The notes under the pieces were generated by a model, which was not told where the DNA came from, did not search any database, and worked only from the letters and a program-made list of their open reading frames with translations. From Hexactinellida sp. DTS-2022 (taxonomy: Eukaryota; Porifera; Hexactinellida): a DNA stretch of 64,000 nt. Of this stretch, positions 1 through 64,000 are shown in pieces (the stretch's first letter is position 1; each line of letters begins with the position of its first letter). Location of the stretch: NCBI GenBank assembly GCA_028753945.1, contig JAPNXP010000004.1:1302001-1366000 (forward strand). Reading direction: 5' to 3'. The translations under genes were made by a program, and so were the position numbers.

Positions 1-519
1 TTTGCATATTATCCAATATCCATAGTATAGAATATGTTGTCCATTCTTTTCTATCAAGATACTAATTTATTATGTCCTTTGTTTATAATTCAATGAGTTC
101 TCACTATAAATGATACACTCCCTTTCTTCTACTTGATTTTCTTCAAATATATTCAGTTTTTTTCAAACCACATTTTCACTTTCAAATCTTCAAACATTTT
201 TTGACTTTACAGCATATTTCTCATCCCCATTTTATTATCATTTCATTTTCTGCTCTCTTCTTTATTTATCCAAGTCGATTCTTCCAATTCAAGTGGGTTT
301 ATTCATTTTATTACCTTATCTACATTTTATTTATTTATTAATAATACCAGGGCAGGCCATGGCCGGACCCAATATTTTTACCACTACATTTTGAAGGATC
401 AGATTTAAAATTTAATTTACAATAACATGGTCCTCAAGGTTTGGATGCGCAAGGCGGTGGAAAGAAATTCTACCGGCCTAGAATACTAACATAATTAATA
501 ATTATATAATATTACTATA
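1..519. other. AT-rich stretch without a gene
   Basis: No credible open frame was seen. The first 34 bases are matched, in inverted orientation and with about two differences, by bases near 7034-7067. The window may therefore start at the end of a larger repeat. Confidence 0.5.
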
Positions 520-691
520 TACAGTCGATACCAACGGAAGATAAAAATTTGTTCGCTTTATCCGGAGTTCGTAAAAGCCGGAGTAATACCCATTCAATCG
601 CCATTGTAGGGACCTGATTTTGTGGAACTGTTCTTCTTATTCGGAAATTCATATTAATTAACCGTGTTCGTACTAACGAGGTTCTACTGTA
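520..691. mobile_element. pogo/Tigger-like MITE
   Basis: It starts tacagtcgataccaac and ends gaggttctactgta. Several other short elements in this window have the same tacagt/actgta ends. It is 172 bp with no coding capacity and ends in TA on both sides, as expected for TA-targeting Tc1/pogo elements. The inner TIR is diverged, so this copy looks old. Confidence 0.5.
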
Positions 692-983
692 GTACTAGTA
701 TATATGTTACCAAAGAAGGTGATCTTGCAAAATCCCTAAGAGATTGCAAAGTGCTACAAACCACCATATTGCAAAATGCCGAGAAATAGTAATTGATACT
801 AAAACCGGCATTATGCAAAATGCCAAATTTCTCATATTGCCCATACATACGTATATATGCAATATTATTCGTTTTCGAACTTCAGCATTGCACCCAATAT
901 TGTTAATATTTTCTAGTTGACAAAGTATATTCAGTATATGCATTTACCTATAATACCCTTTGCCTTCCATGTAGGGTATAATT

Positions 984-1100
984 CAGGCTTTCGCGACAGG
1001 CCTCTAAGAGCGTAATTTGAAAGAAAACTTGTCTAGGCGCGCAAAAATCGATGGACGTAATACAAATTGAGTTTTAATTTTGTTTGGATGAAGGTCTGTC
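984..1100. mobile_element. old relative of the hAT MITE at 56838
   Basis: It begins caggctttcgcgacagg. It shares long stretches with the element at 56838-57022, including the GCGTAATTT...AAAGAAAACTT...CTAGGCGCG core and gacgtaatacaaattga. The right end is less clear and no target duplication was found. Confidence 0.45.
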
Positions 1101-1457
1101 TCCAAAGACACTCTTATTTTCAATAATTTGTATAACTACACAATATCAACACAATATATATTAGCACAACAATAGATATTAAGTTATTAACACTTCGTAC
1201 ATTCGTATACAATTAATTTGTTATCGGCATACTTGTTTACACATTATAATAATCGTATTTCGTATGAAGTGAATAAGTTCATTCTGAATCAAACCAATTT
1301 GTTTACCTACTTGCAATATGCGTTGTAAACTCTTATCACTCTCATACAATCTTGGCACCAAACAAACACACAGACGTTTAGTAATATAATATATGATAGA
1401 TTTCCATGTCATTAACCCAATGTGTTTGTATATCTATATTTTAAAAGCGGAATTGTT

Positions 1458-1680
1458 GTATGTGTGTGTTTGGATGTTTGTCCGTAATTCATTGGAAAGA
1501 ACATACTACCTAGAAAGCTGAGATTTGGTATATAGGAGTAGTTTGTCATAGTGACATGGGTCCAGTGTTTTTTTAAGCGAAACATTGTGAGTATGACATC
1601 ACACGGTAACCTTTTCCATAATACATTTTGCAAATTTGACTCTGTTAGTATAAATTTTATATAAAAATGGACAACACATA
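1458..1680. repeat. dispersed repeat, inverted copy at 31630-31852
   Basis: The segment from tgtgtgtttggatgttt to ttatataaaaatggac recurs in reverse complement at about 31630-31852 with moderate divergence. Bases about 1226-1430, just upstream, also resemble the dimer at 48330-48715 (shared gcgtt..aaatc, ggcaccaa.cacacacaga and cattaatcca segments). It is a non-coding element of unknown class. It directly abuts the open frame at 1681. Confidence 0.5.
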
Positions 1681-1992
1681 ATGGAACACCTTTGTGAAAA
1701 TTATCAAACTTTACGCACTATAATCCCCATTGATATATCCAAATTGGCAGTAGAGCATATCAGCACTCAGTTAATATCTGCTAGCTCATATCCTGACACT
1801 GTAGAGCTCACTAAGATGAGTTTGGATGAGTTCAATTTCAGTTTTCCTAGTTTACAGCGAGACGTAACGAATAACAGTTTGCTAGGTTTATTGGCATCTG
1901 GTTGCGATGACTGCCAAATTTACTGTCTGATATCTAAGATCAGTGGCGCCCACAGGGGTACGCAGTATAAGCACGTGCTTATACAAATTTAA
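1681..1992 (+). CDS. hypothetical protein, possibly a CARD/death-fold exon
   Basis: A 103-residue frame starting MEHLCENYQTLRTIIP. The N-terminal half is amphipathic and helical in character. It resembles the first helices of CARD/death-fold domains found at the N-termini of invertebrate NLR-type proteins (L-x-E-N-Y-x-x-L, then ...I-S-x-x). The stop codon falls soon after the fold would end, and no NACHT or other partner domain follows. Codon use is ordinary and not repeat-like, but the start lies directly at the end of a dispersed repeat. It may be a relic exon or chance; the domain assignment is inference from pattern only. Confidence 0.25.
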   Translation: MEHLCENYQTLRTIIPIDISKLAVEHISTQLISASSYPDTVELTKMSLDEFNFSFPSLQRDVTNNSLLGLLASGCDDCQIYCLISKISGAHRGTQYKHVLIQI

Positions 1993-2654
1993 CTGGGTAA
2001 TTTTATTGGTTGTTTAATACTTATTTTATTGATACTTATTACGTATAATTGGTATAATGTTTTTCAGTATTATTCGTATATCTTACTTATTATATCGCGC
2101 TATTGGAATTGTAATGAACAACTTTCGGTTTAATCGTTATTCTTTTAATGTTAATCGACCTAGTCTGTATAGTATAAATTTGATTACTTGCTAGCATCTT
2201 GTTTTACAATAAGATTTTAACATATACTACTGAATTTACTTCGAAATTATCCCTGGTTGATCATATATTTATCGTAAAATACGTACTGATGGATAGCGTA
2301 TGATGTATGATACGTATTATACGCAATACGCGTATCAATCAACTTAAGTAATTTTTATCATTTGCATCTGTACATCGGCGAATTTCAGTACTCTCAAACA
2401 ATAATTAAGAGCACTGTAATCAGTGTTCCCCTATTCCAAGATACGGGCCACATTCGGCCGGCCTCGTGCCGGCTTCATCGACCGACAAATTTCAGAAAAT
2501 GGCAATACGCTGGCTGGAGACAATACGACACTTTTTCAACAGATAAATACATTATAACTTCGGTGTCACGCAAAATCTCTAAATTGAGTGCGTATATTAA
2601 GCTTACTCACTACCTGCAACCTTCGAATAGATAGGAAACCATTCCCCAACCAGA
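1993..2654. other. AT-rich spacer
   Basis: No recognisable gene. There are several short tracts of cgtat/atacg repeats near 2280-2335, but no defined unit. Confidence 0.4.
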
Positions 2655-2790
2655 CCTGGGGCTGATTACTAGTGAGTGATTACGATTACGATTACGATTA
2701 CATCCTTCAGAAAAGCTTGATTATGATTACGATTACGATTACACGGAATGTTGTAATCGATTACAATCAATTACAATTGATTACAATTTC
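2655..2790. mobile_element. GATTAC-rich foldback MITE, truncated copy
   Basis: It starts cctggggctgattactag, followed by runs of gattac, then the complementary gtaatc/ttacaat tract. The full copy is at 2997-3142. This copy lacks the closing gtaatcagcccc end. Confidence 0.5.
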
Positions 2791-2996
2791 ATTTTCTTTA
2801 CGATGCAATACGATCGTTCCGATTAAGCCCCGGAGTTTCATGCGCACGAAAAATAAGGCCCGTGTCATGGGAGTAGCCACCAAGAATTATTTGTAGGGAC
2901 CAGATATATCTTTCGGGGTGCAATGAGATCAGTGAACCCTTAAACTATAACCTTATTTAAAGTTATTGTGGAAAATTTGGGGGGTCTGGTGCCATA

Positions 2997-3142
2997 CCTG
3001 GGGCTGATTACTAGTGGGTGATTACGATTACGATTACGATTACATCCTTCAAAAAAAGCTTGATTATGATTACGATTACGATTACAGGAAAAGTTGTAAT
3101 CGATTACAATCGATTACGATTGTAATCGTAATCAGCCCCAAG
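2997..3142. mobile_element. GATTAC-rich foldback MITE, full copy
   Basis: Termini tggggctgattac and gtaatcagcccca are exact inverted repeats. The left half is made of gattac hexamers and the right half of gtaatc, so the whole 145 bp can fold on itself. It is a second copy of the element 340 bp upstream. No target duplication was identified with certainty. Confidence 0.55.
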
Positions 3143-5091
3143 CCTGTCCCCAACCCAGCTAAATGGTCTTGCTTTCTATTTTGATGGTTGCGAACACATT
3201 ATGGAAGTCATTTTGAGCAGGTGCAGAGTCGATTTGACCGGCCACTGGATGGTCAAATTGGCGTTAGGGCCGAACGCTGACTGTAATGCACAATCATGCT
3301 AATGATTAGTATAGTGCTATAATTGTTCAACTCATCGATGTTCATTGTTAATGCATTGTGTTAATTGTACAACTATATGGTATATTCTTTGGAATCAAAC
3401 ATTTCATACAAAAATGTTGTGAAAATGTAACATAATATATAGCTTCTGTGAACATCTGTTGAGTCTCGTTCGAATATTTGTCACATGCTTCCTAAGAGGG
3501 TTGAAATAGACCAATATTCAAAATTCAGTAGGGATGCTCGCTCCGCTCGCATCCACACTGTTAACAAAATTTCCTGACAACAATGTGCGTATCTTTTTTA
3601 GAGGTCTGTAGGCGCCTTTGTCTAAGATAGCTTCTTCTTTTCCTCATATAGGGAGGACTGATAGCAATTTTTGGTAATTCAGAAATTGTAATAATAATAT
3701 ATGGTTAGATGCAATAAATTTTTTTAGCTTAGAATGTCCGCTTGTTAGTGGTGAGTTCATGCTAGTGGATGACAAACTCCACGACCAGTCGATAAAGTTT
3801 AGTTGCTGTCTAATGGAGTCAATGCAATGGATTCGACTAATCATGCGAAATTGTAACTTAGTGGAAGCATGGATTTTAGTTGAAAACATTAGTTGTAGGA
3901 TATTAGAGCTATTCGGGAATTCATATACGTATATCACAGTCAAACAACTAGATTTATTCACTAGCTTTATTCTTTATCTTGTCGATAAAGTTCAGATACT
4001 TTAAGCTCATTTCATGAATCTCTGTCCCTAAAATTGCAACATACTTCTTCTTCTTCAGATCAACAAGTCGGTAATCTGTGGAGTATTTTTGGTAATTGGA
4101 ATGGAATGGAAAAGTATTGCACAAATTCATGGACTCTGTAGTATTTCTGAAGACTGGACCAATTTATTTAGTTAAAAAATCTTGGGAAAATTTGTGTGTG
4201 TTCTTTCTTTTGAATGAATGAATGAAATACTTTATTTTGAGAGGAAAGCCTAATCACATGAAGTGATCTTCCTTAGGGTCCTCTTTTCTACTTCAAATAC
4301 AATAATACATAACCTAGACAAAAACAAACATAAAATGCATTTAAACAAAATCAAATTAACTGCTAACAGAGAAAAGTGCTGAATGTTTTGTAGAGCGTTG
4401 AGTTCCAATTTGGTAGTCCAAGAAATGTTTAGAAATATAGAAAGAGTAGAGGAAGTAAAATGGCAAAATAAGATCAAATAAAATAATAATAGGCTTTAAT
4501 AGCTCAAGTTAAATATTTTGGAATCCCAAACTAATTTGAGGCCTGGAGATTTGATACAATTGCTATAACCTGGTATATTAAGTAAGTTATCAGTGTTTCA
4601 ATTTGCCTTTCACCCGCGAGCGAATAACATATTTAAAGGTCATAAAAAAGTAAGAAATAGTTTGGAAGAGGAAAGTGTTGAAGAATGGTCACGAAAAAAT
4701 AAAGTGTATTGCGGTTGTTATTTACAACCTAAATCATAGGAATTTCAAACATTTAAGAAGAAAAAAGTTGAGAATAAAAACAAAATATGTAAAATTAAGC
4801 GTAAATTTGTCCCGCGAAAATGTGAATCTAATGTGAATCTAGTTTACGTACGCAAACTGCATCAAAGGTAATGCGAGTGACCTCTATAATTACAGATGAG
4901 GAAATATTTGAAACGGGGCTAATACGATATGTACTACCAAGCTTTCGTCCCCCACATACAGACTAGCAGTTTCTACATGTAAAAAGTGGAAGTTTCACTT
5001 TCGCGAGGAGTTACCGTACTCCTATAATGATATTGTAGGTAATGAAGAAAGTTTATTTAGTTATTCGCCAAACTTGACTCAATATATAATT
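3143..5091. other. non-coding, no recognised feature
   Basis: AT-rich sequence. Open frames near 3644-4004 lie in opposite orientation over the same bases and resemble nothing known. A short imperfect inverted repeat, cagtagggatgc...gcatccacactg, lies at about 3529-3559. Confidence 0.4.
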
Positions 5092-5526
5092 GGCAATTGA
5101 AATTGCTATTTCTCGACAATTTCTTACCTCATCACTGGTAGTCAAGATTTCCATGCAGAGTTTAGGGAGCTAATAATTGATAATATGCTAGGTGACCTAA
5201 GTATGAGTTGCAATCAATATTTACGCACAAAATATGTTTATACGTAGGGTAATTATCGAAATGTACAAGACTGGGTTAACAAAACTGGAATGAGGAAGAG
5301 TGGGAAATGGGCTACAGATCTTGAACTCTCTGCAACTGCTTTCTTATTTAATATAGATATCTGGGTATTCTTGGGTACGTTGGGAACACGTTGGATTGGA
5401 TTTTCAGGGAATGGATCAACTTTTGAAGAGTTAATGAAGGCTCCAACCCCAAATGGGATCTATATACAAAATATTTAGATTCATTATGAACCTATTATTT
5501 CTGTTAAATTCGAAAATAATAGTTAA
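5092..5526 (+). pseudogene. OTU-family cysteine protease fragment
   Basis: Read in one frame, this stretch gives an OTU-like fold. It has the catalytic-cysteine block (N-C-Y-F-S-T-I-S-Y), the following helix (TGSQDFHAEFRELI), the W-A-T-D-L-E-L-x-A strand region, and a final I-H-Y-E-P where the catalytic histidine lies in OTU enzymes. Three stops interrupt it: TGA at 5098 just before the catalytic Asn-Cys, TAG at 5245 and TAG at 5476, just before the His block. OTU domains are carried by Helentrons and some other animal transposons, so this is probably a transposon relic. It is not closely similar to the OTU domain at 59.3-59.8 kb. Family assignment is fairly secure; the parent element is unknown. 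Confidence 0.7.
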
Positions 5527-5689
5527 TTAATTTTTTAAATTGAACAAGGCAGAGTTTTAGAAGAGATGCAATAGTTTTACCACAATTTGTAGATGTACTA
5601 TCCTGTTATATTAAATGGCGCCCTTTTAATATCGTATCAGTGAAAGAATTCATGCATATATTATCATTAATGTGTTAAAATAGGGAAAA

Positions 5690-5880
5690 TTCCCAAAATA
5701 CTCAAGTTTTTTCAAAATTTACAAATATACTCAACTTTTTACTGACACTCAAATATAAAACTAGATCTTTCCGAATCTACTCAAGTTTTTCAAAATAATT
5801 CCAATTCTGCTCAAGTTTTTTCAATAAATTCCAAATCTACTCAACTTTTCAATACATTCACAGATTTACTCAAGTTATAT
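5690..5880. repeat. decayed tandem repeat, ctactcaagttttt unit
   Basis: The motif ctactcaa(c/g)tttttcaaaa with spacing of roughly 35-45 bp recurs about six times with substitutions and small indels. It lies directly upstream of the gtgtttgt microsatellite. Confidence 0.6.
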
Positions 5881-5891
5881 ATTAAATCACA

Positions 5892-6000
5892 TTGTTTTTG
5901 TGTTTGTTTGTGTGTTTGTGTGTTTGTGTGTTTGTGTGTTTGTGTGTTTGTGTGTTTGTGTGTTTGTGTGTTTGTGTGTTTGTGTGTTTGTGTGTTTGTT
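5892..6000. repeat. (TGTGTTTG)n microsatellite
   Basis: About thirteen near-perfect copies of the octamer gtgtttgt. The open frames across it on both strands (VCLCVCVF / THKHTNTQ) are products of the repeat and not genes. Confidence 0.95.
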
Positions 6001-7427
6001 CAAAATTGATTGAGGAACTGGTAAAAGCTACAGACTTGAAATTTGGCAGGGCGGTAGGGAATACTGCATTGTATGTACAAAATCTTTGAAACAAGTTCAA
6101 TATCTAAAAAATATTCACATCTTCAATCACAAAAGGTGTCAAAACCTTTAGCCAATTATATTCGAGGGTTGTTCCAGTATGGATTTCCAGCTAACATTCA
6201 ATTAGTATAATTGAATGCTAGTGTCTGTCAAATGTTAAGTGTGCATTATGGAATACTGATACTGTAATATAATTGGTCGAGAGGAAGTTCAGGCATCTAA
6301 TCAATTATTTCTGTTCTGTCTTTCTAGCCTAACAATCCATTGTGTTATTTGATATCAACTTATTATCAATCAATTCAATAACTTCTCCATTGTTAGGGTC
6401 CACTGGTACAGTTTCTTAGTGATATTTAATTTATATTTGGAATTGGTATATTATTATACACGGGCAAGCTTTAATATCTAGAAAATTATCTGTTCAAATT
6501 AGCATAAATATCAAAATTATTTACTCTATATAAACCTGTAGCTAGAATCCACGGATATACAGCTAGGGGCCACTCATCAAGAACGACATTTAATTTGAAA
6601 AGGAACATGCTTGAAATATATTTCTTATCTCATATAAGCATTACTAATAATTGTCACTATTTAATATCAGCACTCGTTTGTAAGTCATATTCTGAGATAA
6701 TATGTTACTTTACATTTATATGAGATTCACCCACTTTAAAAGGCATATACGTATATTTGGAGAGAAGCAACATCGGCACAAGTAAGATCATCCAGATAGA
6801 AGTTACGCAGATTATGGAAATGAAAAAACCTGGAGTTGCTTAAAATACCTAACATTGTTGTAGGTAACCATAATATTGTTATATGTCTGATTCTATTCTC
6901 TTAATTAATGAATATTGCATTCCAAATATACTTGTATATTTGAAATTGTTTGTGTTATTATCAATATGTAAGGTATTGCAATCGTGTTTACAGAAAGTAG
7001 TCACTATTCCTGATGTAATTAGGAAGTACAGTCATGAATTCTATACTATGGATATTGGGTAATATACAAATCATCATTAGTGAAATTTATGTTAGTAATA
7101 TTATTATTTTTAAATAATATTTTGTTTTGAAATTTACATGACTGGTTGTCATAGGTGAGATATATATGTGAATAAAGGGAAAATTTGCATAATGAATAAC
7201 TTTTGAGTTATTATAGACAAACCGAGGTCTAAATTTGAGCGAAAATTGCCAAGTCATCTTCAGGAATTTTGACATTTTGAACTATATATGGGTTGTCACA
7301 ACTTTCATCTTTCCGCTGAATCGCTGATGTGATAATTTTTCACGTACATCGGTAACTTTTACGTTATTAGCATAAACGTGTTGTCTGCGAATCTGCCGCT
7401 AAGATAATTATCACTCGTTAACCAGGG
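6001..7427. other. non-coding spacer upstream of the receptor gene
   Basis: AT-rich, with no convincing exon. Bases 7034-7067 are an inverted copy of the window's first 34 bases. Any upstream exon of the receptor gene (missing TM helix, extracellular part) was not found here. Confidence 0.4.
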
Positions 7428-10230
7428 ATGCTCTCTATCCATGACGGTTTACTCACCGTCTTTATTATGTCATACACTTCCTATTACACATCTACACTTA
7501 TGAGGATTTACATATCAAATTTTAATTATATTATCATATTTTGTTATTGCATCAACATAGCATTAATAATTTCCATATTAGCACTGGTATTTTGGAACCT
7601 TCATGGATACAAAGTATCCCTTGTTATAGTAATAGACATAACAGCGCAATTTTTGCAACAATTTATTAAATTCTATTATATTCTAGGTATCAACAGCAAT
7701 CGAAAGATCTATCCCTACATTATTTTTTTCGCATGGACAACCCCTATCATATTTCCTATACTAACCATAGCTTTAATGTTTGGAGAATATGTTGACGTGT
7801 CTAAGCACTGTTTCCCATCCAAACAGGAGTACATCCTCCTAGGTCTGCTGGTGCCTATATTAGCTATATCTCTTCTCACGCTTGTGACGCTGGTTATTAT
7901 TAGCCTCAGATTTGTTAGTATCAGAAAGCGAATTGGTGATGACCTTATTCGTGCTGATATTAAGAATATAATGTTGTCCACTGCTATCTTTACATCTATT
8001 CTTACTATCCCATGGATTACGTTGACGGTGCACTTTTTCATTGATAACTCAATAGTTGAATGGGTGTTCGTATTACTTAATGATACAATGGGAACATTTT
8101 TCATTATTTTCATTACATTGAGAGTCAGAGAAGTGAGATACTATGTATTATGTCAGTCTAAACAGAACACAACTGAGACTCCTCAGGTTGATGCTAAGCT
8201 TAATGCGTTAGAGAATCCCATTTACGATGATAACATACAAACAATGAATCCAGATGAATATTATCTTCCGATGAAAAATTTAGGAGCAGATTTTCTTCCA
8301 TATGGTGAGTTCTGTGTCACATCCTCAATTCTTGTAATGATTAAATGCTGAATCCATCAATTAAAATTGTTTTGATAGTACTGTATTTTGTTCTCATTTT
8401 CGTTGAATTAAGACATTTTAGAATTACAGTGGAGCCTCCCATAACGGACACTCAAAATAGCGGACAACCTCTAAATAACGGACAACCCTCGTGGCACGGA
8501 TTTATTTATTTAGCATATGTCTAATAGAAAAGCAACCTCTAAATAGCGGACAACCTCTAAATAACGGACAACGGTTCCGGTCCCAAGGTGTCCGTTGTTC
8601 AGAGGCTCTACTGTAGTTTTTATTATATTACAGAGATGTTCGCCTATAGCAGGGTTTGTCACAAAAGTTTTGTTTCGGGCCGTTGTAAAATTTTATGCTA
8701 ACTTGGCGGGGCTGATAAACTTGAGGGTATATTCTGCTATCATCATACAATTAAATCAAACTTTAGAGTTTGATTTATATCCGCATTTCTCAATTAATTT
8801 TAAAAGACCTTACTACCTAGTACCTACCACTAAAATCATGTTTGGAATTCGGTTATTTATACAAATAAAATCTAGTCAACTTTAGCGGAAGCAAGGCCAT
8901 CCATATTTCATAAGCATAATTCATTACGAACAATTAATCATTGATGACAATTAATTTTATAAACTATTCATCACGAAATATATTTGTAGGTTAGAATCGA
9001 TTACAAATTTAGCTTGTCTAGGGCACTATGACTAACCGCAAACCGAAATTGTTATCTCTCATATGATGCGTAGTGAACGAATCAATGAGAGATTGATTCT
9101 AAAAGTGCTTTGTATAGTTCAGCGGCCGCATTCATATACTTTTGGAACAACTCTCTCGTGCCGAACTTTACCCATATGTGGCTTATAGCAATTGCTCTAA
9201 TATCAGTATTGTTATTTTTAGTCCCCAAGGGAGCATTTAATGTTAGTTATGTTCCTCTAATAGCAAGTTCGCCTGTTACCAAGGAAATTTCGTCCAAAAT
9301 GGGATTTGCTATCACGCGTATTTCCATGAATAATACTTGATGACAGATTTCTTGAATTAAATATATGTAAACTCACTTTAAAAGTAGAAAATTTCGACAC
9401 TCAAGAATCGAATGATACTCCTATTGACTTAATACAAAATTCGTAACTTATGAATGTGTCCGCAAGCTCAAACAACTCGAAACGAGAAGAAAATATGTCA
9501 GAATGGAAGTTTAATTATATGTATTGATAGTATTACCTTATATGTAGACAGGTTATTTCTATGAATGGTTTTCTTGACTTAAATAGTACAGTGGATGCCG
9601 GTTATAAACACATCGTCGGGAACTGCACTTAATGTGCTTATAACCGGCATGTTCTTATTACCGACATAAATTATACAGGGTATATGGCAACCGTTTTCCA
9701 ACATAGTGTGCTTATATCCGATATGTTCTTATAACCGGTGTGCTTATATTCTACATTTACTGTATTACCCATAGACGGTAGGAGCTTTTGGTCTACAAAA
9801 TTGATAGATGGTCACAAATTAGTTTAGTTTGTATATACTTTTTTAAAATAAATAGATCGTCTAATAATGAAACTCTATTGATAATTGATTGCATTTTATA
9901 GAACTGAATAATAAGCTGACTATGGAGACGGAAGTTTACAAACAGGGTGAAGATTCGAATTATTACAATGCCAATCAGTTAGAACCGTCTATAAGTGATG
10001 ATTACATTCAGATGCATGGCTATTATCTTCCTCCTATCTACCAATCTGGTGACCATTCTGTCGCGGCTGGATTCTCTAATCCTATTTACGAGTCTCTTGT
10101 TGGAGAGCACACTGAAGGGATCTATGAGGAAACCAACGTTAATTATCTTTTTAAAGAAGATGTTGTGGATGTAGCAACTCCAATCCATCCTGGTACGCAG
10201 ATGGATAAAGAATACCCATTTGATATTTAA
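7428..10230 (+). CDS. adhesion/secretin-type GPCR-like receptor, two exons
   Basis: Proposed join is 7428-8304 and 9902-10230, giving 401 residues. The donor reads TATG|GTGAGT and the acceptor ttttatag|AACTG; the split codon restores Glu and the frame stays open to TAA at 10230. Exon 1 holds six hydrophobic helices (about residues 34-56, 62-86, 95-118, 135-160, 180-204, 210-232). The last pair matches class B2 TM6-TM7, with a LND-x-M-G-x-F-F-I-I-F and an R-x-R-E-V-R end. A lone Cys (C128) sits before the fifth-helix position as in that family. The tail carries ENPIY and EYYLP on exon 1 and SNPIY and GYYLP on exon 2, a repeated tyrosine-motif layout that supports the join. One helix and any GAIN/GPS region are missing. 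A frame stop at 7419 and a possible acceptor (ccag at 7422-7425) suggest further 5' exons or a truncated gene. Two MITEs lie in the intron. Confidence 0.7.
8425..8615. mobile_element. pogo/Tigger-like MITE
   Basis: Ends tacagtggagcctccc and gaggctctactgta form an inverted repeat. The interior repeats aaataacggacaacc and its relatives about four times, echoing the terminal ataacggacac. It lies in the receptor intron. Confidence 0.8.
9587..9762. mobile_element. pogo/Tigger-like MITE
   Basis: It starts tacagtggatgccggttat and ends with ...acatttactgta. The motif (c/t)ttataaccgg(c/t)(a/g)tg is repeated inside several times on the same strand. It lies in the receptor intron. Confidence 0.7.
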
Positions 10231-10344
10231 TTAGAGAGTACATTATTAGTTTTATTATGTCCCAAGAGCTCATATAGTGAAAATGTATATGTATAAATTT
10301 TGGTTTAAACTTTAAAGATGTGTTTGTAATGGATATTTATGTTG

Positions 10345-10420
10345 CAGTCAAAGTGCGTTTTCAGTCAAAACGCGAACTGACTAGTCAAAACGTGTTTTGA
10401 CTGAAAACGCACTTTGACTG
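10345..10420. mobile_element. 76-bp palindromic element, hAT-type ends
   Basis: The 5' CAGTCAAAGTGCGTTTTCAG is the exact reverse complement of the 3' end, and the stem continues to about 30 bp with one mismatch. The CAG...CTG ends resemble the other hAT-type miniatures here, but no matching 8-bp flanks were found. Confidence 0.6.
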
Positions 10421-12544
10421 ATATTAAGAAAAGATATTTTACAGATTTGGACCCCCCGGGCCAAATGTAGGGAGGCTATTTCCGGCAAAACACTGTGCCG
10501 ACGCATGTTCCTTTGGTGGCACTATATTTTGTTGGTTGTATATTCATAGTGCCTCCAAAGGAACATACTGTCGGCAAAGGCTGCAATTTGGGATTTTTTT
10601 TCGCCAAGTCAACAACGCCTCAAGGTGTCAAGAACCATTTGTGAATTGGTCCGAGTTCACAAAGAACGGTAGATAAATTTGAAGTTTGTTTCTATCATAA
10701 ACCACCTTGAGTTTAAAGCTATTCATTCAATATGTATCGCTAATAAATTATATTATAAGTTATTTATTTTAGCAACGGTGAGTGAGTTAAGTCAACAAAT
10801 TCCATTTATTTAATTATTTAAATTAATCCATTGTATAGTAATAGTACTACAATTAGATAGAAGCCAGCTGGAATTTATAAGTTAAATCAATATAATTATC
10901 GAAAGTTGAGACAATACAGTAAGATTTAACACATCAAATCAATATAATTATTACAAGTTGAAACAATGGAATTAGATTTCACAGTTTTACTGAAATTGAA
11001 ATGTGAATAAACAAAGAAATTTCAACCCCATTTATGGCAGAAATTAAACCCTTTATTGAAAGTTTACTTCTCCCATCAGACGCAGAATTTTATGGTGAAT
11101 CCAAATGTGAAATAAAATTTGGGGATTTAGTAAAACATTTCTTTAGTTATGGACCAGACAAATTTTGAAAGGTGTTAAAGATGTGTCCAAAATTTGTTAA
11201 ACAAAAATCGTAACCCCAGGTGCAAATTAGACGGTCCCATCGCACCTACATGCCAAGTTTCAGCCCATCATCCTATTAAGCTCTGGCCAGGGAACCGTCT
11301 ACGGAGAAAAATGAAAATAATAAAAATCCAAAATTGCAGCTGTGCCGACGCATTTTCCTTTGGTGGCACTATATTTGGTGGTGGTTTATTGATAGTGCCT
11401 CCAAAGAAACATGCTGTCGGCACAGGCTGCAATTTTGGATTTTTTTTCCGCCATGTCATCATCACTACGAAGGTGTTAAATTATTTCAGAAAGGTGTTTC
11501 AAAAGGCAACGACCCTTAGTGAGTTGTAAATTTCTTTTATGCTCACTTCATTTCAAAGATATTCAAGTTTCAGTAGAATATAATAGCTGATGACTCAGCA
11601 TTTTTTATGTGAGCTCTGGGTCATCACCCAAAACGAACCGACCCATTTGAATTATATAATTCACAAAATTGTGAAAACACATTTTTTTTACGATGTCATC
11701 ATCACCTCAAGGTGTCAAGACCCACTTGTAGAGGTGTTACGTGGCATAAGGATCAATTGATAAATTGGAAGTTTGTTTCTATCTTATTTGATTTCTGAGA
11801 TTTCTGATATTTAATTAATTAGTATAAATAATAATTAATATTATTTATAATTTAACACCAATTTCAATGTCAACTTACAATTATTAAATTAAATTATTTT
11901 GTCATGAATAATAAATTAATTATTTTGTTATCAAATTTCAATTAAGCACTCTCGATAACCCCTAATAAACAAATTATAAGCATCTATATAAGTAATATAC
12001 TGACTGAATTAATTATAATTAATTACGTCAGTATATTAACAGTCCAATAATATTCTCGCAGAAGTAAATATAATCACATAATCTGTCGTTGTTGTGAAAT
12101 ATATAATCTTTTTTTTCAATTGGAAAATAGAAGCCTACTCGATCTCACAAGTTGAATCAATATAATAATAACGAGTTGAAACAATAGAATTAGATTTAAC
12201 ACTTTCAATTGAACTGAAGTGTTAGTAAACAAAGAAATTTCAACCTCAATTTATGGCATGAATCAAACCTATTAGTAAAAACATTCATCTCCCATCAGAT
12301 GGAGAATTTTATAGTGAATCCAATGGTGAAAAGAAAATTGGGGGTTTAGTATAACATTCTTTGAGTTATGGACCAGACAAAATTTGAAAGGTGTCAAAAA
12401 AAAGTCCAAAATTTGTTAATAAAAAATCGTGACCCCAGGTGCACATCTGTAACCCATGAGACACCTGTCCTGCAAATTTGGGTTGTTAGTTAATTAAACT
12501 CTGTTCTGTGGATGAGCTACGGAAGAATAATAATAACTAACCAA

Positions 12545-12598
12545 AGCACTAAGATTAGAACTGGGCCACTATACTATAGTATAGTCGGCACAGTAATA
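12545..12598. repeat. single palindrome-minisatellite unit
   Basis: One copy of gcactaagattagaactggg followed by the 18-bp palindrome actatactatagtatagt and cggcacagta. It sits directly upstream of a family A hairpin. Confidence 0.85.
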
Positions 12599-14028
12599 AA
12601 AAATCCAAAATTGCAGCCTGTGCCGACGCATGTTCCTTTGGTGGCACTATATTTTGGTGGTGGTTTATTGATAGTGCCTCCATAGGAACATGCTGTCGGC
12701 GCAGGCTGCAATTTTGGATTTTTTTTCCGCCATGTCATCATCACTATGAAGGTGTTAAATTATTTCAGTAAGGTGTTTCAGAAGGCAACGACCCTTAGAG
12801 TCGTGGAAGTTTCCATTTTGCTCACTTCGTTTCAAAGATATTCAAGTTTCAGTAGAATATAATAAGTGATGAGTCTGCATTTTTTATGTGAGTGTTGGGT
12901 CATCACCCAACACCAACTAACCCATTTTGAATGTCGAATTAAAAAAATTGTAAAAATACATTTTTTTAACGATGTCATCATCACCTCAAGGTGTCAAGAC
13001 CCACTTGTATAGGTGGTACCTGGCATAAGGACCAATTGATAAATTGAAAGTTTGTTTATATCTTGTATCATCTCTGAGATTAATGAAATTTAGCTAATTA
13101 GCATAAAAATTTAATTAATGTATTAATTATTTAACACCACTATTATATACAGCAAAATAAATTAAGTTCAATTATTTGCAATTATTATTAATTTAAATTG
13201 AATTTCACTATAATGTTTGAATTCCACGCACTCGATAAACCCAATAATCCAATTGGAACCGTCTATAAGTTAAATACAAAAGGAATTAATTATAATTAAT
13301 TACGTCAGTACATTAATTGTGCAAGAATATTCTCGCCGAAATAAATATATTCACTTAATCTGTCGTTGTTGTGGAATGTAAAATCTTAACGGTTCTATCA
13401 TTGAGTTTAAAGCCATTCATTCATTATGTATCGATAATAAATTATATTATTAGTTATTTATTTTAGCAATGTTATCCACGGTTAAGTTGAATTAAGTGAA
13501 CAAATTCCTTATATTATAATATTTTATTTAATCCATTGTATAGTAATACTAGAATTAAATAGAAGCCAGCTGGAATTTATAAGTTAAATCAATATAATTA
13601 TCGCAAGTTGAATCACTAGAGTAGGATTTAACAAGTTAAATGAATATAATTATTACAAGTTGAAACAATGGAATTAGATTTCACAGTTTACTGAAATTGA
13701 AGTGTGAGTAAACAAAGAAATTTCAACCCCCATTTATGGCAGAAATTGACCCCTTTATTGAAAAATTTCTTCTCCCATCAGACGCAGAATTTTATGGCGA
13801 ATCCAAAAGTGAAATAAAATTTGGGGGTTTAATAAAACAATTTTTGAGTTATGGACCAGACAAATTTTGAAAGGTGTTAAAAATGTGTCCAAAATTTGTT
13901 AATAAAAAATCGTAACCCCAGGTGCACATCTGTAACCCATGAGACACCCATCCTAAAAATTTGGGCTCTTAGTTGATAAAACTCTGTTCTGTGGAGTGGC
14001 TAGGGATAAATAATAATAATAACTAACC

Positions 14029-14335
14029 AAGGCACTGAGATTAGAACTGGGCCACTATACTATAGTATAGTCGGCACAGTAATAAAGGCAGTGATTCTAA
14101 TACTGGGCCACTATACTATAGTATAGTCGGCACAGTAAAAATAATATTAAAGGCAGTGATTCCAATACTGGGCCACTATACTATAGTATAGTCGGCACAG
14201 TAAAAATAATAATAAAGGCAGTGATTCCAATACTGGGCCACTATACTAAAGTTTAGTCGGCACAGTAATAATATACAATAAAGGCAGTGATTTCAATACT
14301 GGGCCACTATACTATAGTATAGTCGGCACAGTAAA
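14029..14335. repeat. palindrome minisatellite, five copies
   Basis: Five tandem units of about 62-66 bp, each holding ctgggccactatactatag and its completion tatagtcggcacag. The 18-bp palindrome is perfect in four copies; the fourth reads actatactaaagtttagt. Spacers (aataataaaggcagtgatt) vary more than the palindrome. Confidence 0.9.
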
Positions 14336-14682
14336 AACATTGGAAATCGCTAGAATTTCCTCAGACATCCATCTCACGCCGCCTACGTTCTCCAATGCTA
14401 ATAATAGTATAACCGTTTCCCAGGATAGAATATGGTTCTTATTATCGATATCAACTGTACAAGCGACTACCATCTAATCTGACACAGTCCTGTTCCCTCC
14501 GACAATATATTCTCTGTGTACACACCTCTATGTCAAACACCTTTGTTACAGAGTTAATTCTTAACTAAATCATTGTTAATTGATTCACATAGTAGGTATA
14601 AATTGACTACTGGCATTGATTATTGGGATCATATAAATTCCAAGTAATAGGCCAGTTCAGATCTTTGAACAGCAGATTATCA

Positions 14683-15270
14683 ATTAAAAGGTTCAAGAAC
14701 GGACAGAATTGACGCAATTCAGTTCATCTCAAATTGACGCACGTTCAGTTCGTTCAAGTTCACCTCCTAACTTCAGCTCCTCCACCGTTCGTTCAGTTCG
14801 TTCATGGGCTAACCCGCGTTCGTTCAATCCGTTCAATTCGTTCAATTCGTTCAATTAAGTTCGTTCAGTTCGTTCAGTTCGTTCAGTTCAGTTCGTTCAG
14901 TGTACAGTGAGTGGGTCGAACTATTCCGTTTATGATATACTGTTCGATCCTCCAAGCTGTTATTGAAGTTCAGGTTAAGAAGGTAGAATCTAAGCTAAGA
15001 GACATGAGTCCACTAGGGATGTCCTGAATCGCCACTTTTGCAGTCACCTATTATATTTAATGGATAAATATTTATAATTTATCTGTATTCAGTTTAGTTC
15101 GTTCAGTTCAATTCGTTCAATCCGTTCAATTCGTTCAATTCGTTCAATTCAGTTCGTTCAATTGCCGTTCGGAAACCGTTGGCGTTCGTTCAGTTCGTTC
15201 ACCGTGAATTGTTTAAAAGTTCTGCGTTCAGTTCGTTCAGTTCAAGTTCAATAAGTTCGTTCGTGAACTT
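14683..15270. repeat. GTTCRTTCA-rich minisatellite, two blocks
   Basis: Blocks at about 14683-14920 and 15080-15270 are built from short units of the form cgttcagtt and cgttcaatt in irregular order, with unique sequence between. Copy number and order vary, as in a replication-slippage array. Confidence 0.8.
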
Positions 15271-15393
15271 TTCATTCCCTGACTAGACTATTGATCTATT
15301 AGTTACTTAGGTACTTAACACCTTTATGTCATTGTGTAAACACACAATGCCATTTGTGAGGACAGCAAAGTGGTACGCCTTCGTAATCTGGTC

Positions 15394-15598
15394 CAGGCAC
15401 GTAGCTAGAGTATGTAATTCAGGGGGAAAGTTTTATGTTGGGGGGGGCAAGTGCATGGAGTCGGGGGGGGGGGGGCAAGGGGGGGACGAATCACTCTATT
15501 TACTATAACGAACACTTCCTAAATCTCTTGGGAGGGGGGGCGAGAAGTATTTTTGGGGGGGCAGTTGCCCCCCTCGCCCCCCCGTAGCTACGTGCCTG
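15394..15598. mobile_element. hAT-type MITE, 8-bp duplication atctggtc
   Basis: Ends caggcacgtagctag and gtagctacgtgcctg are inverted repeats. The flanks 15386-15393 and 15599-15606 are identical (atctggtc). The interior is G-rich, with runs of up to ten G, mirrored by C runs near the right end. Confidence 0.92.
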
Positions 15599-15919
15599 AT
15601 CTGGTCTTCTGTAATCACGGACCTAATGAGTTCTCCTTTGAAGGAGAACAGCTGGAGAGGAGATGGAAACCCCGTGAAGAGACAGACTATTCCATTACTG
15701 GCAGCTTTCATGTTCTGCAATTATGGATATCTACGTACTCATATTCTTGTGGCTGTTCTCGTAGCGAATAACCTGCAGAGGATATTCTCTCTCTACGCTT
15801 TTAGTGTCCGTTTTATCAGTACAGACTAGGTGTCAGAGTCCCGACATAGATATAAAACAGTATAACAATACAAGTTTAATCTGAAATCAAAAAGTCCTTT
15901 AACTATCTAACAATGTCTA

Positions 15920-16372
15920 TACAGTAGAACCTCCCAGATCCGGACCTCTCAGAACCGGGCACCTCCTTAAACCGGGCAACATTTTTGTATAAGTTCAAAA
16001 TTAATTCGCCATTTTTCTGGGAATTAGCCCCAAAATATAGTTTATCTTTGCAGATTTGTATGTCAAACATGTTACTAAAAGTAAAACCACCCTTATCTGG
16101 GTGGTAAATATTGGTTTGGATTTGGCCATATGGTAAATCTCGCTACTTTATATACGATTCATATTCGAAATTTATGAACTCTTTGGGTAAACTTATACCA
16201 AGATCTTATGTCGGAGGTGCGTATTAGGTCAGACAACAGGAATTGAGGCATCAGAACATAAACACTATTTGATTATACAATAGAAATTATGATTATTTCC
16301 GAGATCCGGGCAAATTCCAAGATCCGGGCACCCTCCGGACGAGGCTGCCCGGATTGGGGAGGTTCTACTGTA
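15920..16372. mobile_element. pogo/Tigger-like MITE
   Basis: Ends tacagtagaacctccc and ggggaggttctactgta are near-perfect inverted repeats. Both subterminal regions repeat gatccggg(c/a)-type motifs. It is 453 bp with no open frame. It lies next to the left end of the gypsy element. Confidence 0.9.
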
Positions 16373-16507
16373 TATAGTATTAGTATAGTAGATAGCCTAC
16401 AATCTCTTTACTATTAATTTCCTTTCTTTGCGCGCTCGATTGATTAATTACTGTTACATACTATATTCCTACCCTCATCGTAAAACTCGACCTCGAGTTT
16501 CTCTCGA

Positions 16508-16693
16508 TCAGTCATATACGTAATCTTCCAAATACTTTGGAGGTTTCCGTACACGTTGTGGTCTGCTATAATTTTGAGGGCCAAGAGCGGCGTCCTCCAA
16601 ACGAATATGTTCCCAGCCCTGTTGTATAGATGTATCGTTCAGATCTACGTTGTCTTCTAGTGATGAATCCATACTAATGCTGTTCGACAACAA
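16508..16693 (-). pseudogene. gypsy pol C-terminal tail
   Basis: A 61-residue frame ending in a basic, proline-rich segment (SRPQRVRKPPKYLEDY), typical of the end of gypsy pol after the integrase. It is separated from the integrase by about 800 bp that holds a hairpin element and a solo LTR. Confidence 0.65.
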
Positions 16694-16835
16694 CTCCTTT
16701 AATTTAAAGATCTGTTGTGAGGAGTTTCGGAGAGTAAGGATAGTCTCCTCGTATTTTCTTTTCTGAACTGCGGACTTAAGTTGCTCTCCTGTCTCTTACG
16801 TTGAGATTCTTCCGAATTATTACTATTATTAGTTT

Positions 16836-16924
16836 GTATTAAAAAACCTCGCTACTTTCTACCGATGATGTTTTTTATAAACATAAAAAGACAATCGGTA
16901 GAAAGTAGCGAGCTTTTTTAATAC
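16836..16924. mobile_element. 90-bp hairpin inserted in the gypsy element
   Basis: gtattaaaaaacctcgctac and the following tttctaccgat reappear as the reverse complement at the right end (atcggtagaaagtagcgagc). The stem is about 30 bp around a loop of about 28 bases. Further cgatgatcggtg copies follow on the right. Confidence 0.6.
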
Positions 16925-17197
16925 AAAGGCCGATGATCGGTGCTACCGATGAACGGTGATAAGTATTCTCTATTATTATTAACCGGATAGTGGTCTTCAA
17001 ATTCAGCTGATGAACTAAATCGCTCTTGATAGTTTCGCTGAACATGATGTTGTAATCTGTTTATATGAGTTACTTTAGTCCTCCCATCTAAATGTCGAAT
17101 TTGGAGATCGACCGGTCCTGCAACTTTGCTAATCGTCCATCCCCCTTTCCACCTATCCCGTAATTTCCGGTCTATGGGATGGATAGCAGAACACTAT

Positions 17198-17391
17198 TGT
17201 TATAGATTAGTATTAGTCCCTACTCACAGCCTCAAGTAGACCACACACATAGTAATAACCTAGATATCATATATATACTCATAAACTAATTAGGCTCACA
17301 CTGTATTTCACTTTGTGTAATTTCTTAGCAAATTGTAATATTAAAGTTATCTCTGTTTGATATTATCTCGGAACATCATTTAGTCCTAACA
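17198..17391. mobile_element. solo LTR, 194 bp
   Basis: It begins TGTTATAGATTAG and ends TAGTCCTAACA, so it has TG...CA ends with a TGTTA/TAACA inverted repeat. The flanking 4 bases are ctat on both sides (17194-17197, 17392-17395). It interrupts sequence between integrase and pol tail of the gypsy element. Its parent element is not in the window. Confidence 0.75.
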
Positions 17392-17518
17392 CTATCTCCC
17401 ATATGGAATTTCGATAGAATTTATAAATGCGCTCCTCTGTCGTAATATTCCTTCCTTCTGTCGGCATTGCTCTCTTGCGGCATGACCCTCAACAAAATCT
17501 ATTAACTTGGCTAATTTT

Positions 17519-18676
17519 TCACGTAAAAAATATTTCATAGGAAGTTGGATCATGAGACGTGCCCACTTCTATATCACTTGTTATGCAAGAATCGCGTCCA
17601 TACATAAGTTGGAATGGTGTAACCTTTGTACTCGTATGTGTTGTGGTACAATAAGCATACAGCACTAAGGGAAGATATCTTTTCCACTCCCAAGTTTCGT
17701 CAACATAACACCTGAGCATTTGTAAAAGGGTTCTATTGCTTCTCTCCACCAGGGAGTTTTCCTGAGGATGATAAGCTGAAGTATGTGTTTTACATATTCC
17801 CCACCCTCTGCATGTTTATTTCAGCAAAGTCGATTCAAAATTGGTGCCCTGATCAGAATGCAGAAATTCTGGAATACCTAATCTCGAGAATGTTTCAGTT
17901 AACAATTTTGTAATAGTTTCAGCTCTCTGATCTTTCATTGGATATGCCTCTAACCACTTTGAAAATGAGTCTTCTATAACCAGTAAGTACCAATTTCCTT
18001 CCGAACTGATAGGAACTTCTAATACATCGACTTGTAACATTTTCAACGGTCTTCCTAGTGGAGTATTCAACAGAGGCGCCCTCGTTGGAAGGGAAAGCTT
18101 CGCTTTCTGACACCTATCGCAAGAATTAACATATTCTGGTACTGCCAGTTGCATCCCAACCCAATAAGCCATCATTTTCAATCTATCCAATGCATTTTCT
18201 ACACCTTGATGTCCACCTTTATCGTGGGTACGTTCCAGGAATTCTGCTTTCATCTGCTCAGGAATAACCACAACACTATGAAGATTCGAAAATGGCTGTA
18301 CCTTAAAGTTCCGTACTAAAACTCCATTTACTAGAAACAGCTGATATTGAATTTGTTTAAACCTTTTAAACACTGACATATTCCACAATTGTCCCAGGAA
18401 CTGTTTATCTCTGGGAACGACTTCCATTTCCGCCATGACTTTACTGATTATCCTGTCGTTCACTTGATGTTTTCTAATCTGCTTAAAATCCAATTCCAGA
18501 AGGGAGCTCGTCATAGCACAACTTTCTACTCCATTATCACAATTCAACCGAGATAACGCATCTGTATTGTGATTTTCTTTACCATTCCTATACTTTATGT
18601 CGAAATCATACTCCTGGATCAGCACTGCCCATCGCCGTAATCTACCCACAGCTTTTTGGGTGTACAACCACTCCAA
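17519..18676 (-). pseudogene. gypsy integrase and RNase H tail
   Basis: Two frames cover most of the integrase. The upstream one (17816-18676) has the end of RNase H (YDFDIKYRNGKENHNTDALS), the H2C2 zinc-binding part (H-x4-H...C-D-R-C) and the first catalytic Asp (LQVDVLEV), then the second (HSDQGTNFES). The downstream one (17519-17749) holds the catalytic Glu region (MERSNRTLL) and a T-P-F-x-L-M-Y-G block. A frameshift or small loss lies between them near 17760-17816. Confidence 0.88.
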
Positions 18677-19082
18677 TGGTTTGTGGTCCGTGAATATCTC
18701 GAATTTCTCCCAATCAAGTAATGTCTGAAACGTTTTAGAGATTCAATAATAGCAAGGCATTCTTGTTCTATCGTGCTTTAATTGCGTTCAGCAATTCGTA
18801 AAGTTCTACTGAAGTATGCAATTACATGACCTTCTTGTTCGAGAACTGTACCCAAGCCTGTCCCACTGGCATCTGTGTACAACTGGAACTTTCTGTTAAA
18901 ATCTGGACATTGCAGCACCGGCGAGGACGAAAGTTATTCCTTAAGCTTAATAAAAGTTGTTTCTTCTCTCTTTTCCCACACAAAGGGGATATTCTTGCAT
19001 AGTAAATGATTCAGAGGATTAGCAATGGTGGAAAAGTCTTGAATATATCTCCTATAATAACTCGCTAAACCCAAGAACTGTT
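18677..19082 (-). pseudogene. gypsy RNase H region, decayed
   Basis: Between the reverse transcriptase and integrase frames the expected RNase H sequence can be followed only in pieces across several frames. No long open frame remains. Confidence 0.55.
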
Positions 19083-20005
19083 TCACTTCTTTTTCGAACC
19101 TGGTCGAGACCAATTGACTATTGAATCTATTTTGGAAATCTCAGGCTCCATTCCCGTTGCGGAAAACGTGTGTCCTAAATAGGTCACTTTACTTCTTCCA
19201 ATCTCGCACTTCTTACTCCTTAACCTCAGATTAGACTGTCTAAGCCTATCGAATATCATCCTTAATGCTCTTTTGTGTGATTCCTTATCCGTCGAATAAA
19301 CAAGAATATCATCGATGAAGTTATCTTTGAATTTCTCCAATCCACGCAACACCTTATCCATTGTGCGTTGGAACGCGCTTGGCCCGCCTGTTAATCCAAA
19401 GGGCAACACGTTGAACTCGAAAAGCCCCATTCCCGGACCAGGAGAGAAAGCGGTTTTTTCTTTATCACATTCACGTACTGGTATTTGCCAATAAGCGGAG
19501 TTAAGATCCAGTTTCGTGAAATACTTCATACCAAATAATTTGTCCTGAACTTGATCTGGAAGTGGAAGAGGATAAGCATCCTTTTGTGTACCCTATTAAG
19601 AGCCCGATAGTCGATACAGAAGCGTATGGTACCATCCTTTTTGTTAACCATTACTGGAGGAGAAATCCATGAACTGCTCGAGACTCTGATGATGTTCCTT
19701 CGAAGCATTTCTTCGATCTGCAAATGGACTTCTTGCTGGTACGCCTGGCCCTGTGGAACCATTCTAGGAGGCGTTCTTATTGCCCCATCATCACCAGTTC
19801 TGATCTGAAATTCCTCTACCTTTGCAACGCCAGGAACTGATAAGAACAAATCTCGATATTCGTCATACCTCTTGGAAGTCAGGAGAGATAACCGGCGATT
19901 CAAATACTGGAGTATTACGATAATCAGGTACAATTCCTCGGCACTCCCAATCATCATTCTCGCCCAAGTCAAACGAGTCTGGTAGTTGTGAATCACACAA
20001 TCCAA
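19083..20005 (-). pseudogene. gypsy reverse transcriptase
   Basis: Two frames that meet near 19526. The first has the RT fingers ([10 protein letters not shown]), the second the palm. The palm motifs are FTKLDLNSAYWQIPV, LPFGLTGGPSAFQRTM and the catalytic F-I-D-D (usual Y/F-x-D-D), followed by VTYLGHTFSATG. The catalytic residues are intact but a frameshift separates the halves. Confidence 0.9.
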
Positions 20006-20238
20006 TGTGCACGGAACAAGACTTGTAAGGGGTATACTCTACATTTTGAGCTGTAGAACATTTTCTATCCCTCTTCTCGCATATCATGAGTCATGACCAT
20101 TCCTAACTGTGGTGTGGTCCCCTCACGACTCCACAGTCAAAATCTAAATCTACTCGATGCTTCACAAGAAAATCCACTCCCAAAATGCAATCTTCTACCA
20201 ATGGCGAAGTTACGAGGAATTCTTGCAGGCAATTAATG

Positions 20239-20646
20239 TTACCAATAGATATATATCTCTAAACGAGCTTCACCTAATAGATTCATCTGATTTCCCGTTG
20301 CTGTGATTAACTCCCTGGAATTCACATTACTTGAAAGATTGTTTGAACATTTGTTGAAGATATGGTTGGAGATTAGGCTAGCACTGGCTCCACTGTCAAG
20401 TAATGCACTACACTTGACTCCTCCCACTTTCAAGTATATCTTTGGCAGGGCCGTAGGAGCAGGTGCGGCAGGTGCGGCCATGGCCGCACCAATAATTTTG
20501 GTGACCCCAAAATAATCGGGGACACATTTAAGTCGCCGACAACTATAGGAGCGGCATAATGGTATAGGTAAACACAACTGTGTATTTCCCCTTTTGAGTA
20601 ACTTAAAACATAGAGTAAAAGCGCGTATAAAGTACAAAAGATTCAT
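20239..20646 (-). pseudogene. gypsy aspartic protease
   Basis: It contains the active-site triplet in LLDSGASASLIS, preceded by an IYLKVGGVKC strand. It lies between the zinc-knuckle gag end and the RT as expected. Confidence 0.75.
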
Positions 20647-20872
20647 GTCTGTTTATAATAAATATGGTGACGTCACTATTCCGCACCAATAAATGTTGGC
20701 GTGCTACGGGCCTGTTTGGAGTTTCTACTGACTTGCATAAAGCAATATGATCTTCATGGAATGGTATTGATGATACCGCTGAATCGACAACTATGTATAT
20801 TCGAATAATTTGCATAACATTGAATCTGTTGAATTTCTGGGGTTCCGTCTCGACTCGCCCAACGAACCCAAT

Positions 20873-21458
20873 CTAGTTTAAAGGATTCCCCGTTGGAGGC
20901 TTTGGGCAATTTCTCGCCATGTGCCCTATTTGCTTACAATTATAACATCTGATCTGTTGCTCTGTTCTATTATAGGCGCACTCCCTTGCTATGTGTCCTT
21001 CTCCTCGACACATATAACATCTAATCGCTCTTTCTCTCTTCTCCCTTTCATAGCCTCTTGGACCAGAGCGTTCGTATCCAACCACCTTCCCATTTAGTTC
21101 ATTTCTCTATTGGTTACGGCGTCCATCAACAGCACATATGCTATTTTCGTTCTCACTACATGCTAGTATACTAAACCGCTCAGTTATTTGTTTAACTGCC
21201 TCATTCACCAGCTTTCTGTCAACTTTATCAGCCATCAAATTCTCTTTCACGTGAATTTCCTCGGGTGCCTTTACTGAATTGATTTCTCCTGACTTTTCCA
21301 GAAGATTCATTTTGTAAACGAATTAGTATTTGTGCTCGCTTCATTGCTCCTTCCGAATTAGTGATATCCGGGGAAAGCCTAATGTTCTCATAAATCTGTA
21401 TGGGTAACCCACGAATATACTGTTCGAATAACAGCTGTTCCTTTGCTTCCATAGACAT
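20873..21458 (-). pseudogene. gypsy gag C-terminal half
   Basis: Frame 20873-21085 has two CCHC zinc knuckles (CYMCRGEGHIAREC and CYNCKQIGHMARNC). Upstream frames at 21107-21310 and 21228-21458 overlap in different phases; the latter has a gag-like QYIRGLPIQIYENIRL segment. A frameshift lies near 21230-21310. Confidence 0.85.
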
Positions 21459-22080
21459 TTCTGGAATGCCTTCCTCAAAAGACCCTTAAGAATTTTTCTC
21501 AAAATGGGTGCATGTATGTGTAGGTTTTGACTTTGGAGAAAAAGATCTGTTTATTTATATTATAATACTGTTTATCTATATATATACACTCCATTCAGCA
21601 GGAATCTTAAATAGTGGTTATATAACAATGTCAAGTAAGTAATAATTTATGCAATGGTTTAATCTTAAGTTGTTAGTTATTAAGCAACACAAATAAGATA
21701 ATTTCGCTATAAATTGTGACGAAATCCCCACCAAATTTTGTATTACGTCAGTGGCGCAAAGTGGCGCAAGGTGGTATATTTCCTAAAGTTTTTGGAATTT
21801 TGGGATGAAAATTTCTGTGAATAAACCCCATCTATATAGAGCATGCGGAATATGCAATAATATACATTTAATCAATTTTCTGGGCCTCCGCCCTGAAGGT
21901 GTGGGTCGAGCCTTAATATAACTGTTGAACTAACACTTTATTTGTGCCTATAGTGGAATGTTGTAACTTGTACGCAACTCATTTGTTATTACAAATGAAT
22001 TTCATGAACTTTCTGGAATTAAATCTGTCAGAAGGAAATAGAAATGTCATAGTTTGATCTCATGTAAGTTTTTTCGTATG
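21459..22080. other. non-coding spacer
   Basis: No gene recognised. It may include the remaining gag start and 5' LTR of the gypsy element, but no LTR features could be confirmed. Confidence 0.4.
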
Positions 22081-22192
22081 TACAGTACAACTGTTTTGTC
22101 AAAACATAAATAACCTCAGTTATCCGGACTGTAGATTATCCGAACTTATTTGAGTGGTCTCAAAGAGTCTGGATAATCGAGGTTACACTGTA
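22081..22192. mobile_element. pogo/Tigger-like MITE, short
   Basis: It runs from tacagtacaa to aggttacactgta. Inner segments cctcagttatccggact and agtctggataatcgagg are inverted repeats, a typical Tigger-style terminal motif. Confidence 0.65.
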
Positions 22193-22279
22193 TAAGCAAC
22201 TTTCCTGCGTAAATCACAATGAAGTATTGGTTACTCACTAAAAAATAATTTGTACCATAGCATTCTAATGCTATGGTGG

Positions 22280-22550
22280 TACAGTAGAAGCTCGCAAACT
22301 GGGGCACTCGCAAACCGGGGCACTCGGAAAACCGGGACACCTCCCAAACTGGGGCAGATAGTTCCGAATTTGGGTTTATCATATATAAATTCCGCTCGCA
22401 AACCGGGGCACTCTTTTTCATTGATTTGTTACTTTGTTTTCATATTTGTATATTTAGCTTTGTAGATAAGCTCGCAAACCGGGGCACTCTCCCAAAGTGG
22501 GGCATATTTCAGAAACGCCAAGGTGCCCCGGTTTGCGAGCTTCTACTGTA
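22280..22550. mobile_element. pogo/Tigger-like MITE with iterated terminal motif
   Basis: Ends tacagtagaagctcgcaaac and gtttgcgagcttctactgta are perfect inverted repeats. Inside, ctcgcaaaccggggcact recurs about five times on the plus strand with few changes. Confidence 0.9.
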
Positions 22551-23266
22551 CATTCAAAACGTAATCTTTTGTTGTATGAAATATAGAGATAACCGTGACC
22601 TACGTTATAATAAGGCCTATTCACTGTTATCAAAATGTGGACTATGGATACTGTCGAAGGCCATTGTAAAATAGAGGGCACTTCTTTATCTCAATTATTA
22701 GTAATGGTAGACCTGAATATGTTTTGTAACTATATGGGAACATCCGAATATGATATATAGAACCTTTCAGAATTGAAATATGTCATCATTTGATGACGTA
22801 ATCGTCAATTTTCGTTCGAATTATAATGTTTTTAAAGCCCTGTTTTAACACAGTTAAACGCGTTATATATGTTCAACATTGGTACATGATGATACCCAGA
22901 CCTAGTTAAATAAAATATATCAAAATTATAATAGGAATGTTGACACATTCCTCGGTTGTCAGGCAAATGTATATTTCCTAAAATGAGCCATAACACCAAA
23001 ACTATAATTGTTATGTAAACTAGACTACGCCTACACTATCCGCAATGAATTATTCCCACTTCGTCAATTCGCACTTCGTCAATTCCCATTTCGCCAATTC
23101 TCACTTCGTCAATTCCCATTTTGTCAACTTGCTATTTCTTCAATTCCCACTTCGTCAACGTTGACGAAATGGGACATAATTACTAGACTACAATTAAACT
23201 CAAAATAGGTTAATAATTCTTGAGAAAACACGTTAACACAACTCAACAAAACACTCAAAATATCAA

Positions 23267-24424
23267 TTATCTATTTGCTAAATTATTTGCTATCCTTAGC
23301 AAATATTCATCGATATCCAATTCACCGCGCGTATATTTCTGGCGTAAATTTTCAATCCTACATTCTAGTGCAATGTACATCTTCTTTGGTGGAGCTAGTG
23401 CACCAGCTTGTAGTTGGATAATTTCAATATCAATTACAGCTTGTTCTTTTGTAATAAATTGCATCAATTGATAAATATTAGGATGCCGCCTTCCCAAAAA
23501 GCTGTTCAATCTATTGTGCCATCCCTCTAGATGGTTATTTGTGCGAGGTCCATTCGAGTCGAAAACGTTCCACAAATCAGGTTTGAACGTTCCATTTATC
23601 CACGTTCTGTCCATATAATCTATAAATTCGCCAACATTGAGGCCCTCAGGTGTATCTGCACAAAGTGACTGGAACGCAATGCTTACCTCCCACTCAGGAA
23701 TGAAAGCAAGTGCCATCATCTCTCGTATAAATACCCTAATTTGATCATTGTGCAAGTACTCGGTTTGATAACCTAGACTTTGAACTTTCCTCCAGATTGC
23801 ATGAGAAAAATGATAAAAACAACCTTTATGCTTGGATCCTGGAAATTGAATTGCAATTGATGGGATCAAAGAACTTTCAAAGTCTGACATTATTCTCTTT
23901 GGATTCATTTGAAAGTTGCTATTCCAACAAGCTTCTTTCAGCATATGAAACATTCGATCATATAAAATTCTTGTCTTTCCACGTAGAAGAACATAAACAA
24001 ACGGGAATTGTTTCCCCTCTACGAAAGCATGGAGAGTGAAGAGCTGATAAAATAAATCTGGACATGATTTGAAAGTTCCATCGAGATAAATACAGTCCGA
24101 GTTACATAATATTTCCAAATTTTTCTTTGTTGCAAACATTATAATTCTTTCAGGATCATTCTCACCAGAGTCTGCAAGAAGCATGTCTTCCCCTTGAATA
24201 GTACGAGTCCAATCACCACCAAAAGTAATATCTTGAATAGTTTGTGGTAGTGAAGGATATTTTGTCATCCGGCCTCGATAAAGTGACGATTTTATAGCGG
24301 GAAACTGTGGTAAATTGATCGCTAATTCTGAATGTTCGACTCCTTCATACCCTGAAACAGCCGCTATTTCTTCAGCATATATTTTAGGGATTGATGTAGT
24401 TTCTTCAATAGCTCTTTTTCTCAT
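23267..24424 (-). CDS. MULE transposase, catalytic exon
   Basis: A 385-residue uninterrupted frame with the MULE RNase-H-like core. It has D115 in YLDGTF, D181 in MSDFESS, the C/H cluster GCFYHFSHAIWRK (about 201-213) and an acidic residue near E300 in TNNHLEGWHNRLN. MULE transposases cut DNA at the TIRs and reinsert the element. The N-terminal DNA-binding FLYWCH finger is in a separate frame at 25138-25497, about 700 bp upstream. A ctag acceptor-like site just before the Met suggests that the two are spliced, and the Met shown is then internal. The C-terminus ends naturally at TAG. Confidence 0.88.
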   Translation of the reverse strand: MRKRAIEETTSIPKIYAEEIAAVSGYEGVEHSELAINLPQFPAIKSSLYRGRMTKYPSLPQTIQDITFGGDWTRTIQGEDMLLADSGENDPERIIMFATKKNLEILCNSDCIYLDGTFKSCPDLFYQLFTLHAFVEGKQFPFVYVLLRGKTRILYDRMFHMLKEACWNSNFQMNPKRIMSDFESSLIPSIAIQFPGSKHKGCFYHFSHAIWRKVQSLGYQTEYLHNDQIRVFIREMMALAFIPEWEVSIAFQSLCADTPEGLNVGEFIDYMDRTWINGTFKPDLWNVFDSNGPRTNNHLEGWHNRLNSFLGRRHPNIYQLMQFITKEQAVIDIEIIQLQAGALAPPKKMYIALECRIENLRQKYTRGELDIDEYLLRIANNLANR

Positions 24425-25137
24425 TTTTAGTGTGCTTCTTCTAGTAAAAAACGTTATAGTAGGGTCCTACTATAGTTTTATACTATAAGTGCACACTATT
24501 GAATTTACCTCTGTCGGACTTCCGGCCGGCCGGCCGTACGCGATGGCCTGACTAAACCATTGGTGATAGAGATTTAAAATTTGGACAGGAGATATAGAAT
24601 TTTCTGGAGATGATCACCTCGAAGCCTGATTTCTCAATTTCGCTTTTGTTCGTCAGTTATATCGAAATTTGTATTCTGGTCCAGTGACTCTTTAATAATT
24701 CGAATTAGTTATTGAAAATATAGAGGTTGTATTCTCCTAAGGATGTTCTTTCTATATATCAATTAAATTTATTAGGTCGCTAATCAATTCTACGTTTTAT
24801 TAACGATTATTTACATAAATCAGCCATCTCTATATTGTAATTACTCTATACTATAGTATACTAATACAATAGAACATATTACATTAGCCTACTAAAGATA
24901 ATGACTGTTATTGATTGGTTTGTAAGTGAATATGTGTTTCATACAAGTGCAATTAAAACACTTGGAAGTTGGAATATTTTACAAGTTGATGATGATGTCA
25001 ATTCTATTATTCAAAATAGTAACGTAAATACTAGCACGTATTCCTAATTTCTATTTGTAATAATTAATCAATAATTAATTTAATTAATTAAACATTTGAA
25101 GTCTTCACAATTCAAACATTAATTAAATTATACAGTA

Positions 25138-25497
25138 TTACACTAAGATGAAATGTAATTTGAATATTGAAATTCTAGTTAAATTACACATTGGGGAAGT
25201 GCAATCAGAAGGAGCACACTCCCATCCCGTCTGTGAGGTTTTTTTTCTTATTACAGTCTGTGCAGTAATCTTCGCCATATTGGGAGGATGATGATGAATT
25301 CCTGACAAGTTAATCACAATGTCATCATCCATACTTATCCTCCCATTACAGCTCCTATCTTGACATCTCCACCATGACTTAGGACCATTAACTCGAATTT
25401 TCTGATACAAATATCCTTCATGGATTACTGCACGTTTTCCCTTTGTCGTCTCGGCGAACATGCAAACCAGGTAAATATATTTAATGACAATTAGCAA
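25138..25497 (-). CDS. FLYWCH-type zinc finger exon of the MULE
   Basis: The frame shows the FLYWCH pattern: YLYQK strand, SWWRCQDRSCNGRI (W and CxxxxC) and GIHHHPPN (two His). This domain binds DNA at the N-terminus of many MULE transposases. Residues after about TAQTVIRKK lose similarity. A gtaataag donor-like site there fits splicing to the catalytic exon, so the real exon probably ends near 25240, not 25138. Confidence 0.75.
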   Translation of the reverse strand: MLIVIKYIYLVCMFAETTKGKRAVIHEGYLYQKIRVNGPKSWWRCQDRSCNGRISMDDDIVINLSGIHHHPPNMAKITAQTVIRKKTSQTGWECAPSDCTSPMCNLTRISIFKLHFILV

Positions 25498-25790
25498 GAT
25501 ATACTTTCATTGCTTGTACACTGATTATATAAGAAAACCCCAGTAGGTGACAAAGGTAACTATTCACCATTGAACAATTGTTTTTGAGCGTTATACATAA
25601 ACTGTTATGTGTATACAAGTTCCCATTTAGTCAACGTTGACGAAATGGGAATTGACGAAATAGGAAATTGACGAAATGGGAATTGACGAAATGGGAATTG
25701 ACGAAATGGGAATTGACGAAGTGGGAAATATCTCCGCAATAGGTGACTTCCTATTCATCGATAGTACATTTTCTATGTCTTACTTTGATA

Positions 25791-25858
25791 CTTTTTGAGT
25801 TTATGAGATAATTAACTCGTATTCCGTAAATGGTACTGAGCTCATAAACTCAAAAAGT
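25791..25858. repeat. 17-bp stem hairpin inside the outer element
   Basis: ctttttgagtttatgag and ctcataaactcaaaaag are exact reverse complements about 34 bases apart, just inside the right TIR of the outer element. Confidence 0.75.
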
Positions 25859-26011
25859 TTTTACAATGGCCTTCGACAGTATCCATAGTCCACATTTTGA
25901 TAACAGTGAATAGGCCTTATTATAACGTAGGTCACGAGATAACCTATTATAATATATGTGAAAGTAGAGTGAGAAAAGAAATCAAAGAAGTGTACATAAA
26001 TGTTATAGAAA

Positions 26012-26096
26012 GGGGGGTCCATTTCTGCCAAGCAAAGTAAGATTTGTCAGAAATGGACCCCCCGGTCCAAATCTGCAGGGGGTCCATTTCTGACAA
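26012..26096. repeat. inverted and direct copies of ggggggtccatttctg
   Basis: ggggggtccatttctg (26012) is followed by its reverse complement cagaaatggacccccc (26048) and by a further direct copy (about 26078). The group sits between the outer element and the loose copy of its end. Confidence 0.7.
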
Positions 26097-26099
26097 AAC

Positions 26100-26168
26100 A
26101 GGCCTTCGACAGTATCCATAGTCCACATTTTGATAACACTGAATAGGCCTTATTATAACGTAGGTCAC
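26100..26168. repeat. loose copy of the outer-element TIR
   Basis: ggccttcgacagtatccata through aggtcac matches the right TIR of the 22595-25935 element almost base for base, but lacks the last inner bases. It is a third copy within 3.6 kb. Confidence 0.85.
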
Positions 26169-26582
26169 GCATAGGGTTTGTATTAAGTTGAGTTCGCTTA
26201 TTATGAAGTCTCTCTATTATAAACACAATATTTGGTCCCTTGAATGTTCATAAAAATTCGCAATTCTGCAAATTTCAATTTTTTAAAAACCATATATGGT
26301 CATTTGTATGCGCCACTTTTGATGACGGAACAATAAATTTTCTCACGAATGAGAAGTCGTGGCGTCTAGTTCTAACCATGTAGCGATGTTTATTTATCAA
26401 GACAAATTCACTGGGCAACAAACTGGGACTACATACCTGAAGCTTTACATTCTATGATTTTGTATACCATATATGGAGGTGTAATGTGGCATATTATGAT
26501 GACGTAAGCAAAAGTAAAAATCTTCCTTAGAGCTTAGTTCTAACTTCCGGACACTAACAGCGGCTGATTTTAAATTGATTTA
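26169..26582. other. non-coding spacer
   Basis: AT-rich; no gene or defined repeat seen apart from two short ccatatatgg-like motifs. Confidence 0.4.
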
Positions 26583-26655
26583 ACAGGATTACGAGTATAT
26601 AACAAATGTAATTAACGAGTATATAACAAATGTAATTAACGAGTATATAACAAAT
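26583..26655. repeat. 24-bp tandem repeat, three copies
   Basis: acgagtatataacaaatgta followed by atta is repeated three times without change. The last copy is cut by the target duplication of the foldback element. Confidence 0.9.
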
Positions 26656-26662
26656 GTATTTA

Positions 26663-28084
26663 GGGCATGCCTAATTTCCGGGATGGGACGGGACGGGACG
26701 GAACCGTCCCGGAAAATCCAGGTACCTAAAGTACGGGACGGGACAGGTAGTAGTAAATTATTAATTACGATTACATGGGCTAAAACAGTAGTTCTTAACT
26801 GGTGGGGAATGGATCCTTTGTATAAAATATAATTTCTGAGAAATATTTTATATAAATTCTACGTGCTATAGTATTATTGTCGAGCCTCCTCACGATTATG
26901 ATCAAAGCGAAGTTCGAAACAAATTAGAGGAAAACACTTTCACTGGTCCTCACATAGCCAAGCTTGCCCAGTAAACAAGTGCAACTATTTCATTAAGAAT
27001 TTTAGAAATTTGATTGGCCGGTGTCAGAGGAGATCCTGTTCCCCCGTGAAAATTGTTCCCCTCTGCGTCTGCCTAATAGAAAATATTGTTCCCCCGAACA
27101 GTATTCACTAGGGAATACTGTTTCCCCTTTTAGTACAGTATGTAGTAATATGAATAACATCCGTACAGTATGTTATATTGATATAACACAATCGAAAGTG
27201 AATTCGAGAAAATCCAATTAGTAGTTATCCATAAATTCATTAAACAATTATAGAAACTAAACAGTATTACGCATTATTATCCATAACACAATGGAGAAAT
27301 TCGACCATATTCCATATATTGAAAAGTAGACAACATGTGTACTTTTCAATACCTCCATATTCGCCTAAATCTTCATGGAGGAAAGTATACAGCAGGGTGT
27401 TCAAAGAGCGAGAAGTATGTAATAATAGGTAATTCACAACTTTTCTACATATTCTAGCAACCTTTGTTCCATTTTGTATTGAAGGGAAGATAATTTTCTA
27501 GTGAATCTGCACTGTTCGGGGGAACAATATTTACTAGCGAATACTGTTCGGGGGAACAATATTTAGTAGTGAATATTGTTCGGGGGAACAGAATTTACTA
27601 GTGTATATTGTACGGGGGAACAATATTTACTAGCAAATACTGTTCGGGGGAACAATATTTTCTATTAGGCAGAGCCGCAGAGGGGAACAATTTTCACGGG
27701 GGAACAGGATCTCCTCTGACACCGGCCAATTAAATTTCTAAAATTCTTAATGAAATATATAGTTGCACTTGTTTACTGGGCAAGCTTGGCTATGTGAGGA
27801 CCAGTGAAAGTGTTTTCCTCTAATTTGTTTCGAACTTCGCTTTGATCATAATCGTGAGGAGGCTCGACAATAATACTATAGCACGTAGAATTTATATAAA
27901 ATATTTCTCAGAAATTATATTTTATACAAAGGATCCATTCCCCACCAGTTAAGAACTACTGTTTTAGCCCATGTAATCGTAATTAATAATTTACTACTAC
28001 CTGTCCCGTCCCGTACTTTAGGTACCTGGATTTTCCGGGACGGTTCCGTCCCGTCCCGTCCCATCCCGGAAATTAGGCATGCCC
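26663..28084. mobile_element. foldback element with about 430-bp arms, 8-bp duplication tgtattta
   Basis: Starts gggcatgcctaatttccggg and ends with its reverse complement. The arms pair almost without difference for about 430 bp each (26663 to about 27100 and about 27660 to 28084). The flanks tgtattta (26655-26662, 28085-28092) are identical. The arms contain GGGACGGGAC repeats at the tip and cgggggaacaatattt motifs at the inner end; about five more copies of the latter, spaced by about 32 bp, lie in the centre. No coding frame was found. The 8-bp duplication points to hAT mobilisation. Near-identity of the arms implies recent insertion or ongoing arm conversion. Confidence 0.93.
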
Positions 28085-28303
28085 TGTATTTATACCCGTT
28101 ACAAATTCCCGGTGCCACGTGGTTTAGTGTCCTTTTGTCAGAATTTCATACGGATTTTGGGACGTTTTGACCTTTCCTGACAAGAATAGGGCTTCCAGTC
28201 ATGAGGATAAAAAATTTGGAGTGTTCTGAATATCTTTGTAGAGACATCCAATAGAAACTAGCCATATATTTTAACCTATTTACCATAGGTCATATTAGAT
28301 TGG

Positions 28304-28966
28304 ATGTTTGGAGCATTCTCCAGCTTTTTTAGCGGACCCTCAAAAGCAGAAGACAAGGAAATCGAGAGTTATACTCATGAAGTATTCGATTCAGAATGGA
28401 CTCTCTTAGAAGAACAGTCTCTCCCACAGCTGGACCCTGTACACTCTGATACTAGTGACTTCTGTAACCTGTCTGATGTCTCAGTTTGTGAGGACTTCCA
28501 TTACCTCTCCTCTCCCTGTCCCTCCTCCCCTCTACTGCTGTCCCCTGTCCCCTCGCCGACTCTCAGCAGTGTGGATTTTATCCCTCTAACTCCTCCGTAC
28601 CCCCCCTCCCCCTCCTATCCTATCCTATTAGCAGACTCGGTTAGTTACGCTAGTCCAGAATATACATTTTCAGTTGGCGACCTCAATTCTAGCCTGTATA
28701 CAAGCAGCTATGATATTCCCATAGATAGTTCATACTATCATGTATTTATGAGACCATCATCTTGTAATATTAATAATATCGTTCTGGGCAAGAAAGAACT
28801 GTCTCTTATGAAGATGGAAAATAAAGCAGAGAAGAGGGCACTTTCTGTCTCGGTAGCTAAGCAGAAAAAGGAAATTAAAGCAAAGCAATTCCGTAAGAAT
28901 AACAAGGTTACGCATAATCATTCTAACAGGAGGAGAAGCGGAAATCTTGGGCGTAGGAAATGTTAG
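28304..28966 (+). CDS. 220-residue protein, possibly TP53INP/DOR-like
   Basis: A single-exon frame with clear amino-acid composition signals. The N-terminus MFGAFSSFFSG is followed by an acidic stretch and FDSEWTLLE (about residues 28-36). This has the W-x-x-L form of an LC3-interacting motif, preceded by acidic residues. The middle is rich in Ser/Pro (SPCPSSPLLLSPVPSP), as in disordered regulators. The end is basic (about 170-220) with K/R clusters that could be a nuclear signal. The order N-terminal hydrophobic start, acidic W-x-x-L, disordered middle, basic C-terminus matches TP53INP1/DOR autophagy and transcription cofactors, but sequence identity is too thin to be sure. Intact start and stop argue for a real host gene. 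Confidence 0.6.
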   Translation: MFGAFSSFFSGPSKAEDKEIESYTHEVFDSEWTLLEEQSLPQLDPVHSDTSDFCNLSDVSVCEDFHYLSSPCPSSPLLLSPVPSPTLSSVDFIPLTPPYPPSPSYPILLADSVSYASPEYTFSVGDLNSSLYTSSYDIPIDSSYYHVFMRPSSCNINNIVLGKKELSLMKMENKAEKRALSVSVAKQKKEIKAKQFRKNNKVTHNHSNRRRSGNLGRRKC

Positions 28967-29359
28967 TATTTGCACATACTTTTCAATTTTCATTACATAT
29001 ATTTACTTTGAACTGCTTATACTGTATATAATATTCACAACATTAACCAGTTTTTATATTATCCCTGGTGGGAAGCGATATTATTGGGAGTGGTTATTTT
29101 GAGTTGAGCTACTATTTTCTATTTGCAGAATACTTTACATACTATTTTAATCTATTTACCATCTATTTCAGTCAGAGATGCAGCGGTCTGGACCGGACCT
29201 ACCAGTCTCAGGTCGGTCCGGTCCGCTTATTTTCAAGTGCGGTCTGGATCGGTCAAAGTAACAATATAACGGTTTGAACCGGACATCGATCTGGACTCAT
29301 CCTAGATTCAACAAACGATCGTGCTCCAATCCGTTAGTTTCTATTGTTTACAAGCACAT

Positions 29360-30076
29360 CTATATATATAAAGTTGTTTGTGTGTATGTGTGTGTGTTCT
29401 CACATCTCCTCTGAGAGTTCTCAACAGATCTGAACCAAATTTTGTATGTCACTTAGGAGCTACCCCACCACCCTGAATAAGGAGTTTTTAAGAGATATTT
29501 ACATTCCTCGCGAAGTTAACTCAAAATATGTGATTTTTTTGTCACGTTCCCATACATTTCAATGGGAATTATCAAAAGTTCACAGTGCTGCTAGAAAAAC
29601 ATTTCAAACGTGCAATCTAGGTTTTAGTGTATGAGGAATCCAAATATGATACTTTAAAGTCAATATAATGCATAATTTGCAATTTACCACATGCATATTT
29701 TTCACACTTTGCGAGGGTACCGACCTTGACCTATCAGATTGCAGAGTTTTCACATTATTCTGACTCGAGTTTTATTGGTCTATAATTCAATGGGTCAATT
29801 GTGTATGAAAGAAAACAACATTTGAATGTCCCTTGCTATAGCTGACATGATTTAACCAATAAAATTTCAGCTTGCATTGAGTTGTCAATAGTCTCATTCC
29901 TATGGTCCCCGTAATATTAATACAACTGTTTACAAATTTTTAACTTCTGTCATATCCGTCATATTTCACATTTCACATCCGTAATATTAGATATCCGTCA
30001 TATTTCAAATCATAAACTCATTATAAGACATCCCGTGAATTTGAATACCGCGGCGAAGCGCGGGCACCCGGCTAGT
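29360..30076 (+). mobile_element. non-autonomous Helentron (HINE)
   Basis: The 5' end reads tctatatatataaagttgtt. The 3' end has the hairpin ccgcggcgaagcgcggg followed by cacccggctagt. An AT-repeat start, a short GC-rich hairpin near the end and a terminal CTAGT are the hallmarks of Helentron termini. The interior (a promoter-like gtgtgtatgtgtgtg tract and aaccaaattttgtatg) encodes nothing convincing. The large Helentron protein at 59279-64000 is a possible trans source, but shared ends could not be checked. Confidence 0.8.
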
Positions 30077-30106
30077 AAGTAATAAGTTTCTTATAAACAT
30101 AGATGC

Positions 30107-30283
30107 ATTATACGATGTTACGTTATACGTTCGGGGAGCGTATAATGGACCATATATACGTTAAAATCGTTATACGTTATACGTTGTATGATGATTATAC
30201 GTTAACGTATGATGGCATTATACGTTCACCTATCGTATAATGGACCATATATACGTTATACGTTACGTATAATGCAACTATGC
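30107..30283. repeat. cgttatacg / cgtataatg repeat block
   Basis: Many copies of gttatacgtt and tataatggaccatatatacg in both orientations; the block begins gcattatacg and ends cgtataatgc, so its ends are inverted. It could be a foldback miniature. Confidence 0.65.
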
Positions 30284-30424
30284 TTATAAACACAAGTGGA
30301 TATAATTAGCCACTCTAATATGCGGTATATAACAGTCCAAAATAAGGGATATAACTGTCTGGACCGTTCCAATATTTTGATCATATGGTCTGGACCGTCC
30401 AGAAAAAATCAACAGAAAAAATCA

Positions 30425-31000
30425 TCACTAGCTGCAAATACTGCTATTAAATGGTCCACTGGTTACACTTCATTTTTTCTGATGTTTGGAAGTGAATGTG
30501 AGTCAGATAATTTCTTGGAATATCTTAATACAAACAATCAGTCTGAATGTCTTTCTTTACAAGAGAACATCAACTTAGATGAAACACCACAAAATTCTGA
30601 TGTTGAGATAGAATTTCCAGATATCTCTCAAAATATCACAATCATTGATACATTTGACCTCCCCCCTGCCAACCGATGGTGAATGTATTAATAATCAGAT
30701 AGTGGCTAAAAGAAAGAACTCCAGAGAGCTTGCTCAAGAAAAAAATTATTGAGGAGCAAAGTAAACAGAAAGCTATCTATGATAAAAAAGTCCGGTCCAA
30801 CAGGTGAGATACCGAATTTCTTTATAGTTTCGACAAAAACTTATTTGTCTTATTTTATTTTATACATATGATCCACTGTTCTCAATTAGGAATGAAATTA
30901 CTGAAGGAGATTTAGTACTTATACAAAATAAACCCAAAAAAGAAATTGCAGGGAAGTGAGGGAACTAAGTTGAAGAACAAATATCTAGGAAGCCATATTA
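30425..31000 (+). pseudogene. retroelement integrase C-terminal fragment
   Basis: The frame ending at 30682 contains AANTAIKWSTGYTSFFLMFG. This is the region after the integrase catalytic Glu (N-T-x-x-x-S-T-G-x-S/T-P-F-x-L-M-F-G). Continuing in other frames are QKAIYDKKVRSNR and NEITEGDLVLIQNK, the usual following helix and G-D-x-V/L strand of gypsy-like integrases. At least two frameshifts and a gap near 30805-30885 break it. The catalytic core is absent. Confidence 0.75.
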
Positions 31001-32022
31001 TTTGCAATTCAGTTTCCATTTCTACAAATATAAATTATCTGTCTTCTTTCTTTAAAATTCAATAAAGACTTTTCAGAGGTAAACTTAACTTGTCCCTTTT
31101 GTTTTGACAATATCCAGTATTAATACTACCCCCTTGTTTTAACCGTTTTCTCTGTGTGCTCGATCTATAGCATTATAGCATCATTAACAAGATCAGAAAC
31201 TTGGTCACAAGGTGTCTTGACTTATAGATGTCAAAACTTAAAATAAAATGTAGGATTTATATTTTGTAGTGCATATAAATTTATCTTACCAAAACTACTT
31301 TACCCAAAAAACAGATTTATATACTACTACGTGGAGTACGAACTATAATAATATACGAGCCCTTCGGTCTCATTCGCTTTGCGACGCATCGGTGTTACGC
31401 ACCTCAAGTTAACGGCTGCTGTGCGACCTTACTCCTCAACCTTTCTACCATGGAGAATGGTATAAAGGGACGTTATATACCACATCCATTTATATGAATT
31501 CCATATAATAGTTCAAACTTGTTTTCATATTCTAAAATTATAAATGCAAAATTTGTGTTCAGCATACTTGTTTACCTATAATAACATTTGAAAGTTAGTT
31601 TATATCTCAATATTAATTGCGGTTTCTATTGTGTTGTCCATTTTTATATAAAATTTATACTAATCGAGTCAAATGTGCAAAAGTTATTAATGAAAAGGTT
31701 ACCGTGAGATGTCATACTCTCAATATTTCGCTTTGCAAACCAATAGATCCATGTCGCTATAACAAACTACTCATATATACCAAATTTCAGCTCTCTTGGT
31801 AGTTTGGTCTTTTCAATTAATTACGGGCAAACATCCAAACACACACACACACACACAACAATTGATAGATATACACGTATACACACACAAAATATTTGTG
31901 TAGTTTATAATTAGATGTACGTGTATTAGAATGTGCTAGAATCCTTGTTTTATGATCACTCTTTATTACTCTATTTGTAAGATTAATAATAGCATCGTTT
32001 TAATTAATTGCCAATTATCGGC
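31001..32022. other. non-coding, includes dispersed repeat
   Basis: Contains the inverted copy (about 31630-31852) of the repeat at 1458-1680. That copy ends in an (ac)n tract. No gene is recognised. The region directly 5' of ABT1 (31890-32022) is AT-rich and shows no clear TATA box. Confidence 0.5.
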
Positions 32023-32811
32023 ATGGCTGAATCAAGAGATTGCTTATATGAATCCCGTTCTATGGAATGTATTGAAGATTGTAATGAGATAGAAGGAAGT
32101 AATGAGAGCAGAACGCAAAGAGACAATCAACCGATTGAACCAACTGTATCTCCTCCTTATAGATTGACAGAAATAATAAGACACTACAGTAATACTCACA
32201 GAATAAATTCTCCAGGAATAGTGTATATGAGTCGAATACCGCCCTACATGTGTGCAGACAAGGTGAGACATTTGCTATCCAAGTTTGGAGAGGTTGGTAG
32301 GATTTATTTGAAACCTGAAAACTCAATGGCTCGTGCTAGACGGAGAAAACAGGGAGGGAAAAAGAAATTAAAGTTTGTGGAGGGCTGGATTGAACTGAAA
32401 GACAAAAAGATAGCAAAGCAAATAGCTGATTCTCTGAATAACACACATATTGGAGGAAAGAAGAGGAATTACCATTACTTCGACCTGTGGAATGTGAAGT
32501 ATCTGCATAGGTTTAAGTGGTTTCATCTGACAGAGAGCATTGCGTATCAAACCGCAGTGAGAGAACAGCGATTGCGCACGGAGTTATCTCAGGTGAAGCG
32601 GGAGAATCAATTCTACCTCCAGAACGTTGGGAAGGGAAAAGAAATAATTGCTATTGAGGAAAGAAAGACAAGGCAGGATAGACAGCTGGTTGATGGAACA
32701 GCAACAGAACATGCTCAAGGGGAAGTGATGAATGAAATCGAAGGGAGCAGTATAGTGGAGACTAAGAGGATATCATTCTTGGCTAAGGTTCTACCAAATA
32801 GCATCTCTTGA
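32023..32811 (+). CDS. ABT1: ABT1/ESF2-family ribosome biogenesis factor
   Basis: A 262-residue protein from ATG 32023. ABT1 (yeast Esf2) is a nucleolar RNA-binding protein of the small-subunit processome, needed for early 18S pre-rRNA processing. The RRM-like domain spans about residues 66-145: GIVYMSRIPPYM as RNP2-type strand, FGEVGRIYL, then a basic insert (RARRRKQGGKKKLK) and VEGWIELKDKKIAKQIA as the RNP1 region. The family signature FDLWNVKYLHRFKW follows (about 153-166), then the conserved helix QTAVREQRLRTELSQVKREN (about 176-195) and FYLQNV. The acidic N-terminus is variable in the family. It is intronless here. A possible ATTAAA signal lies about 20 bp after the stop. This is the most secure host gene in the window. 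Confidence 0.96.
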   Translation: MAESRDCLYESRSMECIEDCNEIEGSNESRTQRDNQPIEPTVSPPYRLTEIIRHYSNTHRINSPGIVYMSRIPPYMCADKVRHLLSKFGEVGRIYLKPENSMARARRRKQGGKKKLKFVEGWIELKDKKIAKQIADSLNNTHIGGKKRNYHYFDLWNVKYLHRFKWFHLTESIAYQTAVREQRLRTELSQVKRENQFYLQNVGKGKEIIAIEERKTRQDRQLVDGTATEHAQGEVMNEIEGSSIVETKRISFLAKVLPNSIS

Positions 32812-33258
32812 TTTTGACAACTGATTAATTATTAAAATTTGTATGTTGTAATGCAGTGTACTTACTTTGACCAGGACCGAGGAGAGCGCGAGCCTCGGGT
32901 CATAATTTAGGTTCGGGCCCCCTCTGATATTTTAGTTCCGTTATCGTGAAGTGAATAAACTAAACGTAAACTATCGCATTCGTATTATATATATTTAAAT
33001 TTTTTAAATCCTATTTACTCTTATATTTTATGAATTTAAGTCAGGACCGGATTTCTAGGAAGGATTAAATAACCAAGGTATTACTCTGCCCAGCGATGTC
33101 TTCATTTTCCCTTTGACTTGTCTACTTAATACAGCCAATAAAGTCATTGCATACCGTCACAGACAGAATTTATTGGGCTCCGGGGAAATTATCCCGCCTA
33201 CCCCCCTCCCCCTCTCGACGGCCCTGAACTTTGATCCTTGTTCGCTGCATACTATAAG

Positions 33259-33446
33259 CAGTGGCGTATCTAGGGGGGGGGGGGGGGGGCGACCGCCACC
33301 CCTGTTTTTTAGCTTGCCCCCCACTTTTTTTTAGGATATACTTAGCTAGTTTACTAATCCATCCGACCGACCCATCCTGAGCCCCACAGGATTTTGTCTT
33401 GTCTCCCCCCCCCTCCCCCCAGTTCAAAATCCTAGTTATGTCACTG
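33259..33446. mobile_element. hAT-type MITE, 8-bp duplication actataag
   Basis: Ends cagtggcgtatctagg and cctagttatgtcactg are inverted repeats with one or two changes. Flanks 33251-33258 and 33447-33454 are both actataag. Poly-G and poly-C tracts lie near the ends. Confidence 0.9.
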
Positions 33447-33694
33447 ACTATAAGTTATATTAGAATGTGTGTAAACTAAATTACATCCTAACGAACATGT
33501 AACGAGCAATTTTTGCAATCAACTTTTGAGCAAAAACTTGTTTAAACAGGTTTAAACAGTATTTACTCAAACCTTCCTTATCCTGGCACTTCGTACCAGA
33601 GTGTGCAATAACTGGGAATCTCACGAATCTCAGACGTGACTTTACCAAATGTTGTTAAAGTCTATAATATTAATAACCAACACCTTAGGTTGCT

Positions 33695-33770
33695 ATCCCG
33701 TTCCGTAATTTAGGTACTTTAATATTCCGGAATGAAACTTCCATACTGTTTCGTTCCGGGAATTAGGTAT
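33695..33770. repeat. diverged remnant related to the foldback tip
   Basis: tcccgttccgtaatttaggtac and ...gttccgggaattaggtat resemble the GGGACGGGAC/attaggcatg tip of the 26663-28084 foldback element, with many substitutions. Confidence 0.4.
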
Positions 33771-33811
33771 CTCCCTATTTACGAATTATAATAAATGTTG
33801 GAAGTATAGAA

Positions 33812-33846
33812 ACCACACACCAACCGCGAAGCGGTTGGTGTGTGGT
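33812..33846. repeat. perfect 16-bp hairpin
   Basis: ACCACACACCAACCGC, loop GAA, and exact reverse complement. About 40 bp later comes ggcgctagt. A GCGAAGC loop and a nearby CTAGT resemble a Helentron 3' end, but the matching 5' end was not identified. Confidence 0.75.
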
Positions 33847-33896
33847 TGTGTCATGCAGCTAAGCCACCTAGCAAGCGAAGGGCGCTAGTTTATATA

Positions 33897-34002
33897 TACA
33901 GTCGACTCCGCTTAATAGTGCCACCGGTTAATCGGTTTCTCCGCTTAATCGGGTCAAAACAACCTGGTCCCGAGGTGGCTCTATTAAGCGGAGTTGACTG
34001 TA
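33897..34002. mobile_element. pogo/Tigger-like MITE, 106 bp
   Basis: tacagtcgactccgcttaat and attaagcggagttgactgta are near-perfect inverted repeats. The inner part repeats cgcttaat(a/c)g and ggttaatcgg motifs. Confidence 0.88.
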
Positions 34003-34159
34003 TACGTATATACTAAAGATAAGGCATATTCACTAGTTTGGACCAGGGATAACAGGAAGTAGAGTTTTCTGTAAGTTAACAAGACACAAATGAGTCAATT
34101 CGATTCATTCCGGTTTCAAATGAGTACATAACTCTACAATATAATTAACTACCAGCATA

Positions 34160-35035
34160 TTACAGATATTAACAAAATTATTGCAAAATTTCCTGAAATT
34201 AAAGAAGGGAAACACTTTCAGCACAGGCTGCAATTTTTGATTTCTTCGACATGTCATGAACGCCTCAAGGTGTTTACACCCATTTGCCAAGTAATGACGA
34301 GCAACAAGGAACGATCGATCAATTTAAAGTTTGTTTTTATTTTGAAATATCTTTTAAATGAATGAGATTTATTTATAAATATGTATAAATTATCAATTAT
34401 GTATAAAATATATAATTATTTTGTCAATATTCTCCACGGTGAGTTGAGTTAAGTCAACAAATTCCTTATATTATTTAATTTAATTTAATCCATTGTATAA
34501 TGATACTACAATTAAATAGAAGCCAGCTGGAATTTTTAAGTTAAATCAATATATTTATCGCAAGCTAAAAGAATAGATTATCAATATAATTATTACAAGT
34601 TGAAACAATAGAATTAGATTTAACAGTTTACTGAAATTGAAGTGTGAGTAAACAAAGAAATTCAACCTCCATTTATGGCAGAAATTAAACCCATTACAGT
34701 CGAAACAGGTTTTTTTTGCCCTCCTAAATGCATGGAAAAAGAGGCAAAAAAACCCGATACGAAAAAACCCCCGTATTTAACAATATACATTTCTATGAGG
34801 TTATGAAGAAACAAGGAGAAGCAAGGAGGCAAAATAACCCGATAAGGCAAAAAAACCCGTGGCAAAAATACCCGATATCGACTGTATTAAAATTTTTCTT
34901 CTCCCATCAGAAGGCATAATTTTATGGAGGGATGGATCCAGCACAAAATATCTGGGGGGGTGCAATGTCCAGGGTTGGGCATTAGAATTGTGGTCTTGGA
35001 CCCGTGGGAAGCGCCTTTGGGTCAACTGTGCCAGT
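34160..35035. repeat. partial family A unit, interrupted
   Basis: Starts with the right arm of the hairpin (cagcacaggctgcaatttt), then atgtcatgaacgcctcaagg, tagaagccagctggaattt and gtgagtaaacaaagaaattc in the family A order. The MITE at 34695-34886 splits it near the end. Confidence 0.8.
34695..34886. mobile_element. pogo/Tigger-like MITE in a family A unit
   Basis: tacagtcgaaacaggttttt and the closing aaatacccgatatcgactgta-type end are inverted repeats. The motif ggcaaaaaaacccg recurs inside. It interrupts cccatta|ttaaaattt, which is continuous in other family A copies, so it is younger than the unit. Confidence 0.88.
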
Positions 35036-35335
35036 TTTTGTACGTTCTTTTTTCAGAACTGCATTTGAGAAAGCATCTTTTAAGAAAGTTGAAATATATT
35101 TAATAAACGTCAAAGAAATCTATTCTAAATTCATACATAACCAGGGCCGGTATAAGCTGGTGGGCGGTCCCCTCATGTATATGTATTTGTTTGCAAAGCA
35201 AAATTAATTTGTACTATAATTCCTTTATTTATTATAAAAGAAAGAAACCTAAACATTTATAATGTATTGGCATTTGGATAAACAGCAGTTACAGCACATA
35301 AATAAATTCACATAAATAAATTCCTAAAATTACAC

Positions 35336-37828
35336 TTATATAAAAATGTTTCTAGCTTTACTACTTGAAAAATCATGGATTAATATCGAAAAATCAATTT
35401 GACGAAGAATATCGCTCTCACAAGACATGAGAACTAGCTTGGTCATGCGATGCTGTTTCATCGATTGACGCAGACGACTGTACACAAGGCCCAATTTTGA
35501 GAAAGATCTTCACCTGTGCAATTAGCAACCATAAGGACGAGGTAATTTGCAAAAGTGTCATCACATTTGGAAATATTGATTCAACATGTTTGCTAAGAAT
35601 TAGTGAGTACCAGTAATGCTCCAAACTTAAACTCGAATTTTCTTCGGGAGGAAATACTTTGATGAATTCAACAAACTTCAAAAGCTCAGAATACAGTTCT
35701 GACAGATCACTAAGTGGTGATCTATTCTATAGTACTATAGAATTGAACAAGCTTTGTTGTAGAAGATTTGATAGAGGTAGCGTCCATTTTCTGAAGGCCA
35801 CGAAGAAATCCGAACAAGCCACAAACTCGTTCGTAGGCATCACGTCGACGACGCAGCTCACTAACAAGGATGTCAATTACTGGAAAAAACGCTTCGTTTT
35901 TGAATCTCTTAGAGTTAGAAATAGCATCAATGTGCATTCGTTCCGCCTGAGGTGTCCCTGGTGGCTCCAGAAGTACGCTTGGTCGCCTAATACGTAGCTG
36001 CATTGCTAAATACTCAGAGATTCCGCTTAATCTCTTTGCTTCCTCTTCATATTCCTCGAAGTTGTTTCGCTTTTCTTCAATGTTTCGAATTAGACCATTC
36101 AGAACAGCGACTACGGTGTTGATATCTATTAGTGGATTTTGCAATGTGAGGCTGGTAGCATTGAAGCGCTGCAAATAATCGTTCCAGAAAACAGTGTAAA
36201 TAGCAAATTCAAGCGTTTTCATCTTTTAAAGCAGGTATCCGATTCCTTCCTGATATTTTCAAGCGCATTAGTAAATGCACCATAGTCCTTATATAATGCA
36301 TTAGATGCTTCAGCTTTGCACGACCAGCGGGTCTCAGACAGTGGCTTGGGAGTGTATAACTTTTGGTTTGTCTCACGTTGGACAACGTCAATACCCTTTT
36401 GAAGAACAGCGCAACGATGAGTTGAATCCACAGAGAAATTATACAATGAGTACATTAAAATGATACTGCAGAAGACGTGGATTGAGCAGCATTATTTCCG
36501 ACTAGATTAATTGAATGCGCAGCACACGGAATAAATAACGCTTTCTCATTGACTTCTCTAACTCTTGCCTGAACACCTGTGTATTTACCTGCCATTACAC
36601 TGGCATTGTCGTATGACTGCCCCCTGCAGTTCAAAATGTTGATATCATGACTACGAAGAAAATCTCGTAGAGCATTGAAGATTTCTTCTGCTTTGTGCCC
36701 TTTGTTGGGTAAGAATGTAAGGTAACGTTCGACTGGATGCAGACCATCGATGTAGCGAAACACGACCGTGAGTTGGTCAACATGAGTATCATCGGGGGTA
36801 GAGTCAAGCGAAATTGAAAAGTATTTAGATTGCTTAATTCGCGATATAATTTCGGACAGTCAGAAAATCCCATTAGTTTGATGAGTTCCTCGCAGATAGT
36901 GCTCGACAGAAAGTTCATATGTCCACGGCCCTTGTTAGCATGGAGCTGAATATGTTCAGCCATGAATGGGTCATACTTAGCCAACAAATCCAACATACGC
37001 AGATAAATACCGTTCGAAGGCGATCCCAGCTCCTGTCTCCCCACGGAATAGCAAATTACGCTCTATGATGAAAATTCTAACATTAATCAGGCGATCCAGA
37101 ACTTGTATCCAGTAATTAGTTTGCTTCTCAGCCTCTTCAGCTAGAGACCGATCGATTCTACTATGTACTTCCCCGTTTCACACATCTGAACCAACGCAGA
37201 AAGATATTCTCGTGCTCGCTCATCTCTCGCAGCCGTTCGGAAGCATGTACCCAATCACAATAGCCTCCATTAATCCGCTGAATTGATGAATCTGAGCGCA
37301 TTAACTTACAAACGTAGCAAAACAGTCTTTATTTTGACGCTTAACACGGGTTTTGTTCTTTGCAGAGAAATAGAACATCTCTTCAGAACAAGTTCTCGGT
37401 GTCAACTCTCCTGTGACGAACTGAGGTTGAGAATGATATAGTTCATCAAGATTTAAGTGCTGCAACTCACTGATATCTTCTTTCGACTCAGGCCATAATC
37501 CGATGTCATCTTCGAAAACTTTGGCTGTTGATATTTGAATATGTTTTTCTGTACCGGGAATTGACAATATTCGAATGTCGCCATCGCTGAAATTTGAGCC
37601 TGAGGAAGATTCGAATGTACTAGGATCTGGAGTCATACTGTCTGTCTGTAATTTATTAGTTGTTTCATGATCCAGATGCGCACTCTGCTTAGGAAAAAAA
37701 TGGTCCATTTTGGTAGTTAAATCGCTAATCATTGTTTCCTCATTCTTCCTTTGTTTTCGTTTATGAGCTCCAGACAATTGTGATAATCGAAGCCGTTTGT
37801 AGCGACGTCGGTCTTTTTTACTATCCAT
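35336..37828 (-). pseudogene. hAT transposase, DUF4371 / ZMYM1-like
   Basis: N-terminus (37301-37828) is a Lys/Arg-rich, Ser-rich lead with a partial TTF-type finger (QNKDCFATF). It continues in another frame with GGYCDWVHASERLRE. The DUF4371 region follows in 36631-37044 (RGHMNFLSSTICEELIKL), then the RNase-H-like core with Asp and QSYDNASVMAGKYTGVQARV in 36455-36763. Next come CAAHSINLVGNNA, the central helices (35722-36391) and, after a frameshift near 35500, the C-terminal dimerisation block RSFSKLGLVYSRLRQSM ending at TAA 35336. At least four frameshifts or stops break the gene, so this copy cannot make the enzyme. Confidence 0.9.
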
Positions 37829-37885
37829 TGTTAATTTGGATGTTAAAATAACTGTTGATTCAAGTAAATTTAAAGTCTTCCTATG

Positions 37886-37976
37886 CAGGGGTGGCGCCAG
37901 GATTTCCCCGACAGGAGGGCTAAAATTCCCGACGGGGGGCTATTGCCCCCCTGCCTATCCCCTAGCGCCACCCCTG
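37886..37976. mobile_element. 91-bp hAT MITE nested in the hAT element
   Basis: Ends caggggtggcgccagg and cctagcgccacccctg; flanks 37878-37885 and 37977-37984 are both ttcctatg. The GC-rich interior contains paired cccgac(g/a)gg runs. Confidence 0.94.
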
Positions 37977-38544
37977 TTCCTATGTAGGAATAACGAACAC
38001 AATTACTGCAAATGAAATCAATACCAAATACATATTGACCATTGAACGCATTTTAACAACAAATTAGGTGATACCATAATCGATAGACAATCTCTATATA
38101 CTCATAAGATAGTTCAGATTACTAAAATGTCAATAAGCTCTTCTATATCTCAACAAAAGATGCAGTGAGAGTGACTGTGATACCAATTCATGTTAGGCAT
38201 GGCGGTCCCACTCTGGTGGTGGGCGGCCCAGTTCAGCTAAACATCCTGAACTGGCCTTAATCCGGGGCTGTACATAACTATAGATTAATAAATAGTTAAT
38301 AAACTATCCATTAACCAACAATCACAATGAATAAACAGTTAACGATTAATAAATTTATAAACTAAGCATTTATGATAGGGGAGATAGGGAAATAACTCTG
38401 ATAAATTTCTCTCAACCAATCTCGGAAATTGTGCCAGTCCCTATATATAATTTTTGGATTATAATATCATATTCTTAGGGGGGGTTCGCACTCCCCCTGA
38501 GCAATCCTTTGGGGGGGTGCAACCCTCCTGAACCCCCCCCCGGT

Positions 38545-38935
38545 GGATCCTTCCCTGATTTTATGATGAATCCAATGGTGAAATACAATTTTGGAGGTAG
38601 GTATAACATATTTTGAGTTATGGACCAGACAAATTTTGAATTGTGTCCAAAATGTGTTAATCAAAAATTGTAACCCCAGGTGCAAATTAGACGGTCCATC
38701 CGCATCTACATGCCAAGTTTCTGGCCATCAACTATAAATCTCTGGCCAGGGCACCGTCTACGGAGAAAAAAAAAATCCAAAATTGCAGCCTGTGCCGACG
38801 CATTTCCCTTTGGAGGCACTACATTTGGTGGTTGGGTAACTAGTATTGCCTCCAAAGGGAAATACTTTCGGCACAGGCTGCAATTTTGGATTTTTCCGAC
38901 ATGTCATGAACGGCTCAAGGTGTTTATGTTGCAGT
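38545..38935. repeat. partial family A unit with diverged hairpin
   Basis: Contains the gtaaccccaggtgcaaatta module with gacggt...accgtc and a full hairpin at about 38775-38898. This hairpin differs from the others at several stem positions on both arms (see findings). A GC-rich inverted segment (38477-38555) precedes it. Confidence 0.85.
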
Positions 38936-39434
38936 GTGTTATAGATTTTCGGGTGTTCGCGTACACACGGAATAATTAACGGGTGTACGCGTACACACTA
39001 AAGTTTATAGTGTGTACGCGTCCACATGAGATAAATTTAGTGTATTAGAATTAACAATATCATATGGAACCAATAATATCACATTTGAGTAATTAATTAA
39101 TTCATATTAATTCCTAATACGATAAATACGTAATCATCATCATGTCAGCTGTTGTATTTTTGATATTTCAAAGTTCGCGAAACGTTTCCATGTACGTCTG
39201 TTGAGATGACGTTAGATTCTTCTGATCCTCCTCAAATATTTAAATGTTGAAGTTGTAAAGCATTCTTCATAATTTTCGACATTCTACTCTCAAAGAATGA
39301 ACTTGGCAAAACATAATTTTATATACTCTCTATCGAATCTACCCTCTACAAATCGCTCCGAGTTGTATACGAGGAAGAATAACTCAAAATTAATTTCGGG
39401 ACCCGTGCCTTCAGATTGAGCGGGAAGAATTCGC
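38936..39434. other. spacer with gtgtacgcg motifs
   Basis: 38950-39030 holds repeated gtgt(a/t)cgcgtacacac motifs partly in inverted orientation. The rest is AT-rich, and the likely start of the integrase element to the right is not visible. Confidence 0.45.
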
Positions 39435-40492
39435 ATGCAGAGACTGCATTTGCGATTCAAGATAGTGCCATGTCAAGGGGCTAGGCTTCTATATCTGAGG
39501 AGGAGTAAAGGTGAGCATAGCCAAGATAAGCGCGTACTCTCGATTGAAGAGCTATATGATGTTATAAAACGTGTACATTTGGAACATAACCACGTTAGGA
39601 GAGATGGTTTGCATAAACGATTGGTACAGGAGTATCACGGCATAACAGAGAAAGCTTGTGTTTTATTATTAGCCAGTTGTGAAGAATGTCACCTTCGAAA
39701 AGGCAAGAAATCGGTAAAATCTTTAGTCGTCAAGCCAATTTCATCGACAAGATTTATTTCCAGCTGCCAAGTCGATTTGATTGATTTTCGAGATATGTCA
39801 GAGCAACACAACATGTCAGATTCTGGTATCCCTTATAAGTGGCTGTTGGTTTACCAGGACCATTTCACCAAATACCTTCTCCTTCGGCCTCTGAAACACA
39901 AGTCTGCTGCAGAAGTAGCAAACATCCTTGAAGAAATATTCTGCGACATCTGCCCACCTCATATTCTCCAATCAGATAATGGGGGTGAATTCTGTAATTA
40001 TACTTCATTTTCATTAATTGATGAAAAATGGCCTTCTACAAAGATCATCCACGGCAAGCCTCGCCATCCAGAAAGCCAAAAATCCGTAGAGCGTGCGAAT
40101 AGAGAGATTAAAAATGCTCTAGGGTCAAAAATGAGGAATAGTCCTAATGATTTGTGCAATTGTGCTGGGTCAAATACTTGAAGCGTGTACAGTTCGAAAA
40201 AAATACAACATTTCATTCTACTATTGGAATGACGCCATACGAGGCTCTATATACCATAAACCATCCTTTGGCCTTTCTGATATCGGACTTCCTGAAGAAT
40301 GTGCTTCTGACATTCGTACAGAAGACTTAGAAGCTCTCATTGAAGAAATTAATGCTCCTATAAACAACATACTTCCCAGTGCAATCCCGACTCATAGTGA
40401 TATATCACCCATTACAGGTTCTAAGTTTTCAACAAATAACAGCGTAGTCGAAGTTGATTCTATTCAGTCACCAGTGCTAGATTCATATCTAC

Positions 40493-40790
40493 CAGTGCTC
40501 GACAAAATGAAATTTTAATGGTGGCTAATTAAGCCACCACCTCACTTTTTCTGGTGGCTAAAGAATAAACAACGGCCGGTTTAACAAACCACTGTTGACT
40601 TAACAAAGTTCTGATGCCGTAAAAAACACTAATGTTAATAACAAATGATGCAACGAAACATATAATGTATATAAAGTCAATAATCCACGATATATGGTAA
40701 ATTAGTTAAGCCACCAAAGGCAAAATTTGGTGGCTTAAATAAGATTTTTGGTGGCTAGCGCCACCAAACCACCAGATTTGTCGAGCACTG
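40493..40790. mobile_element. hAT MITE, 8-bp duplication atatctac
   Basis: Ends cagtgctcgacaaa and tttgtcgagcactg are perfect inverted repeats. Flanks 40485-40492 and 40791-40798 are atatctac. The motif ggtggct(a/t)a and its complement agccacca recur inside. Confidence 0.95.
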
Positions 40791-40929
40791 ATATCTACAT
40801 GATATTTCACAACCCATTCCTGATGGAACTCGTATCTTCGTAACTAATTCCTCTCCTTGCACATTGAACTGCGTAGTTTGTAATTACGAAACAAGCGGTG
40901 TCCATTCTTGTCCACGTTGTAGTAGGTTC

Positions 40930-41085
40930 CATGGGCGGCGCGGCCGCACCCCGCACGGATGATTCACCCGCGGGCCCCTCAACCGATTACAAAGGGGGGC
41001 TCCTTGTTCAGGCCCCCCGGGGCCCTGGACAAAGGGGACTAGTAGGTCGATCACCCGTGGCCCCCCAAAAGCCGCGCCGCCTCTG
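40930..41085. mobile_element. GC-rich hAT MITE, 8-bp duplication gtaggttc
   Basis: Ends catgggcggcgcggc and gccgcgccgcctctg are inverted repeats. Flanks 40922-40929 and 41086-41093 are both gtaggttc. It is much richer in G+C than its surroundings. Confidence 0.93.
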
Positions 41086-41867
41086 GTAGGTTCGTCCATG
41101 TCTATTGTGGTAGGACCTAAGGGGAAGAAAGTTTCGGATCCCCTGTTTGGTGTGCCAAATGTGACCTTGAAAATGCAACCAAACATTCAAATAATGTGAG
41201 AGCTGGGATCAAGAGAAAACAGGAGAAACTACACGATCGTATGGTTTCATCTGCAGCTAATAAGTTTCAACCAGCTGCTGTCGGCGATAATGTAGTCGTC
41301 CCTATTGAAAGGCCTGATAAAATGCATTCCCTTATCCCACGAAATATGCTAGCTGTAGTACTAGTTACAGATATTTCGGAAGACATCTACACAATTGGCA
41401 CGAGAGATGGTACAGTAAATACCAATTACACAAGAAATCAGTTCGAAGTCTGCTCATCTAATACGTTTATTCAGACTTAGAATGTCCCAGAAGCCATAAT
41501 TTCTCAAACTTCTGCAATGCGAAAGGCTTCATTAGGAATTGAGAATAATTATTTTTGCAGATGTAACCATTGTAAGACAACACGATGTCCATGCAAGAAG
41601 TCATCCAGAAGCTGTGGCACTAAATGCCACAAAGGTATAATATGCTTCAACAACTAAATTATCATTAGTCGTTGGATAACTTGCCATTAATTTTAGTATG
41701 GTGAAATTTCAACTATGTATTGACACTTTTGACAGTATCGTGTAGTAACTAGTATCGAATTGTTTCCAATTACATTCAATCGATTAGAATCTAATAATTT
41801 GAGAAATACATGTCACAATTTTATATTCAGTTAAACAAGATGAATTAGAAAGTATTCATTAAACAAT

Positions 41868-44547
41868 CAGAAAAATCCAAAATTGCAGCTATGCCGACGC
41901 ATGTTCCTTTGGTGGCACTATATTTTGGTGGTGGTTTATTGATAGTGCCTCTAAAGGAACATGCTGTCGGCACAGCTGCAATTTTGGATTTTTTTTCGCC
42001 AAGTCATCAACGCCTCAAGGTGTCAAGATCCATTTGTTAATTGGTCTTAGTCACAAGGAACGGTAGATAAATTTGAAGATTGTTTCCATCATAAACCATC
42101 TTGAGTTTAATGCCATTCATTCAATATGTTTTGATAATAAATTATATTATTAGTAATTATTTTAGCAATGTTATCCACGGTGAGTTGAGTTGAGTCAACA
42201 AATTCCTTATATTATTTAATTAATTCAATCCATTGTACATATATACTACAATTAAATAGAAGCCAGCTGGAATTTATAAGTTAAATCAATAAAATTATTA
42301 CAAATTGAAACAATGGAAGTAGATTTCACAGTTTTACTGAAACTTAAGTGTGAGTAAACAAAGGGAATTTGCAAGTAAATTGTGGCAAAACGAAGCCCAA
42401 TTTTAAAATTCCTGCACTGTAACAAGGTGTAGAATTTAATTATCTATCCAAATATGTAAATTTTATCAAGTTCACTATTTATTATTTCATGTTATGAGCC
42501 ATAATTAGCTTAAATAGGTGTCAAAAGTATTTGATCAAAAATCGTAACCCCAGGTGCAAATTAGACGGTCACTCGCACCTGCATTCCAAGTTTCAGCCCT
42601 CAATGTATAAAGGTGTGCCCAGGGCACCGTCTACGGAGAAAAGAAAATCAAAAATTGCAGCTGTGCCGACGCATATTCCTTTGGTGGCACTATATTTTGG
42701 TGGAGGTTTATTGATAGTGCCTCCAAAAGAACATGCTGTCGGCACAGCTGCAATTTTGGATTTTTTTCGCCATGTCATCAACGCCTCAAGGCGTTAAACA
42801 ATTTCAGAAAGGTGTTCAAAAAGGCAACGACACTTAGTGAGTTGGAAGTTCGTTTTAGCTCAATTCATTTCAAAGATATTCAAGTTTCAGTAGAATATAA
42901 TAAGTGATGAGTCAGCATTTTTATGTTGCGTGTTGGGTGATCATCCAACACCAACCAACACATTCGAAATATAGAATTCACAAAATTGTAAAAACACAAT
43001 TTTTTGACGTTGTCATCATCACCTCAAGGTGTCAAGACCCATTTGTAGAGGTGTTAAGTGACATAAGGATCAATTGATAAATTGGAAGTTTGTTTCTATC
43101 TTGTATCATCTCTGAGATTAATGGTATTTACAGTAATAGATATAGTGATATATTGGATATAGTGATGATTTTGCAGCTTTAGGTGCGTTCCCGAGCAAAT
43201 CCCATACAAATTTTATTGGTTATAGTGATATCATTATTGGATATAGTGATAATTTGTGTACAGATTATACAAGAATATTGGATTTTTGACCTTCCTTGGA
43301 CCCCATAATTTCATATTTTACAGTATAAATGTCGTTACCACTTGAATTTGAGAAGGAATTTGATTATTCTTTTCAGAATATAAGTATTGACAACATATAC
43401 AGTCATATATTAGATGCGGTGATACAGTAGATATAGTGATATAAAGGGTATAGTGATATATTGGATATAGTGATAATTTGGCCACAAATCAGATGTCCCC
43501 ACCATTATCACTATATCCAATATGTACTGTACCAAATTAGTTTAAATAATTATTAAAATGATTAATAATTAACACCTATTTCAATGTCAACTTAAATTTA
43601 TTAAGATTAATTATTTGTCATAAATAGTAAATATAATTAATTTGGCTACCATATTTCAATTTCACACACTCGATAATTATTCCCTAATAAACAAATTGGA
43701 AGCATATATACAAGTAAAATACGGACTGAATAATTAATTACGTCAGTATATTATAAATGCAAGAGTATTCTTTCAGATGGAAATATAATCACATATTCTG
43801 TCGTAGTTATGGAATGTAAAATCTCGGTTTTCAATTGGATAATAGAAGCCTACTCGATTTCACAAGTTGAATCAATATAATTATCGCAAGTAGAAACAAT
43901 AGAATTAGATATAACACTTTCAATTGAACTGAAGTGTTAGTAAACAAAGGAAATTTGCAACTCAATAGTGGCACAAACGAAGCGCCATTTCAAAATTCGT
44001 TTACTGTGAAACGGTGTATAATTTAATTTTCTATCGAATGCATATAAATTAAATATTCGGGTACTTTTATTGTTCCTGTTTCAATATTAAACAGGTGTAA
44101 AAATGTGTCCAAATCAATATAATCTAAAATCGTGACCCCAGGTGCACATCTGTAACCCATGAGACATATATCCTGAAAATTTGGGCTCTTAGTAATAATA
44201 ACTCTGTTCTGTGGAGACGATACGGACCAATAAAAAAATCCAAAATTGCATGCCTGTGCCGACGCATGTTCCTTTGGTGGCACTATATTTTGGTGGTGGT
44301 TTATTGATAGTGCCTCCAAAGGAACATGCTGTCGGCACAGCTGCAATTTTGGATTTTTTTTCGCCATGTCATCATCACTATGATGGTGTTAAGTTATTTC
44401 AGAAATGTGTTTCAAAAGGCAACGACCCTTAGTGAGTTGGAAATTTCGTTTTAGCTCCCTTCATTTCAAAGATATATAAGTTTAAGTAGAATATAATAAG
44501 TGATGAGTCAGCATTTTTTATGTGCGTGTTGGGTGATCTCCCAACAC
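41868..44547. repeat. family A units, second cluster (left part)
   Basis: Hairpins at about 41874-41993, 42647-42767 and 44237-44357. Marker modules cgt(a/g)acccc lie near 42540 and 44128. The middle unit is interrupted by the Tigger-like element 43129-43531, and the last by the MULE at 44548. The unit resumes at 46854. Confidence 0.87.
43129..43531. mobile_element. pogo/Tigger-like MITE with iterated tatagtgata
   Basis: tacagtaatagatatagtga at the left and tcactatatccaatatgtac-tgta at the right are inverted. ttggatatagtgat and relatives occur about seven times inside. Flanking family A sequence is split at a TA. Confidence 0.8.
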
Positions 44548-46853
44548 GGGCTGCATGCACTTGTCAGAATTTGAAGTTGTCATATGTCAGAATAGTGGGA
44601 GTTGTCACATGTCAGAATGGATATTTGTAAAATTGTCACATGTCAGAATGGATATTTGTAAAATTGTCACAAGTCAGAATGGATATTTGTAAAATTGTCA
44701 CAAGTCAGAATGGATATTTGTAAAATTGTCACAAGTCAGAATGGATATTTGTAAAATTGTCACTAGTCAGAATTAATTATCAGAGTTTAATTTCTAAGTG
44801 TTTGATCATTTTTTAACTTAATTATCAAAGTAGATATGAAAACTATATGTGAATACAATATACGTAGAATCAATTTGTGAATATTTGTAATTGTGACTCT
44901 ATATTGCTTCGGCATATAGGACACTGTTGTCCTAAAGCCACAATTCTCTCGCTGCAACTGCCACAAAAGCTAGCATGCCTACAAGGCATAAACATCCATG
45001 TATCTGTTCTTCGGGAAAAACACACATCACACATATGTTCTATGTTGGTGTTCAGTACACTTTCATCTTCTGATAGTTCTGATTCGCTAGATGGATATAC
45101 ATCTTGCGTTTTAATGTCCCCAACAGTATGACTCATTGCTTGAAGAAATTCCCATGGAGTAATTTCTCCCTCACTAAGTTTCTGTTTCAAGCAAATCCTG
45201 TGTTCTCCAATCTTTAAATCTGTTTTATTTCTCGGCCTGCTAATTTCCCTACCTTGATATAATAAACGTCTGATATCATTATCCGTGTCTTTAATTATTT
45301 CATTAAGGTGTGTTACATCTAATTCTCGATTTTAGCTTCGAATGGTAGCTTTCAGCACCGTTATTTGTTGAAATAATGATTTCATGAACCGAGAGCTCTT
45401 CATGGGATATTTGATTAAGCCATCGTTTCCTGAAATACTTCTTGAGTTTTTCCAACTTTAACAAATTATCAACAGGCAAAGTAGGCGTTTCGATTAGGCT
45501 GAAGGTGGGAATTATAAGAGCCGCAGGCAAAAAAGGAATTGCCATTAGTTGTCGTATATATTTAGCAACCTGAATATTATCCCTAAAACTCTGAGTCAGT
45601 CCAAATTTCTGGGTTTTCGCCCAAATACATTGGGTAAAGTGAAACCAGCACCCATAAATTTTGATTTGAGGATAGATTTCTTTAAAGGCGTTCCTTGGTG
45701 CTGGTTCCCAGTCCGACATCGAAGCCATGGGTTTAAATTGTGGAATATTGGCCACTAGATTCTCCAAAATACCCACATATAGTTCTTGGCTTTTGGATGT
45801 CATTAAGCAATGGATAGCAGGCATAGTATGCCTTCCAACAGACACAAATATTGTCCACAATTGAACAAACTGATTAGGAACTGTCTGAAAGGTACCATCA
45901 AATTGGATATTTGTCGTTTCATTGAAGAGAGTTCTTATTTCATCTGAAAAGAAAACTACTGCCATTTGACCTCCTTTAGTTACCGAAAATTTGAAATTAT
46001 CTGCAGAAGTTGATGTCACTAACATATCACAGAAATCTGTAGCTGTGAGAGGAATTTTAGGTTGAAGTGTCCTTCTTGCGCGATACATTGACGACTCACA
46101 TTCTACGAACGAGATGTCAGCTGCACAGGGATCGTTTCTTGTTGTGTCATCAAATACTTTTCTTAGGTTTGTTTGGGATTGTTTAGCGATTGTTTTACAC
46201 TTTGTCTTGAGCCGGAAAACATTAGTCTTATAGTCTTCAACACTATGATTGTGTTGTTTCATTGGAGTAATTAAACTTCTTAAACGGTTCAATTTACTGG
46301 TTCCCTTACAACCTGTTCTAAATATCGCGCATTTAAGGTATATATAATCCTCCGTCATTTTTGAATGAACATAATTGTGTCCGTCTGCTGTTGTAATGAC
46401 TTTTCCCAAGGATCGTTTATATTCTTGTGAAGTAAATTCCATTATCGTTTTATTGTAATGATGGATATATGATTCGCTATTTATACTCGATATCATAATT
46501 GTTCATATTATAGCAATATGATATGTTGAAGAAGTGATTGTTGACACCAGAAAAATAACAAACATGTTACAAAATAACATTGTTGCTGATTAGTTTACAA
46601 ACAACTAACGTAATCTGTATTGTGGTAACTCTGACAATTAATAACAGTTACTAAAAGGATTCTGCCAATTAATAAAAGTAACGAAAAGGATTCTGACATG
46701 TGACAATTTTACAAATATCCATTCTGACATGTGACAATTTTACAAATATCCATTCTGACATGTGACAATTTACAAATATCCATTCTGACATATGACAACT
46801 CCCACTATTCTGACATATGACAACTTCAAAATTCTGACAAGTGCAGCTCGCCC
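44548..46853 (-). mobile_element. MULE DNA transposon, 8-bp duplication cccaacac
   Basis: Ends gggctgcatgcacttgtcag and its relative at the right end (reverse complement gggcgagctgcacttgtcag). Flanks 44540-44547 and 46854-46861 are both cccaacac. Each end carries tandem units of about 31 bp (gtcacatgtcagaatggata then tttgtaaaatt): about five at the left and three at the right, in opposite orientation. It encodes a MULE transposase and a RING domain. Confidence 0.92.
44870..46496 (-). pseudogene. MULE transposase with FLYWCH and RING domains, frameshifted
   Basis: Frame 45303-46496 (397 residues) has a FLYWCH-like N-terminus (about 31-83, with C/C/H/H). The transposase core follows: D200 in QFDGTF, D262 in MSDWEPA, GCWFHFTQCIWAK (about 282-294) and an acidic residue in NNGAESYHSKLK near the end. 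It then stops at 45303. In the next phase the frame is open from there to 44870, giving NEIIKDTDNDIRRLLYQG, a helical linker, and a C3HC4 RING finger (CDVCFSRRTD...CRHASFC...CPICRS) ending QLQIFTN. One frameshift, probably with a short loss, separates the two. RING fingers act in ubiquitin transfer, so in the intact parent this would be a transposase-E3 fusion. That role is inferred from the domain only. Confidence 0.82.
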
Positions 46854-48300
46854 CCCAACACCAACCTACCCATTCGAAATATATAATTCACAAAATTGTA
46901 AAAACACATTTTTTTACGATGTCATCAACACCTCAAGGTGTCGAGACCCATTTGTAGAGGTGGTACGTGGCATAATGATCAATTGATCAATTGGAAGTTT
47001 GTTTCTATCTTGTATCACCTCTGAGATTAATGAAATTTAGCTAATTAGTATAAATATTTAATTAATAAATTAATAATTTAACACAATTATTATGTACAGT
47101 AAATAAATGAAGTTCAATTATTTGCAATTAGAATTAATTTTAATTTAATTTCACAATCATATTTGAATTCAGCGCACTCGATAACCCCAATAATCTAATT
47201 GGAACCGTCTCTATAAGTTAAACACAGAGCTAATTAATTAGATTAAATATGTCATGTATCCATTGTGCAAGAATATTCTAAGCAGAAATTAATATGATCA
47301 CATAATCTGTCGATGTTATGGAATGTAAATCTTAGTTTTCAATTGGAAAATAGAAGCCTACTCAATTTTACAAGTTGAATCAATATAATTATCACAAGTT
47401 GAAACGATAGAATTAGAATTAACACTTTAATTGAACTGAAGTGTTAGTAAACAAAGGAAATTTGAAACTCAATTGTGGCAAAAACTAAGTACAATTTGAA
47501 AATTCATTCACTGTGAAAAGGTGTAGAATTTAATTTTCTATCGAATGCATATTAATTTAATTTTCGGGCACCATTTATTGTTCCTTTTCAAACATTAAAC
47601 AGGTGTAAAAATGTGCCCAAAGATTTTTAATCAAAAATCCTGACCCCAGGTGCACATCTGTAACCCATGAGACACCTGTCCTGAAAATTTCAGTTCTTAG
47701 TAAATATAACTCTGTTCTGTGGAGTGGATACGGAAGGATAATATACCAAAGCACTAAGATTAGAACTGGGCCACTATACTATAGTATAGTCGGCACAGTA
47801 ACAAAGCACTAAGATTAGAACTGGGCCACTATACTATAGTATAGTCGGCACAGTAAAAATAAAGGCAGTGATTTCAATACTGGGCCACTATACTATAGTA
47901 TAGTCGGCACAGTAATAATAATAATAAAAATCCAAAATTGCAGCCTGTGCCGACGCATGTTCCTTTGGTGGCACTATATTTTGGTGGTGGTGTATTGATA
48001 GTGCCTCCAATGGAACATGCTGTCGCACAGGTGCAATTTTGGATTTTTTTCGCAATGTCATGAACGCCTCATGGTGTTGATACTCATTCAACAAGTTGTT
48101 AAGGGACAAGGGAACGATTGTTGAATTTAAGTGTATTTCTATCTAGAACCGTCTTGAGTTGAATGCCATTCATTCATTATGTATTGATAATAAATTATAT
48201 TATTTATTAATTATTTTATCAATGTTATCCACTGTGAGTTGAGTTAAGTAAGCAAATTCCCAATTTAATTTAATTTGCTTTAATCCATTGAATATTAATA
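46854..48300. repeat. family A unit, second cluster (right part)
   Basis: Resumes the unit broken by the MULE (caaccta-cccattcgaaatat). It contains the module cctgaccccaggtgca (47636), three palindrome units (47744-47913) and a hairpin at about 47930-48047. Confidence 0.87.
47744..47913. repeat. palindrome minisatellite, three copies
   Basis: Three units containing the unchanged actatactatagtatagt palindrome between ctgggcc and cggcacagta, directly before a hairpin. Confidence 0.9.
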
Positions 48301-48329
48301 TGCTGTCAAAAATTGGAAATCACATACGT

Positions 48330-48715
48330 GTTTACTTAGAGTCTTAGAATAACAAAAGGGATTAAGTTTATATTCCCAAAATAAATGCGTTATAAATCCT
48401 CCCCTATCACTCTAATACAATTCGGGCACCAAACACGCACACAGACGAATAGTCATTAACTTAATAAATATTCCATTTCATTAATCCATTGTTTGTAAAT
48501 CAGTCATCGTCTTAAAATTGAAATCAGCATACTCGCTTACTTTGAATGACATATGGGATTAAGTTTATATTTCCATTATTAATGCGTTATAAATCCCCCC
48601 TTACACTCTAATACATTTCGGGCACCAAGCACACACATAGACAAATATTTATACAAATAGATATTGTATCTCATTAATCCATTGTTTGAATATCAGAAAT
48701 CGTTCTGAAATTGAA
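48330..48715. repeat. dimer of a roughly 190-bp repeat
   Basis: Two consecutive copies (about 48330-48515 and 48535-48715) share gggattaagtttatattcc, atgcgttataaatcc, ttcgggcacca and ttaatccattgtttg. A diverged relative is present near 1226-1430. Confidence 0.7.
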
Positions 48716-50516
48716 TAACTGTTGAGTGAAATTGAATTTTCATATAGGAGAAAACTTTAATACAACCATGTATTAGAAATCGATTTATATAGTAATAGCT
48801 ATTGAATGTAAATTAATTATTTATATATACGAGAATTCTTTATTGTAATTATGAAATCAACAATAACTTGAATCGAAATAACACTGAATCTAATTGAATT
48901 ATTCATAAATAGTAGTTCTTCATCGAAACCACGAAATAATTGCATAAGTGAATATTAATGAATTTACGATTTTAGAAAGTTAAGGATGAATTGTGGCAAC
49001 TTTGAGCCTAATTATCAGGAAAATGAGGACGGATTAAACAAATCGTGAAGAGCAATCAGTTGCAAAATACTTTTCTGATACTAATGATTCTAAAATTTTT
49101 GTCATTGCATTTATTTTCTTATGGGACAAAAAAAGCTAAAAGTCCCGTTAACAATTTTTTAAAATCGAAAATTAATAAATCGTGACCCCAGGTGCACATC
49201 TGTAACCCATGAGACACCTATCCTGAAAATTTGGGTTCTTAATTAATAAAACTCTGTTCTGTGGAGTGGCTACGGACTAATAATAAAAAATCCAAAATTG
49301 CAGCTGTGCCGACGCATGTTCCTTTGGTGGCACTATATTTTGGTGGTGGCTTATTGATAGTGCCTCCAATGGAACATGCTGTCGGCACAGCTGCAATTTT
49401 GGATTTTTTTTTCCGCCATGTCATCATCACTATGAAGGTGTTAAATTATTTCAAAAAGGTGTTTCAGAAGGCATCGACCCTTAGAGTGGTGGAAGTTTCC
49501 ATTTAGCTCACTTCATTTTAGAGATATTCAAGTTTGAGTAGAATATAATAGCTGATGACTCAGCATTTTTTATGTGAGTGTTGAGTCATCAGTCATCACC
49601 CAACATCAACTAACCCATTTTAAATATCGAATTAACAAAATTGTAAAAACACATTTTTTTAACGATGTCATCATCACCTCAAGGTGTCAAGACCCACTTG
49701 TATAGGTGGCACGTACCATAAGGACCAATCGATAAATTGAAAGTTGATTTCTATCTTCTATAATCTCTGAGATTTATGATATTTAATTAATTAGTATAAA
49801 TAATTATTAATATTATATATAATTTAGCACCAATTTCAATGTCAACTTATATTTATTAAGTTAAATTATTTTGTCATAAATAATTAATTAATTAATTTGG
49901 CTATCAAATTTCAATTCCGCACTCTCGATAACCCCTAATAAACAAATTGGAAGCATCTTTATAAGTCATATACTGACTGAATTAATTATAATTAATTACG
50001 TCAGTATATTAACAGTGCAATAATATTCTCGCAGAATTAAATATAATCACATAATCTGTCGTTGTTATGAAATATATAATCTTTTTTTTCAATTGGAAAA
50101 TAGAAGCCTACTCAATCTCACAAGTTGAATCAATATAATAATAACGAGTTGAAACAATAGAATTAGATTTAACACTTTCAATTGAACTGAAGTGTTAGTA
50201 AACAAAGGAAACTTGCAACTCAATTGTGGCACAAACTAAGTACAAATTGAAAATTCGTGCACTGTGAAAAGGTGTAGAATTTAAGTCTCTATCGAATGCA
50301 TATAAATTTAATTTTCGGGTACTATTTATTGTTCCTGTTTCAATATTAAACAGGTGCAAAAATGTGTCCAAAAAAATGTAATAAAAAATCGTAACCCCAG
50401 GTGCACATCTGTAACCCATGAGACACCCATCCAAAAAATTTAGGGCTCTTAGTTAATAAAACTCTGTTCTGTGGAGTGGCTACGGATAAATAATAATAAT
50501 AATAATAATAATATAC

Positions 50517-50572
50517 CAAAGCACTAAGACCAATACTGGGCCACTATACTATAGTATAGTCGGCACAGTAAT
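50517..50572. repeat. single palindrome-minisatellite unit
   Basis: gcactaagaccaatactggg followed by the perfect palindrome and cggcacagtaataa, directly before a hairpin. Confidence 0.88.
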
Positions 50573-53500
50573 AATAATAATAATAATAAAATCCAAAATT
50601 GCACCCAGTGCCGACGCATGTTCCTTTGGTGGCACTATATTTTGTTGGTTGTTTATTGATAGTCCTCCAATGGAACATGCTGTCGGCGCAGGGTGCAATT
50701 TTGGATTTTTTTTCGCCATGTCATCATCACCATGAAGTTGTTAAATTATTTCAAAAAGGTGTTTCAGAAGGCATCGACCCTTAGATTGATGGAATTTTCC
50801 ATTTAGTTCACTTCATTTTGGAGATATTCAAGTTTAGTAGAATATAACAGCTGATGACTCAGCATTTTTTATGTGAGTGTTGGGTCATCACCCAACATGA
50901 ACTAACCCATTTTAAATATCGAATTAACAAAATTGTAAAAACACATTTTTTTAACGATGTCATCATCACCTCAAGGTGTTAAGACCCACTTGTATAGATG
51001 GCAGGTGCCATAAGGACCAATTAATATATTGAAAGTTTGTTTCTATCTTCTATGAGCTCTGTGATTTATGTGATTTAATAAATTAGTTAAATAATTATTA
51101 ATATTATATATAATTTAACACCAATTTCAATGTCAACTTATATTAATTAAGTTTAATTATTTTGTCATAAATAATAAATTAATTAATTTTGTTATCAAAT
51201 TTCAATTCCGCACACTCGATAACCCCTAATAAACAAATTTGGAGCATCTATATAAGTCATATACTGACTTAATTAATTATAATTAATTACGTAAGTTTAC
51301 TAACAGTGCAAGAGTTTTCTTGCAGAAGGAAATATAATCACATAATCTGTCGTTGTTATGGAATGTAGAATCTTAGTTTTCAATTGGAAAATAGAAGCCT
51401 ACTCGATCTCACAAGTTGAATCAATATAATAATAACGATTGAAACAATAGAATTAGATTTAACACTTTCAATTGAAAAGAAGTGTTAGTAAACAAAGGAA
51501 ACTTGCAACTTAATTGTGGCACAAACTAAGTACAATTTGAAAATTCGTGCACTGTGAAAAGGTGTAGAATTTAATTCTCTATCGAATGCATATAAATTTA
51601 ATTTTCGGGTACTATTTATTGTTCCTGTTTCAATATTAAACAGGTGCAAAAATGTGTCCAAAAAAATGTAATAAAAAATCGTGACCCCAGGTGCACATCT
51701 GTAACCCATGAGACACCCATCCAAAAAATTAGGCCTCTTAGTTAATAAAACTCTGTTCTGTGGAGTGGCTACGGATAAATAAAAAATCCAAAATTGCAGC
51801 CTGTGCCGACGCATGTTCCCTTGGTGGCACTATATTTTGCTGGTTGTTTATTGATAGTGCCGCCAAAGGAACATGCTGTCGCCACAGGCTGCAATTTTGG
51901 ATTTTTTTCGCCATGTCATCATTACTATGAAGGTGTTAAATTATTTCAGAAAGGTGTTTCAGAAGGCAACTACCCTTAGAGTGGTGGAAGTTACCATTTT
52001 GCTCACTTCGTTTCAAAGATATTCAAGTTTCAGTACAAAATAATAAGTTATGAGTCAGCATTTTTTATGTGCGTGTTGGGTGATCACCCAAACCAACCGA
52101 CCCATTTGAATTTTATAATTCACAAAATTGTGAAAAACACTTTTATTTACGATGTCATAAACACCTCAAGGTGTCAAGACCAATCTGTAGAGGTGGTACG
52201 TGGCATATGGATCAATTGATAAATTGGATTTTTGTCTCCATCTTGCATAATCTCTGAGATTTATCAAATTTGGCTAATTTGTCTAAATATTTAATTTATT
52301 TATTAATAATTTAACACCATTATTATGTACAGCAAAATAAATTAAGTTCAATTATTTGCAATTATTAATAATTTAATTTTAATTTCACTATCATATTTGA
52401 ATTCTGCACACTCGATAACCCCAATAATCTAATTGGAACCGTCTCTATAAGTTAAACACAGAGCGAATTAATTAGAATTATATATGTCATGTATCCATTG
52501 TGCAAGAATATTCTAAGCAGAAATAAATATAATGACATAATTTGTCGTTGTTATGGAATGTAAAATCTAAGTTTTCAAATGGAAAATAGAAGCCTACTCG
52601 ATTTCACAAGTTGAATCAATATAATAATAACGAGTTGAAACAATAGAATTAAATTTAACACTTTCAATTGAACTGAAGTGTTAGTAAACAAAGGGAATTT
52701 GCAACTCAATTGTGGCACAAACGAAACCCAAATAAGAAATTCGTGCACTGTGAAAAGGTGTAGAATTTAATTCTCTATCGAATGCATATAAATTAAATAT
52801 TCGCGGACTATTTATTGTTCTTTTTCTAGTATTAAACAGGTGTAAAAATGTGTCCAAAAAAATCTAATCAAAAATCGTAACCCCAGGTGCACATCTGTGA
52901 CCCATGAGACACCCATCCTAAAAATTTGGGCTCTTAGTTGATAAAACTCTGTTCTGTGGAGTTGCTACGGATAAATAATAATAATAATCCAAAATTGCAG
53001 CTGTGCCGACGCATGTTCCTTTGGTGGCACTATATTTTGGTGGTGGTTTATTGATAGTGCCTCCATAGGAACATGCTCTCGGAACAGGCTGCAATTTTGG
53101 ATTTTTTTTTCCGCCATGTCATCATCACTATGAAGGTGTTAAATTATTTCAGAAAGGTGTTTCAGAAGGCAACGACCGTTAGAGTCGTGGAAGTTTCCAT
53201 TTTGCTCACTTCGTTTCAAAGATATTCAAGTTTCAGTAGAATATAATAAGTGATGAGTCAGCATTTTTTATGTGAGTGTTGGGTCATCACCCAACAACAA
53301 CTAACCCATTTTAAATGTCGAATTAAAAAAATTGTAAAAACACATTTTTTTAACGATGTCATCATCACCTTAAGGTGTCAAGATCCACTTGTATAGGTGG
53401 TACGTGCCATAAGGACCAATTGATAAATTTAAAGTTTGTTTCTATCTTATATCATTTCTGAGATTAATGAAATTTAGATAATTAGTATAAATATTTATTT

Positions 53501-54255
53501 AATCTATTAATAATTTAACACCAATATTATGTACATCAAAATATATTAAGTTCAATCTTTTGCAATAATTATTCACTTAAATTGAATTTCACTATCATAT
53601 TTGAATTCAGCGCACTCGATAATCCCAATAATCTATTTGGAAGTTGGAACCATCTCTATACATTAAACACAGAGCTAATTAATTAGAATTAAATATGTCA
53701 TGTATCCATTGTGCAAGAATATTCTAAGCAGAAGTAAATATAATACATAATCTGTCGTTGTCGTGGAATGTAAAATCTTAGTTTTCAAATAGAAAATAGA
53801 AGCCTACTCGATTTCACAAGTGGAATCAATATAATTATCGCAAGTTTAAACAATAGTGTAAGATTTAACAAGTTTAATGAATATAATTATTACAAGTTGA
53901 AACAATGGAATTAGATTGAAATTGAAGTGTGAGTAAACAAATAAATTTCAACCCCCATTTATGGCAGAAATTAAACCCATTACTAAAAATTTCTTCACCC
54001 ATCAGACACAGAATTTGAAGATGAATCCAAAGATGAAATAAAAATTGGGGGTTTAGTAAAACATTTCTTGAGTTATGGTCCAGACAAATTTTGAAAGGTG
54101 TTAAACATGTGTCCAAAATTTGTTAATCAAAAATCGTAACCCCAGGTGCACATCTGTAACCCATGAGACACCCATCCTAAAAATTTGGGCTCTTAGTTGA
54201 TAAAACTCTGTTCTGTGGAGTGGCTACGGATAAATAACAATAATAATAATAACTA

Positions 54256-54308
54256 ACCAAAGCACTAAGACCAATACTGGGCCACTATACTATAGTATAG
54301 TCGGCACA

Positions 54309-54340
<32 letters not shown>

Positions 54341-54402
54341 TAACCAAGGCAGTAAGATTAGAACTGGGCCACTATACTATAGTATAGTCGGCACAGTAAT
54401 AA
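54256..54402. repeat. palindrome minisatellite, two copies
   Basis: Two units with unchanged palindrome, separated by (aat)n, followed by a hairpin. Confidence 0.88.
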
Positions 54403-56837
54403 AAAAATACAAAATTTCAGCCTGTGCCGACGCATGTCCCTTTGGTGGCACTATATTTTGTTGGTGGTTCATTGATAGTGCCTCCAAAGGAACATGCTGT
54501 CGGCGCAGGCTGCAATTTTGTATTTTTTTTCGCCAAGTCATCAACTCCCAAGGTGTGAAGAACCATTTGTTAATTGGTCGGAGCTACAAGGAACGGTAGA
54601 TAAATTTGAAGTTAGTTTCTATCATAAACCATCAAGAGTTTAATGCCATTCATTCATTATGTATTGATAATAAATTATATTATTAGTAATTTATTTTAGC
54701 AATGTTATCCACGGTTGTTTGAGTTGAGTCAACAAATTCCTTATATTATTATAATTTATTTAATCCATTGTATAGTAATACTAGAATTAAATAGAAGCCA
54801 GCTGGAATTTATAAGTTGAATCAATTTAATTATCGCAAGTTGAAACAATAGTGAAAGATTTAACAAGTTAAATCAATATAATTATTACAAGTTGAAACAA
54901 TGGAATTAGATTTCACAGTTTTATTGAAATTGAAGTGTTGAGTAAACAAAGGAATTTCAACCCCCATTTATGGCAGAAATTAAACCAATTTTAACAAATT
55001 TTCTTCTCCCATCAGACGCAAAATTTTAAGATGAATCTAAATATGAAATAAAATTTTGGGGTTTATTAAAACATATTTTGAGTTATGGACCAGACAAATT
55101 TTGAAAGGTGTTAAAGTTGTGTCAAAAATTTGTTAAACAAAAATCGTAACCCCAGGTGCAAATTAGACGGTCCCATCGCACCTACATGCCAAGTTTCAGC
55201 CCATCAACAATAAAGCTCTTGCCAGGGCACTGTCTACGGAGAAAAAAAAAAATCCAAAATTGCATCCTGTGCCGACGCATGTTCCTTGGGTGGCACTATA
55301 TTTTGTTGGTGGTTTATTGATAGTGCCTCCAATGGAACATGCTGTCGGCACAGGATGCAATTTTGGATTTTTTTTTCGCCAAGTCATCATCACTATAAAG
55401 GTGTTAAATCATTTCAAAAAGGTGTTACAGAAGGCATCGACCCTTAGAGTGGTGGAAGTTTCGTTTTAGTTCACTTCCTTTTAGCGATATTCAAGTTTGA
55501 GTAGAATATAACAACTGATGACTCAGCATTTTTTATGTGAGTGTTGGGTCATCACCCAACATGAACTAACCCATTTTTAATATCGAATTAACAAAATTGT
55601 AAAAACACATTTTTTTAACGATGTCATCATCACCTCAAGGTGTCAAGACCCACTTGTATAGGTGGCACGTGCCATAAGGACCAATTGATAAATTGAAAGT
55701 TTGTTTCTATCTTCTATGATCTCTGAGATTTATGATATTTAATTAATTAGTATATATAATTATTAATATTATTTATAATTTAACACCAATTTCAATGTCA
55801 ACTTATATTTATTAAGTTTAATTATTTTGTCATAAATAATAAATAAATTAATTTGTCCATCAAATTTCAATTCCGCACACTCGATAACCCCTAATAAACA
55901 AATTGGAAGCATCTATATAAGTCATATACTGACTGAATTAATTATAATTAATTACGTCAGTATATTAACAGTGCAATAATATTAACGCAGAAGTAAATAT
56001 AATCACATAATCTGTCGTTGTTGTGGTATGTAAAATCTTAACGGTTCTATCATAAACCATCTTTAGTTTAATGCCATTCATTCATTACTTATTGATAATA
56101 AATTAAATTATTAGTTATTTATTTTAGCAATGTTATCCACGGTGATTTGAGTTTAGTCAACAAATTCCTTATATCATTATATTTTATTTAATCCATTGTA
56201 TAGTAATACTACAATTAAATAGAAGCCAGCTGGAATTTATAAGTTGAATCAATATATTTATCTCAAGTTGAAACAATAGAGTAAGATTTAACAAGTTAAA
56301 TCAATATAATTATTACAAGTTGAAACAATAGAATTAGATTTAACACTTTTACTGAAATTGAAGTGCGAGTAAACAAAGAAATTTCAAACCCCATTTATGG
56401 CAGAAATTAAACTTATTTTTGAAAATATTCCTCTCCCATCAGACGCAGAATTTTATGGTGAATCCAAATGTGAAATAAAATTTGGGGGTTTAGTAAAACA
56501 TATTTTGAGTTATGGACCAGACAAATTTTGAAAGGTGTTAAAGATGTGTCAAAAATTCGTTAATCAAAAATCGTAACCCCAGGTGCAAATTAGACGGTCC
56601 ATACGCACCTACATGCCAAGTTTCAGCCCATCAACTATAAAGCTCAGGCCAGGGCACCGTCTACGGAGAAAAAAAAAAAATCCAAAATTGCAGCCTGTGC
56701 CGACGCATGTTCCTTTGGTGGCACTATATTTTGATTGTGGTTTATTGATAGTGCCTCCAAAGGAACATGCTGTCGGCGCAGGCTGCAATTTTGGATTTTT
56801 TTTCGCCAAGTCATCAACGCCCAAGGTGTGAAGAACC

Positions 56838-57022
56838 CAGGGTTTCATCCAGGCGTATGCGACGCGCCTCCAGGCGCGTAATTTAAAAAGAAAACTTTTC
56901 TAGGCGCGTGAAAATCAAGAGATGCTCCCATAGACGTAATACAAATTGATCATTTTAGGCGCGTGTGAGCGAGCTCAATCTTGATCTAGGCGCGCGGGAA
57001 ATTTTTCCTGGATGAAAGCCTG
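56838..57022. mobile_element. hAT MITE, 8-bp duplication gaagaacc
   Basis: Ends cagggtttcatccagg and cctggatgaaagcctg are inverted. Flanks 56830-56837 and 57023-57030 are both gaagaacc. It carries the ggcgcg(t/c)-rich core seen in the remnant at 984-1100. It interrupts a family A unit that is continuous elsewhere (caaggtgt.aagaaccattt). Confidence 0.94.
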
Positions 57023-58054
57023 GAAGAACCAATTGTTAATTGGTCGTTGTCACAAGGAAGGGTAGATAAATTTGAAGTTTGTTTCGATCATAAACCATCT
57101 AAAGTTTAATGCCATTCATTCATTATGTATTGTTAATAAATTATATTTATTAGTTAGTTATTTTAGCAATTAAATCCACGGTGAGTATTTAATAGTTTAC
57201 TGAATATTGAGTGTGAGGAAATCTTGGAGATTGGCACCCAAATTATGGCACAAACTAGGCAAAATTTATCATTTGTGATTTGACAAAATGTGTATAATTT
57301 AATTCTCTATCTGTACATTTAAATTTTATCAAGCTCAATATTAATTATTTCATGCTATGAGCCATAATTAGTTTAAATAGATGTTAAAAGTATTTGATCA
57401 AAAATCGTATCCCCAGGTGCAAATTAGACGGTCACTCCACAATTACATGCCAAGTTTCAGCTCTAAATGTATAAAGGTGCGGCCGGGGCAACGTCTACGG
57501 AGAAATATAAATAATAAAAACAAAAATTATGGGCTGTTTCGATCCTCTATAGATCTCATCAGCAGGATAGTAACAATCCTGGACAGCGACAAAACATTAC
57601 AACACACATAGAGAACATAGAGACACATAGAGAAAATGGTAATATATAACAACGTCTCAAGGTGTCAAGAACCATTTATTAATTGGTCCGAGTCACAAGG
57701 AACGGTAGATAAATTTGCAGTTTGTTTCTATCATAAACCATCTTGAGTTTAATGCCATTCATTCATTATGTATTGATAATAAAATGTACTATTAGTTTTT
57801 ATTTATTTTAGCAATGTTATCCACGGTGAGTGAGTTAAGTGAACAAATTCCTTATTTAATTTGATTTGTTTTAATCCATTGTATAGTAATATTGCAATTA
57901 AATAGAAGCCAGCTCCAATTCAAAAATTGAATCAATATAATTATCGCAAGTTGAAACAATAGTGTAAGTTTTAACAGAACCCATTTTCATAGTCGACAAA
58001 ACATAACCATATCGGGCGTGTATAATCAACAATTGCAGGAACAATGAGACGAAA

Positions 58055-58067
58055 TTTATATAAAAGG
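58055..58067 (+). promoter_or_regulatory. TATA box of the three-exon gene
   Basis: tttatataaaagg lies about 45 bp before the proposed ATG at 58108, consistent with a TATA promoter and a very short leader. Confidence 0.55.
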
Positions 58068-58107
58068 AATGAATTGTGCTAAATTATTATACCCAAAAAT
58101 AGCAACA

Positions 58108-58661
58108 ATGGCGCAGAGAATCAATATTACGAAAAGCAACATCACAGTAAGATTATCTATATGATTCACACTTTCATCATCTTATTTATCTACTATACAT
58201 TCTATTCTTAGATTAATGGGAGCAGCAGCTCAAATAAGACTAAGGGATTTAAGAAAAGGCCAAAAAATTATATAAAAAACAAACAAGTATTCAATTACTT
58301 AAAGGAAAAGGATTTGCTCCAACTCAAAAAGTATCCTGTAAGTTTAGGTGAACTTTCATATTGTTTCTATTCAAAAATTAACTTACATTGTTAGGAAATC
58401 CGTCAACTAGAAAATCCAAGAAGCATAAAAGAAACAATCTTGGTAATTGGAAGGGAGGATTTATTATGGAAAATAGCAGATATCTCTCGATGTACCTCTC
58501 CAAGTGCTTCAATTAAGGATGCGAGAGAGTCTGGAGCGCATCCTTCTACCTCTCCAAGTGCTCCAAGTAAGGATGCGAGAGACTCTGGAGCGCATCCTTC
58601 TCCTTCTCCTCAAACTACAGGGAAAGATAGCAGTATATTGGCAGAAATCCACTCAATATAA
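58108..58661 (+). CDS. three-exon gene, 143 residues, function unknown
   Basis: Proposed join is 58108-58146, 58212-58337 and 58395-58661. Introns of 65 and 57 bp have gtaaga...cttag and gtaagt...gttag borders, and both fall in phase 0. The frame is open throughout and ends at TAA. The protein starts MAQRINITKSNIT, then has a Ser/Lys-rich stretch (KTKGFKKRPKNYIKNK), a predicted helical part (YLKEKDLLQLKKYPEIRQLE) and RSIKETILVIGREDLLWKIA. The tail has two tandem copies of a 22-residue unit, of which TSPSA.SKDAR.SGAHPS is the shared core. No known family was recognised. A TATA box is correctly placed upstream and ATTAAA (58747) lies about 85 bp after the stop. It sits between the family A array and the Helentron, so it could be host or element-borne. 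Confidence 0.72.
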
Positions 58662-59059
58662 TATAACTAAGTATACTTACCTTACAATAGTTACCTATTC
58701 ATATATTGTCAATTATTATTCATTTTAATATCTCGCCTGTTATTTGATTAAAACTAAACATTTTTGTCTAAATTCTGAATGCTAGTATCTGTTGATGGTA
58801 GACATGCTTTTCAACTAAAATTAAATCAAGTTTGAGTTTACATTATTTTAGCATTAATTAATTCATAATTTAACCAAAACAAATAATAACTTACCAGTGG
58901 CTATACAAAACTTGATAGATATTAGTATAATTTCAATCGGTCCCTCAGAGTTGCTGAAAAGAATCAGTGGGTGCACTTGGGACACACCTCAGTACCTTTC
59001 CCCGATTTAACCCAAAATTAATTGTAGATAAGTAATTTATACACTGTATATAATTTGAT
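58662..59059. other. non-coding spacer
   Basis: AT-rich. It contains two loose copies of ccagtgg(c/a)tata motifs, but no gene. Confidence 0.4.
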
Positions 59060-59278
59060 ACTAGCCAGTGGATACACAGATACTCCTGCAAGCCAGGTAA
59101 CAGACCCTTAAATTACACAGATACTTGCGACAAGCCATGTGAACACACAGTCACTCGACTAAGAAAAGGTCGACAAGGTGAACACAAGATACTTGATCGA
59201 GCCAGGTACCCACAGATATTAGTAAATTCTTAAAAAGGTCTTTAACTTATCTACAAATAAACACCCACAAAATAGTCA
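59060..59278 (-). repeat. candidate Helentron 3' region
   Basis: On the minus strand the ORF stop is followed by repeats of the form acctggct...gtatctgtg. A 5-bp stem, tcgac...gtcga, lies at 59155-59173. The stretch ends in ccactggctagt, resembling the ggctagt end of the HINE at 30076. The usual GC-rich terminal hairpin is not evident, so the boundary is tentative. Confidence 0.35.
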
Positions 59279-62200
59279 TTAGTATTGCAATCTATAGACT
59301 GCATCATAGTGGTTAGCAGAAGGTCCAGAGAAATTAATACTATGAAATAACACAACAAGGTGTCTCCCTCCATATATTGGATCACTTGGTTTACCGAGAG
59401 TATTCTCAATAGACACATCAGTTATTACCCATTTAGAAGGGTCTGTAACAACAGCATTAATGTAACTAACATTAATACCAGCTAAGATTCCAAACATAAT
59501 AAGTTCATTCAGAGTTCCCCAAGAGTAATTACACCGCATAGTATTCAAGTGTTGCTGAATAGTAACTGCATTATAGCCTTGGATGCCACAGAAAGCAGCA
59601 ACATAAGGACTTTGTTCAAATGTGTCTATTAGAGAACCACGGATATTATGATGCTCACTTTCATCACCGAAAATAATGTGAGACAATGTTCTAAAGAAAC
59701 AATTCCCATCACTTATTACAGGAACTATCCTGAAATTAAACCGATCTCTTATATTTGTACGCATAAAATCGTAATAACTAGTAGCAGAGACTCTAGACCC
59801 AGTATAGTTAGTCGGTCTTAAAGGTATTCTCTGTAGATTAATGCATGCTGCTAATGACTGTCTCATCGCAAATGTGAATGAATTAGCATTGTCATATGTA
59901 TTTACGGGAAACAGCACAGGAGTAGGGATGTGTACATGACTAACAATTACATCCTGAATATCCTTGGTTGTATTATCAATTGGTATTTGGTCAATATCAA
60001 TAATATCATGTTGACTAGTAGCATGTGATATAATTGGTTGATTATCCAGATTACTACAGTCACTAACAACACTTCCAAGAGAAATCAACATTGGCTTATG
60101 ATCACTAAAGTATGATTCATAAAAACCAGATGAAGAGATCAAGTTTTTAGTGAATACACAATCCAGCTGAGATCCATAGTTAGAGGATACTCCAGACAAA
60201 GATTGCATCATCCCTTTATTTGAAAAATACTTTACCAGGGTATCTCTCTCAAGAGATCGCGCAAATAAATCTATATTGAAGTCCCCAGTAACTATCAAGG
60301 AATCAGAGTTATCAATTTTACATAGAACCTGATCAAGTTCAGAGTAAAATTCCTTCATTAGGAATTGTGGTGATCGGTATATAGACATTACCACGACAGG
60401 TTTATCGATAATCATGGGATCATAGAACTGGAGAATCAATATCTCGATCCTAGCGCCATTATGACAGCCTGAGTGTGCAATTAAAAACTTACACATCGCT
60501 GGATTTCGGGAGTATATGTGTGTACCAGAACCAGGAAGTCTAGCACTACCATCAATTCTACCAATGAGAGTATGACCAGGGATATTAAAGTTATCAGTGG
60601 CTAAAGTCATTGTCTCCTGCAAGATTAACACTTGGGATTGTACTATGAATTGATTTACGGTCAAATCTTCCCAGTGTTTGTTCAATGAACGAACATTGTG
60701 TACATAGATATCTGGACTAGTTAGTGGAATAGACCAGATAATAGCACAGTGTTCTCTTAACCGCTTAAGTTCTAAGTGGACAGGATCTTTTTCAGATAAC
60801 TTATTAGTTAGTTTTAGATTACCAACTACAAACAGACCAGATGCCGATTTAGCCCTACTGAGCGCGGTGTATAACGCATTACGTAGCAAACGTACTTCTA
60901 TATGGACTACAACACAGTCGTAAGTATCGCCTTGACTCTTATGAATTGTAAGAGCTTCGGCTACTATGAAAGGAAACTGCTTCCTAACTATCTTATAGGA
61001 ACTCACACCTTTCCCTCTTTGGAAACGTCGTGTTTCCAATCCAATAGGAGTCCAGTTCCTTGGAATTGCATTATCTCTAAGATAACGATGGTGAGACTTT
61101 GCTCGTTTATCCTTTCCTACTGTTGGATCGTCAAACTCCATCCAGAGAATACAGGGAACTCGTTCCAGAGAATCGCTCTTGGTACCATAAACAATTTTCT
61201 TCAAGAGGCCAGTAGCTCCATTAACCAGACCATCTTGTATGTCGTTATTCACTGTCATGAGGTATCTAGCGCCTAGCTTCAAGAAGAGCTCATAGGGTAG
61301 TCCCTGGGTGTCACATACCTTTAGGTGTTTAATAAGGTTACTCAGCTTGTCAGTAATACCTCCAGCATTGTCTCCTACTAAAGAATCAATAGCTATAAAT
61401 CTAAAACCTTCAGTGGTTAATGCATTGAGAACAATCTCGTTATGAACATTAACACTGGCGTTTGTACTAAACAGATGGATAGATTTTATGGGAAGATTCT
61501 CATAAGAATCTTTCGCAATAATTCTACTGGTAAAAAGATTTGTGTCATCCTCAGTTAAACAACAGTTAGCAAAATTGTTCAATGCTAATGCAAACTTCTG
61601 ATCATCTTTTTGTCTCATTATTTCCGTCAGTTCTATATATGAGAATTTTTCCCAAAGGTACGGACCAACCAGTCCGTCGTAATTATTGGCACTGGAGACT
61701 GAAATTTGAAATACATAGCTATCCATAACCGGACGTAACTGGTGGAAATCTCCAACACAGATGATGGAGACACCACCAAAGTCCAGTGAATTGTCCATAA
61801 TGGCTTTCAATCGCTTATTAACCTGAGACATAATTTTACTACCAACCATGGATATTTCATCTATTATGATAACTTTTAAATAGCTTAGCTTACTTCTTAA
61901 TGTGTTACAAACATCAGAAGATAAGTTGGGCATTTCACCGTTAAACTCCGTTACAGGTAAAGCAAATGCAGAATGGAGTGTCATACCACGGATATTAAAA
62001 GCAGCTTTACCTGTAGGAGCTGTTAGCAGTACCTTAATAGCATCAGGCTTAGTGCCAGGTAGTGAATTCATAAATCTTACCAAACCTTCGTATAAGACTC
62101 GTACCACCGTACTCTTACCAACACCAGCACCTCCTCCTATATAGAGATACATAGGTAGCTGCTTGATAGTCTTAAAGCAGTGCAGAGTGTGGAGGAATAC

Positions 62201-64000
62201 AGTACGCTGAACCTTGTTCAAGCTGCGACACATCTCAAGGAATACCTCCTCAGTATTCATGTTAGGAATAGTGAAGAATCCTCCTACAGATTTAGTTCCG
62301 GGGTCACTATTGGGATCTACAGTCCAGGGATCGTCGTTCCCTGGATTGTCTACCTGGAAGTCAGTATCCTCAATAACCACTGCACCCTCATTGTTCATTA
62401 TTTCCTCAATAGCAATTCCATCAAAGTTGAGCTCATCAGGGTCCAAGTCCTCGAGGATATTAATAGCCGCGTCAATTGAGGATTGGTCTCTACTTTCAAA
62501 TAATTCCCTATTCTGAGTAATCAGATTAAGATGGGTAGCATACATAGACTTAAAGTCAATATTGTCAGTATCACTACTGTCTGTTCTCCATGGTACAAAA
62601 AGCATTAACTGTTCTCTATAAAAGTTAACTTCGTCCTGTATAATACTATACCTTCTAAATCGAATAATTTTAGCTTTACGACGAAGTCTCATAAAACCTG
62701 TATCTTTGAGAGGAAATAATCTCGGATTATCGACCAGGGAAGCTGCCTCGTCTTCCATATTTTCCTCATCAAAGTCGGGATTAATTTTACATATTCGCTT
62801 ACTAGATTGGAATTCATACCATGCGGCAAACTCAGCTAGGCATGTTTCCTCTAACTCATCAGGTCGTTGCATGTAGTGCTCAATTAGACCTGACAGAAGT
62901 ATATCTACAGAATCCTGTTCCATACCCATTAGAACGGGTTTGGACTTGAGTATCCTAACCCGTTTATTAGCCGGATTGGTGTTAATATAGACATTAGCTC
63001 TACTGCACTTAGAGAGAGGGAGACTGAGGAGATGGTAAGAAACCTCCTGGGCTGATACCTCGCTACAGCTCTGAAATTTGTATGCAATTCCCCTCAGTCT
63101 CTCCTTAATAGTGGCATTGCCTGCTTTCAGATGCATCAAGGCATCTCTCAACAACTTAGACATCCCACGTTGGGACTTTCCGATATACGAAATAACATAA
63201 ACAGCACAAGCATATGGATCCAATATGTATTGGAGATCCATATTAGCTTTCCAGAGATGCAATATAGTCTTATTATGAGCATTGATTCGTATCTCATTCA
63301 AATTTCGTTTCAGAAATATAGTAGATCTATTTATACAAGATCTCAATGCAGTTATGTATTGCTCTTCGGTAACATAGAGTTCATTAAAGAAATCCTGTAT
63401 CGTTATACTACCCAAGTCAGTATCGCTCTTATCATAAGTGTCAATTAGAGTATATATTTTCTTAGCAGTCTCCTTAAGAGCTGCATTAGCTGCTATCTCC
63501 TCCTTGGTAGCCGTACTGGCATCAAACTCCAATGGTTCTAGAATTTTAGTTGATACCATTGGAGGGTACGGAATACCAAACCTACAGCGCCGAAACGACT
63601 TTTTCTTATAACACGTATTCGTGTGCTTATGTCGCTGTAACTTAATGTCATCCTCAGTTATTATACTAGTCTCATCTGGCAATTTAACTGAGATAGTACG
63701 ATCAATAAATTCTATTACTTCAGGTAACGAATTGTGGCCATACTTAGGGGCATCTTGTACCCAAAGTAAAGAATGCACATGTGGTGACCCTCTTTGCTGA
63801 AATTCTATTCTCAAATAGTAATCAGTCAATTTACCAAGGGGACTAACCTCTGATCGAAGCACCTTAAATAGCTCCTTGGAGCGGTGATCAAAGTACCTAG
63901 CACAAGTGACAGGATCTCTCCTTATCAGATCTGCTCTCTCGCTCCACTGGAATTCCAGAACCTCTTCAACAGACAGCTTAACGTCATCTAGGATCTGTTT
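59279..64000 (-). CDS. Helentron Rep-helicase-endonuclease-OTU polyprotein, 5' partial
   Basis: One uninterrupted frame runs from the window edge to TAA at 59279, about 1,573 visible residues; the true start lies beyond 64000. The Met-like start at 63862 is a GTG, and the frame stays open upstream (VEEVLEFQWSERADLIRRDP). Domain order: a Helitron-like Rep nuclease with the HUH motif in EFQQRGSPHVH (near 63790) and tyrosines in AVYVISYIGK (near 63190). Then a Pif1-type SF1 helicase with Walker A GGGAGVGKST (near 62125), Walker B IIIDEISMVG (near 61860) and LTIHKSQGDTYD (near 60910). Next an apurinic-like endonuclease (about 60100-60720) with LQET, GDFNID and SDHKP. Last an OTU protease (about 59290-59750) with SDGNCFF and NHYDAVY. 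All catalytic residues visible are present. Such proteins drive rolling-circle transposition of Helentrons. Confidence 0.95.
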   Translation of the reverse strand, partial: KQILDDVKLSVEEVLEFQWSERADLIRRDPVTCARYFDHRSKELFKVLRSEVSPLGKLTDYYLRIEFQQRGSPHVHSLLWVQDAPKYGHNSLPEVIEFIDRTISVKLPDETSIITEDDIKLQRHKHTNTCYKKKSFRRCRFGIPYPPMVSTKILEPLEFDASTATKEEIAANAALKETAKKIYTLIDTYDKSDTDLGSITIQDFFNELYVTEEQYITALRSCINRSTIFLKRNLNEIRINAHNKTILHLWKANMDLQYILDPYACAVYVISYIGKSQRGMSKLLRDALMHLKAGNATIKERLRGIAYKFQSCSEVSAQEVSYHLLSLPLSKCSRANVYINTNPANKRVRILKSKPVLMGMEQDSVDILLSGLIEHYMQRPDELEETCLAEFAAWYEFQSSKRICKINPDFDEENMEDEAASLVDNPRLFPLKDTGFMRLRRKAKIIRFRRYSIIQDEVNFYREQLMLFVPWRTDSSDTDNIDFKSMYATHLNLITQNRELFESRDQSSIDAAINILEDLDPDELNFDGIAIEEIMNNEGAVVIEDTDFQVDNPGNDDPWTVDPNSDPGTKSVGGFFTIPNMNTEEVFLEMCRSLNKVQRTVFLHTLHCFKTIKQLPMYLYIGGGAGVGKSTVVRVLYEGLVRFMNSLPGTKPDAIKVLLTAPTGKAAFNIRGMTLHSAFALPVTEFNGEMPNLSSDVCNTLRSKLSYLKVIIIDEISMVGSKIMSQVNKRLKAIMDNSLDFGGVSIICVGDFHQLRPVMDSYVFQISVSSANNYDGLVGPYLWEKFSYIELTEIMRQKDDQKFALALNNFANCCLTEDDTNLFTSRIIAKDSYENLPIKSIHLFSTNASVNVHNEIVLNALTTEGFRFIAIDSLVGDNAGGITDKLSNLIKHLKVCDTQGLPYELFLKLGARYLMTVNNDIQDGLVNGATGLLKKIVYGTKSDSLERVPCILWMEFDDPTVGKDKRAKSHHRYLRDNAIPRNWTPIGLETRRFQRGKGVSSYKIVRKQFPFIVAEALTIHKSQGDTYDCVVVHIEVRLLRNALYTALSRAKSASGLFVVGNLKLTNKLSEKDPVHLELKRLREHCAIIWSIPLTSPDIYVHNVRSLNKHWEDLTVNQFIVQSQVLILQETMTLATDNFNIPGHTLIGRIDGSARLPGSGTHIYSRNPAMCKFLIAHSGCHNGARIEILILQFYDPMIIDKPVVVMSIYRSPQFLMKEFYSELDQVLCKIDNSDSLIVTGDFNIDLFARSLERDTLVKYFSNKGMMQSLSGVSSNYGSQLDCVFTKNLISSSGFYESYFSDHKPMLISLGSVVSDCSNLDNQPIISHATSQHDIIDIDQIPIDNTTKDIQDVIVSHVHIPTPVLFPVNTYDNANSFTFAMRQSLAACINLQRIPLRPTNYTGSRVSATSYYDFMRTNIRDRFNFRIVPVISDGNCFFRTLSHIIFGDESEHHNIRGSLIDTFEQSPYVAAFCGIQGYNAVTIQQHLNTMRCNYSWGTLNELIMFGILAGINVSYINAVVTDPSKWVITDVSIENTLGKPSDPIYGGRHLVVLFHSINFSGPSANHYDAVYRLQY

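What the first reader, a model, noticed from the sequence alone, without database searches (positions are those of the whole stretch)
49170..57975. Hairpin repeat whose two arms co-vary between copies
About fifteen copies of a 120-bp hairpin occur in the family A units (positions in the features). The arms differ between copies, yet changes are often matched on the other arm. At 55250 the left gcatcctgtgcc is matched by ggcacaggatgc where most copies have gcagcc/ggctgc. At 50590 gcaccc is matched by gggtgc. At 54408 aaatacaaaatt is matched by aattttgtattt where others have cc/gg. At 38775 ttccctttgg is matched by ccaaagggaa. A single unpaired base and a T-T mismatch at fixed places are kept in most copies. 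Some copies (11328, 44237, 52985) break the rule. Either arms are copied from each other (cruciform repair, hairpin-primed synthesis) or the folded form is selected.
Basis: seen in the sequence. Interest (0 to 1): 0.8.

Follow-up and report, generated by a model that had tools for sequence, protein, structure and literature searches.

The report
Long end hairpin of Helentron transposons
The repeated hairpin is the tail end of a very abundant rolling-circle jumping element, and its two arms do sometimes change together, probably because the folded shape helps the element to stop copying itself; this is a long variant of something already known.

Summary
The window holds 15 copies of a hairpin of about 130 nt; its inner left arm has 4,949 places genome-wide at up to 3 mismatches.

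Matched double changes exceed chance: 14 against 0.9 with randomly re-paired arms (0 of 5,000). They are a minority: of 259 inferred changes from a Watson-Crick pair, 186 break it, 59 give G-T, 14 restore it. The unpaired state C..C has 277 copies, its matched form C..G 80.

The 'family A units' are non-autonomous Helentrons (HINE type) in head-to-tail arrays beside an autonomous partner; an 845-bp unit matches that partner's two ends at 89-90%. The hairpin is the 3' end; its terminal arm carries the inverted repeat that matches the 5' end.

Arm copying is disfavoured: a T-T mismatch stands in 114 of 116 copies, and the arms depart unequally in the repeat segment (9 vs 84). Selection on a folded end signal is the best reading. 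Compensatory changes in such hairpins are in print; length, reach to the terminus and embedded repeat make this a variant.

The parts
49281..49412 (-). 3'-terminal hairpin (strand given is that of the Helentron reading frame; same for all hairpins listed)
50582..50714 (-). 3'-terminal hairpin, matched CACCC/GGGTG variant
51777..51910 (-). 3'-terminal hairpin; T-G at the T-T site
52978..53110 (-). 3'-terminal hairpin, arms not matched at the CAGC/GGCTG site
54398..54531 (-). 3'-terminal hairpin, matched ATACAAAATT/AATTTTGTAT variant
55243..55376 (-). 3'-terminal hairpin of the amplified CATCC/GGATG subfamily (112 places with that matched pair genome-wide)
56671..56804 (-). 3'-terminal hairpin, reference copy; no non-standard pair among the 46 counted
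10490..10602 (-). 3'-terminal hairpin with its outer terminal arm lost
11317..11448 (-). 3'-terminal hairpin, arms not matched
12594..12727 (-). 3'-terminal hairpin
38766..38899 (-). 3'-terminal hairpin of a diverged lineage; T-T site is A-T here
41866..41997 (-). 3'-terminal hairpin
42638..42769 (-). 3'-terminal hairpin
44229..44362 (-). 3'-terminal hairpin, arms not matched at the CATGCC/GCTG site
47921..48052 (-). 3'-terminal hairpin
54398..55242 (-). 845-bp non-autonomous Helentron: matches the 3' 353 bp (89%) and 5' 458 bp (90%) of the autonomous copy L032, with the middle missing
49281..56804 (-). head-to-tail array with seven hairpins, hairpin spacing 845-1428 bp
54276..54397 (-). two copies (54276-54310, 54363-54397) of the 35-nt 5'-terminal hairpin ACTGTGCCGAC...GGCCCAGT, with (TTA)n between
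50535..50569 (-). 35-nt 5'-terminal hairpin
47765..47913 (-). three tandem copies of the 35-nt 5'-terminal hairpin
14046..14332 (-). four exact copies of the 35-nt 5'-terminal hairpin (14046, 14102, 14167, 14298) in a 65-bp tandem array
12560..12594 (-). 35-nt 5'-terminal hairpin
59279..63862 (-). part of the autonomous Helentron protein inside the window (end of Helitron_like_N, PIF1 helicase, endonuclease); the open frame continues beyond the window
57650..57976 (-). stretch near the 3' end of the autonomous copy that is shared with a unit (87.5%)

Best explanation
The hairpin is the 3' terminus of a Helentron family (endonuclease-bearing, Helitron2-type rolling-circle transposon) and of its deletion derivatives. 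The tandem 'family A units' are those derivatives, head to tail. Shown: common ends with an autonomous copy whose frame is open; a 5' hairpin with an inverted repeat (ACTGTGCCGAC) whose partner (GTCGGCACAG) lies in the terminal arm of the 3' hairpin; an excess of compensatory changes. Inferred: during strand displacement the single-stranded 3' end folds and tells the Rep-helicase protein where the element stops. Selection on source elements then tolerates a single mismatch but over time favours changes that restore pairing, while the terminal arm's inverted repeat is held by its sequence. Copies decay without constraint after insertion, which would explain why most changes seen are unmatched.
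For: Identity: L032 has an open 1669-aa frame with Helitron_like_N, PIF1 and endonuclease domains, and the hairpin lies downstream of that frame in L032 and L033. An 845-bp unit matches the 3' 353 bp and 5' 458 bp of L032. In L033 and L031 the hairpin's T-run runs directly into ACTGTGCCGAC of the next unit. The 5' 35-mer is exact in all 14 places found in window plus L031 with up to 6 errors allowed and has 6,767 places genome-wide at up to 3 mismatches, control 0. Beyond the terminal arm the flank differs between copies (e.g. L037, L040, L041, L047, L052, L066; only 14 nt seen in each), and in L010 and L017 it is unlike any unit.

Selection on the fold: matched doubles 14 vs 0.89; main family alone 9 vs 0.36; divergent relatives alone 5 vs 0.46, where 2 of the 5 fall on one main-type copy (L005) that my sorting put into that set (0 of 5,000 each). 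9 vs 1.3 pairs by shuffling (0 of 500). At the most variable pair, genome-wide: T..A 112, T..C 16, G..A 27, C..G 80, G..G 3. Repeated haplotypes average 1.0 non-standard pairs (10 haplotypes) vs 1.73 in 83 singletons; no test made, and the most repeated haplotype was the search query.

Precedent: deleting the 3' hairpin of a bat Helitron lowers transposition and raises read-through, and swapping its stem keeps about 90% activity (PMC4778049, passages).
Against: Most arm changes are not compensated (186 broken, 59 G-T, 14 paired). The unpaired C..C state is in 277 copies, more than its matched form (80), so a single mismatch does not stop amplification. Within-copy matching is no better than matching to nearest relatives. 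Slid controls on the covariance-model alignment reach 6 pairs and nearly the same covariation score. A first simulation null gave 7, 1 and 5 of 300 runs at or above the observed double-change and pair-type measures, a weaker excess. The internal arm drifts in the repeat segment with little compensation. The matched counts rest on few independent events; of the T..A places listed, most share one background. The tree was built from the hairpins themselves, with probable recombination between copies. In the bat element changing the loop abolished the benefit of the hairpin, whereas the loop varies here. No function was tested.
Confidence: 0.68

Rival explanations
1. Arms are copied from each other: mismatches in a cruciform or folded single strand are repaired using the other arm, so the arms stay complementary without selection.
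For: The same matched change (C-G to A-T in ATACAAAATT) sits on two different backgrounds, L116 and window 54398. The matched form C..G occurs on at least two loop backgrounds. One lineage (L086/L087) has the hairpin inverted relative to its surroundings, which suggests that the arms can recombine.
Against: T-T kept in 114 of 116 main copies, 36 of 38 when only copies not chosen by the inner arm are counted (1 A-T, 1 T-G); the unpaired base in 63 of 65. Copying would erase both. C..C persists in 277 copies. In the eight repeat-segment pairs outside the search pattern the terminal arm departs 9 times, the internal arm 84 times (106 unique copies); copying would even them out. Caveats: these are copies, not events; 41 of the 84 are one site where the internal arm gives G-T; without it 9 vs 43, and in the 30 copies not chosen by the inner arm 4 vs 9.
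Confidence: 0.12
2. No constraint at all: a few subfamily founders happened to carry matched arms, amplified, and were mixed by recombination.
For: The matched copies listed mostly share one or two loop backgrounds. Nearest-relative comparison shows no copy-level matching. Most variation is one-sided.
Against: Matched events also occur at pairs 1, 2, 3, 9, 10, 13, 28, 30, 33, 34 and 45 of the 46 counted, and in divergent relatives (one of the two at pair 3 is the damaged copy window_10469 and probably chance). Random re-pairing gives about 1 and at most 7; slid partners 0 to 2. A long stem persists in subfamilies that differ in sequence, such as ATCTAAAATTACAGC/GCTGTAATTTTAGAT.
Confidence: 0.13
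3. The fold acts as RNA (a source of small RNAs or a processing or termination signal).
For: The long stem is bounded by A and T runs. G-T makes up 59 of 259 changes.
Against: No Rfam match in the window. The position at the element terminus and the shared inverted repeat with the 5' end point to DNA ends. G-T is also simply a transition in one arm.
Confidence: 0.05
4. The hairpin is an independent foldback element (MITE) that merely inserted into satellite-like units.
For: Some divergent hairpins lie beside sequence unlike the usual element body, e.g. L081, L082, L085, L088, and so by eye does one main copy, L083. C3 has a tandem run of hairpin-like 115-bp repeats.
Against: In the main copies listed, other than L083, the same element body begins at one side of the hairpin (read by eye; a loose motif count agrees, but it is too loose to be a test). 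The hairpin sits at the 3' side of two of the three autonomous copies read. It shares the inverted repeat with the 5' end.
Confidence: 0.05

Closest known systems
Helentrons and their non-autonomous HINE/DINE-1 elements (Thomas et al. 2014, PMC4067079, passages seen; author names recalled)
   Same: RepHel protein with endonuclease; deletion derivatives with the partner's ends; inverted repeats near both ends; palindrome at the 3' end; simple repeats; T-rich boundaries; clustering.
   Different: Reported palindromes in the mite families are 5-10 bp and lie about 8-35 bp from the 3' end. Here the stem has about 50 pairs and reaches the terminus, and the 3' inverted repeat lies inside its terminal arm.
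DINE-1 3' stem-loop of Drosophila (Yang and Barbash 2008, PMC2374699, passages seen; author names recalled)
   Same: 3' stem-loop whose stem sequence differs between species; the authors infer compensatory mutations and a possible terminator role in rolling-circle replication.
   Different: 7-11 nt stems compared between species; here a long stem, counted and tested within one genome.
Helitron2 group (Bao and Jurka 2013, PMC3627910, passages seen; author names recalled)
   Same: 5'-terminal hairpin that includes the 5' asymmetric inverted repeat; 3' repeat about 20-30 bp from the 3' end; compensatory base changes noted in two related elements.
   Different: There the 3' repeat lies upstream of the 3' hairpin; here it is part of the hairpin's terminal arm.
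Bat Helraiser/Helibat (Grabundzija et al. 2016, PMC4778049, passages seen; author names recalled)
   Same: 3' hairpin as transposition terminator; stem sequence replaceable; read-through when it fails; circles with joined ends.
   Different: Helitron1 type with TC/CTAG ends and a 19-bp palindrome 11 nt inside the end.

Membership tests
Helentron / HINE (Helitron2 type) | Autonomous partner with Rep-like N domain, PIF1 helicase and endonuclease in one protein | tested here: met
   L032:3477-8486, 1669 aa: PF14214, PF05970, PF14529/PF03372; window part
Helentron / HINE (Helitron2 type) | Rep HUH motif with catalytic tyrosines | not tested
   Only the profile match to Helitron_like_N was made
Helentron / HINE (Helitron2 type) | Non-autonomous copies share both ends with the autonomous partner | tested here: met
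   Unit 54398-55242 matches L032 9443-9093 (89%) and 580-124 (90%); the other four units tried match the two ends over shorter or less similar stretches
Helentron / HINE (Helitron2 type) | Asymmetric or subterminal inverted repeats, the 5' one at the end, the 3' one about 20-30 bp inside | tested here: met
   ACTGTGCCGAC at the 5' end, GTCGGCACAG about 20 nt from the end of the hairpin. Many array units lack the 5' 35-mer
Helentron / HINE (Helitron2 type) | 5'-terminal hairpin containing the repeat | tested here: met
   35-mer folds at -8 kcal/mol as DNA, 0 of 200 shuffles as good
Helentron / HINE (Helitron2 type) | Palindrome at or near the 3' end | tested here: met
   The hairpin itself
Helentron / HINE (Helitron2 type) | Usual size and place of that palindrome (short, 3' of the repeat, a few bp inside the end); typical rather than defining | tested here: not met
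   About 50 pairs, reaching the terminus, repeat inside the arm. This is why I call it a variant
Helentron / HINE (Helitron2 type) | Insertion at TT or in T-rich DNA without target duplication | tested here: inconclusive
   T-runs at the 3' end seen; no empty site examined
Helitron1 (canonical) | 5'-TC and CTRR-3' ends, no terminal inverted repeat | tested here: not met
   Ends are ACTGTGCC... and ...GGATTTTTT with inverted repeats
MITE / foldback element | Inverted repeats at both ends of the mobile unit, target duplications | tested here: inconclusive
   In main-family copies the palindrome is at one end of a longer element; duplications not tested; some divergent hairpins have other flanks
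Known structured RNA | Match to a curated Rfam family | tested here: not met
   0 matches in the window at gathering scores

The most novel reading that the evidence does not exclude
Because the stem runs to the very 3' end, a displaced single strand would carry a base-paired 3'-OH. The element could use it to prime its own second strand, somewhat as parvovirus end hairpins do (that comparison is recalled, from no call). This would make it a Helentron with a rolling-hairpin step; occasional inversion of the hairpin (the L086/L087 lineage) would be a trace of it. My data neither show nor exclude this. By eye I saw no inversion among the main-family copies listed.
Probability: 0.06. Interest if true: 0.78.

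Novelty: new variant of a known kind. Interest (0 to 1): 0.42.

Why it matters
In the papers seen here, compensatory change in Helitron-type end hairpins was inferred from a few elements or species. This genome has thousands of copies of one family together with autonomous copies whose frames are open, so selection on the folded end, arm copying and neutral decay can be told apart by counting. The unequal conservation of the two arms hints which part is read as sequence and which as shape.

Tried and rejected
Rfam search of the window: no match. tRNA search: none. First tree-simulation null: its expected paired fraction (0.74) was too low, I think because events were placed on internal branches too often, so I did not use its paired-percentage result; its other measures (7, 1 and 5 of 300 simulations at or above observed) point the same way as the re-pairing test but more weakly. 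Alignment A2 mixed sense and antisense matches because the hairpin is nearly palindromic; I dropped it and rebuilt with a strict cut-off (A3). The genome-wide G..C count did not complete, so expected values under independence are given only for a range of N: T..A expected 6-35, C..G expected 10-58. The T..A pattern differed slightly from the others (no strand-specific tail, CACAGG where they have CAGG). L007 repeats window sequence and was left out of my copy counts. 18 partial hairpins were dropped in each. The A-tract pairs were dropped from the event tests. window_10469 lacks a true outer arm and was dropped from the main-family test; it contributes one of the 14 matched events in the ALL test. 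L005_641, a main-type copy, was sorted into the divergent set.


Full report
WHAT IS THERE. A single-sequence profile search finds 15 copies of the hairpin in the window, the best match of each in one orientation, 7 of them between 49281 and 56804. They fold into a long stem with a loop of about 20 nt, except that 10490-10602 has lost its outer left arm. Seven tested as single-stranded DNA fold at -43 to -61 kcal/mol, z -11 to -17, none of 200 shuffles as good. Across the unnamed 112.4-Mb genome the inner left arm has 2,511 + 2,438 places with up to three mismatches and none for the control.

WHAT THE UNITS ARE. The window ends inside an autonomous Helentron on the minus strand. Another copy (L032) has an open frame of 1669 aa with Helitron_like_N, PIF1 helicase and endonuclease domains, and an upstream frame with DUF6570. 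Read on the minus strand, an array unit starts near TCCGTAG, in part of the copies preceded by (TTA)n and one or more copies of a 35-nt 5' hairpin beginning ACTGTGCCGAC, and ends with the 3' hairpin. The 845-bp unit 54398-55242 matches the 3' 353 bp (89%) and 5' 458 bp (90%) of L032 with everything between missing; four other units tried match the two ends over shorter or less similar stretches. The hairpin follows the Helentron frame in L032 and L033; in the window's own autonomous copy the place holds other sequence. In L033 and L031 the T-run of the hairpin passes directly into the 5' hairpin of the next unit, a head-to-tail junction; in L032 it passes into TCCGTAG without that 5' hairpin. 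Beyond the terminal arm the flank differs from copy to copy, although in most fetched copies I saw only about 14 nt of it, while the element body on the other side is shared. So I take the hairpin to be the 3' end. No empty site was examined.

THE TWO ENDS. The 5' 35-mer was exact in all 14 places found in window plus L031 with up to six errors allowed, and has 6,767 places genome-wide at up to three mismatches. Its start, ACTGTGCCGAC, holds the inverse of GTCGGCACAG in the terminal arm of the 3' hairpin, about 20 nt from the end. This is the arrangement described for Helitron2 elements (PMC3627910, passages), except that there the 3' repeat lies upstream of the hairpin.

DO THE ARMS CO-VARY? 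Copies used: window, flanks of the first search, 20 chosen 10-kb pieces, three Helentron stretches, 80 of the 100 places listed (all on C1, all with an exact inner left arm), and 20 places of a divergent subfamily. From 154 hits 136 were full length. With a structure-blind alignment, a tree and parsimony, 14 same-branch changes in 127 unique copies are exact complements of each other, against 0.89 on average when arms are re-paired at random (maximum 7; 0 of 5,000). The main family alone gives 9 vs 0.36, the divergent set 5 vs 0.46 (2 of these 5 on one main-type copy sorted there); slid partners give 0 to 2 (the first 88 copies gave 10 vs 0.83). An alignment made with a covariance model gives 9 pairs with double change vs 1.3 by shuffling (0 of 500). 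Its slid controls give 2 to 6 pairs and, at slide -2, a covariation score of 0.023 against 0.024, so that alignment alone would be weak evidence; it also leans towards its structure and leaves out the most variable pair.

HOW MUCH? Little. Of 259 changes from a Watson-Crick pair, 186 break it, 59 make G-T, 14 restore it. Double changes fill 10 of 5,011 cells. Mismatch between a copy's own arms (0.052) is barely under that between arms of random main copies (0.057; 0 of 5,000 as low) and is above that with nearest relatives (0.045-0.046). At the most variable pair the genome holds T..A 112, T..C 16, G..A 27, C..G 80, G..G 3 and the unpaired C..C 277; G..C was not obtained. Thus right-arm G occurs far more often with left-arm C than with left-arm G, yet C..C itself has spread widely. 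Selection, if that is the cause, acts on the stem as a whole and over subfamilies, not on each pair in each copy.

WHICH CAUSE? Copying between arms should remove mismatches and even out the arms. The T-T mismatch stands in 114 of 116 main copies; the 78 chosen by an exact inner left arm could not show a change on that side, and among the other 38 it stands in 36. The unpaired base stands in 63 of 65. In the repeat segment the terminal arm departs 9 times from consensus and the internal arm 87 times (106 unique copies); at the eight of these pairs outside the search pattern 9 vs 84, of which 41 are one site giving G-T, and 9 vs 43 without it. In the 30 copies not chosen by the inner arm the figures are 4 vs 20, or 4 vs 9 without that site. 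The outer stem gives 41 vs 29. So the terminal arm seems held by sequence where it carries the inverted repeat, and the internal arm is freer; these are copies, not independent events. Against this reading stand the same matched change on two backgrounds (L116 and window 54398) and one lineage with the hairpin inverted (L086/L087); recombination between copies can explain both.

MECHANISM. Best supported: an end signal for rolling-circle transposition. In the bat Helitron, removal of the 3' hairpin lowers transposition and raises read-through, a foreign stem keeps about 90% of activity, and a changed loop behaves like removal (PMC4778049, passages). A fold that matters more than its stem sequence would leave such slow, partial compensation among source elements, blurred by decay of dead copies. 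Head-to-tail arrays fit with bypass of the signal or replication of circles, as discussed for Helitrons and Helentrons (PMC4067079; PMC5148889; passages). These steps are inferred here.

KNOWN OR NEW. Compensatory changes in such hairpins are in print: between Drosophila species for DINE-1 (PMC2374699, passages) and in two Helitron2 elements (PMC3627910, passages). The listings of the paper searches (20 of 32 shown, 12 of 207, none found) hold no title that announces a Helentron 3' hairpin of this length or a within-genome covariation test. Titles and starts of abstracts are all I saw of most of them, so I claim no absence. I file it as a new variant of a known kind.

Noticed in passing
window 14046-14332 and 47765-47913; C1:2422545-2423020: The 35-nt 5' end occurs in tandem, three to eight times at mostly 55-85 bp spacing, so some elements carry several 5' ends in a row; the window copies are identical, unlike the 3' hairpins.
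   Followed up: partly
window 57504-57640: The autonomous Helentron copy of the window lacks the 3' hairpin; other sequence sits at that place.
   Followed up: partly
L086 and L087: In this divergent lineage the hairpin is inverted relative to its surroundings.
   Followed up: partly
L093 (C3:4730300-4730800): Tandem run of about 115-bp repeats each holding most of a divergent hairpin, as if the hairpin alone had become a satellite.
   Followed up: no
window 23052-25729: A MULE transposase frame (23267-24424) is flanked by 15-bp minisatellites that are nearly complementary to each other (23052-23158 and 25637-25729).
   Followed up: no
window 44602-46839: A second MULE frame (45303-46496) is flanked by 31-bp minisatellites that look complementary (44602-44773 and 46690-46798).
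   Followed up: no
genome G000: A second group of proteins with the Helitron_like_N domain, several with open frames of about 1,830-1,930 aa, scores higher than the group studied here; its 3' ends were not read.
   Followed up: no
window 7428-8351: A 307-aa open frame with several hydrophobic stretches like a membrane receptor (by eye); no Pfam match.
   Followed up: no
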